Positions 1 to 64,000 of a stretch of DNA of 64,000 nucleotides are shown piece after piece (position 1 is the stretch's first letter; each line of letters opens with the position of its first letter). The translations under genes were made by a program, and so were the position numbers. The DNA comes from Phellopilus nigrolimitatus (Eukaryota > Basidiomycota > Agaricomycetes > Hymenochaetales > Hymenochaetaceae): the NCBI GenBank assembly GCA_021029095.1, contig JAJOHG010000022.1:186001-250000 (forward strand). Direction: 5' to 3'. Below the pieces are notes generated by a model. It was not told the origin of the DNA. It ran no database searches and worked only from the letters and a program-made list of their open reading frames with translations.

Positions 1-254
1 GGATCTCGACGCCATCGAACCCCGTGCCATGTACTCGAGGATCTCCACGTGCGAGCGCGGGCGCGGCACGACAGCCTTTTTGTCGGACAACGGGACGTCC
101 GACACGGAGACGTAGGGGTGCGGCCCGCCGGGGTTCGCGCGCGCGTCGACAGAGGTGAGGGTGTCAGGGAATGCGGCATGCCCGACCCACGCCGATCTGC
201 ACATTGACTCGCCGCGCAGAACTGGCGCGGAATCACTACGACACTTGGAGCATT
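1..254 (-). pseudogene. Unidentified host gene fragment cut by E1
   Basis: Read from base 254 down to base 1 there is one uninterrupted frame of about 84 codons with GC-rich third positions and protein-like composition. It has a C-x2-C pair near the upstream edge (CSKCRSD) and runs out of the window at HVEILEYMARG. The frame is open right up to the first base of the E1 LTR, so the retrotransposon (or a rearrangement involving it) appears to have broken this gene; its 5' part is not found on the other side of E1. I do not recognise the family. The gene call rests on the long open frame and codon bias only. Confidence 0.4.
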
Positions 255-532
255 TATTGGATATAGTATGATCTTGGACACTTTTATTCCTTTTATTATT
301 TTGCATACCGGGTGACTTGAACTCCTGACTTGTTGTTCTGCGTCACCTGACATGTTGATGTATTATGTAATGCTTCCTTTGAAGCGGCAGAGTCCATGGA
401 TGGTGCTCTCTATCTTTTGCACTCATCCATTGGACTCAGGCATGTTTAGTTTCTCTAATACATTATCTTTTGCACTCATCCATTGGACTCAGGTCACTGT
501 CTGTGTTTGTTGTGAGACCACTCCGCCTCACA
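255..532 (+). repeat. E1 5' LTR
   Basis: It begins TATTGGATATAG and ends CCGCCTCACA. The start was set from the target duplication of sister element E2; an inner TGG...CA boundary (258) would fit the usual TG..CA rule. A block of about 30 bp (reading atcttttgcactcatccatt and ending in ggactcagg) occurs twice, near 412-442 and 464-493, and is a tandem duplication built into the LTR of this family. Small open frames inside the LTR have no coding character. Confidence 0.92.
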
Positions 533-549
533 GGTTATGAGCCTTGCGC
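533..549 (+). other. E1 primer-binding site, initiator-tRNA anticodon-arm type
   Basis: GGTTATGAGCCTTGCGC starts directly after the LTR. Its reverse complement contains GGCTCATAACC, the anticodon stem-loop (CAU) of eukaryotic initiator tRNA-Met, not the tRNA 3' end. This matches the half-tRNA priming known for Drosophila copia. The same core is used by E2 and E3. Confidence 0.7.
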
Positions 550-1532
550 TGTAACTTCACAACAACGTTCAGTACACCGTCGACAACATCCTCCTTGATT
601 TTCGTTCAAATCGGAGTTGATCTGGTCCCTCTGGAAGAGTTTCTGTCAACTGCAAAGTTCTGGCTGTTCGGATTGGGCTGTAATCGCAGGGTTAGGTTCT
701 GTGGTGTGTCCGTCGCCTTTGTGTCGATTTTCGTGCCGCCATTCGCACTTGCTGGCACTCTACACCCCTCTGCTTCGACATCCATCCTTATCATCCTCTC
801 ATCTGCACTCTCTGCTTTTCGTCTCATCGCTCGAAATCGGCTGGACGGATCGTGCTGAAACTTCGCACGTCGTCTCGTTACTCTGGTCCCACTCGTCGTA
901 CCAACGTGTGGCCGATTCGACTTCGATTTGAGGGTGCTGCATCGATTTCGACTTTTGCAGTCTCTATCTGTCTGTTTGTCTGCTTCCTGCATCGGTTTTG
1001 CATAGCGGACTCAGTTCTTGCCCGATCGCTCTGCGATTTTACACACGTGCTCGTGTTCACGTCGTCTCGGTGTGTGTTGATTTGCGTCTCAATCGCTCCA
1101 CCCATTCCCCCTCTGTGTTGCGTTTTGCGCGGTTTGCCAGCTCTGGTACCTGACAGTTCAGACCCATTTCATTCCATTTGGTTGTTGTTGGATCAGATAG
1201 TCTATTGGTTGTGAAGCTCGACTGCAGGGCCTTAGTTTGCCCTTTGTGACGCTCTTTTGAGTGTTTACTTAAGCCTAGAGCCTCTCTCAACCAGCGGTGC
1301 CTGCGGAGTCTTAACAGACTGACAGACCAGCACTGTCTTGCAACGATTCTGTGTATACATTGATCATTTTGGGTGTTTGGAATCTGTTTGGCTGGTATTG
1401 ACCTGATATCTGCAAATCGCGTAATTCGGCTTGTACACGTTTTCGGCCATCACGCCCCAACCGCTTGTCCGTTTAATCCCCAACTTCGCACTCTCACTCG
1501 CACCACCATCGTCTACCATCGCTCGCATCGTC
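550..1532 (+). other. E1 untranslated leader
   Basis: About 980 bases lie between the primer-binding site and the most likely gag start. Several overlapping frames exist on both strands, but none is conserved as protein with the E2 leader (17746-18728) while the DNA is. The stretch therefore looks like a long RNA leader that may hold packaging signals rather than a gene. It is unusually long for a copia element. Confidence 0.6.
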
Positions 1533-2645
1533 ATGTCCGCATCTACCACCTCCGACTCGCAATCGACATTTTTCTTCGCTAAGCTCAACGATAGCAACTA
1601 TGCGACATGGAAACTCGAAATGCGAGCTGCTCTCCAAGCCAAGACTCTCTGGCGCATCGCTTCTGGCATTGCGACGAAACCATCAAAGGCAGAGGAGCAG
1701 GAGGCATGGGAGGAGAAATCGGAGCAAGCAGCCGGTTTTATCTACGGAAAACTCGAGCATGGCATGCAGATCCTGGTTCAGGACGATTTGGGTAACCCAG
1801 TGGAGATGCTGAAGAAGCTGAAGGAGCTCAACCAGCAGGACAATGCGGCGTCGCGTTTTATTGCCTATGACGAGTTCTTCAGCATTGCCAAAGCTGAAGA
1901 CGAGTCGCTCACTGCACTCACTGCTCGCGTTGAGGAGTCGTTGCACAAGCTCAGGAATGCACGCAGCTCTAAGCTCACCCTTGAGAAGTTCGAGGATGAG
2001 CTTGCGTCCATGTGTCTTATCCGTGCCCTCCCAGACGAGTACAAAGCTTTTCGATCTGCCCTCCTTCTCATGCCTACCTTCACCCTCGAGACGGTCAAGA
2101 AAGCGTTCTTGCAGGAGCAGAAAGCCAGTGGCCCTCGTGCTGCAGACTCTGCACTCGCTCTCAAGACCTCTACTCCACCCTCCAAATCGACTTCATCGTC
2201 CTCCTCCTCGTCTCAGCCTCTTGTCTGCGATTTTTGCGGCATGAAGAACCACCTTGAAGCAACTTGCTACAAGCGTCGTGATGCGATGAAGGAGTTGAAG
2301 GACAAGAAGAAGAGGGGAGGCAAGGCAAAGGCAAATGCGGCGCAGGAGGATACAGAGTCGACTCAGTCTGCTGAGTTTGCTGGCAATGCAAGTACCCATG
2401 ACTTCACAAATCCCAACTCGCCCCTCCTCTCTGATGCAGGATCTGACTGGATTGTTGATACAGGCGCCACTTGCCACATGACACCTCATCGTCATTGGTT
2501 CAACCAATATACCCCTAATCGCACACCCATCCGCCTCGCCAACAACGACGTTATTTACTCAGTTGGAATGGGGACTGTCCGCTTTCAACCAGTGGTCAAT
2601 GGAAAGAAGGGTCGTCTGCTAGAGTTTGAGCGTGTTCTTCATGTA
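1533..2645 (+). pseudogene. E1 gag-protease half of split polyprotein
   Basis: The probable start is the ATG at 1533 (MSASTTSD); an upstream in-frame ATG at 1431 adds 34 residues of low-complexity leader. Visible in order are a copia-type Gag (LNDSNYATWKLEMRAAL, UBN2-like), a serine tract, a CCHC zinc knuckle CDFCGMKNHLEATC, and the aspartic protease motif DWIVDTGATCHMT. The frame is cut at base 2645 by the helentron-like insertion; after that it reads about 20 unrelated codons to a stop at 2706-2708. Identity to E2 over this part is near complete, so the insertion is the only obvious lesion here. Confidence 0.9.
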
Positions 2646-2691
2646 CTTGTGGGAGAGGGCCATTGCTTTGCATGGCAGTATACGATTCCTG
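2646..2691 (-). other. Helentron 3' end: hairpin and sub-terminal inverted repeat
   Basis: On the minus strand this reads CAGGAATCGTA, then a stem-loop GCCATGCAAAGCAATGGC (2659-2676), then 13 bases ending ACAAG. The W copy at 24669-24711 has the same layout with GCCATGCGAAGCAGTGGC and 11 bases ending CCAAG; the substitutions leave the hairpin foldable. Confidence 0.7.
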
Positions 2692-3083
2692 TTTTCCTGA
2701 TTTGTTAAGGTTGATCTGATGCAAACGTATTTGCAGTAGTGCATATGTATATATTATTATTGCTCCTACTGTGGGCATTTTCCTAGTCACCAAGGAAAAA
2801 GGTAATAGGAAACCAAAGCACACCTTGGTTATTATAAGTGTCATAGGAACTGCAACATTTGAGTTGAAGAGACGAGCAAAAAGTTCAAAAGCAAAAAGTC
2901 CGTACACTGCAGACTTTGTAGGAAATTCAGTTGTGTCCATATTTCAATACAGCAGACACTAACTGCACAATCAATAATAAACCTTGTATACTCCTAAACA
3001 CCTCCCAACATCCAATCGTGGTAAGTAGAGAAGCGCAAGCGACTGTCCAGGGTTTTGCACACGGAAGTTGTGGATAGATCAAT
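2692..3083. other. AT-rich helentron segment without a gene
   Basis: About 390 AT-rich bases between the 3' terminus and the captured mucin piece. There is a weak local inverted repeat (CACCAAGG ... CCTTGGTT, around 2790-2850). I see no coding region. Confidence 0.5.
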
Positions 3084-5692
3084 TCAGACATTGTCTCGCA
3101 AGACTGGAGCAGAAATCGTTCCGGGGACAATCGCCCGCTGCTCACGCATGCCGCCGCCAATACCTGCCGCCGGATTAATGCGGTGATCATATACTTCGTC
3201 ATGCATCGGTGCCTGCACGTAACCGCGAAGTAAATCCTCTGCATAGTAGAATGAGCGGCGACGCTGGCCACCAATCGAATCCTGATAGAAGTGCTGCCCA
3301 GGCACTGGCGTGCCGCCAGGATTCATGTCTGTCAAGTGTTGATGCGCAACCTCCTGGCGTCGCTTAAAGTTACGGTATATCAAGAAGACGAGGATGCACA
3401 ATGCAATACCACCGAGTGCCGAGCAGACACCAATAATAGCATCAAGTCTGGTATGGTCTGAGCCTGACGAAGACGAGCTCGAGCTGTTCGAGGAACCATT
3501 CAATCCATCCGATGTAATGGGATCTCCCACGGAGGTCACACTAAAGGACGCGTCAATGCATTGGGCGAGCTGATTGGATATACCTGAAGTGCCTGTGTAA
3601 AGGTCTGACTGCCTGGCCTTGACAGCCTGCTCCAGTTCAGTGACCTTATCCGAGAGAATGTACGACATGAAGAGCGTCCAGAGTTGACTTGCATCCGCGG
3701 CAGACGTATAAGTGGAAGGCTCTCACACCTGCAGATCAAAAACTTTCACTTGGTCGGCTGTGAAAAAATACTCAGAAATTTAGCTGTATGTCTAGGATGT
3801 GTAGATGATCAGCAAATCCATGATCCTTACGAAGAACACCAAGAGCGGCTTGCAAGCACGCCGGGAAATACGCAAAAATCTGCGCCGCACTATCAGTATT
3901 AGTCGCAACGAACTCCCAACCCAGCGTCCCGTCAAACATAATCGCCACAGCCGTGAACCCGTCGAGATTATCAGCCTCAGCCGTAGTTATACCTCCCTCC
4001 TCAGGGAAGGTCCGCGCCGGGAGACCTAACGGGAGCGGCACCGCGGTCACCGTTGCGCCGCTTGTCTCGCTTTCAAGTGTCACGTTCGTCGTTGCTTGAT
4101 CCGGGTCAGTCAATGTCGATTGTGAAGTCATCGTCGGCGGCGGCACGCTCGTGAATAGCAAACTGCTTTGGGTGAGGAAAGAAAACTGGGAGTAATGGCG
4201 TTGTCGAAAACGAGGAAGTACTCGAATCCTTGCTAGGGAGTGCAGTCACGGTCGAAAGCCCTGTGGATGAGCTTGTTGCAGTACTGGTACTGTTGCCCGT
4301 TGGAAAAGTAATCGATGTTTCGCTCGTGGTTGTTGCCCAGCGCTCTTAGTCGTGATGTTCGGCTCCGCGGAAGTGCTGTTTGGACTTCCGCTGGGCCCAG
4401 CGGAGGTCGTAGCATTTGGACTGCCACTAGTGGATGTTGAAGTCAACACCCCACTGGTTATCGAGCACAGGAGACCGGTGCATGACGATGTGCTACTGCC
4501 ATTATTAGAAGTACTGCTAGTAGTGTCAGGCGGCGCCGAAGTGATCGTCGATGTTGATCCCCCACTAGTGATTGAGCATAGGAGACCGGTGCAAGACGTT
4601 GTAATGTTACCATTATTAGAAGTACTGCTAGTCATGTCAGGTGGCGCAGAGGTAGTCGTTGGCGACAACCCACTGGTGATGGTGCGCAGAAGTCCTGAGC
4701 ACGTCGACGAGGAGCCATCGCTCGTCGTTGTTGATGCGGCACTTCCGCTGGACGATGACGTCGAAGTCTCCGTGGGTAAAATACTGCACAGAAGACCAGA
4801 GCACGCCGATGAAGGCGAACTCGATGAAGACGAACTCGATGAAGGCGAACTACTTCCGGAAGCACCACTAGACGAGACTGTCGTCGTGGTTTGTGATCGC
4901 AATACACCGCATAAAAAACCTGAGCATGTCGATGAGCTCTCTGAGCTCGTGGAAGACGAAACCTCGCCGCCAGATGACACAGCCGTGCTCGATACTTCAG
5001 TGGAAGACGAAGTCTGCGATGGTAAAATTCCGCACAGAAGACCGGTGCATGATGTTGACGTCGAAGTATCACTACTAGGCGTGGATGAAGACGCGCTTCT
5101 TCTAGTAGACGGCGAGGTCTCCGATGTGGAGGTTGAGCTATCTGTCGGAAGACTGATACAAAGCAAGCCAGTGCACGGCGATGTCGAGCTCGGTGTGCTC
5201 GATGGGATACACGCAGTGATCCCGAGCAGATTCAGACACGATGCCGCCACATGCCTGGCTGGACGACGCCGAACTCGAAGTCAAGCTAGAGCTAGAGCTA
5301 GAGCGCGAACTTATATCTGAGGCATGTGCCGTGCTACTCGATCCGGAATTCGCTGACGAGGTCGATCCTGACCTGATTGAGCTCGACAATGACGGCGAGA
5401 TGGACGTCGAAGTAGGTGATGAAGTGGTAGACGCAGAGGGCACGCAGAGTGCGTTAATACCAACACCAACTAGGTCAAGCCCAACCCCACAAGAGGTTGT
5501 GACAGCATCAGAAGTCGATGCTACCGCGGACGAAGGAACAGACGTGATCGTCGAGCTAGAATTTGTTGTCGAAGCTCGTCTACTAGACGTCACCGAGAAA
5601 CTGGAAAACGATGAGGTAGTCGACGGCGAGGCACAGCTGCTGCTGCTCGAGGGACTGCTCGAGGGACTACTCGCGGAACTGCTTGACTTCGA
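3084..5692 (-). pseudogene. Captured MSB2-like signalling mucin, N-terminus replaced
   Basis: The frame runs from about 5692 down to a stop at 3084-3086. It encodes a long Ser/Thr-rich region with at least seven spaced C-S/T-G-L-L-C type cassettes (4246-5200), then a domain reading AIMFDGTLGWEFVATN and SAAQIFAYFPACL, then ASQLWTLFMSYILSDKV, a spacer, one membrane helix (IIGVCSALGGIALCILVFLI) and a cytoplasmic tail of about 75 residues. The folded domain resembles the Hkr1-Msb2 homology region of osmosensing and filamentation mucins. Introns are retained. One base is missing near 5235, shifting the frame in the Ser/Thr region, and no signal peptide is present: upstream the sequence turns into P5A ATPase. 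Inference: a captured, decayed 3' gene portion. Confidence 0.58.
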
Positions 5693-6034
5693 AGATAATG
5701 TCGTCGGTAGCTTGGAGGTGAACGGGCGGCACAGGAGGCGTCGCCGAGCTTGATCTTCGGGACGTCATATTCTGCATCCATATCTGCCAGACTATTTGTA
5801 ATGGAGTTTAGATTCGAACATGCATAACATCATTCAGTATATTCCTTACACAACCAGAGAAGCAAAGAATTACATACCTTTTCCATAGCGCGCAGAGAGC
5901 TTGAGCTGCGTTTCATACACCTTGAGGCGCTGGTACTCTGCGATCTTCTTGAGGTCGTCCTGCGTGCCATCGAGCAGCGGGACACCGACATGTGCGTGTT
6001 TGAGCGCGCCGACGTCGCTCGTGCCATCGCTGCG
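5692..6034 (-). pseudogene. Captured P5A-type ATPase fragment (C-terminal half)
   Basis: Minus-strand residues DGTSDVGALKHAHVGVPLL and GTQDDLKKIAEYQRLKVYE match the catalytic-core/hinge signature of Spf1-type P5A ATPases (ER membrane, transmembrane-helix dislocase). An intron with donor gtatgtaat follows, and then EYDVPKIKLGDASCAA, a conserved P5A segment just before the C-terminal helices. The usual hinge asparagine in GDGTND is serine here. A single-base shift lies near 5715, after which the frame fuses to the Ser-rich mucin at about 5692. It is far too short to be functional (family about 1,200 residues). Confidence 0.72.
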
Positions 6035-6534
6035 GAAACGCGCCGCGCCGGCCGCTGCACACCAGAAGCAGCAGATCATCGACGCGAAGGCCACACAGGA
6101 CCCGCACAGCCTCCGACGCCGCCCGGCTTGCTCGCCGCGCACGCGCAGGCTGCCGCTGCCACGGCGCAGGAGGCCATCGAGGCCGAGGGCGACGCGTCCG
6201 CTTCCTAGGTGCGAACTTCCTCGGTCCACCCCTCGGCGGCGGCGGCGGCGGCGGCGCCCAGCCGCGTGAGCGCGCGCTCACGCACAAGAGCTCGAGCCGG
6301 ACCGTCGGCGGCGGCTCGGTGAGATGGCTTCAGATGTCGGAGGTAGTGAGTCCGAGGGCGGCGCGTCCCGAGGTGAGTTGGAGTTCTGCAAGCGGCGGTC
6401 TGGCAGAGGACAGGTACGGGAGCGGGGCAGACACCGGCGGGTTTTCGGAGAGTAGGACATAAGTGTACGAGAATATATATGTTAACGGGTCTACAGGCTG
6501 TCAAAGAAACGTCAACAAAAGAAATCCTAAAATC
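6035..6534. other. GC-rich helentron segment, no gene recognised
   Basis: Both strands have open frames because of the high GC content, including a (GGC)n run near 6237-6256. No frame has convincing protein character. One short minus-strand stretch could be linker sequence of the ATPase gene. I assign nothing. Confidence 0.3.
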
Positions 6535-6860
6535 AAAAGAACACGACGCACGTCTTTTTTGCGAAGGTGAACGATCTCACCCTTGCCTCTATGCTCCGCA
6601 GGGACGATGTGGACGGCGTCAGCGGCACGCAGATCGGAAGCGGGACGGCATGTGATGAATGCGAGAGCAGCTGTGCTCCAGCGGGTCGCGAGAAAGCTGA
6701 GAGCGTGGCCTGCACTGAGGGAGATGCAGGTAAGGACATCCATTCCTCTGAGCGGAGCCAGTCGTTGTAGCGAACGAGGTAGACATAGGCGAACGGCGCG
6801 TAGAGGGCGAGGTACGGGGCAAAATAGGAGTAAGTAGCGTGTGAGGCCCGATGAAGCGTG
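6535..6860 (-). pseudogene. Captured P5A-type ATPase fragment (N-terminal)
   Basis: The minus strand reads YFAPYLALYAPFAYVYLVRY, NDWLRSEEW, then (next frame) LTCISLSAGHALSFLATRWS, AFITCRPASDLRAAD and HIVPAEHRGKGEIVHL. This is the conserved N-terminal membrane region of fungal Spf1/P5A ATPases, which precedes the actuator domain. A frame change occurs near 6735. It lies upstream, on the same strand, of the C-terminal fragment at 5692-6034 with the middle of the protein missing, so both could come from one captured locus that lost its centre. Confidence 0.7.
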
Positions 6861-6864
6861 TTTT

Positions 6865-7035
6865 TCCCACAGCTGTGTGCACTGTTATCTCCTCCTCCGG
6901 TGACCACCTCGACATTGACGATCCACCCACGGCGATCGCGCTGACCGCGGACGAGACGCCCGAGCAGCGCGCGGAGCGGGAGAGGTGCGAGCGCGGCACG
7001 TGAACGACGAGATCGACGAGCGGAGCGCCTCGCGC
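6865..7035 (+). pseudogene. Possible G-protein alpha subunit N-terminal fragment
   Basis: The plus strand reads HLDIDDPPTAIALTADETP, EQRAERERCER, a one-base break, then NDEIDER. This resembles the N-terminus of a class of basidiomycete G-alpha subunits (DP-x-T..., PPDETPEQRAER..., DEIDE). The following P-loop region is absent; the sequence turns into Ser/Pro-rich frames to about 7490 that I cannot place. The match is short, so the assignment is tentative. Confidence 0.35.
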
Positions 7036-7680
7036 AAGCGCAAGCCGGTCGAGCGCACGTCGTGGCATGCCGTCGCCCCCCGGTCCCCGTACAAACCTCT
7101 CGACTCTCTTTTCCGCAATCTCAACAACACCCAGCCGTCCACTGTATCCGACACCTCCCACTGTCGCCAACATGAACAACCCATTCCGCACCCAGGTCCC
7201 CCGCCGAACACCAACAACTCTGCTCCCGCGACACCCGTCTCCTCAATCACCGCCGCTTCCCACTCCTCGGCTGGGTCCGCCCAGAACCAGCCGCCCGCAG
7301 ACCGCCTGAGCGCGATGCTGTCGCTGCTCGACCGTAGCTCCCTCGCGCGCGTCATCAAGCACCACGTCTGCCGTAAACCAACCAATCATTCCCCACCCGA
7401 GTCTGCCCAGCATCGGGCAGCGTGCGCGGCTTATGCAGTCCAGAAACGAGGCCCAGGGGAAGGTTTTGCTCGAACAATTGATGTCTAGGTAAGTTTTTTA
7501 TTTTTCGACTCATTTTTGTATATGGCTTCCGTGCGCTTCGATCCTCTATTTTGCGGTCCCCCCTTTGAGCCGAAGATCTCTTTTTTATTGATTACTTTAA
7601 AATTTGAGACCATCGACTAGCGAACACTTGTACTCATGAATTCATACAGTAATCTCGGAAACTCTCGCTCCGCCCGAACA
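7036..7680 (+). other. Unplaced Ser/Pro-rich frame and spacer
   Basis: An open frame to a stop near 7488 is rich in S, P, T and N and has no domain that I recognise. The stretch 7490-7680 is AT-richer with no coding signal; a possible intron donor (gtaagt) follows the stop codon region at 7490. Confidence 0.25.
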
Positions 7681-7785
7681 GCAGGCAACACAACGTCGCT
7701 CGAGCAGCACCACAAGTAGTACGACTTCGTCCTCGTCGTGTTCGCCCTGGAGCACCTCGCGTATGGCCCGCGCGCGCGATATCGA
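7680..7785 (+). pseudogene. Second copy of HAD-hydrolase fragment
   Basis: The frame YDFVLVVFALEHLAYGP parallels YDSVFIAFAPEHLAYGP at 9548-9600 of the longer HAD-hydrolase piece. The DNA around both (tacgactyc, ttcgctccggagcacctcgc-like) is also similar, so this is a diverged duplicate of the same captured exon. Downstream (7790-8500) are frames without recognisable homology. Confidence 0.5.
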
Positions 7786-7789
7786 TGCT

Positions 7790-8619
7790 TACGCGCGCGT
7801 AAGCGAGCTTGACCAGGTCAATGGCTCTATATCAAAGTGCCTACAGCTTCTGAGGAACGCGCAGCAGACGGGACAGTCTGTCACAACGTCGGCTCCCCTC
7901 CCTCAGGACGTACACTCGATGGCATACGCGAGCGCAGCAGGCCCGCCTGTGACAATTACTGGTGGACCGCCGTTACTCACGGTCCGAATCCCGCGCCCGA
8001 TCTTCACGCGCACCGAGTCAAGGGAGCATATCAACGAGAATGGATTGTCACTTCCCTCTGCGCATGCCCAGAACGCTCCGCCACCCTTCCGCGGTGGGCC
8101 ACCGCCATCTCTTACACCCGTCGGGGAGCCAACCACACAACGCTCGCGATGGACATCGACCGTGCGCCTGTGCGCGAAGTGTTTCCGCCGCACGAGCACT
8201 GCCGCTCACGTGGACCAGGGGGTACACCGCAGAGCCTCCTGCTGCATCATCCGCAAACGGGGCCGCAAGGAGGTCAAGAGCATCAGCGCGACCCACACTA
8301 GTCTTCCACGGGCGCCTCCTCCATCACCGCCTTCCTACCGACCACCTCCAGCGCCTCCCCTTCCCGCCTTCCTCGTCCCATCCGAGCCCCATCGCCATCG
8401 CCTCCCCGCCCGCGCAGTACACCCGCTCGTCCAACATCGGCTCCTCGTCCCCCGGCGACCCGCACCTTAAGGACAACTTCGACTACCGCCAGACAGCGCG
8501 CTAGTGCGCGTACACCTCTCCGTCGTGCTCGTCCCCGTCGTCCCCGCAGTACGCGCTCGCGCGGCAGCTCCGCCGCGCACGAGGACATCCTCGCGCTCGG
8601 ATACTGCGTCGGCGCGCGC
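7790..8619 (+). other. Unplaced GC-rich frames in helentron
   Basis: A frame beginning near 7793 (RVSELDQVNGSISKCLQLL) could be a short coiled coil. Later frames are Arg/Pro/Ser-rich and interchangeable between strands. No domain is recognised, and I see no reason to call a gene. Confidence 0.25.
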
Positions 8620-9160
8620 CGGCGCCTCCATGGCGAGCTCCTGCGGCGCGTCGACCTCGCGCATTACCTCATCATCACCACTTGTGCAACCCACGTTACC
8701 TATCACGACGGAGGCTCGATCTATCAAACCAATATCGTTACCTGTACCGGCTTCTACAGTAACATCGCCATCAGCCTCTCCATCACGTTCTCCTACGTCT
8801 TTATTTGCCTCATCGCCGCTCATAGCCGAGATATTGCGGCAGATTACTGCATCTCAAACCGCTCTCTCTGATTTCCGCACACAACTATCAGATTTTCACT
8901 CAACGTCTGCATCTCGAGAACAGTGCTAAATGACGAGGTGGAGAAGCAGCGTTCGCGGAAGCGTGCCGACAATACTTCCAAAACCGAGCTCAAGGCGCAG
9001 ACCAAGGCTCTCGAGGATCAGAAGCGTTCGGCAGAGGGTGTGCGCCACCACGCGGAGAAGCGACTTAAGGCGGCTTGTATAGAGAGAGATGGCGTGATCT
9101 CGCACACGGAGTGTCTCGAGCGCGAGAGGCGCGAGCTACACGTGCAAGTAGAGACACAAG
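8620..9160 (+). pseudogene. Captured coiled-coil protein fragment
   Basis: A Ser/Thr-rich segment leads into LIAEILRQITASQTALSDF, then after a frame change near 8925 into a highly charged alpha-helical run, LNDEVEKQRSRKRADNTSK to CLERERRELHVQVE, of about 80 residues with heptad-like spacing. The two frames read as one protein if the shift is removed. The family is not recognised. It directly precedes the HAD-hydrolase piece. Confidence 0.4.
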
Positions 9161-9169
9161 GGTGCAGCA

Positions 9170-9665
9170 ATCCGTACGCTCCTCATAGATCTCTCCGGCG
9201 CGCTGCACATCGGGTCCACCCCGACGACCGCCGCAGCTGCCGCTCTCGCGCGCGTGCGGCAGGCGGGGCTCGCCATGCGCTTCTGCAACAACACCAACCG
9301 GGAGAGAGAGCGCGCGCGCTCTGCGTGAGCAGCTTAGCAGCATGGGCTTCGACGTGCGCGACGGCGAGCTCTGGACGAGCCTCAGCACGATCAGGGAGGT
9401 CGTCTATGAGATGAAGCTGCAGAGGTTCGTTTCGTGTATGGATAGTAGATAATTCTACAGGTATTAAAGTACTTTCTTTAGGCCCTACGCCCTCCTATCC
9501 GACGGAGAAAATCCCGGAGTTCCGCAGCGCCGCGGCGGATACCACGGGTCATACGACTCCGTCTTCATCGCGTTCGCTCCGGAGCACCTCGCGTATGGCC
9601 CACACGTGCGGCTTGCGCGCGAGCATCGACGGCCTGGGGTACCTCAAGTTCGACACACGCGCGAG
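9170..9665 (+). pseudogene. Captured HDHD2-like HAD-hydrolase fragment
   Basis: The plus strand reads IRTLLIDLSGALHIGSTPTT (HAD motif I, with D-x-S-G in place of D-x-D-G as in the HDHD2 group), AALARVRQAGLAMRFCNNTN (motif II N-T-N), LREQLSSMGFDV, and ELWTSLSTIREVV. An intron with gttcgt...tttag (9424-9480) follows, then PYALLSDG and YDSVFIAFAPEHLAYG. The 3' half of the gene is missing. A small indel near 9300-9310 and another near 9505 break the frame. Retention of the intron shows capture from genomic DNA, not from mRNA. Confidence 0.72.
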
Positions 9666-9849
9666 CGCGGAGTAAACTAAATCCCGCTTGCACCCGACAA
9701 CTCGGAAGCCGACGGCACGACTGGAAATGGATGACGTAGTGTGTACAGCGCGCTGTACACACTACGTCATTCAGTCGTGCATCACGTGGATTTGACTAAG
9801 CTCTGCGCTGCCCAGCGTGCCCCTCCCTCGACCGAAGCCTTGCACGGCG

Positions 9850-9925
9850 GACGCACGTCTACACTGTCCCCTTCCTCACCCTCTGCCCGCTGCTCGCCTA
9901 TGCCTACCTCGTTTGCCCCCCTCTG
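9850..9925 (+). pseudogene. Third P5A ATPase N-terminal scrap
   Basis: The frame YTVPFLTLCPLLAYAYLV is the same first membrane region of P5A ATPases that appears at 6740-6860 on the other strand (YFAPYLALYAPFAYVYLV). It is about 25 codons long and differs in sequence, so it is an independent or much-diverged copy. It then joins a Glu/Arg-rich frame with no known domain. Confidence 0.45.
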
Positions 9926-10480
9926 CACAGGACTTGCGTCGTCGATGAGATAGAGGAGGAAGAAGCAAGGGAACTCGTGCCCCGCGCCCGCGCTTTCTCG
10001 CGAACTCCGCGGCGCGCGCCAGCTGGTCCTCGCAGGACTCCTCGCTCTACGCGCCCAGCGACGCCACCGACAGCGAGGCCGCGAAGGGGTACGCCAGCGA
10101 GAGCGCCGACAAGGAGCGCCGCGTCAACCCCACCCCGAGCCAGAGCCAGAAGCAGAAGCAGAAGCAGAGGAAAACGAGCAGCGTGAGCGCGAGCAGGACG
10201 GCGGCGGGCCTTCCCCCGAGCACTGCGCCCCCGTGCCCCGCGCCGTGCGCCTACCCGCAGCCGCCGCAGGCGCGCGCGCCCTCCCCCGGAACTGGGAGCG
10301 CGGTCGACGTCGCGGAGCGCCCGCCGCGCGCACGCAGGGACGCAACAGCTTCCCTGGGCCCGCCGTCTCCGCCGCCGACCCGCTCGCGGATGCCGCCGAG
10401 AACAGCGGGATCGGGGCGGGCGACGGCGGCTCGAGCGCGGGCCACGGCTCCGCGTCGGCGTACTCACCGCTCTCGCCGCA
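9926..10480 (+). other. Low-complexity GC-rich segment upstream of GH16 piece
   Basis: Frames are Ser, Pro, Arg and Ala rich; one (SSQDSSLYAPSDATDSE, YASESADKERRVNPTPSQ) has natural protein character and could be the N-terminal cytoplasmic part of the GH16 protein that follows, but it changes frame repeatedly. Confidence 0.3.
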
Positions 10481-11637
10481 GAGCCCTGGCTCGGCCAACA
10501 GCAGCGGCAACAATAATAACGCGTACCCGGGGTACCCCTACCCGGGCAGGGCTACGCTTACCCACCCTCGTCGCCCGGCTCGCCGTCGTCTGCGCCGGGA
10601 CAGGCGTACTTGCCGTATCCTCACCTGTACCCACCCCCAGGCTCCGTCTCCAGTGTCGCAGGGAGCGCGAACGGGAGCGCGAACGGGAGCGCCAATGGGG
10701 GAGGGAGCGGCGCGGCGACGCCCCGCCCGCACAACGTGTGCATGGCGAGCAGCGCGATGGCGCGCGCGAGCGCCGCGGACCTCGTGCCGTACGCCGCGCG
10801 CATCTACGGCATGAGCGCCGTTGCCGCTGGTTCCGCCGCCGGCGGGAGCAGGAGGAACAGCGTCGACGTCGGGTTAGTGCCTCTCACGTCTCTTCAGTGC
10901 CGTCGCCTTATCTGACGGTGTTTTATGCAGCAGTTCAGCCCGTTCGCGCTTGAGGACAACGTACGTCCCCTTTGGCACTGCCCGCGTGCGCGACTTCACT
11001 GACCCTTGTTCCCTTTCGACAGCAGCAGTTCGCGCCCCCGAACCCACCGTTCGTCGGGCACGGGAACGGGAGCGCACTGAACATGCGCTCCCTGGGAAGG
11101 AGGAGCCGCTGCCGAGCAGTGCGCTGCAACGCAAGATTAGCGGTGCATTTTTCCCGGCTCTGTTTAACTTTGTGAAGAGATTGGGCGGCTGATTGAGTGG
11201 GGCACAATGTCGGAGAAGCCGTGGGTGACGCAGAAGGAGAAGTGGGAGGGCGCGGCGTGGTGGGTGACGTTCTGCATCATGTGGGTCGGCGTCGCCGTCG
11301 GCGCGGTGCTCTGCTTCTTCGGCTTCCAGTGTGTTTTTCTCGTCTGAGCGAGCGAACTGAGCTGACTGCGGGCGGGACGTGCAGCGGCGTGCAGAAGTTC
11401 GAGCAGAACCTGTGCTCGGTCCTGGACGACGACTTCTCGACGTTCGACACAAACACGTGGCACGCCGATGTTGAGCGCGGCGGGTTCGGGTACGTTGTGT
11501 CCTTTGAAAAAATCTCGCGTAGTGCTTATCCGCCGCGGACAGCAACGGCGAGTTACAGATGACGACGGACACGTACGAGAACCTCTACATCAAGAATGGG
11601 CAGCTCATGCGGACGCTCACGTTGGACGAGATCGGCG
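10480..11637 (+). pseudogene. Captured membrane GH16 (SKN1/KRE6-related) glucanase fragment
   Basis: In order: a Gly/Asn/Pro/Tyr-rich cytoplasmic region (GNNNNAYPGYPYPG, SANGSANGSANGGGSG), several short introns, then a signal-anchor segment WWVTFCIMWVGVAVGAVLCFF (from ATG 11206). An intron follows, then FEQNLCSVLDDDFSTFDTN and VERGGFG, another intron, and NGELQMTTDTYENLYIKNGQ up to 11637. The DDDF...W...GGFGNGE pattern is the start of the GH16 glucanase fold in basidiomycete type II membrane proteins related to SKN1/KRE6 (beta-glucan assembly). The catalytic E-x-D-x-x-E region is not included. It ends abruptly by fusing to a P5A ATPase piece. Confidence 0.68.
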
Positions 11638-11740
11638 CGTTCCTTACCTGCGTCTCCCTCGGTGCAGGCCACGCTTTCAGCTTTCTTGCGACCCGCCTGC
11701 TCTCACATTCATCACATGCCGTGCGCCATCGCCGCCCGTA
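11637..11740 (+). pseudogene. Fourth P5A ATPase scrap fused to GH16
   Basis: Directly after EIGA of the GH16 frame the sequence reads FLTCVSLGAGHAFSFLATR, the same P5A ATPase segment as at 6640-6740 but on the opposite strand; the DNA of the two copies is closely similar for about 100 bp. The frame joins without a break, so this junction makes an in-frame chimera over about 20 residues before it decays. Confidence 0.6.
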
Positions 11741-12452
11741 TCTCCGCCGCCTCCGGGTCAAGTGCGTGGTCCACCTTCCGAACCGCGTGACCTTGGCTAT
11801 GGGTATTCTCCTGCCAGGCCACCTCCGCAGACAAATGGTAACGGTGTTAGTGCGAGGCCCGCACAACCTGGCGCACCTTCACGGCATTCATCACGCGGGT
11901 ATTCGTCTCACTACGTCCTTTCGGCGGCATCCCAATACCATCCGATACTTGGGAAGAGAACGGCGCGGGGACAGGGAGCGTGAGCGCGTGCGCCCGAGGA
12001 GAGATTCCGATCAATGGGGCTCCCACCGTCCGCATCGAATTTCGGCCATGCGCACTCGCAGTCTCGCGGACCGGCTTCGCCAATGTCTGCTCATCCGTAT
12101 GAACCGCTCTCACACCAGCCGTCAAGAAGGAACATAATAGGAACACTGCTGTCTCTGCCGTGTCTGGATCCAGACTAGGCAGCCCAGGACATACCTTACC
12201 GCGGCAGCACTCCGTGAGTGGGCGCTCGCCTGTTGTCGGTCCCGCTGGTGTGACAGGACGGGCCAGCACTAGACGGCGAGTGGCCCATATGGAGAGCAAC
12301 TTGAGGCCTTGAGCCCGCCCTTTAATGATGATTCGCTGCCAGCAGATTCGTCGCTGTCGATGGATTCGCCTCCACCGGCGCCTGCGGCTCGCCCGCGTGC
12401 ACAAGCACAAGCACAAGCGGCGGCACCTAGCCGTCGTTATAATTTCTTATAA
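11741..12452 (+). pseudogene. Captured Pro/Ser/Gln-rich protein C-terminus
   Basis: Frames such as LGYGYSPARPPPQTNGNG and RHSSRGYSSHYVLSAAS, then LEALSPPFNDDSLPADSSLS and RAQAQAQAAAPSRRYNFL ending in TAA at 12450-12452, have the composition of a real disordered C-terminal tail. They are in different frames and cannot be joined without shifts. The family is not recognised. Confidence 0.35.
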
Positions 12453-12905
12453 TATGAAAACCATTCCGCCAAACTCTGTGCATTAGCAAAAGTTCTACTA
12501 TCCTGCCAGTGTGTGCTCCTTAGAGAAAAAAATTAGTTAAGAAAATAGTAGTTTGTAAATAACAAGCAATGTAGTAAAATTGTTTTGTATTTATTGATAC
12601 AGCACCCTTTAACTTGATTTTTTTTGACATTCGGACAGAAACACTATATCCCTACCCATAACAGCAAAGACTTTGGATGGATGCATTGCGAGTAGAAAAT
12701 TACAGGTGAAATTCAAAAGTGAACATCGCTGAGGACCATCACCGGAAGAAGCCGAGTGGTGGCTGTGAACGAGTGTACAATCTTACTTCGGAACGAGCTC
12801 AATTTTGTACACTTTTTGTAATGAACACTGCCACATTGGCACAGCCACTGCTGGTGAAAACGCTCAGTTACAAAAAACGATTCTTCGTAAACTCAGTAAT
12901 CGTAA
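12453..12905 (-). other. Helentron 5' terminal region, AT-rich
   Basis: AT-rich and without a gene. The last 170 bases resemble the 5' part of the W copies: a shared block AATTTTGTACACTTTTTGTA and a terminal pair ACGATT...AATCGTAA. On the minus strand the element begins TTACGATTACTG (12905). Confidence 0.6.
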
Positions 12906-15900
12906 CCAGATCTCAGAAACAATCTCCTCTCAGTCCTGTATTTAACTCGAGTCAAATCCTACATTGTCACTATCAAGTCTGATCAGATTCTATTTCGTCG
13001 CAACGGCACTCTCCTCTTCACTGCTGCAATCAACACCAACTACGCCGCGTTCCTCAATGGACAAGTTGTGCCCATGACCCAATTCTCTGGCATGGTTAGC
13101 ACCTGTCCACTCGACTTAACGCTCTGGCATCGTCGTTTTGCGCACTTGAATCATGGGGATGTCAAGAGACTGATCGATCATGACATGGTTAAGGGGATTA
13201 TTGTGAAGTCTATGGAGTTGCCTGACCCAATCTGCGAGCCTTGCATTGCAGGCAAGCAGCATAGGTCGAATGTCTCAAGACTTGCATCTCATCGCTCTAC
13301 TGGTCTGTTGCAGCTGGTCCACTCTGATGTGCATGGCCCTCTGCCAGTTCAAACTCGGCATGGTTATCGTTACTGGATCACATTCATTGATGATTACAGT
13401 CGGCGCTGGGGAGTCATACCCCTTAAAAAGAAAAGCGATGCGTTTGACGCTTTCAAGCGCTACAAAGCACATGCAGAGAACCAGCTCAACCTGAAGATCA
13501 AAGCGACTCGCGATGACAAGGGAGGAGAGTACATGCCCAAGGCATGGGAACAATTCTGCATTTCTGAAGGGATTCACCGGCAACACACTGTTCGTGATGA
13601 ACCCCACCAGAATGGAGTAGCTGAGCGCGCTAATCGCACTTTGGCTGAGGGCATTACCACTATGCTGAATGAAGCACACCTGCCTGCCAGTTTCTGGTGG
13701 GATGCGGTCAATGCTTTTGTTCATGTGCACAATCGCTCTCCTACTTCTGCTGTCCAGGGCAAGACGCCCTATAAGCTGTGGCACAATTCCAAGCCGGATG
13801 TGTCGCATTTTCGAGTATTTGGCTGCACCTCCTATGTGCATGTCAAGAAAGATATGCGCAAACAGCTCCAGTCACACACGCAGAAATGCTCTTTTATTGG
13901 TTACCCTGAGAACTACAAAGGCTGGATATTCTGGAACTCCATAACGCGCAAAGAGGTCATTAGCGACTCTGCTCAGTTTGATGAGCGCGTGTTCCCTGGA
14001 AATACCAGGTCTCCTGTCGACTTAAGGGTTCCAACTCCTCCAGAGGCTACAGCTGTGCCGGAACAAGGGGGAGATGGCGATGTGGATGATGTTCCGCCAC
14101 TTCCTTTGCCTGCTAATCCACCAGCTCCTCCTCCTCCTCGTCCTGCCACTCCTCCTCCTCGTCCCCCACCAGCTCCAGTCACTCCTCCATTTCGTCCTGC
14201 ACCACCTCCAGTGACTCCAACTCGGCCTGCTGTAAAGCGCGAGCGAGCTCCATCGGATGTCCCTCCTGGCCCTCCTGTGTCTTCTCCTTCTGCTCACCCT
14301 CCTCCTGCGAAACGACCTAAGGAACCTCCTGCTCCCACTCCTGCACCTGAGTCTACTCCTGCACCGGAAGCGCCTTCTTGGCCTTCAACGTCTTGGCGCC
14401 CTCAGCCGCGTCCCTTGCATGGGTACAGAGATGCAGTCATTAATCCACTTGCAGATTATCCAGGTCGTCGCATTCCTAGGGCTCCAGCTGCACCAGCACC
14501 AGCAGCAGCACCTACACCTGAGCCTGTGATTGAGCGCAGTGACGAGTTAGACATCATGTCTGAGGATGAGATGCAGGCTGAGGCGCTTATGTTTGCTGGG
14601 CTTATGGACTTTGGGGCAAATGCGGCACTTGAGGACTGCTACATCAGTTTTGAGGACGCACACAATCATGTGTTGAAGTCTACAAACTGCTTTGAGCATG
14701 TCTTCTCTGCGGAGGTGCGCACCCAGTATGGTCCTGAGCCAGTACACTGGAGAGATATCAAGGGACGTCCTGACGCTTCCCTCTGGGAACAGGCTGCAAT
14801 GGACAAGTTTATCAGTCTTGTTGAGAATGGCACATTCACCCCAGTCAGACTTCCTTCTGGTCGTAAGACCATTGGCTGTCGGTGGGTGTTCAAACTCAAG
14901 CGCAAGGCAGATGGCTCAGTGGACAGGCATAAGGCGCGATTGGTGGCAAAGGGTTACTCACAGCGCCCTGGCTTAGAGTTTGCACAGGTGTTTGCTCCTA
15001 CTGCCAAGTGGGCTGCACTTCGCGCTATACTGGCCTTGGCTGCAATTGAGGACCTGGAGTTGTTCAGCATTGACATCTCCACTGCGTTCCTCAATGGTGA
15101 CTTGGATCATGACGTCTACATGGATCAACCAGAAGGGTTTGAGGAGTATTATGGCGCCGGTTTTGTGCTTAAGCTTGCTAAGGCGATCTATGGTCTTAAG
15201 CAAGCTGGGCGCCAATGGCACAAGAAACTCGACTCTGTGTTGAAGGGCATGGGCTTCTCCTTGGTTCGCTGCGACAACAGCATTTGGGTCTACAGACGTG
15301 ACGATGTACGCATCATCATCCCAGTCTATGTGGATGACATGACCATTGCTGCAAAGTCGAAGGAGCAATTCTTGTTTGTCAAGCGCGAACTTGAAAAGCA
15401 CTTCAAACTGCGCGACCTCGGCCCTACTTCCTTCCTGCTTGGCGTCCATATTGAGAGAGACCGCTCAATCCGATCCCTATCCCTGTCTCAGCGCCAATAC
15501 ATCACTGACTTACTTGAGCGCTTTGAAATGGCTGGATGCAGCGAGGTTTCCACTCCACTACCAGAAGGCCATCGTCTCAGCAAGTCCATGGGTCCCCTCA
15601 CTCCGGAAGAGATCGCATTCATGAAGACTGTCCCCTACAGGCAGCTGATTGGTGCACTCATGTATCTGGCTGTGGCAACGCGTCCTGACATCTCATATGC
15701 AGTTGGACTTCTTGCGCGCTTCAGTTCTAATCCTGGTCCTGCTCACTGGAAGGCTGCAAAGCACTTGTGTCGTTACCTTCAGGGTACCAAAGACATGAAG
15801 TTGACTTATGCGCCTGACAAGAACTCGTCTGAATTGTTCACCACATTCACTGACGCGGACCATGGAGGGGATGAGGATGACAGGCGCTCTACAAGCGGCC

Positions 15901-16298
15901 TGGTGGTTAAGATGGGAACTGGTGCTATCAGCTGGGCTAGTCGACTTCAAACTATTGTCACTCTCTCTACCACTGAAGCGGAATACATCTCTGCTGTTCA
16001 GGGTGGTCAGGAGATTATGTGGTTGCGCAACTTGTTCTCTGAATTTGGCTATGAGTTCAATGCGCCTTCCACACTCTATGTGGACAACCAATCTGCCCTT
16101 GCTGTTGCCAGGAACCCTGAACACCATGGACGGATGAAGCACCTGGACTTGCGGCACTACTGGCTGCGCGATGTGGTTGAGTCGGGTCTCATTGACATTC
16201 GCTACCTCCCCACCAAGTCTATGCCGGCTGACATCATGACCAAGGCGCTTGGACGCGTAAAGGTGATTGAGATGCGTGGCATGCTAGGTCTTCTGTGA
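12906..16298 (+). pseudogene. E1 integrase-RT-RNase H half of split polyprotein
   Basis: The frame resumes at CCAGATCTC exactly as in E2. In order it shows the pre-integrase domain (LWHRRFAHLNH, CEPCIAGKQH), the integrase core with HSDVHG, ATRDDKGGEY and the glutamate in NGVAERANR, a long Pro-rich linker (14100-14400), reverse transcriptase with IDISTAFLNGDL and YVDDM, and RNase H with TDADHGGDE and STTEAEYIS, ending at TGA/16298. No stop interrupts this half. It has no start codon of its own, so it is untranslated unless by an internal start. It carries the canonical TRPDI in the RT-RNase H connection, which E2 has changed. Confidence 0.92.
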
Positions 16299-16317
16299 TT
16301 GACAGGCGTGTCAGATC

Positions 16318-16326
16318 AGGGGGGAG
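16318..16326 (+). other. E1 polypurine tract
   Basis: AGGGGGGAG lies immediately before the 3' LTR; it is the expected plus-strand primer and is identical to that of E2. Confidence 0.85.
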
Positions 16327-16604
16327 TATTGGATATAGTATGATCTTGGACACTTTTATTCCTTTTATTATTTTGCGTACCGGGTGACTTGAACTCCTGA
16401 CTTGTTGTTCTGCGTCACCTGACATGTTGATGTATTATGTAATGCTTCCTTTGAAGCGGCAGAGTCCATGGATGGTGCTCTCTATCTTTTGCACTCATCC
16501 ATTGGACTCAGGCATGTTTAGTTTCTCTAATACATTATCTTTTGCACTCATCCATTGGACTCAGGTCACTGTCTGTGTTTGTTGTGAGACCACTCCGCCT
16601 CACA
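16327..16604 (+). repeat. E1 3' LTR
   Basis: 278 bp, matching the 5' LTR at all but about one position and ending CCTCACA at 16604. It abuts an inverted LTR fragment rather than a target duplication. Confidence 0.92.
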
Positions 16605-16668
16605 AAGTCACCCGGTACGCAAAATAATAAAAGGAATAAAAGTGTCCAAGATCATACTATATCCAATA
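16605..16668 (-). repeat. Inverted 64-bp piece of the same LTR family
   Basis: This is the exact reverse complement of LTR positions 1-64 (ends ATATCCAATA). It joins the E1 3' LTR on the left and a truncated W element on the right. It is likely the remnant of another, oppositely oriented copy of the family left by recombination or deletion. Confidence 0.85.
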
Positions 16669-17108
16669 TCATCCTGCCAGAGAAGTACCAGCTTGGATAT
16701 TTTGGAATTTGGTGCATACAGCCTGCAAAGTCTGCAGGCTGGATAAGCTCAGGACAAATCGTCTCAGGGGTTATTTTTCAGCCCCCAAACCCATCTACTA
16801 TATTACATAATCGTGTAGGTACTGCGAGGCGCTGCATAACGCAAAAGAAATCATGTTTTTACGTGCAGTAGAACAAAAGTTATGCTGAAAATACAAAAGA
16901 GAAAGGTGCTGAGCATGGGGATTTTCCTAATTTGGTAACAAGTTTGAGTTTTGTAGTGGTTGTGGCACGGGCGCCGATACCAAAGTACACTCGGGTAATG
17001 CAAATTTTGTACACTTTTTGTATTGCCACCAGCTGGGACCAAATATATGCAAGCACAACTATAATGCCTACTTTACAAGACGATCCTTCCTTACGTCAGG
17101 GATCGTAA
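16669..17108 (-). mobile_element. W_L: truncated helentron-type non-autonomous element
   Basis: The reverse complement of 16669-17108 matches the first part (24038 to about 24478) of W_R over some 440 bp, with the 5' end TTACGATCCCTGACG at 17108. The 3' part, which would carry the hairpin, was lost where the inverted LTR piece joins. No gene. Confidence 0.75.
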
Positions 17109-17445
17109 CCGTGCAGTAATGGGCTTGGCAGTGTGTTATCAAATACCCACACTGCGGGCATCCACTTAGAATCCCCCCATGGTGAGTCAATTAGATGTTT
17201 TATTTACAGCTGTTTTCATAACTATGCGGAATCGCAAAAAATCTCGCGCCGCCTCGCCACCGACTGCGTGACAAATATACTCGCACGATCCTATCAACTA
17301 AGTATTTGCCGGAGTGCCGAGTTCCCGGATCAGGCTGTATCTGGTTGCCAAACGTTCAGATCAGATTGCATCAAGCTTTCTGCCTTCTTCGAAGAAAACA
17401 AACGCATGCCAAAGCTCGGATCATCTCACTTCATCTTTGTAACAC
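17109..17445. repeat. Left inner arm (P_L) of inverted structure around E2
   Basis: 17153-17290 reappears inverted at 23498-23945: the block cactgcgggcatccacttag and the block ttttcataactatgcggaat both have mirrored partners. 17109-17152 differs from the partner arm. 17291-17445 is unpaired spacer. No gene seen. Bases 17201-17210 preserve the empty site of the MITE found in the other arm. Confidence 0.7.
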
Positions 17446-17450
17446 GATCG

Positions 17451-17728
17451 TATTGGATATAGTATGATCTTGGACACTTTATTTCCTTTTATTATTTTGC
17501 GTACCGGGTGACTTGAACTCCTGACTTGTTGTTCTGCGTCACCTGACATGTTGATGTATTATGTAATGCTTCCCTTGAAGCGGCAGAGTCCATGGATGGT
17601 GCTCTCTATCTTTTGCACTCATCCATTGGACTCAGGCATGTTTAGTTTCCATAATATACTATCTTTTGCACTCATCCATTGGACTCAGGTCATTGTCTGT
17701 GTTTGTTGTGAGACCACTCCGCCTCACA
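17451..17728 (+). repeat. E2 5' LTR
   Basis: TATTGGATATAG ... CCGCCTCACA, 278 bp. The 5-bp target duplication fixes the boundaries to within one base (a 6-bp GATCGT reading is also possible). It contains the family's internal duplication of about 30 bp. Confidence 0.95.
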
Positions 17729-17745
17729 GGTTATGAGCCTTGCGC
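17729..17745 (+). other. E2 primer-binding site
   Basis: GGTTATGAGCCTTGCGC directly follows the LTR and is complementary to the anticodon arm of initiator tRNA-Met, as in E1. Confidence 0.7.
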
Positions 17746-18728
17746 TGTAACTTCACAACAACGTTCAGTACATCGTCGACAACATCCTCCTTGATTTTCG
17801 TTCAAATCGGAGTTGATCTGGTTCCTCTGGAAGAGTTTTTGGCAACTGCAAAGTTCTGGGTGTTCGGATTGGGCTGTAATCGCAGGGTTAGGTTCTGTGG
17901 TGTGTCCGTCGTCTTTGTGTCGATTTTCGTGCCGCCATTCGCACTTGCTGGCACTCTACACCCCTCTGCTTCGACATCCATCCTTATCATCCTCTCATCT
18001 GCACTCTCTGCTTTTCGTCTCATCGCGGAAAATCGGCTGGACGGATCGTGCTGAAACTTCGCACGTCGTCTCGTACCTCTGGTCCCACTCGTCGTACCAA
18101 CTTGTGGCCGATTCGACTTCGATTTGAGAGTGCTGCATCGATTTCGACTTTTGCAGTCTCTATCTGTCTGTTTGTCTGCTCCCTGCATCGTCTCTGCATA
18201 GCGGATTCAGTTCTTGCTCGATCGCTCTGCGATTTCACACACGTGCTCGTGTTCACGTCGTCTCGGTGTGTGTTGATTTGCGTCTCAATCGCTCCACCCG
18301 TTCCCCCTCTGTGTCGCGTTTTGCGCGGTTTGCCAGCTCTGGTACTTGGCAGTTCAGACCCATTCCATTTGATTTGGTTGTTGTTGGATCAGATAGTCTA
18401 TTGGTTGTGAAGCTCGACTGCAGGGCCTTAGTTTGCCCTTTGTGACACTCCTTTGAGTGTTTACTTAAGCCTAGAGCCTCTCTCAACCAGCGGTGCCTGC
18501 GGAGTCTTAACAGACTGACAGACCAGCACTGTCTTGCGACGATTCTGTGTATACATTGATCATTTTGGGTGTTTGGAATCTGTTTGGCTGGTATTGACCT
18601 GATATCTGCAAATCGCGTAATTCGGCTTGTACACGTTTTCGGCCATCACGCCCCAACCGCTTGTCCGTTTGATCCCCAACTTCGCACTCACACTCGCACC
18701 ACCATCGTCTACCATCGCTCGCATCGTC

Positions 18729-21700
18729 ATGTCCGCATCTACCACCTCCGACTCGCAATCGACATTTTCCTTCGCTAAGCTCAATGACAGCAACTATGCG
18801 ACATGGAAACTCGAAATGCGAGCTGCTCTCCAAGCCAAGACTCTCTGGCGCATCGCTTCTGGCATTGCGACGAAACCATCAAAGGCAGAGGAGCAGGAGG
18901 CATGGGAGGAGAAATCGGAGCAAGCAGCTGGCTTTATCTACGGAAAACTCGAGCATGGCATGCAGATCCTGGTTCAGGACGATTTAGATAACCCAGTGGA
19001 GATGTTGAAGAAGCTGAAGGAGCTTAACCAGCAGGACAATGCGGCATCGCGTTTTATTGCCTATGACGAGTTCTTCAGCATTGCCAAAGCTGAGGACGAG
19101 TCACTTACTGCTCTCACTGCTCGCGTTGAGGAGTCGTTGCACAAGCTCAGGAATGCGCGCAGCTCCAAGCTCACCCTTGTCCAGTTTGAGGATGAGCTTG
19201 CGTCCATGTGTCTTATCCGTGCCCTCCCAGACGAGTACAAAGCTTTTCGATCTGCCCTCCTTCTCATGCCTACCTTCACCCTCGAGACGGTCAAGAAAGC
19301 GTTCTTGCAGGAGCAGAAAGCCAGTGGCCCTCGTGCTGCAGACTCTGCACTCGCTCTCAAGACCTCTACTCCACCCTCCAAATCGACTTCATCGTCCTCC
19401 TCCTCGTCTCAGCCTCTTGTCTGCGATTTTTGCGGCATGAAGAACCACCTTGAAGCAACTTGCTACAAGCGTCGTGATGCGATGAAGGAGTTGAAGGACA
19501 AGAAGAAGAGGGGAGGCAAGGCAAAGGCAAATGCGGCGCAGGAGGATACAGAGTCGACTCAGTCTGCTGAGTTTGCTGGCAATGCAAGTACCCATGACTT
19601 CACAAATCCCAACTCGCCCCTCCTCTCTGATGCAGGATCTGACTGGATTGTTGATACAGGCGCCACTTGCCACATGACACCTCATCGTCATTGGTTCAAC
19701 CAATATACCCCTAATCGCACACCCATCCGCCTCGCCAACAACAACGTTATTTACTCAGTTGGAATGGGGACTGTCCGCTTTCAACCAGTGGTCAATGGAA
19801 AGAAGGGTCGTCTGCTAGAGTTTGAGCGTGTTCTTCATGTACCAGATCTCAGAAACAATCTCCTCTCAGTCCTGTATTTAACTCGTGTCAAATCATACAT
19901 TGTCACCATCAAGTCTGATCAAATTCTATTTCGACGCAACGGCACTCTCCTATTCACTGCTGCAATCAACACCAATTACGCCGCGTTCCTCAATGGACAA
20001 GTTGTGCCCATGACCCAATTCTCTGGCATGGTTAGCACCTGTCCACTCGACTTAACGCTCTGGCATCGTCGTTTTGCGCACTTGAATCATGGGGATGTGA
20101 AGAGACTGATCGATCAGGACATGGTTAAGGGGATTATTGTGAAGTCTATGGAGTCGCCTGACCCAATCTGCGAGCCTTGCATTGCAGGCAAGCAGCACCG
20201 GTCAAATGTCTCAAGACTTGCATCCCATCGTTCTACTGGTCTGTTGCAGCTGGTCCACTCTGATGTGCATGGCCCTCTGCCAGTTCAAACTCGGCATGGC
20301 TATCGTTACTGGATCACATTCATTGATGATTACAGTCGGCGCTGGGGAGTCATACCCCTTAAGAAGAAAAGCGATGCATTTGACGCTTTCAAGCGCTACA
20401 AAGCACATGCAGAGAACCTGCTCAACCTGAAGATCAAAGCGACGCGCGATGACAAGGGAGGAGAATACATGCCCAAGGCATGGGAGCAATTCTGCATCTC
20501 TGAAGGGATTCACCGGCAACACACTGTTCGTGATGAACCCCACCAGAATGGAGTAGCTGAGCGAGCAAATCGCACTTTGGCTGAGGGCATTACCACCATG
20601 CTGAACGAAGCACACCTACCTGCCAGTTTCTGGTGGGATGCGGTCAATGCTTTTGTTCATGTGCACAATCGCTCTCCTACTTCTGCTGTTCAGGGCAAGA
20701 CGCCCTATGAGCTGTGGCACAATTCCAAGCCGGATGTGTCGCATTTTCGAGTATTTGGCTGCACCTCCTATGTGCATGTCAAGAAAGATATGCGCAAACA
20801 GCTCCAGTCACACACGCAGAAATGCTCCTTCATTGGTTACCCTGAGAACTACAAAGGCTGGATATTCTGGAACTCCATAACGCGCAAAGAGGTCATTAGC
20901 GACTCTGCTCAGTTTGATGAGCGCGTGTTCCCTGGAAATACCAGGTCCCCTGTCGATTTAAGGGTTCCAACTCCTCCAGAGGCTACAGCTGTGCCGGAAC
21001 AGGGGGGAGATGGCGATGTGGATGATGTTCCGCCACTTCTTCTCCCTGCTAATCCACCAGCTCCTCCTCCTCCTCGTCCTGCCACTCCTCCTCCTCGTCC
21101 CCCACCAGCTCCAGTCACTCCTCCATTTCGTCCTGCACCACCTCCAGTGACTCCAACTCGGCCTGCTGTAAAGCGCGAGCGAGCTCCATCGGATGTACCT
21201 CCTGACCCTCCTGCGAAACGACCCAAGGAACCTCCTGCTCCCACTCCTGCACCTGAGTCTACTCCTGCACCTGAAGCGCCTTCTTGGCCTTCAACGTCTT
21301 GGCGCCCTCAGACGCGTCCTTTGCATGGGTACAGAGATGCAGTGATTAATCCACTTGCAGATTATCCAGGTCGTCGCATTCCTAGGGCTCCAGCTGCACC
21401 TACACCTGAGCCTGTGATTGAGCGCAGTGACGAGTTAGACATCATGTCTGAGGATGAGATGCAGGCTGAGGCGCTTATGTTTGCTGGGCTTATGGACTTT
21501 GGGGCAAATGCGGCACTTGAGGACTGCTACATCAGTTTTGAGGACGCACACAATCATGTGTTGAAGTCTACAAACTGCTTTGAGCATGTCTTCTCTGCGG
21601 AGGTGCGCACCCAGTATGGTCCTGAGCCAGTACACTGGAGAGACATCAAGGGACGTCCTGACGCTTCCCTCTGGGAACAGGCTGCAATGGACGAGTTTAT

Positions 21701-23186
21701 CAGTCTTGTTGAGAATGGCACCTTCACCCCAGTCAGACTTCCTTCTGGTCGCAAGACCATTGGCTGTCGGTGGGTGTTCAAACTCAAGCGCAAGGCAGAT
21801 GGCTCAGTGGACAGGCATAAGGCGCGATTGGTGGCAAAGGGTTACTCACAGCGCCCTGGCTTAGAGTTTGCACAGGTGTTTGCTCCTACTGCCAAGTGGG
21901 CTGCACTTCGCGCTATACTGGCCTTGGCTGCAATTGAGGACCTGGAGTTGTTCAGCATTGACATCTCCACTGCGTTCCTCAATGGTGACTTGGATCATGA
22001 CGTCTACATGGATCAGCCAGAAGGGTTTGAGGAGTACTATGGCGCCGGTTTTGTGCTTAAGCTTGCTAAGGCGATCTATGGTCTTAAGCAAGCTGGGCGC
22101 CAATGGCACAAGAAACTCGACTCTGTGTTGAAGGGCATGGGCTTCTCTTTGGTTCGCTGCGACAACAGCATTTGGGTCTACAGACGCGACGATGTGCGCA
22201 TCATCATTCCAGTCTATGTGGATGACATGACTATTGCTGCAAAGTCGAAGGAGCAATTCTTGTTTGTCAAGCGCGAACTTGAAAAGCACTTCAAACTGCG
22301 CGACCTCGGCCCTACCTCCTTCCTGCTTGGCGTCCATATTGAGAGAGACCGCTCAATCCGATCCCTATCCCTATCTCAGCGCCAGTACATCACTGACTTA
22401 CTTGAGCGCTTTGAAATGGCTGGATGCGGCGAGGTTTCTACTCCATTGCCAGAAGGCCATCGTCTCAGCAAGTCCATGGGTCCCCTCACTCCAGAAGAGA
22501 TCGCATTCATGAAGACTGTCCCCTACAGGCAGCTGATTGGTGCACTCATGTATCTGGCTGTGGCAACGTGTCCTGACATCTCATATGCGGTTGGACTTCT
22601 TGCGCGCTTCAGTTCTAATCCTGGTCCTGCTCACTGGAAGGCTGCAAAGCACTTGTGTCGTTACCTTCAGGGTACCAAAGACATGAAGTTGACTTATGCG
22701 CCTGACAAGAACTCGTCTGAATTGTTCACCACATTCACTGATGCGGACCATGGAGGGGATGAGGATGACAGGCGCTCTACAAGCGGCCTGGTGGTTAAGA
22801 TGGGAACTGGTGCTATCAGCTGGGCTAGTCGACTTCAGACTATTGTCACTCTCTCTACCACCGAAGCGGAATACATCTCTGCTGTCCAGGGTGGTCAGGA
22901 GATTATGTGGTTGCGCAACTTGTTCTCAGAATTTGGCTATGAATTCAATGCGCCCTCCACACTCTATGTGGACAACCAATCTGCCCTTGCTGTTGCCAGG
23001 AACCCTGAACACCATGGACGGATGAAGCACCTGGACTTGCGGCACTATTGGCTGCGCGATGTGGTTGAGTCGGGTCTTATTGACATTCGCTACCTCCCCA
23101 CCAAGTCTATGCCGGCTGACATCATGACCAAGGCGCTTGGACGCGTGAAGGTGATTGAGATGCGTGGCATGCTAGGTCTTCTATGA
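18729..23186 (+). CDS. E2 Gag-Pol polyprotein (copia order)
   Basis: About 1,485 residues from ATG 18729 (MSASTTSD); an in-frame ATG at 18627 would add 34. Counting from 18627: Gag, zinc knuckle CDFCGMKNHLEATC near 264, protease DWIVDTGATCHMT near 338, pre-integrase LWHRRFAHLNH near 477, integrase D-D-E residues near 546, 609 and 644, a Pro-rich linker near 760-890, reverse transcriptase (IDISTAFLNGDL near 1107, YVDDM near 1194), and RNase H (TDADHGG near 1369, STTEAEYIS near 1409). It replicates the element through cytoplasmic particles and integrates the cDNA. Oddity: the conserved TRPDI motif is TCPDI here, while the E1 copy keeps R. Gag and Pol share one frame, so there is no frameshift signal. 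Confidence 0.96.
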   Translation: MSASTTSDSQSTFSFAKLNDSNYATWKLEMRAALQAKTLWRIASGIATKPSKAEEQEAWEEKSEQAAGFIYGKLEHGMQILVQDDLDNPVEMLKKLKELNQQDNAASRFIAYDEFFSIAKAEDESLTALTARVEESLHKLRNARSSKLTLVQFEDELASMCLIRALPDEYKAFRSALLLMPTFTLETVKKAFLQEQKASGPRAADSALALKTSTPPSKSTSSSSSSSQPLVCDFCGMKNHLEATCYKRRDAMKELKDKKKRGGKAKANAAQEDTESTQSAEFAGNASTHDFTNPNSPLLSDAGSDWIVDTGATCHMTPHRHWFNQYTPNRTPIRLANNNVIYSVGMGTVRFQPVVNGKKGRLLEFERVLHVPDLRNNLLSVLYLTRVKSYIVTIKSDQILFRRNGTLLFTAAINTNYAAFLNGQVVPMTQFSGMVSTCPLDLTLWHRRFAHLNHGDVKRLIDQDMVKGIIVKSMESPDPICEPCIAGKQHRSNVSRLASHRSTGLLQLVHSDVHGPLPVQTRHGYRYWITFIDDYSRRWGVIPLKKKSDAFDAFKRYKAHAENLLNLKIKATRDDKGGEYMPKAWEQFCISEGIHRQHTVRDEPHQNGVAERANRTLAEGITTMLNEAHLPASFWWDAVNAFVHVHNRSPTSAVQGKTPYELWHNSKPDVSHFRVFGCTSYVHVKKDMRKQLQSHTQKCSFIGYPENYKGWIFWNSITRKEVISDSAQFDERVFPGNTRSPVDLRVPTPPEATAVPEQGGDGDVDDVPPLLLPANPPAPPPPRPATPPPRPPPAPVTPPFRPAPPPVTPTRPAVKRERAPSDVPPDPPAKRPKEPPAPTPAPESTPAPEAPSWPSTSWRPQTRPLHGYRDAVINPLADYPGRRIPRAPAAPTPEPVIERSDELDIMSEDEMQAEALMFAGLMDFGANAALEDCYISFEDAHNHVLKSTNCFEHVFSAEVRTQYGPEPVHWRDIKGRPDASLWEQAAMDEFISLVENGTFTPVRLPSGRKTIGCRWVFKLKRKADGSVDRHKARLVAKGYSQRPGLEFAQVFAPTAKWAALRAILALAAIEDLELFSIDISTAFLNGDLDHDVYMDQPEGFEEYYGAGFVLKLAKAIYGLKQAGRQWHKKLDSVLKGMGFSLVRCDNSIWVYRRDDVRIIIPVYVDDMTIAAKSKEQFLFVKRELEKHFKLRDLGPTSFLLGVHIERDRSIRSLSLSQRQYITDLLERFEMAGCGEVSTPLPEGHRLSKSMGPLTPEEIAFMKTVPYRQLIGALMYLAVATCPDISYAVGLLARFSSNPGPAHWKAAKHLCRYLQGTKDMKLTYAPDKNSSELFTTFTDADHGGDEDDRRSTSGLVVKMGTGAISWASRLQTIVTLSTTEAEYISAVQGGQEIMWLRNLFSEFGYEFNAPSTLYVDNQSALAVARNPEHHGRMKHLDLRHYWLRDVVESGLIDIRYLPTKSMPADIMTKALGRVKVIEMRGMLGLL

Positions 23187-23205
23187 TTGACATGCGTGTC
23201 AGATC

Positions 23206-23214
23206 AGGGGGGAG
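23206..23214 (+). other. E2 polypurine tract
   Basis: AGGGGGGAG directly before the 3' LTR. Confidence 0.85.
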
Positions 23215-23492
23215 TATTGGATATAGTATGATCTTGGACACTTTATTTCCTTTTATTATTTTGCGTACCGGGTGACTTGAACTCCTGACTTGTTGTTCTG
23301 CGTCACCTGACATGTTGATGTATTATGTAATGCTTCCCTTGAAGCGGCAGAGTCCATGGATGGTGCTCTCTATCTTTTGCACTCATCCATTGGACTCAGG
23401 CATGTTTAGTTTCCATAATATACTATCTTTTGCACTCATCCATTGGACTCAGGTCATTGTCTGTGTTTGTTGTGAGACCACTCCGCCTCACA
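23215..23492 (+). repeat. E2 3' LTR
   Basis: 278 bp, no difference seen to the 5' LTR; followed by target duplication GATCG. Confidence 0.95.
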
Positions 23493-23497
23493 GATCG

Positions 23498-24037
23498 TGG
23501 GACCGAGTGTGTCATCTTTTAGGTGGCGTGGGTGGCGCACGGATTTTCGCGATTCCGCGTAGTTATGAAAAGCGCTGTAATTGTGGCTTTCTTCACACAT
23601 CATAGTTTAACACTTTTGGACACTTTTATCCAGATTGATTTTTAACTTCCTTAAGCCTTTCTCCACACAGTATACTTAAACTTTCTTTTTGCCTTTGTCC
23701 ACACAAAAAAGGCTTATCAAAGGGGTGCTTTGACGAAAACATGCCTTTGTTAAGCCTTTCTTGTGTGGACAAAGGTGAAAAGAAAGTTTAAGTATACCAA
23801 TTGGAGAAAGGCATAAGAAAGTTAAAAAGTGATTTGGATAAAAGTGTCCAAAAGTGTTAAACTATAATGTATGGAGAAAGCCACAATTAAATAAAACATC
23901 TAATTGACTCACCATGGGGGGATTCTAAGTGGATGCCCGCAGTGCCAGCTCATTTGTAAGCTATTACCATCTGCAGATGATCTGTGCATCCGCAGATAGC
24001 CATCCACGGATAACTCCACCCGTGGTACAGATACGGA
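23498..24037. repeat. Right inner arm (P_R) of inverted structure around E2
   Basis: Inverted counterpart of 17153-17290, interrupted by a palindromic MITE (23580-23887). 23946-24037 is a stretch with short CCACGG/CCGTGG and CTGCAGATG-type inverted motifs that is missing from the left arm. No gene. Confidence 0.7.
23580..23887. mobile_element. 308-bp palindromic MITE with TA target duplication
   Basis: It is flanked by TA (23578-23579 and 23888-23889). Ends ATTGTGGCTTTCT and AGAAAGCCACAAT are inverted repeats, and the similarity continues inward (GTTTAACACTTTTGGACACT, CTTAAGCCTTTCTCC) so that nearly the whole element folds on itself. The left arm has the uninterrupted site with a single TA at 17205-17206, which proves the insertion. 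The TA target suggests the Tc1/mariner group. No coding capacity. Confidence 0.88.
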
Positions 24038-24711
24038 TTACGATCCTGAAACGTAGTGAAAGATCGTCCTACTAACTGGTCATTATCTTTGTGCTTGCAT
24101 ATATTTGTTGTGGCTGTGTTGCATTACAAAAAGTGTACAAAAATTGCGTTACCCGAGTGTACTTTGGTATCGGCGCCCGTGCCACAAGACTACAAAATTC
24201 AAACTTGTTACCAAATTAGGAAAATCCCCATGCTCAGCACCTTTCTCTTTTGTATTTTCAGCATAACTTTTGTTCTACTGCACGTAAAAACATGATTTCT
24301 TTTGCGTTATGCAGCGCCTCGCAGTACCTACACGATTATGTAATATAGTAGATGGGTTTGGGGGCTGAAAAATAACCCCTGAGACGATTTGTCCTGAGCT
24401 TATCCAGCCTGCAGACTTTGCAGGCTGTATGCACCAAATTCCAAAATATCCAAGCTGGTACTTCTCTGGCAGGATGAGACATTTGGAAAGGTCTACTTCA
24501 GGCCTTCCAGATGGTGTATCTATCTCTCCCATCCGTTTTGCTGGAATGTGTTGCCCTGGACTGTACGATCATTTTTGTTGTAATATCATTGCAATCGGAC
24601 CAGAACTCGCTTCTCTATCAGCAAATTACTATAAACCATGATGGGAATGACTCAAACTGGCTACCAACCAGGATCGTAACCTGCCATGCGAAGCAGTGGC
24701 CACTACCCAAG
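24038..24711 (+). mobile_element. W_R: complete short helentron-type element
   Basis: It starts TTACGATCCTG (24038) and has the exact inverse CAGGATCGTAA at 24669-24679, followed by hairpin GCCATGCGAAGCAGTGGC (24683-24700) and 11 bases ending CCAAG at 24711. Both ends match the 10.26-kb insertion in E1. Flanks GGA and TTTACG are not duplicated. It contains no gene; a sub-terminal block GTGTACAAAAATTG and a local inverted repeat AGCCTGCAGACTTTGCAGGCT (near 24407) are visible. Confidence 0.72.
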
Positions 24712-24950
24712 TTTACGTGGATGGATACCATGCTAGTCCTTAGCCAGACACAGTTGAATAAAAAACTCGCCACATCAAGCTCACATAAGCCATACTGTCA
24801 AAAATGCAGCAACGACTCATCCTGTGCTGCCAGCTTTGTATGTCAACAAATTTTTGACAGAAATTCTTCATTGCTGTACCATTGTACAGAGAATTGTCTC
24901 ATCTCTCTGAATATCTAATTTTTATGATTTTATGAACTACATTTCGTGTG

Positions 24951-24980
<30 letters not shown>
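24951..24980 (+). repeat. A30 homopolymer
   Basis: Thirty A residues inside X1 at a place where X2 has only a short A-rich stretch. It looks like local homopolymer expansion rather than a retroposon tail, since X sequence continues on both sides. Confidence 0.9.
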
Positions 24981-24982
<2 letters not shown>

Positions 24983-25735
24983 GTGACAAGTCAGAAACCG
25001 ATAAATAACCAGCAACGACCCACTTTGCCACAGCTTCTTTAGAGGTTTTTGACACAAAACCACTTCAGACCTCAGAGGTTTTATTAGACAAATATTAGGT
25101 CTAACATACAGCCATTTTATATCCGCAAATTGTTTTTGAAAATTGAGACCGAAACTGATAAAACAATCAATATTTATTGAGACTTAGACAGCTCTGCTTG
25201 ACCTTATTTGTCAGAGCTGTCTTTTTACCTTGCTCACAAGGGTATCAAAGAGAGTTGGTATCATATCTCAGCAACACGTATCTCTACAGCTTTATAACTT
25301 TGCATAACAAATATTGAGTTGTTTGGAAGTGTGAATCTGAGTTTTGGTCAAAATATGATCTGCCAAAGCCTCCCAATAAACTGGTTTAGAAAGGTTGAAT
25401 CAACCATCATTGGTTGCATATATGCAGGTTGTTGAGCTGTTGATGTTGATTAAAAATACAAGAAAATTCACAGAGGATATGTAGTATATAATTAATTAGT
25501 ATGTGAAGTTTAAAGATGTTTTTCGTACTTGATCATGCTCGGTGGTTGCAACTCAATGCTCTGTGAAAATAGAAGAAATCCCCAATTGAGCTTCAATGAA
25601 AACATGACCAGGAGCTCCAGAGATACCTATGAGCTACCAAATTTTACCATAGAGAATAATAGCATGCTTAAATATCCCATGCAAAATTTCAGAGAGAAAT
25701 ATGGACTCCTTGCTGAGTCTGAGACAAGTCTTTCT

Positions 25736-26110
25736 TATGACGGTCGCTATTGGACAAAAAAGATTGGACTTGAGGATTTTGGACTTGGACTTGGGGAATT
25801 CATCGATGATCATCGATGATCATCGATGATCACTAGTGAACGGAGCTTATTAAGGTATTTTTCACTGCTCATTAGTGAATCATCGATGATCATCGATGAA
25901 TGGAGGCTTGGTTTTCATCGCTCACTAGTGATCACTAGTGATCATTAATGAACGAGGACTTGGATTCATTGCTCATCGATGATCATCAATGAAAAAAAGT
26001 ATTATTTTCATTGATCACTAGTGATTGATGATCATCGATGATCATCAATGAGTGATGATTTTTTATAAGTCAAATCTCAATCATTGTTCATTGATGATCA
26101 ATGAAAGCGA
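25736..26110 (+). repeat. V left terminal inverted repeat with palindromic sub-repeats
   Basis: After the unique end GACGGTCGCTATTGGACAAA there are many copies of palindromic 10-mers TCATCGATGA and ACTAGTGATC/GATCACTAGT, alone or overlapping. 25736-25992 mirrors the right repeat; 25993-26110 has the same kind of repeats but no close mirror. Such arrays are typical transposase-binding or fold-back ends. Confidence 0.85.
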
Positions 26111-26550
26111 CTTGAAAGGCCAATTTATTACAAATATCCTCCTTTCCGACCAGACCCGATGTCCCTATGACACATCGTTCCAAACCTGCAGTCGGCGGTA
26201 CATCATAGAGTAGATAGACTTTGAGCACCTCAACTAGCCTCTCTGCGCTATCCTAGCCATAGCTATGACACTATGGTAGCGGTATTGACAAGTTTCAGGA
26301 ATTGTCAAGAGATGCGGACATTCAAGGTAGGTTTGGGTTTCCGAATGGATGTAATATTACATTTCAACTGTTCAATCTGTTCAATGCCAGATAGCTCGTA
26401 TGTTCAGGCGCAAAAAAGCATAACAGGGAATAAAATACTTTCAAGCAACACACATCGATATACGAGATGAAAAGCAATCAGCGAATAATGAAGAGCAATC
26501 ACCAAAAATACAGCAGGCCTCCCGCTCCCCAACTCGGTCACGTTCGGCCC

Positions 26551-28290
26551 TTACCCCACTCCTTGAGCCAACGCAGCTGCAACCGCACCGTCGCTCTGCG
26601 GGACGCCGGCGTTTTTCGCAAGTTCTGATCGCACACTCTCCAATGTGCGGTACATACCCGCATGCCTGCTTGCAAGCACAAGCCGTTGCGCCTCGAGAGC
26701 GCGACGTTCCTCCTTGAGTGTTGTTTCCATTTCCTCAAACTGGCCCATCTTGAGCTCAAGCTCGCGAGAGCGCGAGCTTGATGAGCTGTGCAAGCACGGT
26801 TCGCACGGACGTTGCTTCCGCGCCAGCGAGTGCGCGCGCAACCTTCGCGGAGGTCTGCAGGGCTAGATGCGCTGCGCGCACGACTTTAGAATGCGGGGAT
26901 GGCTGTGGAAGGCTTTTCATTGGTACCGTCAATTGCGTCGACAGCCATGCCATCGTCGCTTCCTCCGATGTCTTTGCTGCTTGTCGGTTTGAGCTCAGCG
27001 TGTGACTCTGGTTTCTGTTCCAAGTCAGTAGATTCAATGGCCTCGTCTACTTTCTCATCGTTCTCTTTGTCGGCCCCATCCGTTTTCTCCGCTTCACCAT
27101 CCTTTTTGTCTTTGTCCCCATCTGTGAGCTCATGAAAAACAGACTTTGCCGCTTCAGCTGCGACGCCTGGACCAACAACGCCTGCCAAAAACGCGACGAC
27201 GCTCATGACAGGGTTGTCTGCCTACTCGAATGGGAAACGTACATGCGCAAAGGCCCCTTCAAACCCTCGCTCTCGGCCTCAAGATATGGGTCCTCGATTG
27301 GAAGCTCGAGGAACTTGCGGATGCATTGCTGCGCGGACAGTGTGCCAACGTGCTCCTCAGTGAGTGACCAATCATCGTCATACATCTCGACACCCTCAAG
27401 CAGAAGTAGTATTTCCTGGTCTGACCAACCGTTGTCACAGTTCCCGTTCACCCTGTGCGCCGACGCGCTTTGCGGCGCCGTGAGTTTCACGAAGTCGCCA
27501 CTAAACATCGACGATGGGAACAGACCATCGAGATAGCACGGTGGACAGAACACGTAGTCCTTGTTCTTCAGCGAGTGGTAACGCACAGGTGTCGCACGAA
27601 AAGCTAACGCCTCTTGGACCGGGGTGTGAGGAACCGTTTGCAAGGCCTTTCGCTTCGGATGAAGAGACCTCGCGGGACGCCTTCGCGGTTGCTTGGTATA
27701 TATTTGAACGTAGCTTCGAAGAGCCGGGCATGGCACTGGGACCGGTATTTGCAGCACCATTCATGGCTGCTGAAGCATCCTTTGGCGAAGGTCGAGTGTC
27801 AGAGTGCAGAGACTGCAGACCACGGGGAGTGTCGAGAATAACACGGAAATGACCAGTGAATGGAGGGATCAGTGTTGCGGGTCGAGTTTTGGGATTAACT
27901 TAGACGAAGAATTAGATTAAGGTCTCTCTAAATAAAAAAAGAGACAATATCTGGTACTTAATGAGACCCCATTGCTCAAGGAAAACATGGTCACGCATAA
28001 TAGCACAGACAACACCTGCGAGGTTTCTTCGGCACGCGTTAAATGTTAGATACTCGCTTGGTTGTAGCTTGTATGTGTTGAGCATGAAGTCGCAGTAGTC
28101 CTTGAATATGGAAGGCATTTTAGAGCGGTTGCGAGAGTTGAAGAACTCAGGCAGCGCTCGTAGTATAATATGGTGCATTTTGGACATGTCGAACCACGCA
28201 GCATAGGACGGTTACCCGGTATGATGACTTTGTGTGTCTGTGCGGCGAGGTATTTGCGAGCTTTCTCCCTGGCAGCGGGCGCGGGCGCGC
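26551..28290 (-). pseudogene. SWI3: Captured SWI3/RSC8-type chromatin-remodelling subunit, decayed
   Basis: In minus-strand order: SWIRM domain ([46 protein letters not shown]), an intron (to about 27901), PPFTGHFRVILDTPRG, a ZZ-like motif (SFSCDTC, VRYHSLKNKDYVFCPPCYLD), SANT domain (WSDQEILLLLEGVEMYDDDW, VGTLSAQQCIRKFLELPIED), MSVVAFLAGVVGPGVAAEAA, an acidic linker, and a C-terminal coiled coil (KMGQFEEMETTLKEERRALE). These are the parts of the SWI/SNF-RSC core scaffold in correct order. Lesions: a frameshift before AWFDM (about 28195), one near 27590 within the ZZ motif, and near 27215 a Q-to-TAG stop together with a frame change. So it is a pseudogene inside transposon V. Confidence 0.85.
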
Positions 28291-28299
28291 GGCGGGTAC

Positions 28300-29370
28300 G
28301 CGAGCGGGTCGAACATCGACACGACAACGTATGCACGCGCCTTGCCCTCCCGATCGCGTGCCCATTCGCGCCTGGGCTCGCGCGCGGGCGCGGTGCGCGC
28401 TCCCCGCATGTCGAGCACACGTAGCGGAACGCGTCGAGAAAAACGCCGCACGTGGAGCAGTCCGTACATGCGGGCGGCACGAGCTGCCAGACCTCCGGCG
28501 GGGGTGTCCGCGGTGCGTGGAAGTGGGTCGGGGGTCGACAAGGACGCAGATTGGCGATTCAACGACGAGGAGGGGGTGAGGTAGTCGGACGAGCCAGACT
28601 TGGACTGGGGCTGCGCAAGGGTCTTCTGAGACGCAAGCCAGTGTAACTTCGGATCGCGCCAGTCCGCGACGCGGTGGCTGCCGTGCTCGCCAATGCTGAC
28701 GTCGTCGTGAGCAGTGGACGCGGACGCGGCGGACAACGAGCTCCCGGAGGTGTACGTGTAGTAAGTACGTGTAGTAATAGCGGCTGTTCTCCTGCTGCAG
28801 TGCAATTGAAGGTCGCCGTCAAACGGGTTCTGTGCCGCTCAGCGCAAGTGAGGAACCATCGGAGACGACAGACTCGAGTGTCATGATACCGTCGATAGCG
28901 CGCGACGTCTGGTCGCGCAGCCATTGCGTGTTTCGCTCGATGGACTCGGAGGATTCGGACAACTTCAGCCGCTCGAAAACTGCAGAAGGATCCGCGGGGT
29001 ACCGCTCTTTTTCTAGATGCTAAAACAAATCAAATCAAAAAACGAAACAGATATTTGGATGCCAAGGACGTACCATCGAACGCGCTTGCGTCAGACTCAA
29101 ACTCCAAGCCGGACAAGGAGTGGAAGTCCTGCACTGTCGACCCGCTCCCGCCGTTCATGATTGTCTTCATCTTTTCCACAAGTAACCCGGTGTCCCTCGA
29201 GTTGACAGTGAAGCTATCATTCTCCGGCTCGGTGTGCGCCGTCTATCCGAACGAAAGAGACAGCGAAGAGCCGCTGTTATTGCGGTTCTTGTATTCGTCC
29301 AAGCTCACAAGCGACGAGGTGTCGGATAAACTTGGGCCGTCGTAGTCGACAGTGATGTTCATGCGCAGCG
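28300..29370 (-). pseudogene. Second captured gene fragment in V, CxxC-motif protein
   Basis: In minus-strand order: DGPSLSDTSSLVSLDEYKNR, an interrupted Ser-rich part, FERLKLSESSESIERNTQWL, RDQTSRAIDGIMTLESS, SIGEHGSHRVADWRDPKLHW, PLPRTADTP, then EVWQLVPPACTDCSTCG and DAFRYVCSTCG with two C-x2-C pairs, and a Pro/Arg-rich tail that runs into the SWI3 piece. Two or more frame changes are needed to read it through. I do not recognise the family; the Cys pairs suggest a small zinc-binding domain. Confidence 0.4.
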
Positions 29371-29599
29371 TTATGTGTCAGCTTCCAAAGCTGCATACAG
29401 ACATGATGGATTGTGCAGACGAGACGGAAAGGTCCTCTCGAAAACTCAGGAGCTGGGTTGGACGAGAGCGTGGGAACGAGGGCGAGTGTCCGCCCGATAT
29501 CGCGTAACAGGACGAAGCAGAACGTCGATCAAAGTTTGCGGCTGTGTTACTACTAAATATTAAATTATAGTTTTTTTTGTCGGATGATCTCGGATTTGA

Positions 29600-30045
29600 G
29601 GCATTCACCACTCATCGGTGAGCAGTGAATGCCAACCAAGTCAATTCACCATTCATTGCTCATTGATGAGGCATTTTATTAGAATTAAATAAATAAAAAT
29701 TCACTGTTCATCAATGACTGGTGAGCACTCAAGTCAAAGGACAATGTTCATTGATGATCACTGATGAGTGATGAATCCAAGTCCTTGTTCATTGATGATC
29801 ATCAATGAGCAATGAATCCAAGTCCTCATTCATTAATGATCACTAGTGATCACTAGTGAGCGATGAAAACCAAGCCTCCATTCATCGATGATCATCGATG
29901 ATTCACTAATGAGCAGTGAAAAATACCTTAATAAGCTCCGTTCACTAGTGATCATCGATGATCATCGATGATCATCGATGAATTCCCCAAGTCCAAGTCC
30001 AAAAACCCAAAGTCCAATCTTTTTTGTCCAGTAACGACCGTCAAA
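29600..30045 (-). repeat. V right terminal inverted repeat
   Basis: 29789-30045 mirrors 25736-25992. 29600-29788 continues with diverged palindromic motifs (TCATTGATGATCA, TCACTGCTCA types). No gene. Confidence 0.85.
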
Positions 30046-30450
30046 CTTTCTGGCCTATCCTCAGATGCAGTTTTCAATTTGAGAAAAAGTACCAAAATTT
30101 GGATATATTTTAGCATTCTTAAAGCATACACAAGAACAATTGGCTTAATATTTTACATGTAGCATGCCACACGGTATATCAGAGTACGTGCAAATTTACT
30201 TGAGAAACAGTGCTGTTTTGATTGGTCTATGCACAAGGTGAGTCGTTGCTGTACGTGGGTCGTTGCCGCTTTCGTGACAGTATTTCTCAACAATTGCGGT
30301 CCACACTTAGTTGATGGCTTATGTACTTTACACACTGTAGTTAAGATAGATGGGTTCCACGGGTGTCCAGAAATTCTTTAAGTAGGCAGAGTCTGACATG
30401 AACTAATTTGCAAACAGCAGTAAGGTATAAGTGAGAATGATATAATGTCT

Positions 30451-31750
30451 TCACGGAAAAACGTAGTCAACCAATTTAAATATTGCCCAAATGATACCAC
30501 CCGAAATTATTGGTAAAGTAAGGTTGTCGTCTAAGGAACCTATGTCTGCGAAGAGCAAACATTAGTATATAGGCAGTGATCGGTTAGTCCGCAAAAGGTA
30601 TACCTATTGCTTCAGCGATTCCAGCTAGCAGCCCCGTAGTTACAGCCACAATACTGAGCTTATCGACGGCAGGCACAGCAGGGTTCATGTTCATATTTCC
30701 GAACATAGTTATAACCTTTGGCAATGAAGAAGCTGTTGAGCCGAAAGGTGCAAGCCAGCCCCAGAAACCGAACGCAATCAAAGCACCCGTTGCTGTCCCT
30801 GCCAGAAACCCTGCAAGAGACTTACGTTGTGCGAAGGGAAGGGGTATATGAGAACTTGTAAAAGGAAACGTAAAAAATTGCGGGAGGGGTCTAGTATGCA
30901 GACCATATAAACGGCCAAAGAAGGACGCCGCTGTATCGCACCATGATAAACTGAGAATCAACAGTTGTATGAGCGAATTGGAACCACCCCAAAAGTGGTG
31001 AAATTTATAACGAACATAAGAATAGACACAACCGCTATGTCTTGAGGATAGAAAGTCAAGACGAAAATGCATCCAAGGAGGTACCAAATCACGCCGGTAG
31101 TCTTCCGCTGTTTTTGCCCATCGTTATCTTGAAGATAAAAAAAAAGGACTGCTGGCCGACGTACTTTCTCAGATTCACGCATGAGGAATCCAAGGCCCTT
31201 CTCGTAGATGGCAGCGAACCGCGGATTCCGGAAACGGACGAAGTCAACGGAGCCAATAATAACACAAGCGAAGGACAGAACCAAAGCAACTTTCGTTGTT
31301 GATGTGTGCAATGTGTATAAAGGAACGACAAGAAATCCTATCGACACGATCGAGGAGTCAATGACCACGCGTAAGAATGGCAGTTCCAGACGAACCGATA
31401 GAAGAATGAAGAACTTTTCGCGGTATTTCCCAGTCTATCTTCCGGCTCTCTTTCGCTCTATCGTCATCGTTAAGCCCCTGATGGCCGCGCTCCCTGTTGA
31501 TAGACACGACCGGAGACGAAGGCTTGCCATTCAACGACCGATGTCGGAGAGACATCGACACTCCCTGCATACCATTCGCGCTCTCCTTTTCCACGGGATT
31601 AGGCAAAGGGACCGTTGAGGATGCGAAGAATGAGACTTTCGGGGGAGGTGAGTGTGTTTGTGAACGATGAAATGTGTGGCGAGACGCGCGTCGGTGAGAA
31701 TGTGAATTGAGACTGAAGGCGTCGTTGGCTGGGATGTCTATGATAGTCAT
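30451..31750 (-). CDS. DGK1: DGK1-like CTP-dependent diacylglycerol kinase
   Basis: Start ATG at 31750 (MTIIDIPAND), stop TGA at 30451-30453, five exons. A disordered N-terminal half is followed by KIDWEIPRKVLHSSIG, then membrane segments, FRNPRFAAIYEKGLGFLMRE, GVIWYLLGCIFVLTFYPQDI, LSWCDTAASFFGRLYG, PFAQRKSLAGFLAGTATGAL, EAIG (split by an intron) and SLDDNLTLPIISGG. This is the phosphatidate cytidylyltransferase/DGK1 family: ER-membrane enzymes that phosphorylate diacylglycerol with CTP and favour membrane over storage lipid. Introns read gttcgt...gatag, gtacgt...aacag, gttcgt...ctcag and gtatac...acatag. All family signatures are intact. X1 lies 170 bp past its 3' end. Confidence 0.85.
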
Positions 31751-32036
31751 GAAATTAGTCGTTTTTCGTTGGTCATGAACGACGTCGTCGGATATACGGA
31801 CCCAAGAAAATCACCTGGCACGTCGGGCCAAACAAAACAAAACATCATGATCCAGCGAATAACAATGACAAGAATTAGATATCGGCATATAAGTACAAGA
31901 TGACCAGAATATATATATAGAAAGAACGTAGGTTAGTTCGAAAAACGTTCCATTTCAACCCGCTGAGGGAGCTTTCGGTCATCGCTCGCCACCCAAATCT
32001 CCCATTACTACGTCCTGACCTTCCTTCGGAGGCGTC
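31751..32036. promoter_or_regulatory. Upstream region of DGK1-like gene
   Basis: About 290 bases between the DGK1-like start and the 3' end of the next minus-strand gene; AT-rich with a short pyrimidine run. It probably holds the DGK1-like promoter; no specific site is recognised. Confidence 0.4.
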
Positions 32037-33360
32037 TCATTCGTAAAAATTGGATCTATTGCTGATGGCGATACTGGAGGATCCTGTGTAGGCCGTTGGA
32101 TATACGGTCCGTAGCCAGTAGGTGGACACACTCGTTGCATGGGATGACCAGAAGGAGTCGTATGTTAATGCGGCGGACGAACGGCTTGAGGTAGCGACAG
32201 CAGCTTGAGGGAGCCGCGGGGAATTGAGCCGAGTATGAGGACTAGTGGAGTTCACAACCATACGAGGCCGAGTGGGCCCATTGGTATTAGGTCCTAAGAA
32301 CGGGAACTAGGTAAGGAATATGGATGAACATACATCAACGGCGTAATGACAAACCGAGATTAAGAGAAGACTGAGACTGAGTGCGTTGGCCCATAGCAGC
32401 GTTCGACAGGGATGGAGTCTGAAGTGCCATACTGACACTCACTTGGAGTCCAGGGTGCGCCTGCGCTTATCGCCGTAGGCGATGCAGGTTGGGGAACCGA
32501 GAGGAGGGGTGGTTGCACAATGGAAATAGGAGAACTCGATGTGGACGCAGTAGCAAGTCCGCCACCGGATCTCGTCTTCCCAAAGACCTCACTGTTGATG
32601 TGCAATGTTGCGTCGTACCCTTGAACCGATGGGACGGATGAAGCGGCTGTCGAAGAGTCCGGTGTCCTGTTCCTCATTTGCATGTGGCGTTAGCAAATTC
32701 TCTGGAACAGTATGCTCGGTCGGCGTATTGGAGACGTTGACAGCAACATCGACCGACGGACCGGCGGGCTCGGTCTGAGTTGCAGGTTGCAGACTTTGTG
32801 CTTGCGCATGGTTGCGTAGCTCCTCATTCCAGGACTCGTTCTGTGATTGTGTCGACTCAGGTATGCCTGACGCAAATTCGGAGCCGAAAACCGACTTAGG
32901 ACTTTGTTCTGCAAGTGTCTCACCGACCGTAGCTATCGGAATGCTAGGTAGCTGTAGACCTGCTATTGAGGATGAGTCGCGCAGAAGATGATGGTGGTGG
33001 TGAAAGTAAAGATTCTCGACTTCGTTGAGACTTTGCTTTTGCTGGGTGACGGCAGACAGTCATTCCGCATGGGGCACAGGCAGTCAAATACGTTGATCTT
33101 TTGCAGCGACCTCAAATGGGAGACGAAACATACCCAGCCATGTTCAACTTTGAGACGTGCGTACTGCAGCCGGAGCTGGAGGTGCCGAGAGAGCTGCTGT
33201 GAGGTTAGCTAAAAGCAAACTGGGAGCGGACAAGACATTCACATACGCTACTAAACGGTGAACTTGCAGTCCGCGAATGTGCACTTTTTGTTTTGTCGGT
33301 ATCAAAAACTTGCTTGCGTACAATGGCAGTTGAAGACGGAACTGAAACAGAGGCGGACAT
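32037..33360 (-). CDS. Ser-rich protein with possible Whi5/Nrm1-type motif
   Basis: Start ATG at 33360 (MSASVSVPSSTAIVRKQVFD), an intron gtatgtgaatg...cacag, then QLSRHLQLRLQYARLKVEHG, a second intron, SLNEVENLYFHHHH, followed by a long disordered Ser/Thr/Gln-rich part and a last exon ending SNRSNFYE before the stop at 32037. The RLQYARLKVEHGW...LNEVENLYF block resembles the short GTB-like motif by which Whi5/Nrm1 repressors bind G1/S transcription factors; the rest is unalignable, as in that family. Splicing of the middle (32360-32700) is not resolved: two frames are open there. The family call is inference from one motif. Confidence 0.45.
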
Positions 33361-33673
33361 AGTAACATTGACTGTCAATGTAGGGATGAGGTCCTTTCTC
33401 TCGTCGCAATGACGCGTTTACGCTATGTAGAATTTCATTCCTGATTCAGCCCCTTACATACAATCAAGTTACAATATACTATAAGCAGATGATCTTCATG
33501 ATAAGTACACGGACAGAGCGTTCAAGCACAATGATATTTAGCCCGGGAAAGTACTTAAAGGCCTTTAAGGTCGTCGACAATTTGCTCACGAAACATCTAC
33601 CAATAAACGTTTTGTGCTTTTGAACGACATAACAAGGCAGATCACACGCAGTAATAAACTCAAGGAAAAGAAA

Positions 33674-34271
33674 TCAACGACCGGCACCCGGACATTCCTT
33701 CTGTCGCGACGGCCAGCACGCTCCGGAATGTTCGACAATGGGGAAGTGATTGTAACGGGGATGGTGTCGAAATTGAGGGCTGTGAGGAGTTCCTGCATAG
33801 GAATATTAGAGAACCGTCTTGTGGCGTATGCTTGAACACGAACCTTGGTGTCCTGGTCGACTTCCAGACCGGTAACAGAGGTATCGAGGGCAGAAACCTC
33901 CGGGACGTAGTTGTCCTTGCGCTCGCGCTCTTCCTCCTGAAGTTTAAAGGAAATACCACGAACTGGCCCGCGCTGGATACGCTTCATCAAGTGAGTTGTG
34001 AAGCCAGATATCTTGTTGCGGAGACGCTTTGAAGGAACGACAGCCTTGAAACATCCTGGGTTCAATACGTTACAAGTTCTCTTTCACATGATAACTCACA
34101 ACTTCATCGATGATGCGCTTGTTCGTGTGGAAATCGAGGGTAAGGCGGGGGTAGCTGGCAACGGTCGAGCGTGGTGAGGAAAGCAGGAAGCGATAGCATA
34201 TAACGAGCTCACTATTTCTCGATGAGCACGCGGGAAGCCCTCTTGGTTGTCTTGGTGCGAACACGTCCCAT
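33674..34271 (-). CDS. RPS17: 40S ribosomal protein eS17
   Basis: Start ATG 34269-34271; exon 1 encodes [20 protein letters not shown], followed by [18 protein letters not shown], an intron, [54 protein letters not shown] and, after a third intron, [15 protein letters not shown]. This is essentially the universal eS17 of the small subunit. The expected C-terminus (VPGAGR then stop at 33674-33676) is one base out of frame: CCCGG at 33687-33691 should have one more G/C. As written the frame runs on to 33586. An assembly indel is the simplest explanation. It is divergent from RPS22, sharing a 275-bp promoter. Confidence 0.93.
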
Positions 34272-34546
34272 CTTTCAATATTATGTCGTTGGCGCTGTTG
34301 GTGTTGGGTCGCTTATTGTCGGGCGGCTTAACTTCGAACGATAATGAAGCAGTGGATTGAGAGAGGTACTGTACAGCACCAAAACAAATCACGTGATTGG
34401 TGAAATACATAATTTCTCTTCCTCTTTCTCGTTGCCTGTCCGCCACAAGTCCCAGTCCGACGTCTGCTCGTCCTAGGTGTGCTCCGCTTTGACTCGTACT
34501 CTCCATAGTGCGACACTCAAAGCCGAGTTCTATAGTTTTCACAGTC
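34272..34546. promoter_or_regulatory. Shared bidirectional promoter of RPS17 and RPS22
   Basis: Only 275 bases separate the start codons of two divergently transcribed small-subunit ribosomal protein genes, so this stretch must hold both promoters. It contains CCAAT-like and pyrimidine-rich stretches (ctcttcctctttctc near 34417) but no element I can name with confidence. Confidence 0.7.
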
Positions 34547-35224
34547 ATGGTTCGTGTGTCCGTCCTCAACGACTGCCTGAACAACATCGTCAACGCCGAG
34601 CGCCGTGGAAAGCGCCAGGTCCTCATCCGGCCCTCTTCCAAGGTCATCGTCAAATTCCTCAGCGTAATGCAGCGTCATGGTGAGTGCTACATCCAGCTAG
34701 GCTCATTTTCCTTCGGAATGATAACTACGTTTGGTGGGATTGTGCCTCTACCTTCCTCTCGTTTTAACGTTCCGAGATATCAACTTTTGACGTCCTGTCA
34801 GATAGCCCTCTAGCCGGTTTATTTATGGCCTGAGGGTTCAGATTATGGACTACATTGAAATTGCGACTTTTATTCTGGTTGACTCGAAACTGACCGTCTC
34901 CTTTTTCAGGCTACATAGGCGAATTCGAGCTAATCGATGACCATCGTGCCTGGCAAAATCGTCGTCCAGCTGAACGGGCGGCTCAACAAAACCGGTGTCA
35001 TCTCTCCACGATTCAACGTCCAGGTCACTCAAATTGAGTCGTGGGTCAACTTACTCCTCCCATCGCGTGGATTCGGTATCATCATTTTGGTATGCTAACC
35101 GGTCGTCTGAATTTGAGCTTCTGCTGATTGCTTCTTTGTCTAGACTACATCGTCTGGCATTTTGGACCATGAGGAGGCTCGTCGGAAAAATGTCGGCGGG
35201 AAGCTCCTGGGCTATGTGTACTGA
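34547..35224 (+). CDS. RPS22: 40S ribosomal protein uS8 (S15a)
   Basis: Three exons: 34547-34680 ([40 protein letters not shown]), 34910-35089 ([13 protein letters not shown], then in the next frame [40 protein letters not shown]) and 35144-35224 ([26 protein letters not shown] stop). The family length is 130 residues, as here. The only defect is one extra base in GCCTGGC (34949-34954), which shifts the frame after HRA. Both sides are perfectly conserved, so an assembly indel is more likely than a dead gene. Introns begin gtgagt and gtatgc and end cag/tag. Confidence 0.92.
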
Positions 35225-35837
35225 CTGTTTGTTAGTCTACATTGTATGTTTTCCCTGTAAAGCATATTTTAACTATGCATGCACACTCACCGTGTCTATC
35301 GGTATGTCTATATGATCGTATATGCATAGTTCGATTGAGCCACTGGAACGGAACATATACTGGTTCGAATGGATGTAGCAAGCAGGGTCATTTATGCTTT
35401 CAGCTCTGCTTCGTTTTCGAACCTAATTGCGTTGCGGTGCTTCTGACGCTCGGGTTGAAAGAGGTGGAGGCTCCCCGGACTGTCCTTAGGACTTATTCTA
35501 GGCCATCTCTAAAAAGTTATATTAAGTTTTGGACAAGCTCGATTACGCAGAGTTGTTTTAGTTGAGCTTCCCACCATAAAACTTTGCAATTCTCGCTTTT
35601 CGTGATTGCGCCGCGGTCAACATTCACGTAGACATTTATGTATATGCCGAAGTTATTTGGTAATGCGTTTCTGGAGTAGGCACCTTTCGCACCCACTTCA
35701 ATATCTGTGCTTGTAACCCTCCCCCTCCCATATACATGTGCGTATAAAGCTTGTATTCAAGCAATACTTCTCATCAGATTTTGCCGGTTCGTAACGGGAT
35801 TATTCTAGATGTCATAGAGAATGAATGAAATGACTTC
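35225..35837. other. Intergenic region, RPS22 to HCS1-like
   Basis: About 610 bases between convergent gene ends. T-rich with several short frames but no coding character; it probably contains both 3' untranslated regions. Confidence 0.5.
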
Positions 35838-38800
35838 TCAATGCATTTCATCAAGCCCTCCATAATATACGTCAGCTTTCTCCTCTAGCCATGCAACCCA
35901 GTTCTTCAGAAAGCGCCCGCCGTGTTGCACTGTAGATGAATCACCAACGACACACTGTAAAATCACGCAAGTCATGAAGATGCTCTCTCAAGAAGGAAAA
36001 ACGTTTACCATGTGGCGCCGTGCTCGGGTCATAGCGACTACAGTCGACCAGATAAATTCGTGTTAAATCTACGCAAGAGTTGAAAAGACACTACCATTCA
36101 AACGTCGTTTATCCTTGAGGAATCCCACTTCGCGCTTTCCAGTGTAAGGTAATCTTCAGCATGTCTAATAATCTAGACGGGAAACGACGCACCTTCTCGT
36201 TACTGCGAACAAGGCTGATAACTATCGCCTCCTTTTCGCGGCCCTGCATGCCGTCGACTGTCCCAATCTCGAGGTCGCCTCCATAAGAGATTGAAAGAAG
36301 GGATGTGATAAGCGTGACTTGAGCTTGGTATCTGCGTGAGAATATATGGGTTGGACAGTCTAAACTTCCAAAGCGCTATCAGCTTACGGCGTTATAACAG
36401 CAATCTGCGAAGGGGAGACGCCAGCACTGAACTGCATTGGTGTCAGCCAGCCTGCACAGATTATGAAGAGCGAAAGTGGCTTGTTCACCAGTTTATCGAC
36501 CCACGACTTAACAAGCACCGCCTCGTTTTCATTGCATTTACTACCTTCATCGCCACTTTCGATGCTCTTTTCGAAATACTCGCATCCAGCAGTATCAAAA
36601 AAGACAACTGGAGCATTCAATACATCTAAGACCTTCGTAGATTTGATTCTAACCACGTTTTCCAGTTCTTGTAGAAGATGGGTCGCGACAGACTGGATCC
36701 GAGTGGAGACGTGAATGATAGAGCATCTTCGATGGAAACTCGCAGATTGTCTTGTGCATGCTTTGTTGTTACAAATTAGATCAGACTAGCACTTATTGCT
36801 GGTAAAAGCGTACCGGTATTGTATTTCGAGCATACTCTTAATCGAAGGCCCGAACATCCGCTCGAGCCTCTCGAATAAAGTTGTTTCTAGAGTTTGTGGG
36901 GGGCACAGCAGCTGGACCATTGGTGTTTGATATATGCTGAACGATCGTGTTCTGACTGTTCTGACCTGGATTCGTCGTCTTCGAAATCGATTGACGAACG
37001 GTTATGATCATCGTGAGATTCAGGTATTGATTTTGCCTTCCTGATTTTGCTTGCTTCTTTAGCAGAGTGCAGTTTTTTAACTTGTCCTTTCTTCGATTGG
37101 ACAGACTGCGCAAGAACAGTGGGTGGCAGTTGCATCGGATCTCCCGCTAGGACAAGCTTTCTGCCTTTGATGATCGGGATCCAACATGCCTGCCGATCGG
37201 GATTGGTAGAGTATAGAGACCGCTATAGACAGTTATGATAAATACGCACAGCTTCTAGAGGTAGCAGCAAGTTCAATACCTAGTTTTGAAAACTTTCAAT
37301 TGCCAAGTCAATAGAACTTACCCAATGCCTGGGTAGCTTCGTCGATGATCACGAGATCAAAATCTACATTGTCAAGCACACGTCCGCCTGCTGAATGGCA
37401 GGTTGCGAGCACAACCTGATGAAGCGCTTGAGTTCGAGCTTACGGCCGAACGCAATCGAATTCAACTGGGCAAAGTATGCTTACTTGAGCTTCTGCAAGA
37501 ACTCCCCTGACCACGTCTCTTTCGCGTTTTCGGTACCTATAGAAGTCTCTAAGTACTGGCCAGCACTATTAGAAAAGAAGGAAAATGAGAACTGTAACCA
37601 GACATTCACTCTCGTCGCAATTCCTTGATATCGACCCATAGCTTCCGCCGCTCTTCGCCTCTGGGTTTTTTCCCTTTCTGGCCCTTCGCTTTACCCGATA
37701 CGATCAACATTGAATTGGAAAGTTCTGACTTGACATCTTTAAGAAGTGCAGCCTGCTGGAGCAATCAGCCATATACGTTAAGTTCGCTGTTCGGGAGAAC
37801 TACCTGCTCACTGCGAGTGGACTGCGCATCAAGTGTCGCATCCAGAGATAGACCAGAACCTTTCATTCTGGCAGGATGTCCGATCCTAGTGCATTTGATA
37901 TCTGGCATGCCAGTTAGCTGCGGCAGAAGAAGTCTCTCAAGTATATTGTCCACGGAGAGATTCGATGCACCGCAGACAAGAATTTTCTTCGCGGGAATAG
38001 ATCCAGTCAAAACACCGCGAGGAAAGAGAGCTTGTCTAATAATTTCGAGAAGAGTGTGTGTCTTCCCGGTTCCTTCGGTCACGTATTAGCTCACGAGAGG
38101 TACGTAACTTTTGCACCAAACCTGGTGGTCCATGAATACAGGCAACATCCTTAGACCCTATAGCAAAGCGAACGGACTCGCGCTGACTTTCATTTAAGGA
38201 TTGGTCATAAAAATTCAATCCTCGTGCGTCAGTCGAAGTTGAGGGCGAGTTTATTCCAAGCAACACATTGACTACCGTCATCACGCCGGGGTGTAAAGCA
38301 AGCTTCATCTATAGATGCGAAACAATTATATAAAACCTTCGCTAGATAAAAAGCTGTACTTACACCTTCGCTCAGTGCGTCCGGCACTAAGAATTGTCGA
38401 AGAGAAAGCATCGTTTTCTCCATCCTTTTTCGATGGGTAAATAGCCTCCATGATGGCCGAAAGTACAAACTTACCGATCATGAGTTACGCTATTCGCTAA
38501 CTTGACTCTGCAGCCGTGCCTTAATCTGACGAAACCGCCCAAACGCAGATCGCTGCTGACTCACAATCGACATAACTCGGGAAGGTCGAAATCTTCGCTA
38601 GTATTTTGGCCCTGAGGGTCAACAGCGAGGATTATTCGAGTATCTGACACCTGCGTTCTATCAGTCGAAATATCCGCCTACATAACCTGCCATACCTTAT
38701 AAACTATTCCTTCTATGAGACCCGCAATCGTAGCTGAAGATGCCGACTTCGCTGCTTTATTTTTCTTCGATGTCGTCGACGTAGAATGACTTTCTATCCG

Positions 38801-39492
38801 CCCGAGGTCACCGGGTCTTGAAGGGGCAACGGCGGCAACAACATTGATTATCTCGATAAGAAGAGCATCGCAGACAGATTTCGACCATGTACGAACCGAA
38901 AAGTATGAGGAGGTAGAGTAGAAGTAGCAGAGAATGCTGAGGACCGATCGAGTTCGATCAAGCTATGGATGGCATGAGCATAATTTGAAGGTTCATGACG
39001 AAACAAAATCCACCTTCTTCCACCCATTCCAACGTGAATATTCGCGATAGAAAGGTTCAACAAAGCGAGCCCTTTCTGCTCCAATAGTTTTGGCGAGCAT
39101 TTTGATCGTAGTAGAGTGTTCTCATCGATTTCCGCATTTCTCTCGTCTTGCAAAAGACCTAGGTGGCGATCAAAAAAGGAGGCAATATCATTCAAATCAG
39201 GCATTTCCGATGCGTCAGTTGTTGCAAGGTCCACACAGCAAAGGCAAAAAGGTTTGCGTGCTGGTTCTGGGCGAACTGGGATCGACGTCACTTTCTTTGT
39301 GACTACACCTGTAAGCTGTAAACTCTCGAAATTTATTTGTTTCTGCTGGTATTTTCCGTACACCTGTACGAGACTGACGCCACAAATTCCTTCTGGAGTC
39401 TTCGTTTTCTCTTCTCGACCACCGAGAGCCTTGGTCTCTCTCACGCGACATTCGTTATTTATGCATAATCTAATATACACATCTGATGGCAC
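35838..39492 (-). CDS. HCS1: HCS1/IGHMBP2-type superfamily 1 helicase
   Basis: A many-intron minus-strand gene. N-terminal LNDIASFFDRHLGLLQDERN and LLEQKGLALLNLSIANIHVG are the family's lead-in. Helicase motifs follow: LNESQRESVRFA, Walker A HGPPG|TGKTHTLLEII (split by an intron at about 38082-38130), VCGASNLSVDNILERLLLP, motif II DLVIIDEATQALG (about 37340), GDPMQLPPTVLAQ (about 37140), APVVFFDTAGCEYFE, ITP, GDLEIGTVDGMQGREKEAI, KDKRRLN|VAMTRARRHM|CVVGDSST, ending GGLDEMH at 35838. The DEATQAL box and VDGMQG mark the DNA polymerase alpha-associated helicase A / SMUBP-2 group (5'-3' unwinding of DNA/RNA). The start could also be the internal Met at 39204. No lesion seen. Confidence 0.88.
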
Positions 39493-39892
39493 AGATCTCG
39501 TTAAAAGTCAATTGGGAGCACTCGCATCTCTTTAAAGCCCGTATGAATTTATAAGATTTCCAGGCTCAGTACAACTGTTCAGTACTGCTGCCGCTGACTT
39601 GTTTTTTTGGACCTCGGAAAACAAGACATCCTACAAGCTGCGCCGTCTTGCCGCGGCCTCAGTATCTCATCCGGGCCGGGAACGAGGTACTGCCTCTCAG
39701 TACTTTCCATCGGGCGACCGGCCTAGTCGGGCTACCGGATGTGTGGCACTTGGCGTGTCTCAATAGCTCCATACGGTTAGGTCTACAGGTTACGTTACCA
39801 TGGACAACCCGCTTTGCTTTCTGTATAATTCCTCTTTGCTTTATACTACTTAACCCCCTCTCAGAGTGATCTCTGTAACTCGGGACGAAAGG
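39493..39892. promoter_or_regulatory. Divergent intergenic region
   Basis: 400 bases between the helicase start and the next plus-strand start codon; it must include both promoters. A weak open frame crosses it on both strands with no protein character. No specific site identified. Confidence 0.4.
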
Positions 39893-41329
39893 ATGTCCAA
39901 CCATTGCACTCTACCTGACGGTTCCACCTTTGACGATGACGCTATGGTAAGTCACTTTATGTGATATCAAACCGTCCTTTAAATTTACAGCAATCGCAGG
40001 AGCCGCCACATGATAACTACGAAAGATTCATTGAACCACGACACTTGACAATTGGCACCTATGATATACAGGACAAGCCGTCTCACACGACATACGCCTG
40101 TGATTCTCTCTTACCCCTGGGCCCGGATAACGTGTCAACAAGGGGTTCGGGATCCGTGCCACAGGATTATTCAGATATTGACTTCAGAAATTACCCATCC
40201 TCGCCGGGTCACTTGGTTACAAACCAAGGTCACAATGTAGATTTCCAAGATGGACGAGGTCCCTTCTCGTGGACAGAAGATTATGGAACCAACACGTTAG
40301 GCTCGTCGAATATTCCATCATTACTCGATGATTGGGGAGGATCGCAATACGATCAGGGACATGAACTTGGTGTGTCTCCCAAATTTATAGCATAACCGAG
40401 AACAGTATTAATATATCTAGGCTATGAGCACTCTGGTTTACCTCAGTCTGGCTTATTAGCGCAGCCATTCCCCGGTGTGGATGGATTATTGGGCTTCCAC
40501 CATTTAAACACTTCAGGCCCTTTACCGCCTTTGCATTCATTTGCGCCTGCATCACCCTTCATGTGTGAATCAAATTGTGTGGAAGGGTTTCCATCTCTGA
40601 TGGATTCATTTCACTTGGATTCGCCACTAGCTATGCATGTCAGTCAGCCTAGACTTTTCGACGGTGTTCAATTGCCGCCGCCATTGCCTTCTATCAATAA
40701 CAATAGTATCCATGGTCGTATGGAAGATTGTTATTCTCCAAAGGGTCCACCCACAACTACACCAACATTGAGAAAACCCCGTGCTGATAAACGTAACTCA
40801 AAGCCTATAACTGTTGAAGATCTTGCACATGACAACAGTAGATTTGCAAAAGTAGTCAAGGCATTTCTTTCAATTGAAGACCCAGAAAGCAGAACAGTAC
40901 CTGAAATAGCAAAGAGGGTCGGTGATCTTTATGCTGGACAGTATGCAGATTTTGAAGGTGTAAAAGTGGGTTGTGCCTTTTATCACTACTGAGTGATTGC
41001 TTAATTTATTGATGCAGCGGATGGTCAATGATGTACTGCAGAAGCACAAAGCATTTTGGCACCCAGGGAGAGGTTCACCATACCAGCTTACCCTTGCAGA
41101 AGGACGAGCACGAAGAGAATTCCCATCAAATAGCAAGCATCAAGTCAGATCACACTATGATGAAAACACATTTTGTCCATCAAAGAGTGGAAAGCGCAAG
41201 AAATCCAAACAAGCAGCAAAGGGACAGAAAAGAGCTCGTTACTCAAAGACTGAGGACATGTTACAGCCAGGATCTTTTAGAGGGTCAAGTCAAAGTGAGC
41301 AAAGTGAAATTGTGCAGAGAACTATCTAA
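39893..41329 (+). CDS. Putative DNA-binding protein, winged-helix-like C-terminal domain
   Basis: Four exons, 39893-39946, 39991-40369, 40421-40965 and 41018-41329, join in frame to 429 residues (introns gtaagt...acag, gtgtgt...ctag, gtgggt...gcag). The N-terminal 280 residues are disordered, rich in S, P, D and N. A conserved-looking block follows: ITVEDLAHDNSRFAKVVKAF, ESRTVPEIAKRVGDLYAGQY, DFEGVKRMVNDVLQKHKAFW, HPGRGSPYQLTLAEGR, then a basic tail (SGKRKKSKQAAKGQKRARYS) that looks like a nuclear localisation signal. The helix-helix-strand layout recalls a winged helix, but I do not recognise the family. Codons are AT-richer than in neighbouring genes. Confidence 0.6.
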
Positions 41330-41953
41330 TTGAAAGCTAGTACCAGAGCAACTTGAAGATCTACCAGTGGACATAAAGGTAAGATTTTATGGAATACCAG
41401 AAAATATGTGTGGCTTATTATGGACACTTAATACTATTTAGGATGACATAAACATATATCCATGTGCTCAGGTGAATTCAAGTGAAAGAAATAATTTGCA
41501 ATCATGCCTAAGAGACTCTCATTTAATTAATATCCATGACGGGACGTGATATACTGTATATGCACCTGCGTTGCTCATTGTAGATATTTCACGACCAAGA
41601 TACCTCTATGATTTAGTTATTGAAAACATTTCATTGTGCCCGTCTGGAACATACTGCGTTCTAGATAAAGCTCTGTCGGCAGCATATCAACCAGACCGAA
41701 CGTCAAATCTGGCCACTTGTAGTCGTGACATAGGTCCTTGTAACGCCAACATCGGGTATTACGGTGACAATGTGCGGGAGGAGTAAACCATTCCCCGCCT
41801 TGCTTTCACACGACTAGTACGGCCTGCCTGTCCGTGAATAATATTACATGTATATGAATAAGTTGCATAAGAAAAAGCTTCATAGATAATAGCACAAGCA
41901 ACCAGCCTACCAAACCAAGGATATATTACGAACATAAAGTCGGAACTGACATC
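41330..41953. other. Intergenic region between convergent genes
   Basis: About 620 AT-rich bases. A 70-codon frame (41571-41786) has no recognisable homology or splice partners. I see no gene. Confidence 0.4.
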
Positions 41954-43969
<2,016 letters not shown>

Positions 43970-46900
43970 CTAGTCATCGTCTTCATCGTCTTCATCTCGT
44001 CCTCCAGACTTGAAGAGCGCCATAAGATCTTCCAATCCAAGTCGGGAGTTCTTCAACTTGTCTCCGCTAAGGGCGGCGGCAGCAAGCTCACGTTTCTTTT
44101 CTTGTAAGGCGAGGATGCGTTCTTCAACCGTCTGTTCGATGGTCAATTTATAGATATTGACATTCCGAGTCTGTCCGAATCGGTGGGCTCGATCAAATGC
44201 TTGATCCTGTTATAAGCCTGGTCAGAGCTACTTCTGGCGTAAGCTAGTGCAACGCCGTCACCTCTAGTGCTGGGTTCCACCACATATCCACGAGGATGAC
44301 GTTATTGCAAGCAGTCAAATTCAAGCCTGAAAAAAAATGTTTAGTTCACAAGTGAAATTGTACACGAGTCCGTACTAACCTGTGCTTCCTGCCTTGAATG
44401 AGATAAGGATGATTTTGGTGGTTTTACTGTTGCGAATCTCCGCTAAACTTTCTTCACGTTGGTCCTTTCGCATAGAGCCGTCGTCTTAGACATAAAAATT
44501 AATTTCATCTAACACCGAATAGAAGTCGATACTAAAAGCGTCTTACATCTCACATACTTTCAATCCTTCGCTCCGAAGGAATGGTTGTACTAAATCCAGC
44601 ATAGATGTGAACTGCGAAAAAATTATTGTTTTCTCCTCGCCATCCGTACGGTCCTTAATATCCCGCAAAATCTGCAAAATCATTCGTATTTTGGCCGAAT
44701 CCGGTGGAAGTGAGCCTACTCCCAAAGCGAGAGATTTACGACGAGCACGGCTTGCGAGAACTTCACAATCAAAGCAATACTGTGCTTCTGCTGCATCTTT
44801 TGCATTTAGAGCTGTCAGGCTATTATATGTTCAGTACGTAATCTGTGTTTGATAAAGTACGGAACACTCACATAGTCTGGCACATTTGACACTTTCGTGC
44901 AGATGAGACATCCATCTGGCCGAAGATGTCGGCAAGGTCATCAGCGTCCTCCAGATCCTTCCCATCCTTCGCGGGTTTAGGGTCCACAGCCTCTTTGTCT
45001 TCAGCGAAGTCCTTGGAGACCAAGGAGGGTGATTGCAAGCTGCGAGACTTCATTCAAAAAAACCCATTTCGGATAAACACCAAATATACCTTGTCGGAGA
45101 CGGAGTAGCAGAACTAACATCGAGGTGTAGTTTCTTGATTGCTCGCCGTTCTTGAGGAATTTGTTTAACGTAAGCTCGACTTTACTTTCTATTGCGCTGT
45201 AGAAGTCTCGCTCGTCAACATCGAATAAACATGTGACGATGTTGATCTTGCGATCAGGAAGCTCGACGATAGGCTTGCCGTTAAGCACCGTGTCCTTTTT
45301 ACGACGCAGCATGACCGCTTTGAGGACCACCTATACAAATCCAAATCAGCCACATACACGACAAACAAATATAACTAATTGAATAACCTGAAGCCTCTTC
45401 ATCGCTCTCACCGATTTCCCCGATTTTACTGGTTTGTTAATTTGATTGTTGAAAGTCTCCCAGTCATTCAGCGGACGAATTCTCAAGAATTTCAGAAGAG
45501 AGAAAAGCTCCTCGACATTGTTCTGCCTAATGACAAATTTAGCCCGTAGATTGATTAAAAAAAACGCTCATTCTGACATCGGTGTTCCAGTTAGAGCCCA
45601 GCGGTATTTGCCTTCCAGTGCGCAGCAAGCGATTGCTGCTTTCGTGTTTCTGTTCTTGATGTTATGTGCTTCATCTTGAGTAGTAAGTGCGTCAGTCGAC
45701 TTGACTACATTGGTATCCAAATCAGAGTCGACATACCGAGAGCAATTCTCCACCACTTCAAATGAAACAATGCATCCATGATCTTTTTAGGTTTTCCCGA
45801 CGCTTTCTTCTTAGCCACCGTCCGACCAAAATTGCTTGTTTCATCGCTTAAGCTATCGTCATCATCGTCATCGGAAGAATCCTTTGATCGAGATTTAGAT
45901 TTCGCAGAAGCTTTTTCCAGTTGTCTCTTCTCAAAAGCTCCGTATTCGGAAGACAAAACACTATACGACGTGATCTATGTTTCCCAAATGAGTGTAGCTA
46001 TTTTCCTTCATGCATATAGATACTCACCACTACATGCGCCCGCTTAAGCACATCAGGATCTTTGAAGAGTGTTATATGTTGGTTGTTATGTGTTTATCGT
46101 AGAATTACGAAGCTGAGAACTTACTGGCAGTTCGAGTGGGACCATGGTGCTCGATCACACGTAGGCCAACAGCCATCTTGCTGATTTCTTGAGCCCATTG
46201 AGAGACCAAGGCCACCGGGCAGACGACACTGACGACAGCTGATAAGCAATCCGATCATTCTGAGAGTTGTCAGTGACCCACATAGTCGACGCAGCGAAAC
46301 CAGCGTCCCTATCGGCCTTCCGCGGACGCCCGTCGACGATGCGAGTCAGAGTTTGGATAGTCTTTCCCAACCTGTTACAAATAGCAAGATGTCAGTGACG
46401 TATCATCATAAATGAGGCGAAATCATATTCACCCCATATCATCGGCAAGGATTCCACCGTTCTTCTTGCCAGTCTCACGCTCCGCCATCCAAACACGTCC
46501 CAGAACCTGATGAGGCAAAAGCTTTATTTCGTCGTGGAACCCGTTGACAGTAGAGAGTCGCATGTCAATTTCCGCACTGGAGTCATTCATGCTAGTCGAG
46601 AGAAGATCCTGAAGTTCACGCTCGGCTTCCGCTGCTGTCTTCTTGGGGTCATATAAGTTGTCAACGGCTGGCTCGTCGAACGTTTCCCATACAGGCCCGT
46701 TACTCGCTGACGCGCGTAGAGATGGAGGTGGATTAGATGGAGCCTTAATTGTCGTCGGAGGCATTTTGAATGGTGTCGGATCCGTCTTTGAACCAGGCAT
46801 CTGTGAGACACTGAATTTCATCCATAGAATAGAGTTGGGTTCTCAATGAATATCACTATTTCATTTAGGCAAGCTGAAGCAAGACTTACAGACCCGCGGG

Positions 46901-47294
46901 TGCTTCCTCATCGTCAGACCATACCAGACGCTTCGCCTGCTTCGTTGGTTTCACATTGTCTCCCTGCGTCTCAGCATCAGAGTCTTCCAAGTCGACTATC
47001 ACAGTAGCTTTGTTCACAGCTGACGGGAGGGCAGAACGTTGACGGGAGTGTTCAATGACTGGGCTGGACTCGGCCGATGATATTGTCTAGTTTGTCAAAC
47101 ATCTCCTAATTGAAGCCCGAGCGAGTTTCAATACGAAGGGAGATACATACAATGATTGAATTATCAGAAGATATGGGCAGGGTCTTGGATACCTTGCGCA
47201 GTTGGCCGCCTTTGGCGGGGAACAACTCCGTCGCGCCCGACTGGGTCAGCTTCTTGCGACTGTCATGCATTGGACAGTCCAGATGAGAACCCAT
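43970..47294 (-). CDS. SNF2-family ATPase, RAD5/RAD16/ULS1 type
   Basis: Probable start 47294 or the internal Met at 47270 ([16 protein letters not shown]); many short introns. The N-terminus is disordered and acidic ([14 protein letters not shown]). The core shows [36 protein letters not shown] (Walker A), [30 protein letters not shown] (motif II), [27 protein letters not shown], a short Cys-rich insertion (ARKCQMCQT ... AQYCFDCE) between the two lobes, [20 protein letters not shown], and [20 protein letters not shown], ending with an acidic tail ([11 protein letters not shown], stop 43970). The inter-lobe Cys motifs are the RING-like position of RAD5/RAD16/ULS1 proteins; the RING looks reduced. 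Nuclear DNA-dependent ATPase of repair or SUMO-targeted remodelling. X2 is inserted 165 bp upstream. Confidence 0.85.
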
Positions 47295-47536
47295 ATGATG
47301 TCAAACACGAAACACGCACAAGTCTTCCATGCGGATTGTCGAGCACAGATGCCGGATAAAGTTGAAGTCTGTGGAAAGGCAGTGGATGAACGTTGAAAAC
47401 ACGAGTCAGCTGACGCGCTCACGCACTCACGTGTTCAGCGCCGCGTCTGTCACACCATACTGTCACAAAAGCGGCAACGACCCATGTACAGCAACGACTC
47501 ACCTTGTGCACAGACCAATCAAAACAGCACCGTTTC

Positions 47537-47832
47537 TAAAGAAATCCTGCAATAGAAAACCGGCTCAGTCTAGACGGTACAAGACTCTATATTCAGACTA
47601 GCTACCTGCAATAGAAAACCGGCTATTTACAGGCAGTCAATATGAAAGTAAACTAATGGTAAAGAATAGATACGCACCTCAGTCTAGACGGTACAAGACT
47701 GAGGTGCGCATATAGACAGAAAAATTGTAAATAGTCAGCCGCAGCCGCGATCACATAATATGAGACAAAATAAAAATGGAAATGCGTTGCCACCGACACG
47801 CGAGCCGCTTATGTCATACCCATATTTCAACA
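47537..47832 (-). repeat. E3 3' LTR
   Basis: 296 bp; on the element strand it runs TGTTGAAATATGGG ... GGATTTCTTTA. It contains internal repeats: CTGCAATAGAAAACCGGCT twice and CAGTCTAGACGGTACAAGAC twice, the second pair forming an inverted pattern with CTCAGTCT/AGACTGAG. Confidence 0.95.
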
Positions 47833-47843
47833 CTCCCCCTCGG
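47833..47843 (-). other. E3 polypurine tract
   Basis: CCGAGGGGGAG on the minus strand, directly before the 3' LTR. Confidence 0.8.
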
Positions 47844-47852
47844 ATCGGCGTG

Positions 47853-50800
47853 TCAATCCATGCCCAACAATTCAATACACTTCCAATGAGTAATCGCCGG
47901 GAGCGGTTTGGTAAGCAAATCTGCCGGGTTTTCGTCGCCACGAACGTGAATAAATTCCACGCGACCCTTCTTCACTTCATCTCGCACGTGATGAACGGGG
48001 ATGTCAATGTGCTTTGTACGTGAGTGGAAAACTGGGTTAGCGACCATCTGAATAGCCGCTTGATTGTCGACGTAAATTTTGATGGGTTCGTCACCAAATC
48101 CCCGTCCGATTTCCTGAAAAAAGTTGCGCAGCCACAGTCCTTCACGAGTGCAATTTGATGCCGCAATATACTCCGCTTCTGCCGTTGACATTGCAACCAC
48201 TGTTTGCTTCTTCGCCTTCCATCCGATCGGTCCACCGTTGACAATGAATACATATCCGCCAATAGATTTGCGATCTCCGAGGTCTCCTGCCCAATCCGAA
48301 TCCGAATACCCAATCGGTTTCATCATCTCCGCTGCTCCCCCTCGATAGACGATGCCAAGATCCATCGTACCTTTCAAATACCGTAGTACGCGCTTCGCCG
48401 CGAGCCAATGTATAGCTTTCGGTTTCTGGAGGAACCGCGCTAGTATATTCACGGCTAGGACAATGTCAATTCGGAGTACTGTCGCCAGGAATAGTAGTTC
48501 TCCGATTAAGCTTGAGAAGGGCCAGGGCTGAATTTCAAAACCTTCCGATTCATCTTGTTCAAAAAGAGATAGCGCATTACGCGCCATCGGTGTTTGGACG
48601 GTGTTCGCATCGAGAAGTCCATATTTTTCTAGTGCCCGCTTAATTTTAATCGGTGCCGAGATCTTGACCCATCCGCCTCGGACATTCTTTTCCACTGTCA
48701 GACCTAGTTGTACGGCACGTTGTGTCGTGAACTTCTCCTTGAATTGGAAATCGGACCCTATTTCTTTCCTGAAACGAGTGGCTTCATTATTCTTCTCCGA
48801 CGCCGAATCACACGCTGCCGTGCAATCATCCACGTGCGTTGCCACTAAAGACTCCCCCTCGGCGTCGGCCCGGTGATAGACACTAGGAGCCGACACGAGG
48901 CGATGAAAACCGTGCCGCTCGAGTCGGCTGGATAGATGATCGGCCCAAGCGCGAGCGCCTTGACGTAAGCCGTAAAGGGCTCGATTAAGATGGCATACAG
49001 GGTCGGGAACGCCCGACGGAGCGAAATTAATGAGTCCGGTTGGAAATTCAACGACTAAGTCCTTTTTGTCGAGAGGACTGTGCAAGTAAGCGGAGTTGAT
49101 GTCGATGGTGACTAAGTCAGTGGACGAGTTCGCGCTGAGTGCCATGACCAATTTTGCCGCAATATAATCACCGGATGCCGCAAAAGTTTCACCAAATTCT
49201 AGTCCGGGGACCTGAGAATCTCCGCGAGCCACCCATCGGGCACGATAATCTAGTGATCCGTCTGCATTTTCCTTGATATTGAAAACCCACATGCCTTGAA
49301 TCACATGCATGTCGTCGGGGCGGGAAATAACTTTCCACACGTCCATGCCGGCCAATTTACTTAATTCATATAGCATTTGTGTTTTCCACTCTGCGTGCTG
49401 CGCAGAGTGAAGAGCCTCGTTCGCTGAGCGGGGGATGGGAATCCCCGCTACAACCCGTCTTGATTTAGTAGCGTTAGCATGTTCAGCGGCACTCGGGGAA
49501 CGGTCCAAGTGCGCGAGCGTATGCTGTTGCTCAATTCCTGCGGCACGTCGATCAGTAGTGCGCGGGACACGCGCGGATCTACGCGGATTAACCTCAGGAG
49601 GATCGACATTATCCTCCCTCTGTGCTCTGACTTCTGGCTCGGAATGGGAAACCATGTCGTCTGAGTCATCGTCGGCGATATATTCATCGACGGAGGATCG
49701 ACGCCTAGCGATACGACCCTGTTCATCGAAAATGACGTCGCGAGAGAACGTGATCTCGCGGGTGACCGGATTCAAAACCTTCCAAGCAGCATCTTCACGT
49801 ACACCGACAAAAACTCCGCGCTCCGCTTTTGGATCAAGTTTCTTACGCAGCTCAGGGGCGACGCGGACGTACGCAGTACAACCAAAGATTCGGAGATGGC
49901 CGACGTCAGGCTTTTGTCCGTGCAGTAACTCGAAAGGGGTCTTCCCAGGGTCCAGAAACGTGGCGCTGAGACGATTATGACAATATGTAAAATATGCATA
50001 CGCTTCTGCCCAATAAGCCCTGGGAAGGTTGGCTGTAAACAGCATGGAGCGTACGGCATCGGCACCCGTGCGATTCATTCGTTCGGCCAGACCATTCTGC
50101 TCGTGACGGTGTGGAGCTGTCAGCCGATGTGTAATTCCATTGTCGATGTTGTAATCATGCATTCCTGCGTTGACAAACTCTGTGCCATTGTCTGAGTGAA
50201 GAGCCCGCACTGTCACGCTAAATTGGGTCTTCAGGAACGCAACGACAGCCTTCCATTTTGCAAGGACGGTTTCAGAGGATTTGTCCTTCAGGGCATACTG
50301 GAAGAGGTAACCGCTAGCTCCATCCGTAAATTTCAATGAATATATCGCTCCTCCAAACGATCGATCGAGCATATATTCAATATCTGAGTGAATCACATCA
50401 CCCGGCTTCTGTGACTGATCGGGGCGACTAGGTGCTGTAATGGCGGGGAGCTTGCCGAGAGTGCATCCTTCACATCTAGAGTGATGGTTTTGCCCGTGAG
50501 CGATCTCCATCCCAGTAACAGCTCCGGTCTCGGCCATGCTCCGTAATTTGTCCACCCCAGCGTGGGCGAAGCGCTCGTGCCAAACTTGAATGGATTGGTG
50601 CCTCTCGCGATCAGTGGTTACGAGATTGGTCGCTTCTCGGTTGACGGCCATACGCAAATGGTAGAGATTGCCGACCTGATTTCCGTAACCGAATGTAGAT
50701 CCATTTCGATTTAGATAGCACCGTCCGTTTGTGAAATTAACATTCACTCCGGAAGCCGCAAGCTTTGAAACTGACATGAGGCTCGATTCAATCTCTGGCG

Positions 50801-52157
50801 TGTGTAGTACACCTGAGATGGCAACCTCCGTCACTTCACCGTTGTGAATAAACTTAGCGACGATCGTCCCACGCCCGATCGCTTGGAGCGTGCCCCCCTT
50901 TTGAGCAGTAGTAATGTCAAACGGTTCGATAACCGTGTAATTTGAAAATTCGACTCGATGCTTTGCCATATGAGACGAGGCACCCGAATCCATAAGCCAT
51001 GCATTTTCAGTGAGACCCTGACCCCCTGTCTGCAAAGCGAAAGTTTTCGCAGGTGTGGCGGTCGCAAGATTAGCGCTCTCCGATTGGGAATCGGGCTTTT
51101 CCGCGGGGCTGGTGACATTCGCCGCCTCTTTGCCATTACCCGCATCTTTTCCGTTCCCGGACGGTGACGAGTCCTTTTTGGGTTTGGTGCACCTAGCTTG
51201 GACATGGCCGCGTTCGTTGCAATTCCAGCAAATCACTCCTGACCGGCCTCGTGTCTGGGGCCGACCCTGAGCATTGAGTCGCATTGCCGTCTCGTTTGAG
51301 GAAGCTTTCTGTTCCCCCTTGACCATATCGAGCTTAACCTGATGGACTTCTAGGATTTTGATAAGTGCTTCCGGATCGGACATAGTGTGACCTAGCATCG
51401 CAAACGAGTCCCAATCTCCGGTAAGTGATCCGAGGATGACCATCATCCAGTCCTCTTTGGAGAGCGATCCGCCGGCATTGATAAACATAGCACGGCGCTT
51501 GCGCATTTCTTGAATGTGGGTATCCATCCGTTCGGATGGTCCAATCCTCTTGGATCTAAGATTGGCGTTGGCAAGCGATTTTGCCATTACGTCTTGCTTC
51601 CCAAAACGTCCGTTGAGGGCATCCCAGAATTCTTTCGCTTCCTTCGTCGGATGCTCGGCTATGAGCGTCATGTCCACATTCAGCCCTATATGCGCTAGCG
51701 CGCGGCTGTTCTTCACTTTCCATGCCGCGTAATCGGGATGTGAAGGGGCTGGCTTCTTCTCCGTCCCATCGACATAACCAATTAGACTTTTAGACTCTAG
51801 TATCATTTCGATGACTGTCTTCCAAGGAAAGAAGTTCTCGCCAGTAACCTTCAGCTTGCTGTCATCAGACAGGGTCTGGATAGATGTCCCCTGCTCGTTA
51901 CTCGACATGCTGACTGGCTGCACCGGACTACCGGATGTGCTAGAATTACTCGGACTAGCTGGTTCTGGACCGTACCCTGGTGGAAAAGGCGCAGGGTCGT
52001 CTACTTCGCTCTCAACGTCGCCGTCTTCCGCGTTCTCGTCCTCCGAATCGGGTACCGCGGTCTCGCGAGCGTTTCTAGGGACTGTCGTATAGACTGGGAC
52101 TTCGTCGATCGAGATTCCTAGGGCCGCACGTTGTCCTCTAGTGAATCTAGGTAGCAT
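47853..52157 (-). CDS. E3 Gag-Pol polyprotein (copia order)
   Basis: 1,434 residues, uninterrupted, start ATG 52157 (MLPRFTRGQRAALGISIDEV). Gag with LKVTGENFFPWKTVIEMILE, zinc knuckle CWNCNERGHVQARC near residue 310, protease AWLMDSGASSHM near 386, pre-integrase VWHERFAHAGVDKL and CEGCTLGKLP, integrase with HSDIEY, ALHSDNGTEF and NGLAERMNR, reverse transcriptase with TIDINSAYLHSPLD and HVDDC near 1107, RNase H with YSDSDWAGD and STAEAEYIAASN, and a C-terminal GDENPADLLTKPL. The usual YVDD of copia reverse transcriptases is HVDD here; the two metal-binding aspartates are kept. The stop at 47853 lies 10 bases before the polypurine tract. Confidence 0.96.
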   Translation of the reverse strand: MLPRFTRGQRAALGISIDEVPVYTTVPRNARETAVPDSEDENAEDGDVESEVDDPAPFPPGYGPEPASPSNSSTSGSPVQPVSMSSNEQGTSIQTLSDDSKLKVTGENFFPWKTVIEMILESKSLIGYVDGTEKKPAPSHPDYAAWKVKNSRALAHIGLNVDMTLIAEHPTKEAKEFWDALNGRFGKQDVMAKSLANANLRSKRIGPSERMDTHIQEMRKRRAMFINAGGSLSKEDWMMVILGSLTGDWDSFAMLGHTMSDPEALIKILEVHQVKLDMVKGEQKASSNETAMRLNAQGRPQTRGRSGVICWNCNERGHVQARCTKPKKDSSPSGNGKDAGNGKEAANVTSPAEKPDSQSESANLATATPAKTFALQTGGQGLTENAWLMDSGASSHMAKHRVEFSNYTVIEPFDITTAQKGGTLQAIGRGTIVAKFIHNGEVTEVAISGVLHTPEIESSLMSVSKLAASGVNVNFTNGRCYLNRNGSTFGYGNQVGNLYHLRMAVNREATNLVTTDRERHQSIQVWHERFAHAGVDKLRSMAETGAVTGMEIAHGQNHHSRCEGCTLGKLPAITAPSRPDQSQKPGDVIHSDIEYMLDRSFGGAIYSLKFTDGASGYLFQYALKDKSSETVLAKWKAVVAFLKTQFSVTVRALHSDNGTEFVNAGMHDYNIDNGITHRLTAPHRHEQNGLAERMNRTGADAVRSMLFTANLPRAYWAEAYAYFTYCHNRLSATFLDPGKTPFELLHGQKPDVGHLRIFGCTAYVRVAPELRKKLDPKAERGVFVGVREDAAWKVLNPVTREITFSRDVIFDEQGRIARRRSSVDEYIADDDSDDMVSHSEPEVRAQREDNVDPPEVNPRRSARVPRTTDRRAAGIEQQHTLAHLDRSPSAAEHANATKSRRVVAGIPIPRSANEALHSAQHAEWKTQMLYELSKLAGMDVWKVISRPDDMHVIQGMWVFNIKENADGSLDYRARWVARGDSQVPGLEFGETFAASGDYIAAKLVMALSANSSTDLVTIDINSAYLHSPLDKKDLVVEFPTGLINFAPSGVPDPVCHLNRALYGLRQGARAWADHLSSRLERHGFHRLVSAPSVYHRADAEGESLVATHVDDCTAACDSASEKNNEATRFRKEIGSDFQFKEKFTTQRAVQLGLTVEKNVRGGWVKISAPIKIKRALEKYGLLDANTVQTPMARNALSLFEQDESEGFEIQPWPFSSLIGELLFLATVLRIDIVLAVNILARFLQKPKAIHWLAAKRVLRYLKGTMDLGIVYRGGAAEMMKPIGYSDSDWAGDLGDRKSIGGYVFIVNGGPIGWKAKKQTVVAMSTAEAEYIAASNCTREGLWLRNFFQEIGRGFGDEPIKIYVDNQAAIQMVANPVFHSRTKHIDIPVHHVRDEVKKGRVEFIHVRGDENPADLLTKPLPAITHWKCIELLGMD

Positions 52158-52203
52158 ATACCTTCAGTACCGTAACTCCGTAGTTTCTGTCGCAGTGGTT
52201 TAG

Positions 52204-52218
52204 GCAAGGCTCATAACC
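52204..52218 (-). other. E3 primer-binding site
   Basis: On the minus strand GGTTATGAGCCTTGC follows the 5' LTR directly. Its reverse complement (GCAAGGCTCATAACC as written on the plus strand) equals the anticodon arm of initiator tRNA-Met. The same 15 bases are used by the unrelated E1/E2 family. Confidence 0.7.
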
Positions 52219-52514
52219 TAAAGAAATCCTGCAATAGAAAACCGGCTCAGTCTAGACGGTACAAGACTCTATATTCAGACTAGCTACCTGCAATAGAAAA
52301 CCGGCTATTTACAGGCAGTCAATATGAAAGTAAACTAATGGTAAAGAATAGATACGCACCTCAGTCTAGACGGTACAAGACTGAGGTGCGCATATAGACA
52401 GAAAAATTGTAAATAGTCAGCCGCAGCCGCGATCACATAATATGAGACAAAATAAAAATGGAAATGCGTTGCCACCGACACGCGAGCCGCTTATGTCATA
52501 CCCATATTTCAACA
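52219..52514 (-). repeat. E3 5' LTR
   Basis: 296 bp, no difference seen to the other LTR; bounded by GTTTC on the outside and the primer-binding site inside. Confidence 0.95.
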
Positions 52515-53211
52515 GTTTCTCAATTAAATTTGCACATACTCTGATATACATAGTGGCAGACTACATAAAATTTATAAAGCAAACTGGCTTTGTGTATGTT
52601 TTAAAGATGTTGAAATACATCAAGATTGTGGTACTTTTTCTCAAATTGGAAACTGCACCTGAGGGTTTATCAGAAAGACTTGTCCCGGACTCAACAAAGA
52701 GTTCATATTTTTCTCTGAAACTTTACATGGCACGTTATGATATGCTATTACTCTCAAATATAAGATCTGGTAGCTCATAACAATCTTTTGAGCTCTTGGC
52801 TGTGTCTTCATTGAAGATCAATTGAGGATTTCTACTATCTTCACAGAGCATTGAGTTACAAGCACCGAACATGATTGTGTGGGACTTACATCTTTAAACT
52901 TTACAAATTATTTCATGGTATACTATCTATGCTCTGTGAATTTTATTGTATTTTAAATTGAAGTTCCCAGCTCAACAACCTGCATATATGCAGCCACCAG
53001 TGTTTGTGTCAGCTTTGTTAAACTAGTTTTACTGGAGGCCTTTGACAAACCCAATTTCAGCTAAAACTTATATTCACATTCAGGAACATCTCAAGACTTG
53101 TTGTGCAAAATTTTAGAACATTAGAGGTACCCGCTGCTGAGATATGAAGCCATCTCTGTTTAATGCCCTCAAAAGACAGCTCTGACAAACAATGACAAAT
53201 AGAGTCATCTA

Positions 53212-53984
53212 CAGTCATGGACCGGTCCTTGAGACAGCCCCGGTCCTTGAGACACCCTTTATATTTTCCTTCCAAAACAACTCGGGACCATCTTGGGTGT
53301 TTTAATGGGTCAATACATGATTGAACCAAGTGTTCCTGGAGTTTCAGAAAATTAGCTCATGTACTTTGTCAGATATAGGTAAAATGCACCTTTTTGACCA
53401 AAACAGCCAAACTTGCTTGCTTTCCAGAGCTCTTATTTGGAACAATTAAAATCGCAAAAAATCCCAGGAGTACTTTTTTCTGCATTTTAAACTAAAGCGT
53501 GCAAAAAGACTGAGGAAACCCGAGCAAGAACTGACTGCATAAAACAGTTTGTCGCAAAACCTCTGTTGAGTAACCAAACGCGGTCACGTGACGCTTGTGT
53601 GCTTACGGTCCCTTCGAACTTGATTTTGAGCTCTACAAATCAATTCTCGGCCGAAATATTTCATTTTCTCAGTCGATCGAGAGCTTCAGTAGTCCTCTTG
53701 GATATAGCAAGAAACAAATTCCGGTTGTGATGTATAATACTAGGAAAAACGTTGAAATTGACCGTGGGAAAAAAGGTGTCTCAAAGAGTGGTGAGCACCA
53801 AATTCCTGCCTCAAAATCAATTATTTTTTATCTCTCATTTCTCAACGGATTACCTTGAAAATTTGCGTGAATGTCGCTGAGTGAACAAATGAAATTATAG
53901 TATTTTTTCTCTTGCCGAAATCGAACCAGGGACGGTCAGGGTACGCGATCAAGATGTGGTGTCTCAAGGACCGGTCCATGACTG
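53212..53984. mobile_element. Y: 773-bp element with perfect inverted termini and TA target
   Basis: Flanked by TA (53210-53211, 53985-53986). Ends CAGTCATGGACCGGTCCTTG(AGACA) are perfect inverted repeats of 25 bp; the inner GGTCCTTGAGACA is repeated once more at 53241-53258. X1 has the empty site with one TA at 25185-25186. The longest frame (87 codons from 53595) has no transposase motif, so it is non-autonomous, with a TA target as in Tc1/mariner/pogo elements. Confidence 0.9.
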
Positions 53985-54495
53985 TAAGCCTCTATAAATA
54001 TTGTTTGTTCTATCACTTTCAGTCACAATTTGTGTATTTATTTTTGCAGATATGAGATGCCTGTCCATTATTCTTTATATCTGTCTTTGAAGAATCTGAA
54101 ATCCGAAGTGCTTTTGTGTCTAAATTCTCTAACGATGTCGGGGCAGGGTGAGTTGTTGCCGGTTTCTGACTCGCCACAGAAATAATTTTCATTTGTACGA
54201 AGCACATTCTATAAAACCACGAAAATTATATATTCGAAGAGCCAAGACAATTCTCTATACAATGGTACAACAATGAAGTATTTATGTCAAATATTCATTG
54301 AGATATAAAGCTGAAAGCACAGGATGGGTCGTTGCCGCATTTTAGACAGTAATCGATGTAACTCCGCATAATTGAGACGGTCATTTGTACTTGATAAATT
54401 AAGAAATGTGCGTGGAGAAACGCAGCAAACGTGTTTAGAATTATGTAGCAATACACACTGAAAAAAGTAACAGAAAGCTTTGGCGATCGGACATA

Positions 54496-55129
54496 CTATT
54501 CCGTTTCCGCCCGTGCCTCCCAAGGCTTCCGTCTAGGCTCTTGTCTTGACGGAGTTGGGGCATTTTCCTACAGAGATACCGACATCAGAAATTCATTCAT
54601 TCGGAAGGCAGCTATCAGACGCACGTTTATGCCCGTTGGAATCTCTTCATTATTCGGTATGAGATGTGTTTGACCGGACTCAATCAGTGCAGTGATTTCA
54701 GCGAACGTGAACTCAATGCACTCAGATGCGGGATTTGATGCGACGGATGACTTTATTCGTCCTTCAACACCCGTTAACGTCTGTGTTATTTCTGCACGGG
54801 CGTTCGACGCAGACTGGATCTCCTCCCATGTTATGGTCTGTCCTGTGATTCTGTCAATTTTGTAAGTAAGTAGAAGACGCTAAATATTGAATTACAGATG
54901 AGTCAACAAGCATACTTAGAAAAATAAAACGCTTTTGCTCGTCCAAGAACGTCATGCTCCTGCAGCTCCGTGACTCGGCCACCTTTTTGCACGGAGTCCA
55001 GGATGCTTGATAGGCCTTCCTTTTAGAATAGATGAGTAATTGTAGCTCAAAAGAGATCTGAGAGCATTACACCTGAAAAACTTGATCAGTGTCGAACGGA
55101 TATGCAAAAAATTGCTCGTAGACACTCAT
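54496..55129 (-). CDS. Small protein with C-terminal KPWE motif (PEX39-like)
   Basis: Start ATG 55127-55129 (MSVYEQFFAYPFDTDQVFQ), an intron, GLSSILDSVQKGGRVTELQE, HDVLGRAKAFYFS, an intron, RITGQTITWEEIQSASNARA, FTFAEITALIESGQTHLIPN, an intron near 54560-54620, then PTPSRQEPRRKPWEARAETE and stop at 54496. The layout FxxxxxLIxxGxxxxIP followed by a KPWE motif recalls the small peroxin PEX39 (human C6orf226, yeast Yjr012c), which aids PTS2-cargo import. The N-terminal part is longer than in those proteins. The call rests on two short motifs; treat it as a suggestion. Confidence 0.5.
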
Positions 55130-55272
55130 TTTGAGAAGGCGAGATTCGTGCTCGTCTAGAGTCGGTCGTTCTGCGGAGGTAGAAAGGCTCGGTGTTATCC
55201 GAACGGCGTACTTGCTTACAACGCAGCGATGATGCTACTCGATAACTTGCCTAGAACCAGCGTTTAGAGCTG

Positions 55273-56461
55273 ATGAAACTCCCTCTTGATCTAGTCTGGC
55301 AAATAATTGGGATAAGTCTCAGCGAGTCACCTCGAACTCCTCTCTCTCTCCTACTCGTCAATTCAGAATTTCGAGACCTGTGTTTGTCGTTCCTTCAAAC
55401 AGAATTACGATTCTCATCCATTCATCAACTGGAAATCTTCGAGCAACGCTGCGATAGCCTCGCGTATCTCCCTAGAACTCTTACTATAACACTTCCAGGA
55501 GGGTCGGCAGACTTCCGCCTCTTCAAAGTTCTTCATGATACTTTGCAACATATAGTACATATTGTGTCGCAGTCTCATCAAGGATCGGACAACGCGAAGG
55601 ACCTGAGTAATCGACGTCTGAGACTCCAACGACTACAACTCTGTTTGAACTCATTCACGCTGGACCCCGACATCGAATATCTTTTCAGAGCTCTTAATCT
55701 TACAGAGTATGGTTGCTCACCGTCCTATTTGGGTGTTACGTTACTGACACGTATTTACTTTCCAGTCCGGAAGAGTTCACTTGGTCGGGACCAGACCCAG
55801 CTCACCATTTCTCTACTGCAGTATGTTTAATCCATCGTTTTTTTATTTCCACTAAACTTGCTAACTACATTCATCGTCGAAGATCGTGCCAAATGCCGCC
55901 ATCCATTTATTTCGAGCCGTACAGACATGGCAGAACCTGCGACATCTTAAGTTGACGAATCTCGCATTTCCATCGCATACTAGCTTGGGTTCTGCGCAAC
56001 CCCTCGCAGAAGCACTGGGCATTTCCAGCGGCTCATATACGCTGACCACGACCACCCCATTTCTGGCCCCTTCCAACGGTTCTTTGACAATTGACAAGTC
56101 ATTACCTGGATCGTCTAAACCGATGTTTGCCTTAGCCAAACTTCAGACTATTTATTTAGGTCAAGTCACGTTTCTTGATCCTTCTGAAATCGCGGCTATC
56201 GTTTGCACGCCTATCCTCGCCTCTCTCCGCTCTGTGCGCATCGTCGATGCCTATCAAGGTAGCATATGGGGGCCGCGTGTACGTGACACAGACATCGAAA
56301 AGGCAGTCAATTCGAACTTTGAAGAATCGGAAATCGCATTCAACATCATGTTCAAGGAATTCACCCAGCGTGTGCGGACGTTGGTTTCATGCGAGGCAAG
56401 AACAGAACGAATTACAGGGGGAGATCGCATGGATTATGAATACAGCGGCTCGCCTGGTTGA
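55273..56461 (+). CDS. F-box-like / leucine-rich protein
   Basis: Start ATG 55273: LPLDLVWQIIGISLSESPRT PLSLLLVNSEFRDLCLSFLQ resembles an F-box at the very N-terminus, followed by beta-alpha type segments (FSSIHQLEIF, LRLQRLQLCLNSFTL). Introns lie near 55695-55765 and 55820-55885. The second half (AIHLFRAVQTWQNLRHLKL, LAKLQTIYLGQVTFLDPSEI, LASLRSVRIVDAYQGSIWGP) has irregular leucine-rich repeats. The stop is at 56459-56461. Such proteins are abundant in basidiomycetes and probably select targets for ubiquitination. It is divergent from the PEX39-like gene by 143 bp and convergent with MRE11. Confidence 0.6.
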
Positions 56462-56612
56462 ATGAAGTTGAGAATTTTAAAGTAATCACATGAGAAAGTA
56501 AATAGACAAATTTCTATCACACAAACCAAAATCTGTAGGTTAACAAGAAAGTAAAAACAGACGACTGCGATTTAGCAAACTGTGGCTAACCTAATTGGAA
56601 GACAATGAAGAG

Positions 56613-59600
56613 TTAATCGTCGCTATCGCTGTCTACTTCGACCTGGTATAGATAAGAACTGTATGTAGACACGATTGAATGCGCGGGCATGGATGGACTC
56701 ACCACTTTTTGCATCTTCCCCTTCGCATTGGATGCTGCAGCCCTTGTACTTCGGCCTCTCGCAGCAGTCCCAGAAGGTGCAAAACTCAGTGTTGATTGCT
56801 TGTCCCTCGTGTCAAGCGGAGACGTCGCTTTACCCCGTACAACAGGCTTTCTCGTCGTGGATGATTGACTTGTAAAGCTTGGAGTTAGCAAGATCGTTCC
56901 TGATTGTTTTGGATGCATACCTCAGGACGGCTGCACGGCTCGTTTTCTTCGGCGGTGCCCTGGCTTCTTCACCGTCATTTTCGTCATTGGATTCCACATC
57001 ATCATCTGACGCGACCTTGGACATTTTAGCAATAATATTCTTCGTCAGCAAGCCAATTTTCTATGAGGACACATATCTTTACTTACAGGAGCTCTTTTGC
57101 CTCTACCGCGAGCAGGAGCCTTTTTCACGGTGGTTGAGGTGACCTTGCCCTTGCCCTTAGCTGCAGAAGACTTCGTCGCCTTCTTGGGGGGCGGTTCCTC
57201 GAAATCGTCCTCATCATCTTGGTCGAGATCCATCATCATCGAATCAACGGACTCTGCATCGGATACAATGGCCTTTCCTTTGCCCTAGATGTTTGGGGTC
57301 ATTATATATATTTACGTTTTCACATCATCATTTAGCCGTGAAAGGGATATCGAGAGTGAAGAAAATAGGTACCTTTGTTGGTGCGGCAACGCCACCTGTT
57401 TGTCGCTCTCTATATTGTTCTTCGTGCTCTTTTCGCGCCTTCTGAACCTGTGGCGCAAATATTAAGGGACTAGTAGATGAGTATTGAAAGCTTGTGTACC
57501 GCATCATCAAGATCGTCTTCTTCGATTTGACCATGCGCCTGCATGCCTTTCATGAGCGATTTGAGATTTGTTGCCACATACCTGCATATTCTCAATGCCG
57601 GTACGGACACCCAAATTACAACGATTTCACTCACGATGAAATAGCATGAGGGTCGTCCTTCTCGACAAATGTCTGGATTGCATCGCCCATGCCCCCTTCT
57701 CCGAGCAGCTGCATCTCTTGCGACGCAAGGTACTCCTTGACTAACGTTGCAACACGGATCTTCGCTAGCTTCTCGCTTACTGTCAAGTCCGGATCGTCAA
57801 TGCTAAGTTCTGGTTGCTCGTTATTATTCTTTGCCTTTGACCGCGATGCGAACTTCTTTGAGCGATGGAAGATAAGGACATCTCGAGGATTGGCTATGCG
57901 TCCTTGGAACTCCTGTCCGAAGCGAATAGGATTTGACATTTCTGCAACATCAGTTGTGTCGACCTTCAAAGATCTTCAGTTTTAAATGGGGAAGTGAAGC
58001 AAAATACGCCGTACCTTCAATCGAATCAAGGGTAGCATCGGTGGGAGAGCTTCTTCGCCTCTTTCTAGAGCATTCGCATTCCGTTCCTCAAACAGCCCAT
58101 TTGCTTTTTCGATCAACTCATTCACCTGCTCAATAAGAGTTGCAAAGGTTTCAACATGTGCAAGAGCACGAAAGCAGTGAACTCGCCTTTGCCCTCAGAA
58201 ACTTGCCAACTTCAATTTGATCAGTAACGTCGAATCCCTCTTCTTCAGCTGCTTCTATGAGGAACACCTCATCTATGACAAAAGGGCGCACTGTGCGCAG
58301 CGGGATAGGATCCATATGGAACTCTTTACCCTGTATCTGCAGCAATGCGACATGTCTTGGATATTGCGAGTTAGAGACATTTGATCGGAAGAGCGGAAAG
58401 AACGCCAAGCTCACTTCTCAAGAGCCTCTCCGTCAGCTAAAGACGTCGCAACTGAAGACCCAGGCTGAGTAATGTAATATTCTTTACCAGCGACGGGTTC
58501 GGGTACAATGCGACAATCGTGTTCGTGGCCCCATACGACCAAGTTGATACTGTCGTCGAACATACCCTCAGGGACGGACTCCTGTGGACCTCGCTTAACT
58601 CTGATCGAGCTTTAACACGGACGGCAACTAGTGAAGAATGGGCTTCACGCACCTGTTCTGATGGAGTAGTAAAATATTGAACCAGTCTTGCTTGTCTCTA
58701 GGCATGTACATCCGAACGCGGTTGCTTCGGAGTTCAAAATGCATACGAGCGTCTTTGACATTTCCGATGCCATACAAGCCGAGGCGAGTGTTACCCTTCC
58801 TGAGAAGTACTGGCCTAACTGCGATCCCGACAGATTGAGCTTCGGCATCGTTGGTTGGAAGGTCTATTTTCCCCATGTAGTTAAGTAAGCCAGTCACAGA
58901 GAGAAGATCAAGTGCACAAAGGGCTCCTTCCTAACATGAATGGCCGAGTTTCAACGTCTGTCCTGAAGCTTCGTGACGATGTAATTCCTTACCGGACCAG
59001 CGCCTTGTGGGTCGTCGTGATTACCGTGTATCGAAAAAACGGGTATACCGACATTGAAGTTTGGATCTTCGTAGTTAACGGCCGGAAAACTAAACCAAGA
59101 AACTTTAGTCCTTGATATGTAAGAAGCGAAACATGACTCACGAAAATCCCGAAGCCTTTCCTTCATCAGGATCGCTGAGAAGTTCTATTTGGACAGGTCT
59201 GTCCCCCAATGTATACTCTCTCAAAAGCGCGATGACGCGATAGATACAGTCTCTCGAAGGCCTGTTCTCGTGGAAAAGGTCGCCAGCTAAAAGAATGAAG
59301 TCTACCTAGAACAGACAACGTAACTGAGTCCCATGTACATCGAAAAGTATGCCACAAGGGCAAGTGCTCTTTTTCCTCATGCTTACATCATGTTTGACGG
59401 CAAGCTGTAAAATCTCTTCAAAGGTGTTTATGGAGTCCCTGCCTCGAATAGGATCGCGCTCCAGGTAACCAATATGGTTATCGGTCGCTAAAAGAATTTT
59501 TATGGTGTCCTCTGCATCTGAGTGAGCAGTTTAGTATGGCAGGGATGTAGATATTCAGGATTTAAATCACATTGCTGCTGAAACGATGGAGGGGCTTCCG

Positions 59601-59613
59601 ACGCGCGAGACAT
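56613..59613 (-). CDS. MRE11: MRE11 double-strand-break repair nuclease
   Basis: Start ATG 59611-59613 ([14 protein letters not shown]), many introns. Phosphoesterase motifs are intact: [64 protein letters not shown], and [20 protein letters not shown]. The capping domain follows ([40 protein letters not shown]), then [20 protein letters not shown] and a basic/acidic tail ([17 protein letters not shown], stop 56613). MRE11 with RAD50 and NBS1 processes DNA ends; the GAR-like tail binds DNA. Nothing essential is missing. Confidence 0.95.
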
Positions 59614-59930
59614 TTTTCTTTCTGGCCTTTGCAAAGCGGAAATTTGTTAGCGTGTGAAGCTGGTCGCTAAGAGTTCAGAATTCAGCGTTATTTAGCGCAG
59701 AAAGGGTGGACCTCCGAACACAGTAGTAGTTCAGAAATGGGCTGAGCTTGAAGTTGAATGGACGCGGTTTCGGGACGCGACGCGTATCGTGACTAGTCAC
59801 TACGTAGTCACATACTTGAAGCATAACGCGCGCAGCACCAGCGATTGCGACGCGTCGACGTCCTTACTTTCTTACTTATCTTTTGTTTTTCCTCACTCGC
59901 TGCCTATATTCATCGCTTTAGACGGCAGTT
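59614..59930. promoter_or_regulatory. Divergent promoter region MRE11 / transporter
   Basis: 317 bases between two start codons on opposite strands. It contains several ACGCG-type words (acgcgacgcg near 59776, gacgcgtcg near 59848) that resemble MCB-type G1/S sites (ACGCGT); this would suit a DNA-repair gene, but I have no direct proof of use. Confidence 0.45.
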
Positions 59931-61316
59931 ATGGCTCAAAAAAATGCGACCTTACCTCCCAACAAGCTACTTATAGTGCGTCCGCAAATGGGCATGTGAA
60001 ATGTCGCGAAGTGTTACTAATACAGAAGTCAAGTTTGGCACACTCTCGTTTTACATGGTTGCTGCACTCTCCGTATGTCTTATATTCCATTGCTCATCGG
60101 AAGGGAATTTAATGTCGCGTCTCCCCCTTAGATGGTTATGGCGTGAATGGTCCATTTATCGTTATTTACCATATTCCACGCTGACGAACACTAGCAACAA
60201 ATGGGTGCTGAATACAACTTCAGTGCCCCTCTTTTTTCTCCTCACCCAGCTTGTCATCGCCATTTTTCTTTTCATTTTATCTCATATTTTCGGCCTCCTA
60301 AAACTTCCGTTCCGCGTGGATCTAGAGCTATGCAAGGGGCTCGCCCCAATGATAATTTTGAATGTGGTTGGCCTCAGGTTTGTTTCTAGATTCTTTCATC
60401 TCCTCCGCGTAGATTGACGTCTATTCCTCTCATTTTAGCTTTAGCAACTTTACTTTGAAATATGTCGATGCCTCCTTCTACCAAGTTGCCCGCGGGCTCG
60501 TCCTGCCGTTCACAGTCCTGACCTCATACATAATCCTCTCAGCGCGACCCTCTCTCTATATCTTGCTTGCATGCGGTCTTGTCTCCCTTGGATTCTTCAT
60601 TGGCGTGTTTTTCGACGGCATGAACGTTTCGATGAAGGGTGTCTTCTTCGGAGTCGTCAGTAGCGCCACGACTGCCTTACACGCCGTGGTCATCAAGAAG
60701 GCAATCAAGTTGGTCAATGATAGCGCCCTAGATTTGTGCTGGTACACGAACCTCTTCAGCGCACTCGTGCTTTCGGTCGTAGTCCTCCTTTCTGGGGAAT
60801 TGACCAAGGTGCTCGATTTATTTTACGGTGATTCAGACGTGTTGGTGACGTTTGCCTGGGGTTCTGCGATTACTGTGAGTTTTTCACTCACTCATTTGCC
60901 TGACGATTCAGTCATTAACACCCTTCGTAGGGAATGTTCGGCTTCCTCATGGGTATTGCAAGTCTTTTGTCTATCAAAGTGACCTCGCCAATCACACACA
61001 TGGTTTCCTCTGCGGTGAGGGGGGTTGCAGCCTCCTTCCTCGGCGTGTGGCTATTTCACGACATTATCACCACGTACGCAGTCGCCAACTTGTTCGTATT
61101 TGAATGTTACTTACCGGCGGACTCGTCAACAGCGGCCGCGCCTCGTCTATTGCCATTATCCTCGGTGGTTCGATATTCTATACCTGGGTTAAGCATATCG
61201 AATCGCAAGGACCCGCGTTGCGTTCAGCCAGCGCAGAGGCGGATGTCTATGAGCGTGTACCTTTGGACGATGTGGAAGCAGGCAAAGCCGAGGGTCAGCG
61301 TGATAAACCCGAATAA
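59931..61316 (+). CDS. GDP-fucose-transporter-like nucleotide sugar transporter
   Basis: Start ATG 59931 (MAQKNATLPPNKLLI), several introns including a very short exon near 60130. Membrane segments: NKWVLNTTSVPLFFLLTQLV, LAPMIILNVVGL, FSNFTLKYVDASFYQVARGL, YILLACGLVSLGFFIGVFFD, MKGVFFGVVSSATTALHAVV, LFSALVLSVVVLLSGELTKV, FGFLMGIASLLSIKVTSPIT, AVRGVAASFLGVWLF, SSIAIILGGSIFYTWVKH, then a cytoplasmic tail ending DVEAGKAEGQRDKPE (stop 61314-61316). The KYVDASFYQVARGL and LSIKVTSPITHMVS blocks match the SLC35C1 group of Golgi/ER GDP-fucose antiporters within the triose-phosphate/nucleotide-sugar transporter family. About ten helices, as expected. Confidence 0.75.
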
Positions 61317-61902
61317 AAGCGATGCACGGACGCGGTGCATAATATACGTGATACCCTTGTAGATTGACTATGCGACAATTCTACTCAGTCCGCTCGGGAT
61401 GGTGTCGTCGACACATATAACTTGTTAATACATACTCTTATGTAGCTGTATAACATGTAATTGTATAATTATTGGCTACTTGTGAGACGGGTAGTGCCAT
61501 TGAGGAACATTGAAGATATCAGCTGGCAATGGCAGCTTTTACCTGCGCCGCAGAATCAGAGATAAGAAGAGTAATAAATTTGAAATGTTGAAACTCGAGG
61601 TTACAAATTCTCATGACTTCCAGCAAGCAGATTAAGCGGCATACTTACGTATGTAATCAAGACTCGGCCGTGCATAGCAGAAGCCGTAGTATATGAGCGG
61701 CATTTAGAAAATAAAACAAGTATGCAATCTGTACTGGACCGCAAGCCCCGGATACGCAGCTTCAAACGACGTAGCTAATCTCAAAAGGCGAAGACTACCA
61801 ATAACTTTCTCGATTATAGCAGTGGTAGAAAATGATAATGGAACATAGCCAAAGATGTCTCCTTACAGACGCCGAAAAAAAGCGAACGCCACGCTTCAAG
61901 AT
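61317..61902. other. Intergenic region between convergent genes
   Basis: About 585 AT-rich bases between the transporter and FAD1 stop codons. No coding region seen. Confidence 0.5.
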
Positions 61903-63200
61903 TTAACCCTTCGCTTCCTCCGCAACTTCTAGCTTGTCTACATGAACTGAAGTCCCGCGGCCTGCTCTCTCAAGGTTTCCATCCACCAGCTCATAGGCTG
62001 GTCGGTACCGTTTTTCCGATGAAGACTGACCATCAAAGCTGGACGTCTCCGACTGTGAGAGAGGCGAGGTCTGCTCCGAGTCCAGTGGGAAATTTACAGT
62101 ATCAGATTTCGGTATGGGGATTAATCTGGATTCCAACGAATTGGGTGTTTTATCTGCAAGCGTAGGCAAGGAAGGATCACAGTTTGGACGAATCAGCAGG
62201 GCAGGGTTCGGGTATGTATTGTAGGTTGAGCCAAGTGATGTGTAACTTGACAGTATTGTCAGACATAAATTCAAAGGCTCAAACGCTTTGCTCACCCTTG
62301 ATCATACAGACAACAATAAGGAACCCTCAAGTCTCGCAAGAATGTCCATACATTGGCATAGGACCAATTGATTATGGGGTGAACCCGCTCAAAACGAGGC
62401 CAATCTGGATCTGTCATATTGCGATAGGACAGAGTCGCTGTCGGCGGTAAACAAATGCCCGCTTAAGCGTTGAAGAGGATAATTAAGGTCGGCTCTCTTA
62501 CCTCCGTGAGGATCACCTCGTCTCGTCCCAACAAGGATTGCTTCGATGTGAGGAAATCCCGATTTGTATACCTCCAAGGCTCTTCTCATACCCTCTCCTC
62601 CTCTCGCTTTGCCGACCGGATACGGCTTTTGGGTGTCCGACTCGCCGTTCGATCGAACGGGAAACGGCGAGGTTGGACGAGTGACGCTTTCGATAGGCAA
62701 GGTAGGCGCAGATGTAGATTCCGGAGGAGGGGGAGAGCAGTGATAAAGGTCGAGATTATAGGCGCTGACCGATTCCGCAATGAAGTCCTCAAGCTCTTCA
62801 AAGGGGGAAGGGAGTGGTATATACAATGTTGGGATACGAAAATTTGACAGAGACGGATTTCGGCGCCCTAGCGCAGCAAGAAAGAGATGGAGGAGCACAG
62901 TACCTAACACAAAGAAATCAGTAAAGTAGGAGCAAGTAGAATAACCGAGCGATTGTCTTGCTCACAGTCCTTTCCGCCGTTGAAACTGATAGATACATGC
63001 TCCTGTCTTCTCTGGCTTAAACATCGTGTACGAGCCGAAGCAGAGCAAGGCACCCACCCATGTGTGTCCAGAGCCTCGTCTATGACGTGTAAAGCCTCCT
63101 TGACGAGGCTTGCTATAGGCGTACTCGAGTCTGCGATGGCCTGCACATCGTCCACAACGCCTTTGGGATCAAAGACTTGCAGCTTGCTCGTATGCGCCAT
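61903..63200 (-). CDS. FAD1: FAD synthase (FMN adenylyltransferase)
   Basis: Probable start ATG 63200 ([14 protein letters not shown]); an in-frame Met at 63374 is less likely. The PP-loop [17 protein letters not shown] is split by an intron (about 62886-62967). Then [109 protein letters not shown], and a longer Ser/Glu-rich C-terminus (stop 61903). These are the signatures of yeast FAD1, which makes FAD from FMN and ATP (PAPS-reductase fold). Insertions near 62640-62760 and at the C-terminus are fungal extras. No lesion seen. Confidence 0.9.
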
Positions 63201-63595
63201 GGTCTTGAACGGTCGGCAGGAGGCGGTGGAAGGCGGGCGTAAGGACGAGAGCGAGTACGTACGCGTGGCTGTTACGAGTGGGTGCACTAGAGACTTTCCA
63301 AGTTTGCGGACCGAGATGAGCATGCCGACTTGAACGGGTGGTCCATCTTTCCAAACATCTCTATATTTCGACACAATTTGTCCACGACGGTGGGAGTTTT
63401 CGACATGTGCATAATCGTCCTCTCCGCATCGGCTCCGTGAACGCTATTGAACATATGTATGTACATGTACAGTTATCAATGGCCAGTTCCAATGTGTATA
63501 CATATCCTTAAATAAGACAATAGTCCAGAGAGCGTCACGACCAAATATAAACCCGTGCACGGATTACGTGCCAGCTCTCTTTGTTGTCGACCACC
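63201..63595. promoter_or_regulatory. Divergent promoter region FAD1 / ArfGAP
   Basis: 395 bases between opposite start codons. The right part (tatataa-like ccaaatataaacccg near 63540) is a plausible core promoter for the ArfGAP gene. An in-frame extension of FAD1 covers 63201-63374. Confidence 0.4.
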
Positions 63596-64000
63596 ATGTC
63601 TGGGGTTAGCAAGATTGTCGCAGAAAGGAATCAGCGGATCTTGCTTGAGCTGGTCTCCCAGCCAGGAAACGGTAAGCAGCGCCGTTCTGCGCCCGAGCCC
63701 AACTGACCATCTCTTCTCTCGATTGGCTATGAACTGTGTCAGACATCTGTGCAGACTGTAAGGGCAAAGCCCCTCGATGGGCGTCGCATAACCTGGGCAT
63801 TTTCATTTGGTGTGTGATTTCGTACTTCCTTATCATTGTTTGACTCCGTTGACCGGATCGCACATAGTGTGCGATGTGCAAGTATCCATCGTAAGATCGG
63901 TACCCATGTAACCAAAGTGTACGTTTAGCCTATATACGCGCGCTGGAGTTGATTTGACAGTTATTATCAGAAAGAGCCTGACATTAGACTCGTGGAGCAA
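63596..64000 (+). CDS. ArfGAP-domain protein, 5' part
   Basis: Start ATG 63596; exons 63596-63671, 63743-63809, 63868-63918 and 63971 to the window edge join in frame: MSGVSKIVAERNQRILLELV, then DICADCKGKAPRWASHNLGI, FICVRCASIHRKIGTHVTKV, KSLTLDSWS. The zinc finger is C-x2-C-x16-C-x2-C and the catalytic arginine is in IHRKIG, so the GTPase-activating core is complete as far as it goes. It stimulates GTP hydrolysis on Arf and acts in vesicle traffic. The lead-in resembles AGE2/UCP3/SMAP-type proteins. It is truncated by the window end. Confidence 0.9.

Follow-up and report, generated by a model that had tools for sequence, protein, structure and literature searches.

Gene-capturing Helitrons of maize, present in many non-autonomous copies, carry chimaeric, intron-bearing pieces of several host genes between Helitron1 ends (TC...CTRR) and use an A^T target. 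Work by Xiong from 2016 is said to have found plant centromeric Helitrons to be tandem-amplified and not host-gene mosaics. For Helitron2, the description by Bao and Jurka 2013 (PMC3627910) gives a TTTT^(T/C) target, T as first base, an ATIR at the very 5′ end, a 3′ ATIR upstream of a hairpin, a Rep-helicase and, as a rule, no target duplication. Non-canonical, Helitron2-type ends with ATIRs are likewise described for the FoHeli elements of Fusarium oxysporum, which have a TNAT^T target and, in FoHeli1/2, a T after the element; in its account of capture, this survey lists 27 putative events and presents no evidence of an important role for capture (PMC5148889). The same source reports circles, with joined ends, for one FoHeli subgroup, and describes helentrons as having a similar end architecture, carrying an endonuclease domain and using TT (PMC5148889). 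HELPO1 and HELPO2 of Pleurotus ostreatus use an A^T insertion site, and roughly half of these elements are located in regions rich in retrotransposons; HELPO1 bears extra gene-like sequences, while the parts of that survey describing intact Helitrons report no host-gene fragments (PMC4289320).

The element analysed here lies in a window of Phellopilus nigrolimitatus DNA, the whole stretch studied, of 64,000 nucleotides. We consider it likely that it is a non-autonomous Helitron2-type copy which gained its cargo by internal capture and exchange, in a family that targets, or hops among, islands of one retrotransposon. All the features listed above for Helitron2 recur in the family except the target, which is R^T, and the family differs further in its large host-gene cargo and its association with retrotransposon islands. 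FoHeli elements, also fungal, differ in terminal sequences and target, the fungal HELPO elements in inserting between A and T, and helentrons in their endonuclease domain and use of TT. The multi-gene, intron-bearing cargo is like that of maize, whereas ends, target and host kingdom differ; with plant centromeric Helitrons the family would share its location, here a possibly centromeric one, but not tandem amplification, having host-gene mosaics instead. Where the two fungal surveys report no host-gene fragments or no important role of capture, this is a Helitron2-type family of mosaics, with donors of the focal pieces in the same genome, and since donor, product and nesting order are all visible, capture by non-canonical Helitrons can be studied directly.

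The insert, its termini and its surroundings comprise the following features (window coordinates).

255–16604, plus strand: retrotransposon E1, host of the insert, with LTRs at 255–532 and 16327–16604; split by the element
2646–12905, minus strand: whole element, 10,260 bp, delimited by the E2 empty site and the exact flank join
2646–2756, minus strand: conserved 3′ region, about 60–110 bp in most other copies
2659–2676, minus strand: 3′ hairpin of 18 nt, GCCATGC-AAA-GCAATGGC, 13 nt from the 3′ end
2681–2691, minus strand: 3′ ATIR CAGGAATCGTA, an inverted copy of the 5′ ATIR, 10/11 identical
12438–12905, minus strand: conserved 5′ region, 337–468 bp at 87–95% versus each of eight other whole-read elements
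12894–12905, minus strand: 5′ ATIR TTACGATTACTG, first base T
17451–23493, plus strand: retrotransposon E2, carrying the empty target site 19841/19842
24038–24711, plus strand: W_R, a related element of 674 bp, TTACGATCC ... CTACCCAAG, then T

On either side of the insert E1 aligns with E2, at 97.4% and 97.1% identity, which places the empty site between 19841 and 19842; the joined flanks exhibited neither target duplication nor target loss. A preliminary description of this DNA, made from its letters alone, had proposed that the element was cleanly inserted into E1 without duplicating its target, and that E2 preserves the empty site, all of which the alignment bears out with exact borders at 2646 and 12905. 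It had also called the host retrotransposon young, and the two LTRs of E1 differ at 1 of 278 bases. The transposon sense is the minus strand, with the 5′ end at 12905 and the 3′ end at 2646, as set by the order of ATIR and hairpin and by the Rep-helicase of a related copy, C598. TIR transposon, Crypton and LTR identities were rejected, because there is no target duplication and no symmetric terminal inverted repeat, and because a Rep-helicase frame shares these ends. W_R, whose ends had been regarded as common to both, is a real element with related, not identical, ends.

To judge from sequence matches, at least five host genes are represented in the element by scrambled fragments. The donor places given below come from searches in which 40 of 79 and 40 of 68 candidates were scored.

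2890–5704, minus strand: mucin-like, Ser/Thr-rich gene piece; donor C35:36357-39325, 88–97%
5709–6030, minus strand: P5A ATPase segment bearing the DGT(N/S)DVGALK motif; donor C452/C379, 88–91%; PDB P5A E=4.8e-9
6320–6818, minus strand: P5A ATPase N-terminal hairpin part; donor 88%
7075–7666, no strand given: dispersed repeat without a name; long matches at at least 13 other places, 77–83%
7781–8294, plus strand: TPR gene, first part; donor C1:2595350-2595882, 89–90%
8296–11717, no strand given: 3.4-kb block interrupting the TPR piece; the TPR donor has about 24 bp there that the element lacks
8662–9099, no strand given: captured piece without a gene name; candidate donor C112:524993-525431 / C339:3242-3680, 94–95%
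9168–9600, plus strand: HDHD2-like HAD hydrolase piece; PDB HDHD2 E=0.0032
9868–9913, plus strand: short P5A fragment left of GH16, 82–83% over about 47 bp to 6770–6819; moderate evidence
9915–11639, plus strand: GH16 gene piece; donor C589/C323, 86–90%
11641–11722, plus strand: P5A fragment right of GH16, 93–96%; collinear order
11718–12440, plus strand: TPR gene, second part; donor C1:2595906-2596642, 91%

Two of the gene identities proposed earlier were confirmed by donors, namely the P5A ATPase, also supported by its PDB match, and the GH16 gene, which retains an intron as had been claimed. Where the donor has about 2.1 kb between the two P5A parts, the element has about 0.3 kb instead, and the GH16 piece lacks about 280 bp of its donor. 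The pieces are nested: GH16 is flanked by two P5A fragments, and the resulting composite sits in the block inside the TPR piece, with which the right P5A fragment shares GCCGT at the junction. The TPR gene, which we take to be Cyc8/Ssn6-like, was absent from the preliminary description and is added here; its donor frame is open over the 533 aa covered, and the captured copy has frameshifting gaps. The supposed MSB2-like mucin holds as a mucin-like piece with one apparent TM stretch and a donor locus adjoining an ETF gene, MSB2 being that description's own label. Similarly, the HDHD2-like piece has related loci, the nearest host genes among the matches listed being on C625/C602 (80–82%), but its PDB match is weak. 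The proposed G-alpha-like fragment found no support, as six frames of the insert against PDB sequences and four of six frames against Pfam yielded no G-alpha. Most fragments escaped Pfam when raw ORFs and donor pieces were scanned; a search of PDB sequences did better. The contig pairs C589/C323 and C452/C379 are allele-like.

Searching the genome with the right-end 120 bp yielded 31 matches, 23 of full length (97–100%) and 8 weaker ones belonging to a sister lineage, whereas the left-end search gave 21, of which 20 were used; the one left out, L029, is a partial match whose contig, C35, also holds the mucin donor about 46 kb away. These copy counts are lower bounds. The full 5′ ends, at least 23, represent 22 distinct insertions, 21 besides the focal one, with L037 and L038 forming a duplicate pair (98.8% in the flank, 98.7% inside). 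Thirteen end pairs bracket elements, all with junction repeats of at most 2 bp, and for seven, the focal one included, a paralogous empty site without loss or duplication was found among the window and the other loci searched; the other six had none there. For some copies only one end was found, and in C190 both flanks lie in E, the retrotransposon represented by E1 and E2, but about 320 bp apart, so that C190 in its present form does not count as a clean insertion. Consistent target duplications in other copies, or termini that do not recur, would have spoken against the earlier reading; no such duplications were found, seven of 13 pairs having clean empty sites, and the same termini delimit independent insertions (22 distinct by 5′ ends, 20 3′ ends).

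Across the 23 copies, focal included, the outer 120 bp of the 5′ end are 97–100% identical, and every copy starts with TTACGATTACTGAG and hence 5′-TT, the 5′ ATIR lying within the 0–2 bp of the end that characterise Helitron2. At the 3′ end, CTCCCACAAG, CAAG-3′ and a T as next flank base were present in 20/20. The outermost 14 bases at the 5′ end and 10 at the 3′ end are invariant. The ATIRs pair 12904–12894 with 2691–2681 as CAG(T/G)AATCGTA, 10 of 11 bp being identical, in agreement with the asymmetric 10–11-bp inverted repeats first noted. The 3′ ATIR CAGGAATCGTA stands 35 bp from the end, slightly more than the published Helitron2 figure, is followed by the hairpin, and is unchanged at its position in 13 of 20 copies. 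The 18-nt hairpin, predicted 11–13 bases from one end and found at 13 nt, is the identical 18-mer in 13/20, the remaining seven differing by 1–2 bases. By folding energy neither terminal hairpin beats shuffled sequences (31 of 200 shuffles fold as well for the 3′ and 37 of 200 for the 5′ hairpin), and support for the 3′ hairpin thus lies in its conserved position and sequence; the predicted 5′ ACGATT/AATCGT stem, formed by the 5′ ATIR and a downstream AATCGT, is weak. The base preceding the element is G in 13, A in 7 and T in 3 of 23 copies, that is R in 20, and the family target is R^T.

One copy, C598, has an open frame (1168–8547; 2,460 codons) with Helitron_like_N and PIF1 that ends about 100 bp inside a 3′ end, the member with Rep-helicase that the preliminary description had sought. 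A Pfam scan of the 2,460-aa protein (E≤0.01) detected only DUF6570, Helitron_like_N, PIF1 and AAA models, and no endonuclease domain. The earlier designation as a non-autonomous gene-capturing helentron therefore stands for its rolling-circle, non-autonomous and gene-capturing nature and fails for helentron in the strict sense, given the missing endonuclease domain and the R^T instead of T^T target (T precedes only 3/23 elements). Helitron1 does not fit either, with 5′-TT not TC, CAAG-3′ not CTRR, and A before only 7/23. On sequence features, Helitron2-type is the better family name. A second, interrupted Rep-helicase copy (C606) is 98–99% identical to C598 where aligned. The C598 ends, separated by 33.6 or 35.6 kb, were paired from their positions alone; no good empty site was found for them. 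We considered whether C598 holds the full ancestral repertoire, the other copies having arisen from it by deletion. Its make-up speaks against this, as the matches listed between its ends (from the scored 40 of 79 and 40 of 68 candidates) comprised TPR pieces only and no mucin, P5A or GH16.

We compared the interiors of nine elements read whole (36 pairs, segments of at least 100 bp). All nine are mosaics with common segments, 33 of 36 pairs share some, and the orientation agrees in 114 of 115 shared segments. Of 24 pairs with two or more such segments, 16 are wholly collinear and 8 are not, and one pair mixes stretches of 97.4% and 90.0% identity (P=3e-10). Joined stretches recur as well, 2646–7699 in C71 and 11371–12440 in C69 and C2. 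The single orientation suggests, at the level of sequence, a recombining pool; common descent with deletion alone could also produce it.

In the model we favour, a C598-type Rep-helicase would work in trans on focal-type copies, nick at TTACGATTAC... and copy one strand until the 3′ hairpin/CAAG end, the copy being joined into an R^T site. Genomic, intron-bearing host-gene pieces would enter internally by template switching or filler-type repair, as the nested pieces and small target losses indicate, and would then be exchanged between copies, as shared orientation and patchy divergence indicate. Independent captures by each element, instead of descent and exchange, would suit the differing contents and the differing orders of C290, C619b and C610, each versus focal, but are improbable in view of the nearly uniform orientation and recurring joined stretches. 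Capture by end-bypass, in which the transposase ignores the 3′ hairpin and copies flanking host DNA so that new pieces join at the 3′ end, is described for Helitrons (PMC5148889), and the 3′ hairpin is described as a terminator that regulates gene capture (PMC5876387). The 3′ conserved region is indeed short (about 60–110 bp in most copies) and more divergent between copies than the 5′ one, as expected from frequent 3′ renewal. We nevertheless regard end-bypass as an unlikely general route: the GH16/P5A composite interrupts the TPR piece, which lacks about 24 bp, and this represents internal, not terminal, additions, and of 43 ends only those on C625 and C112 share a contig with a donor, more than 400 kb from the listed donor places. 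It may apply to pieces adjoining the 3′ end, and the nested captures bear directly on the choice between end-bypass and template switching or filler DNA. It is hardly credible that the mosaics stem from assembly errors or segmental duplication in DNA rich in repeats; the L037/L038 pair and the allele-like contig pairs would fit such an origin, whereas 22 of 23 distinct 5′ ends, invariant terminal 14 and 10 bases and seven clean empty sites do not.

The element was described as caught inside a young retrotransposon, which is true and not incidental, as copies of E form the flank at 17/23 5′ ends and 13/20 3′ ends. Counted by one 25-base pattern with up to 2 mismatches, which misses E fragments without it, E is gathered into a single island on each of 27 contigs. 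Zones reaching 20 kb from E cover at most 2.5% of the genome and contain 34 of 43 ends (19/23 5′, 15/20 3′); those reaching 50 kb cover 4.4% and contain 39 of 43. The sister lineage has open Rep frames about 59% identical to C598 and related ends, and 1 of its 38 places (C75:37158) lies within 20 kb of E; these places, which mix more than one sub-lineage, derive from 41 rows after merging of neighbours, 40 of 83 candidates having been scored. Family and sister differ with P=2e-13 (Fisher) for all 43 ends, which are non-independent, some being opposite ends of one element, and with P=5e-11 for the 23 5′ ends only. Thus, the family is mostly in or near E islands and the sister lineage in the same genome is not, a setting in which targeting versus survival becomes testable. 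The islands may be centromeres, and the family would be targeted there or jump locally among them. Survival, with arm copies removed by selection or recombination, is a real possibility short of an even chance: insertions of 7–14 kb or more would damage genes, yet the sister lineage with its related ends persists off the islands. More tentatively, the family might be a centromere-dwelling Helitron2 acting as a recombining library, targeted to or hopping among clustered centromeres and gaining and swapping distant-arm pieces by same-strand template switching, which during rolling-circle copying would permit capture without residence beside the donor gene. The C598 Rep-helicase contains no chromodomain or other targeting domain by Pfam (E≤0.01), and its C-terminal stretch of 340 residues has matches in 90 of the 120 relatives listed and so does not explain an island habit confined to this family. 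One of these 120 relatives, P0112, carries a targeting-type domain.

Contig C135 (468 kb), of which the window covers 64 kb, belongs to a 56.4-Mb assembly of 635 contigs and carries two neighbouring copies of retrotransposon E, termed E1 and E2. The LTRs of E1 are 278 bp long and differ from each other by one base. Comparison of E1 with E2 delineated an insert of exactly 10,260 bp with zero target bases lost and zero duplicated, bearing out the clean insertion, empty site in E2 and lack of target duplication of the preliminary description, whose reading of this interval is right in substance.

Features of the window and sources of the captured pieces (contigs of the same genome).
255–16604, retrotransposon E1, split by the focal element
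2646–12905, minus strand, focal element
2890–5704, mucin-like gene piece; donor on C35 adjoining an ETF gene, 88–97%
5709–6030 and 6320–6818, P5A ATPase pieces; donor C452/C379
7075–7666, dispersed repeat of ~590 bp; long matches at at least 13 other places, 77–83%
7781–8294 and 11718–12440, TPR gene pieces; donor on C1
9868–9913 and 11641–11722, small extra P5A pieces
9915–11639, GH16 piece, intron retained; donor C589/C323
within the element, HDHD2-like HAD piece, weaker case; nearest host genes C625/C602, 80–82%
within the element, piece without gene name, weaker case; source C112:525 kb/C339
17451–23493, retrotransposon E2; site uninterrupted between 19841 and 19842

The right 120 bp of the focal element yielded 31 genome matches: 23 ran the full length at 97–100% identity, and the remaining eight belong to a sister lineage. 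The left 100 bp yielded 21, with the end reached in 20. Read on the minus strand, the 5' ends begin with TTACGATTACTGAG in 23/23 and the 3' ends terminate in CTCCCACAAG in 20/20. The 3' asymmetric terminal inverted repeat, CAGGAATCGTA, kept its position in 13 of the 20 copies, differed by one base at that position in six and was shifted by a short duplication in one; the 18-nt hairpin was identical in 13/20 and one to two bases off in the others. The base after the element was always T (20/20), and the preceding base was G in 13, A in seven and T in three cases (n = 23). Beyond this purine/T target we observed a weak consensus of C four bases upstream of the element (13/23) and, downstream of the T, C at +1 (10/20), A at +3 (11/20) and T at +4 (13/20).

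Seven of the 13 same-contig end pairs had a paralogous joined site elsewhere, exact to the base; for five, no usable empty site was found among the sequences searched, and on C190 both flanks are E sequence but ~320 bp apart. Because two 5' ends are duplicates of a single insertion, 22 of the 23 are distinct, and the termini recur as ends of independent insertions. The focal family is a real, well-bounded, multi-copy transposon family. Different elements on C619 (C619a; L036/L013) and C434 (L047/L024) occupy the identical E position in different E copies. The insertions L045 (C598) and L048 (C390) lie 40 bp apart in E, in opposite orientations.

The Pfam Helitron_like_N profile gave 11 matches in the genome. 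One of these, on C598 (L076), sits in a 2,460-codon open frame (1168–8547, minus strand) whose stop lies ~100 bp inside a family 3' end at 1066, providing the Rep-helicase copy expected of an autonomous member; two 5' ends on this contig, at 34715 and 36639, are candidate partners. The protein comprises DUF6570, Helitron_like_N and PIF1 domains, with no endonuclease model among its Pfam matches. A second copy on C606 is 98–99% identical where aligned and interrupted by ~1.2 kb, and its residues before 823 were not found in the stretch examined (69800–77500). Eight other Rep loci, one a partial frame, form a sister group at 59–60% identity, and two further loci are far more distant. Among 573 database relatives at E ≤ 1e-20, 120 were listed, and 90 of these 120 contain the C-terminal domain of L076 (residues 2120–2460), which matched no Pfam name; judged by eye on its SCAYD motif and a late His motif, it may be similar to ubiquitin-specific proteases. 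One relative, P0112, carries an extra chromodomain (PF00385).

Donors in the same genome confirmed the captured mucin-like, P5A and GH16 genes of the preliminary description, the HDHD2-like assignment being weaker. The captured TPR gene is presumably Cyc8-like; since its donor frame is open over all 533 codons fetched and the captured copy has frameshifting gaps, capture proceeded from host to element. The contig pairs C589/C323 and C452/C379 appear as allele-like duplicates, suggesting that the assembly contains two nuclear haplotypes, and some repeats may therefore be counted twice. Inside the element, a near-perfect 46-bp palindrome (9728–9773) lies in a neighbourhood that recurs in other elements and also just beyond the ends at loci L030, L028 and L043; this region is perhaps a separate small transposon.

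The captured pieces are nested. The TPR pieces, ~24 bp apart in the donor, are separated by 3.4 kb in the focal element, and within this block GH16 is flanked by two collinear P5A fragments; in the element's other P5A copy the gap between these fragments is 36 bp. The left fragment is short (~47 bp, 83%), and the P5A/TPR joint has GCCGT common to both. On the sequence arrangement, the simplest reading would be that GH16 inserted into a P5A fragment and that the composite is located inside the TPR piece; internal additions by filler-type repair or template switching would generate a nested pattern like that seen. Capture by end bypass, expected to add new pieces at the 3' end, is an unlikely source of this nesting, which is internal.

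Nine elements of 7.4–11.1 kb were read whole, and 9,502 of the 10,260 bp of the focal element recur in one or more of the remaining eight. Shared interior segments connect 33 of the 36 element pairs; orientation is the same in 114 of the 115 such segments of at least 100 bp. Among the 24 pairs with at least two segments, 16 are wholly collinear and eight are not, the breaks being strongest in C610/C619b and C610/focal. Between the focal element and C71, a single 588-bp stretch at 97.4% is found next to 1.9 kb at 90.0% (P = 3e-10), a contrast that exchange between copies would produce. These patterns suggest that the elements form a recombining pool.

E sequence forms the flank at 17/23 5' ends and 13/20 3' ends, four of the latter (L011, L014, L015, L026) aligning only once a small offset is allowed or in the form of rearranged fragments of E. 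Located by one 25-base pattern, E gave 86 matches on 27 contigs, in a single cluster of at most 65 kb per contig. Within 20 kb of a match, in zones totalling at most 2.5% of the genome, lie 19/23 5' ends and 15/20 3' ends; within 50 kb (4.4%), 39 of 43 ends. Nine ends lie beyond 20 kb, five at 21–43 kb (two on C610, one on C598, two on C112) and four on contigs without an E match (C511, two on C430, C146). For the sister lineage 5' end, among the matches listed (41, at 38 places), one place lies within 20 kb of E (Fisher P = 2e-13 against all family ends, 5e-11 against 5' ends only). In many basidiomycetes, centromeres look like one discrete repeat island per chromosome, and by analogy the E islands may be centromeres.

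In its features the family agrees with the definition of Helitron2 (PMC3627910), and it differs from a helentron in the strict sense in its endonuclease (absent by Pfam) and target; the helentron-like label fits the ends and fails for the strict class. In a Fusarium survey, 27 putative capture events are given and an important role for capture is not evidenced (PMC5148889); a P. ostreatus survey describes intact elements without P. ostreatus gene fragments, and HELPO1 as carrying gene-like sequences from elsewhere or of unknown origin (PMC4289320). Literature searches on fungal Helitron2 gene capture, centromeric Helitrons and Helitron insertion preference, covering titles and abstract openings and few subscription papers, yielded no description of the combination seen here. 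The novelty lies in the extent to which a Helitron2-type family in a probable fungus has captured host genes, the nesting of captures inside the element, the shared pool with conserved orientation and the association with E islands specific to the focal family.

Elsewhere in the window, the 674-bp element W_R (24038–24711) has related ends, TTACGATCC ... CTACCCAAG, followed by T, and a partner piece near 17100 has a 5' end similar to it. Immediately past the 3' LTR of E1, positions 16605–16668 repeat the opening 64 bp of the E LTR in inverted orientation.
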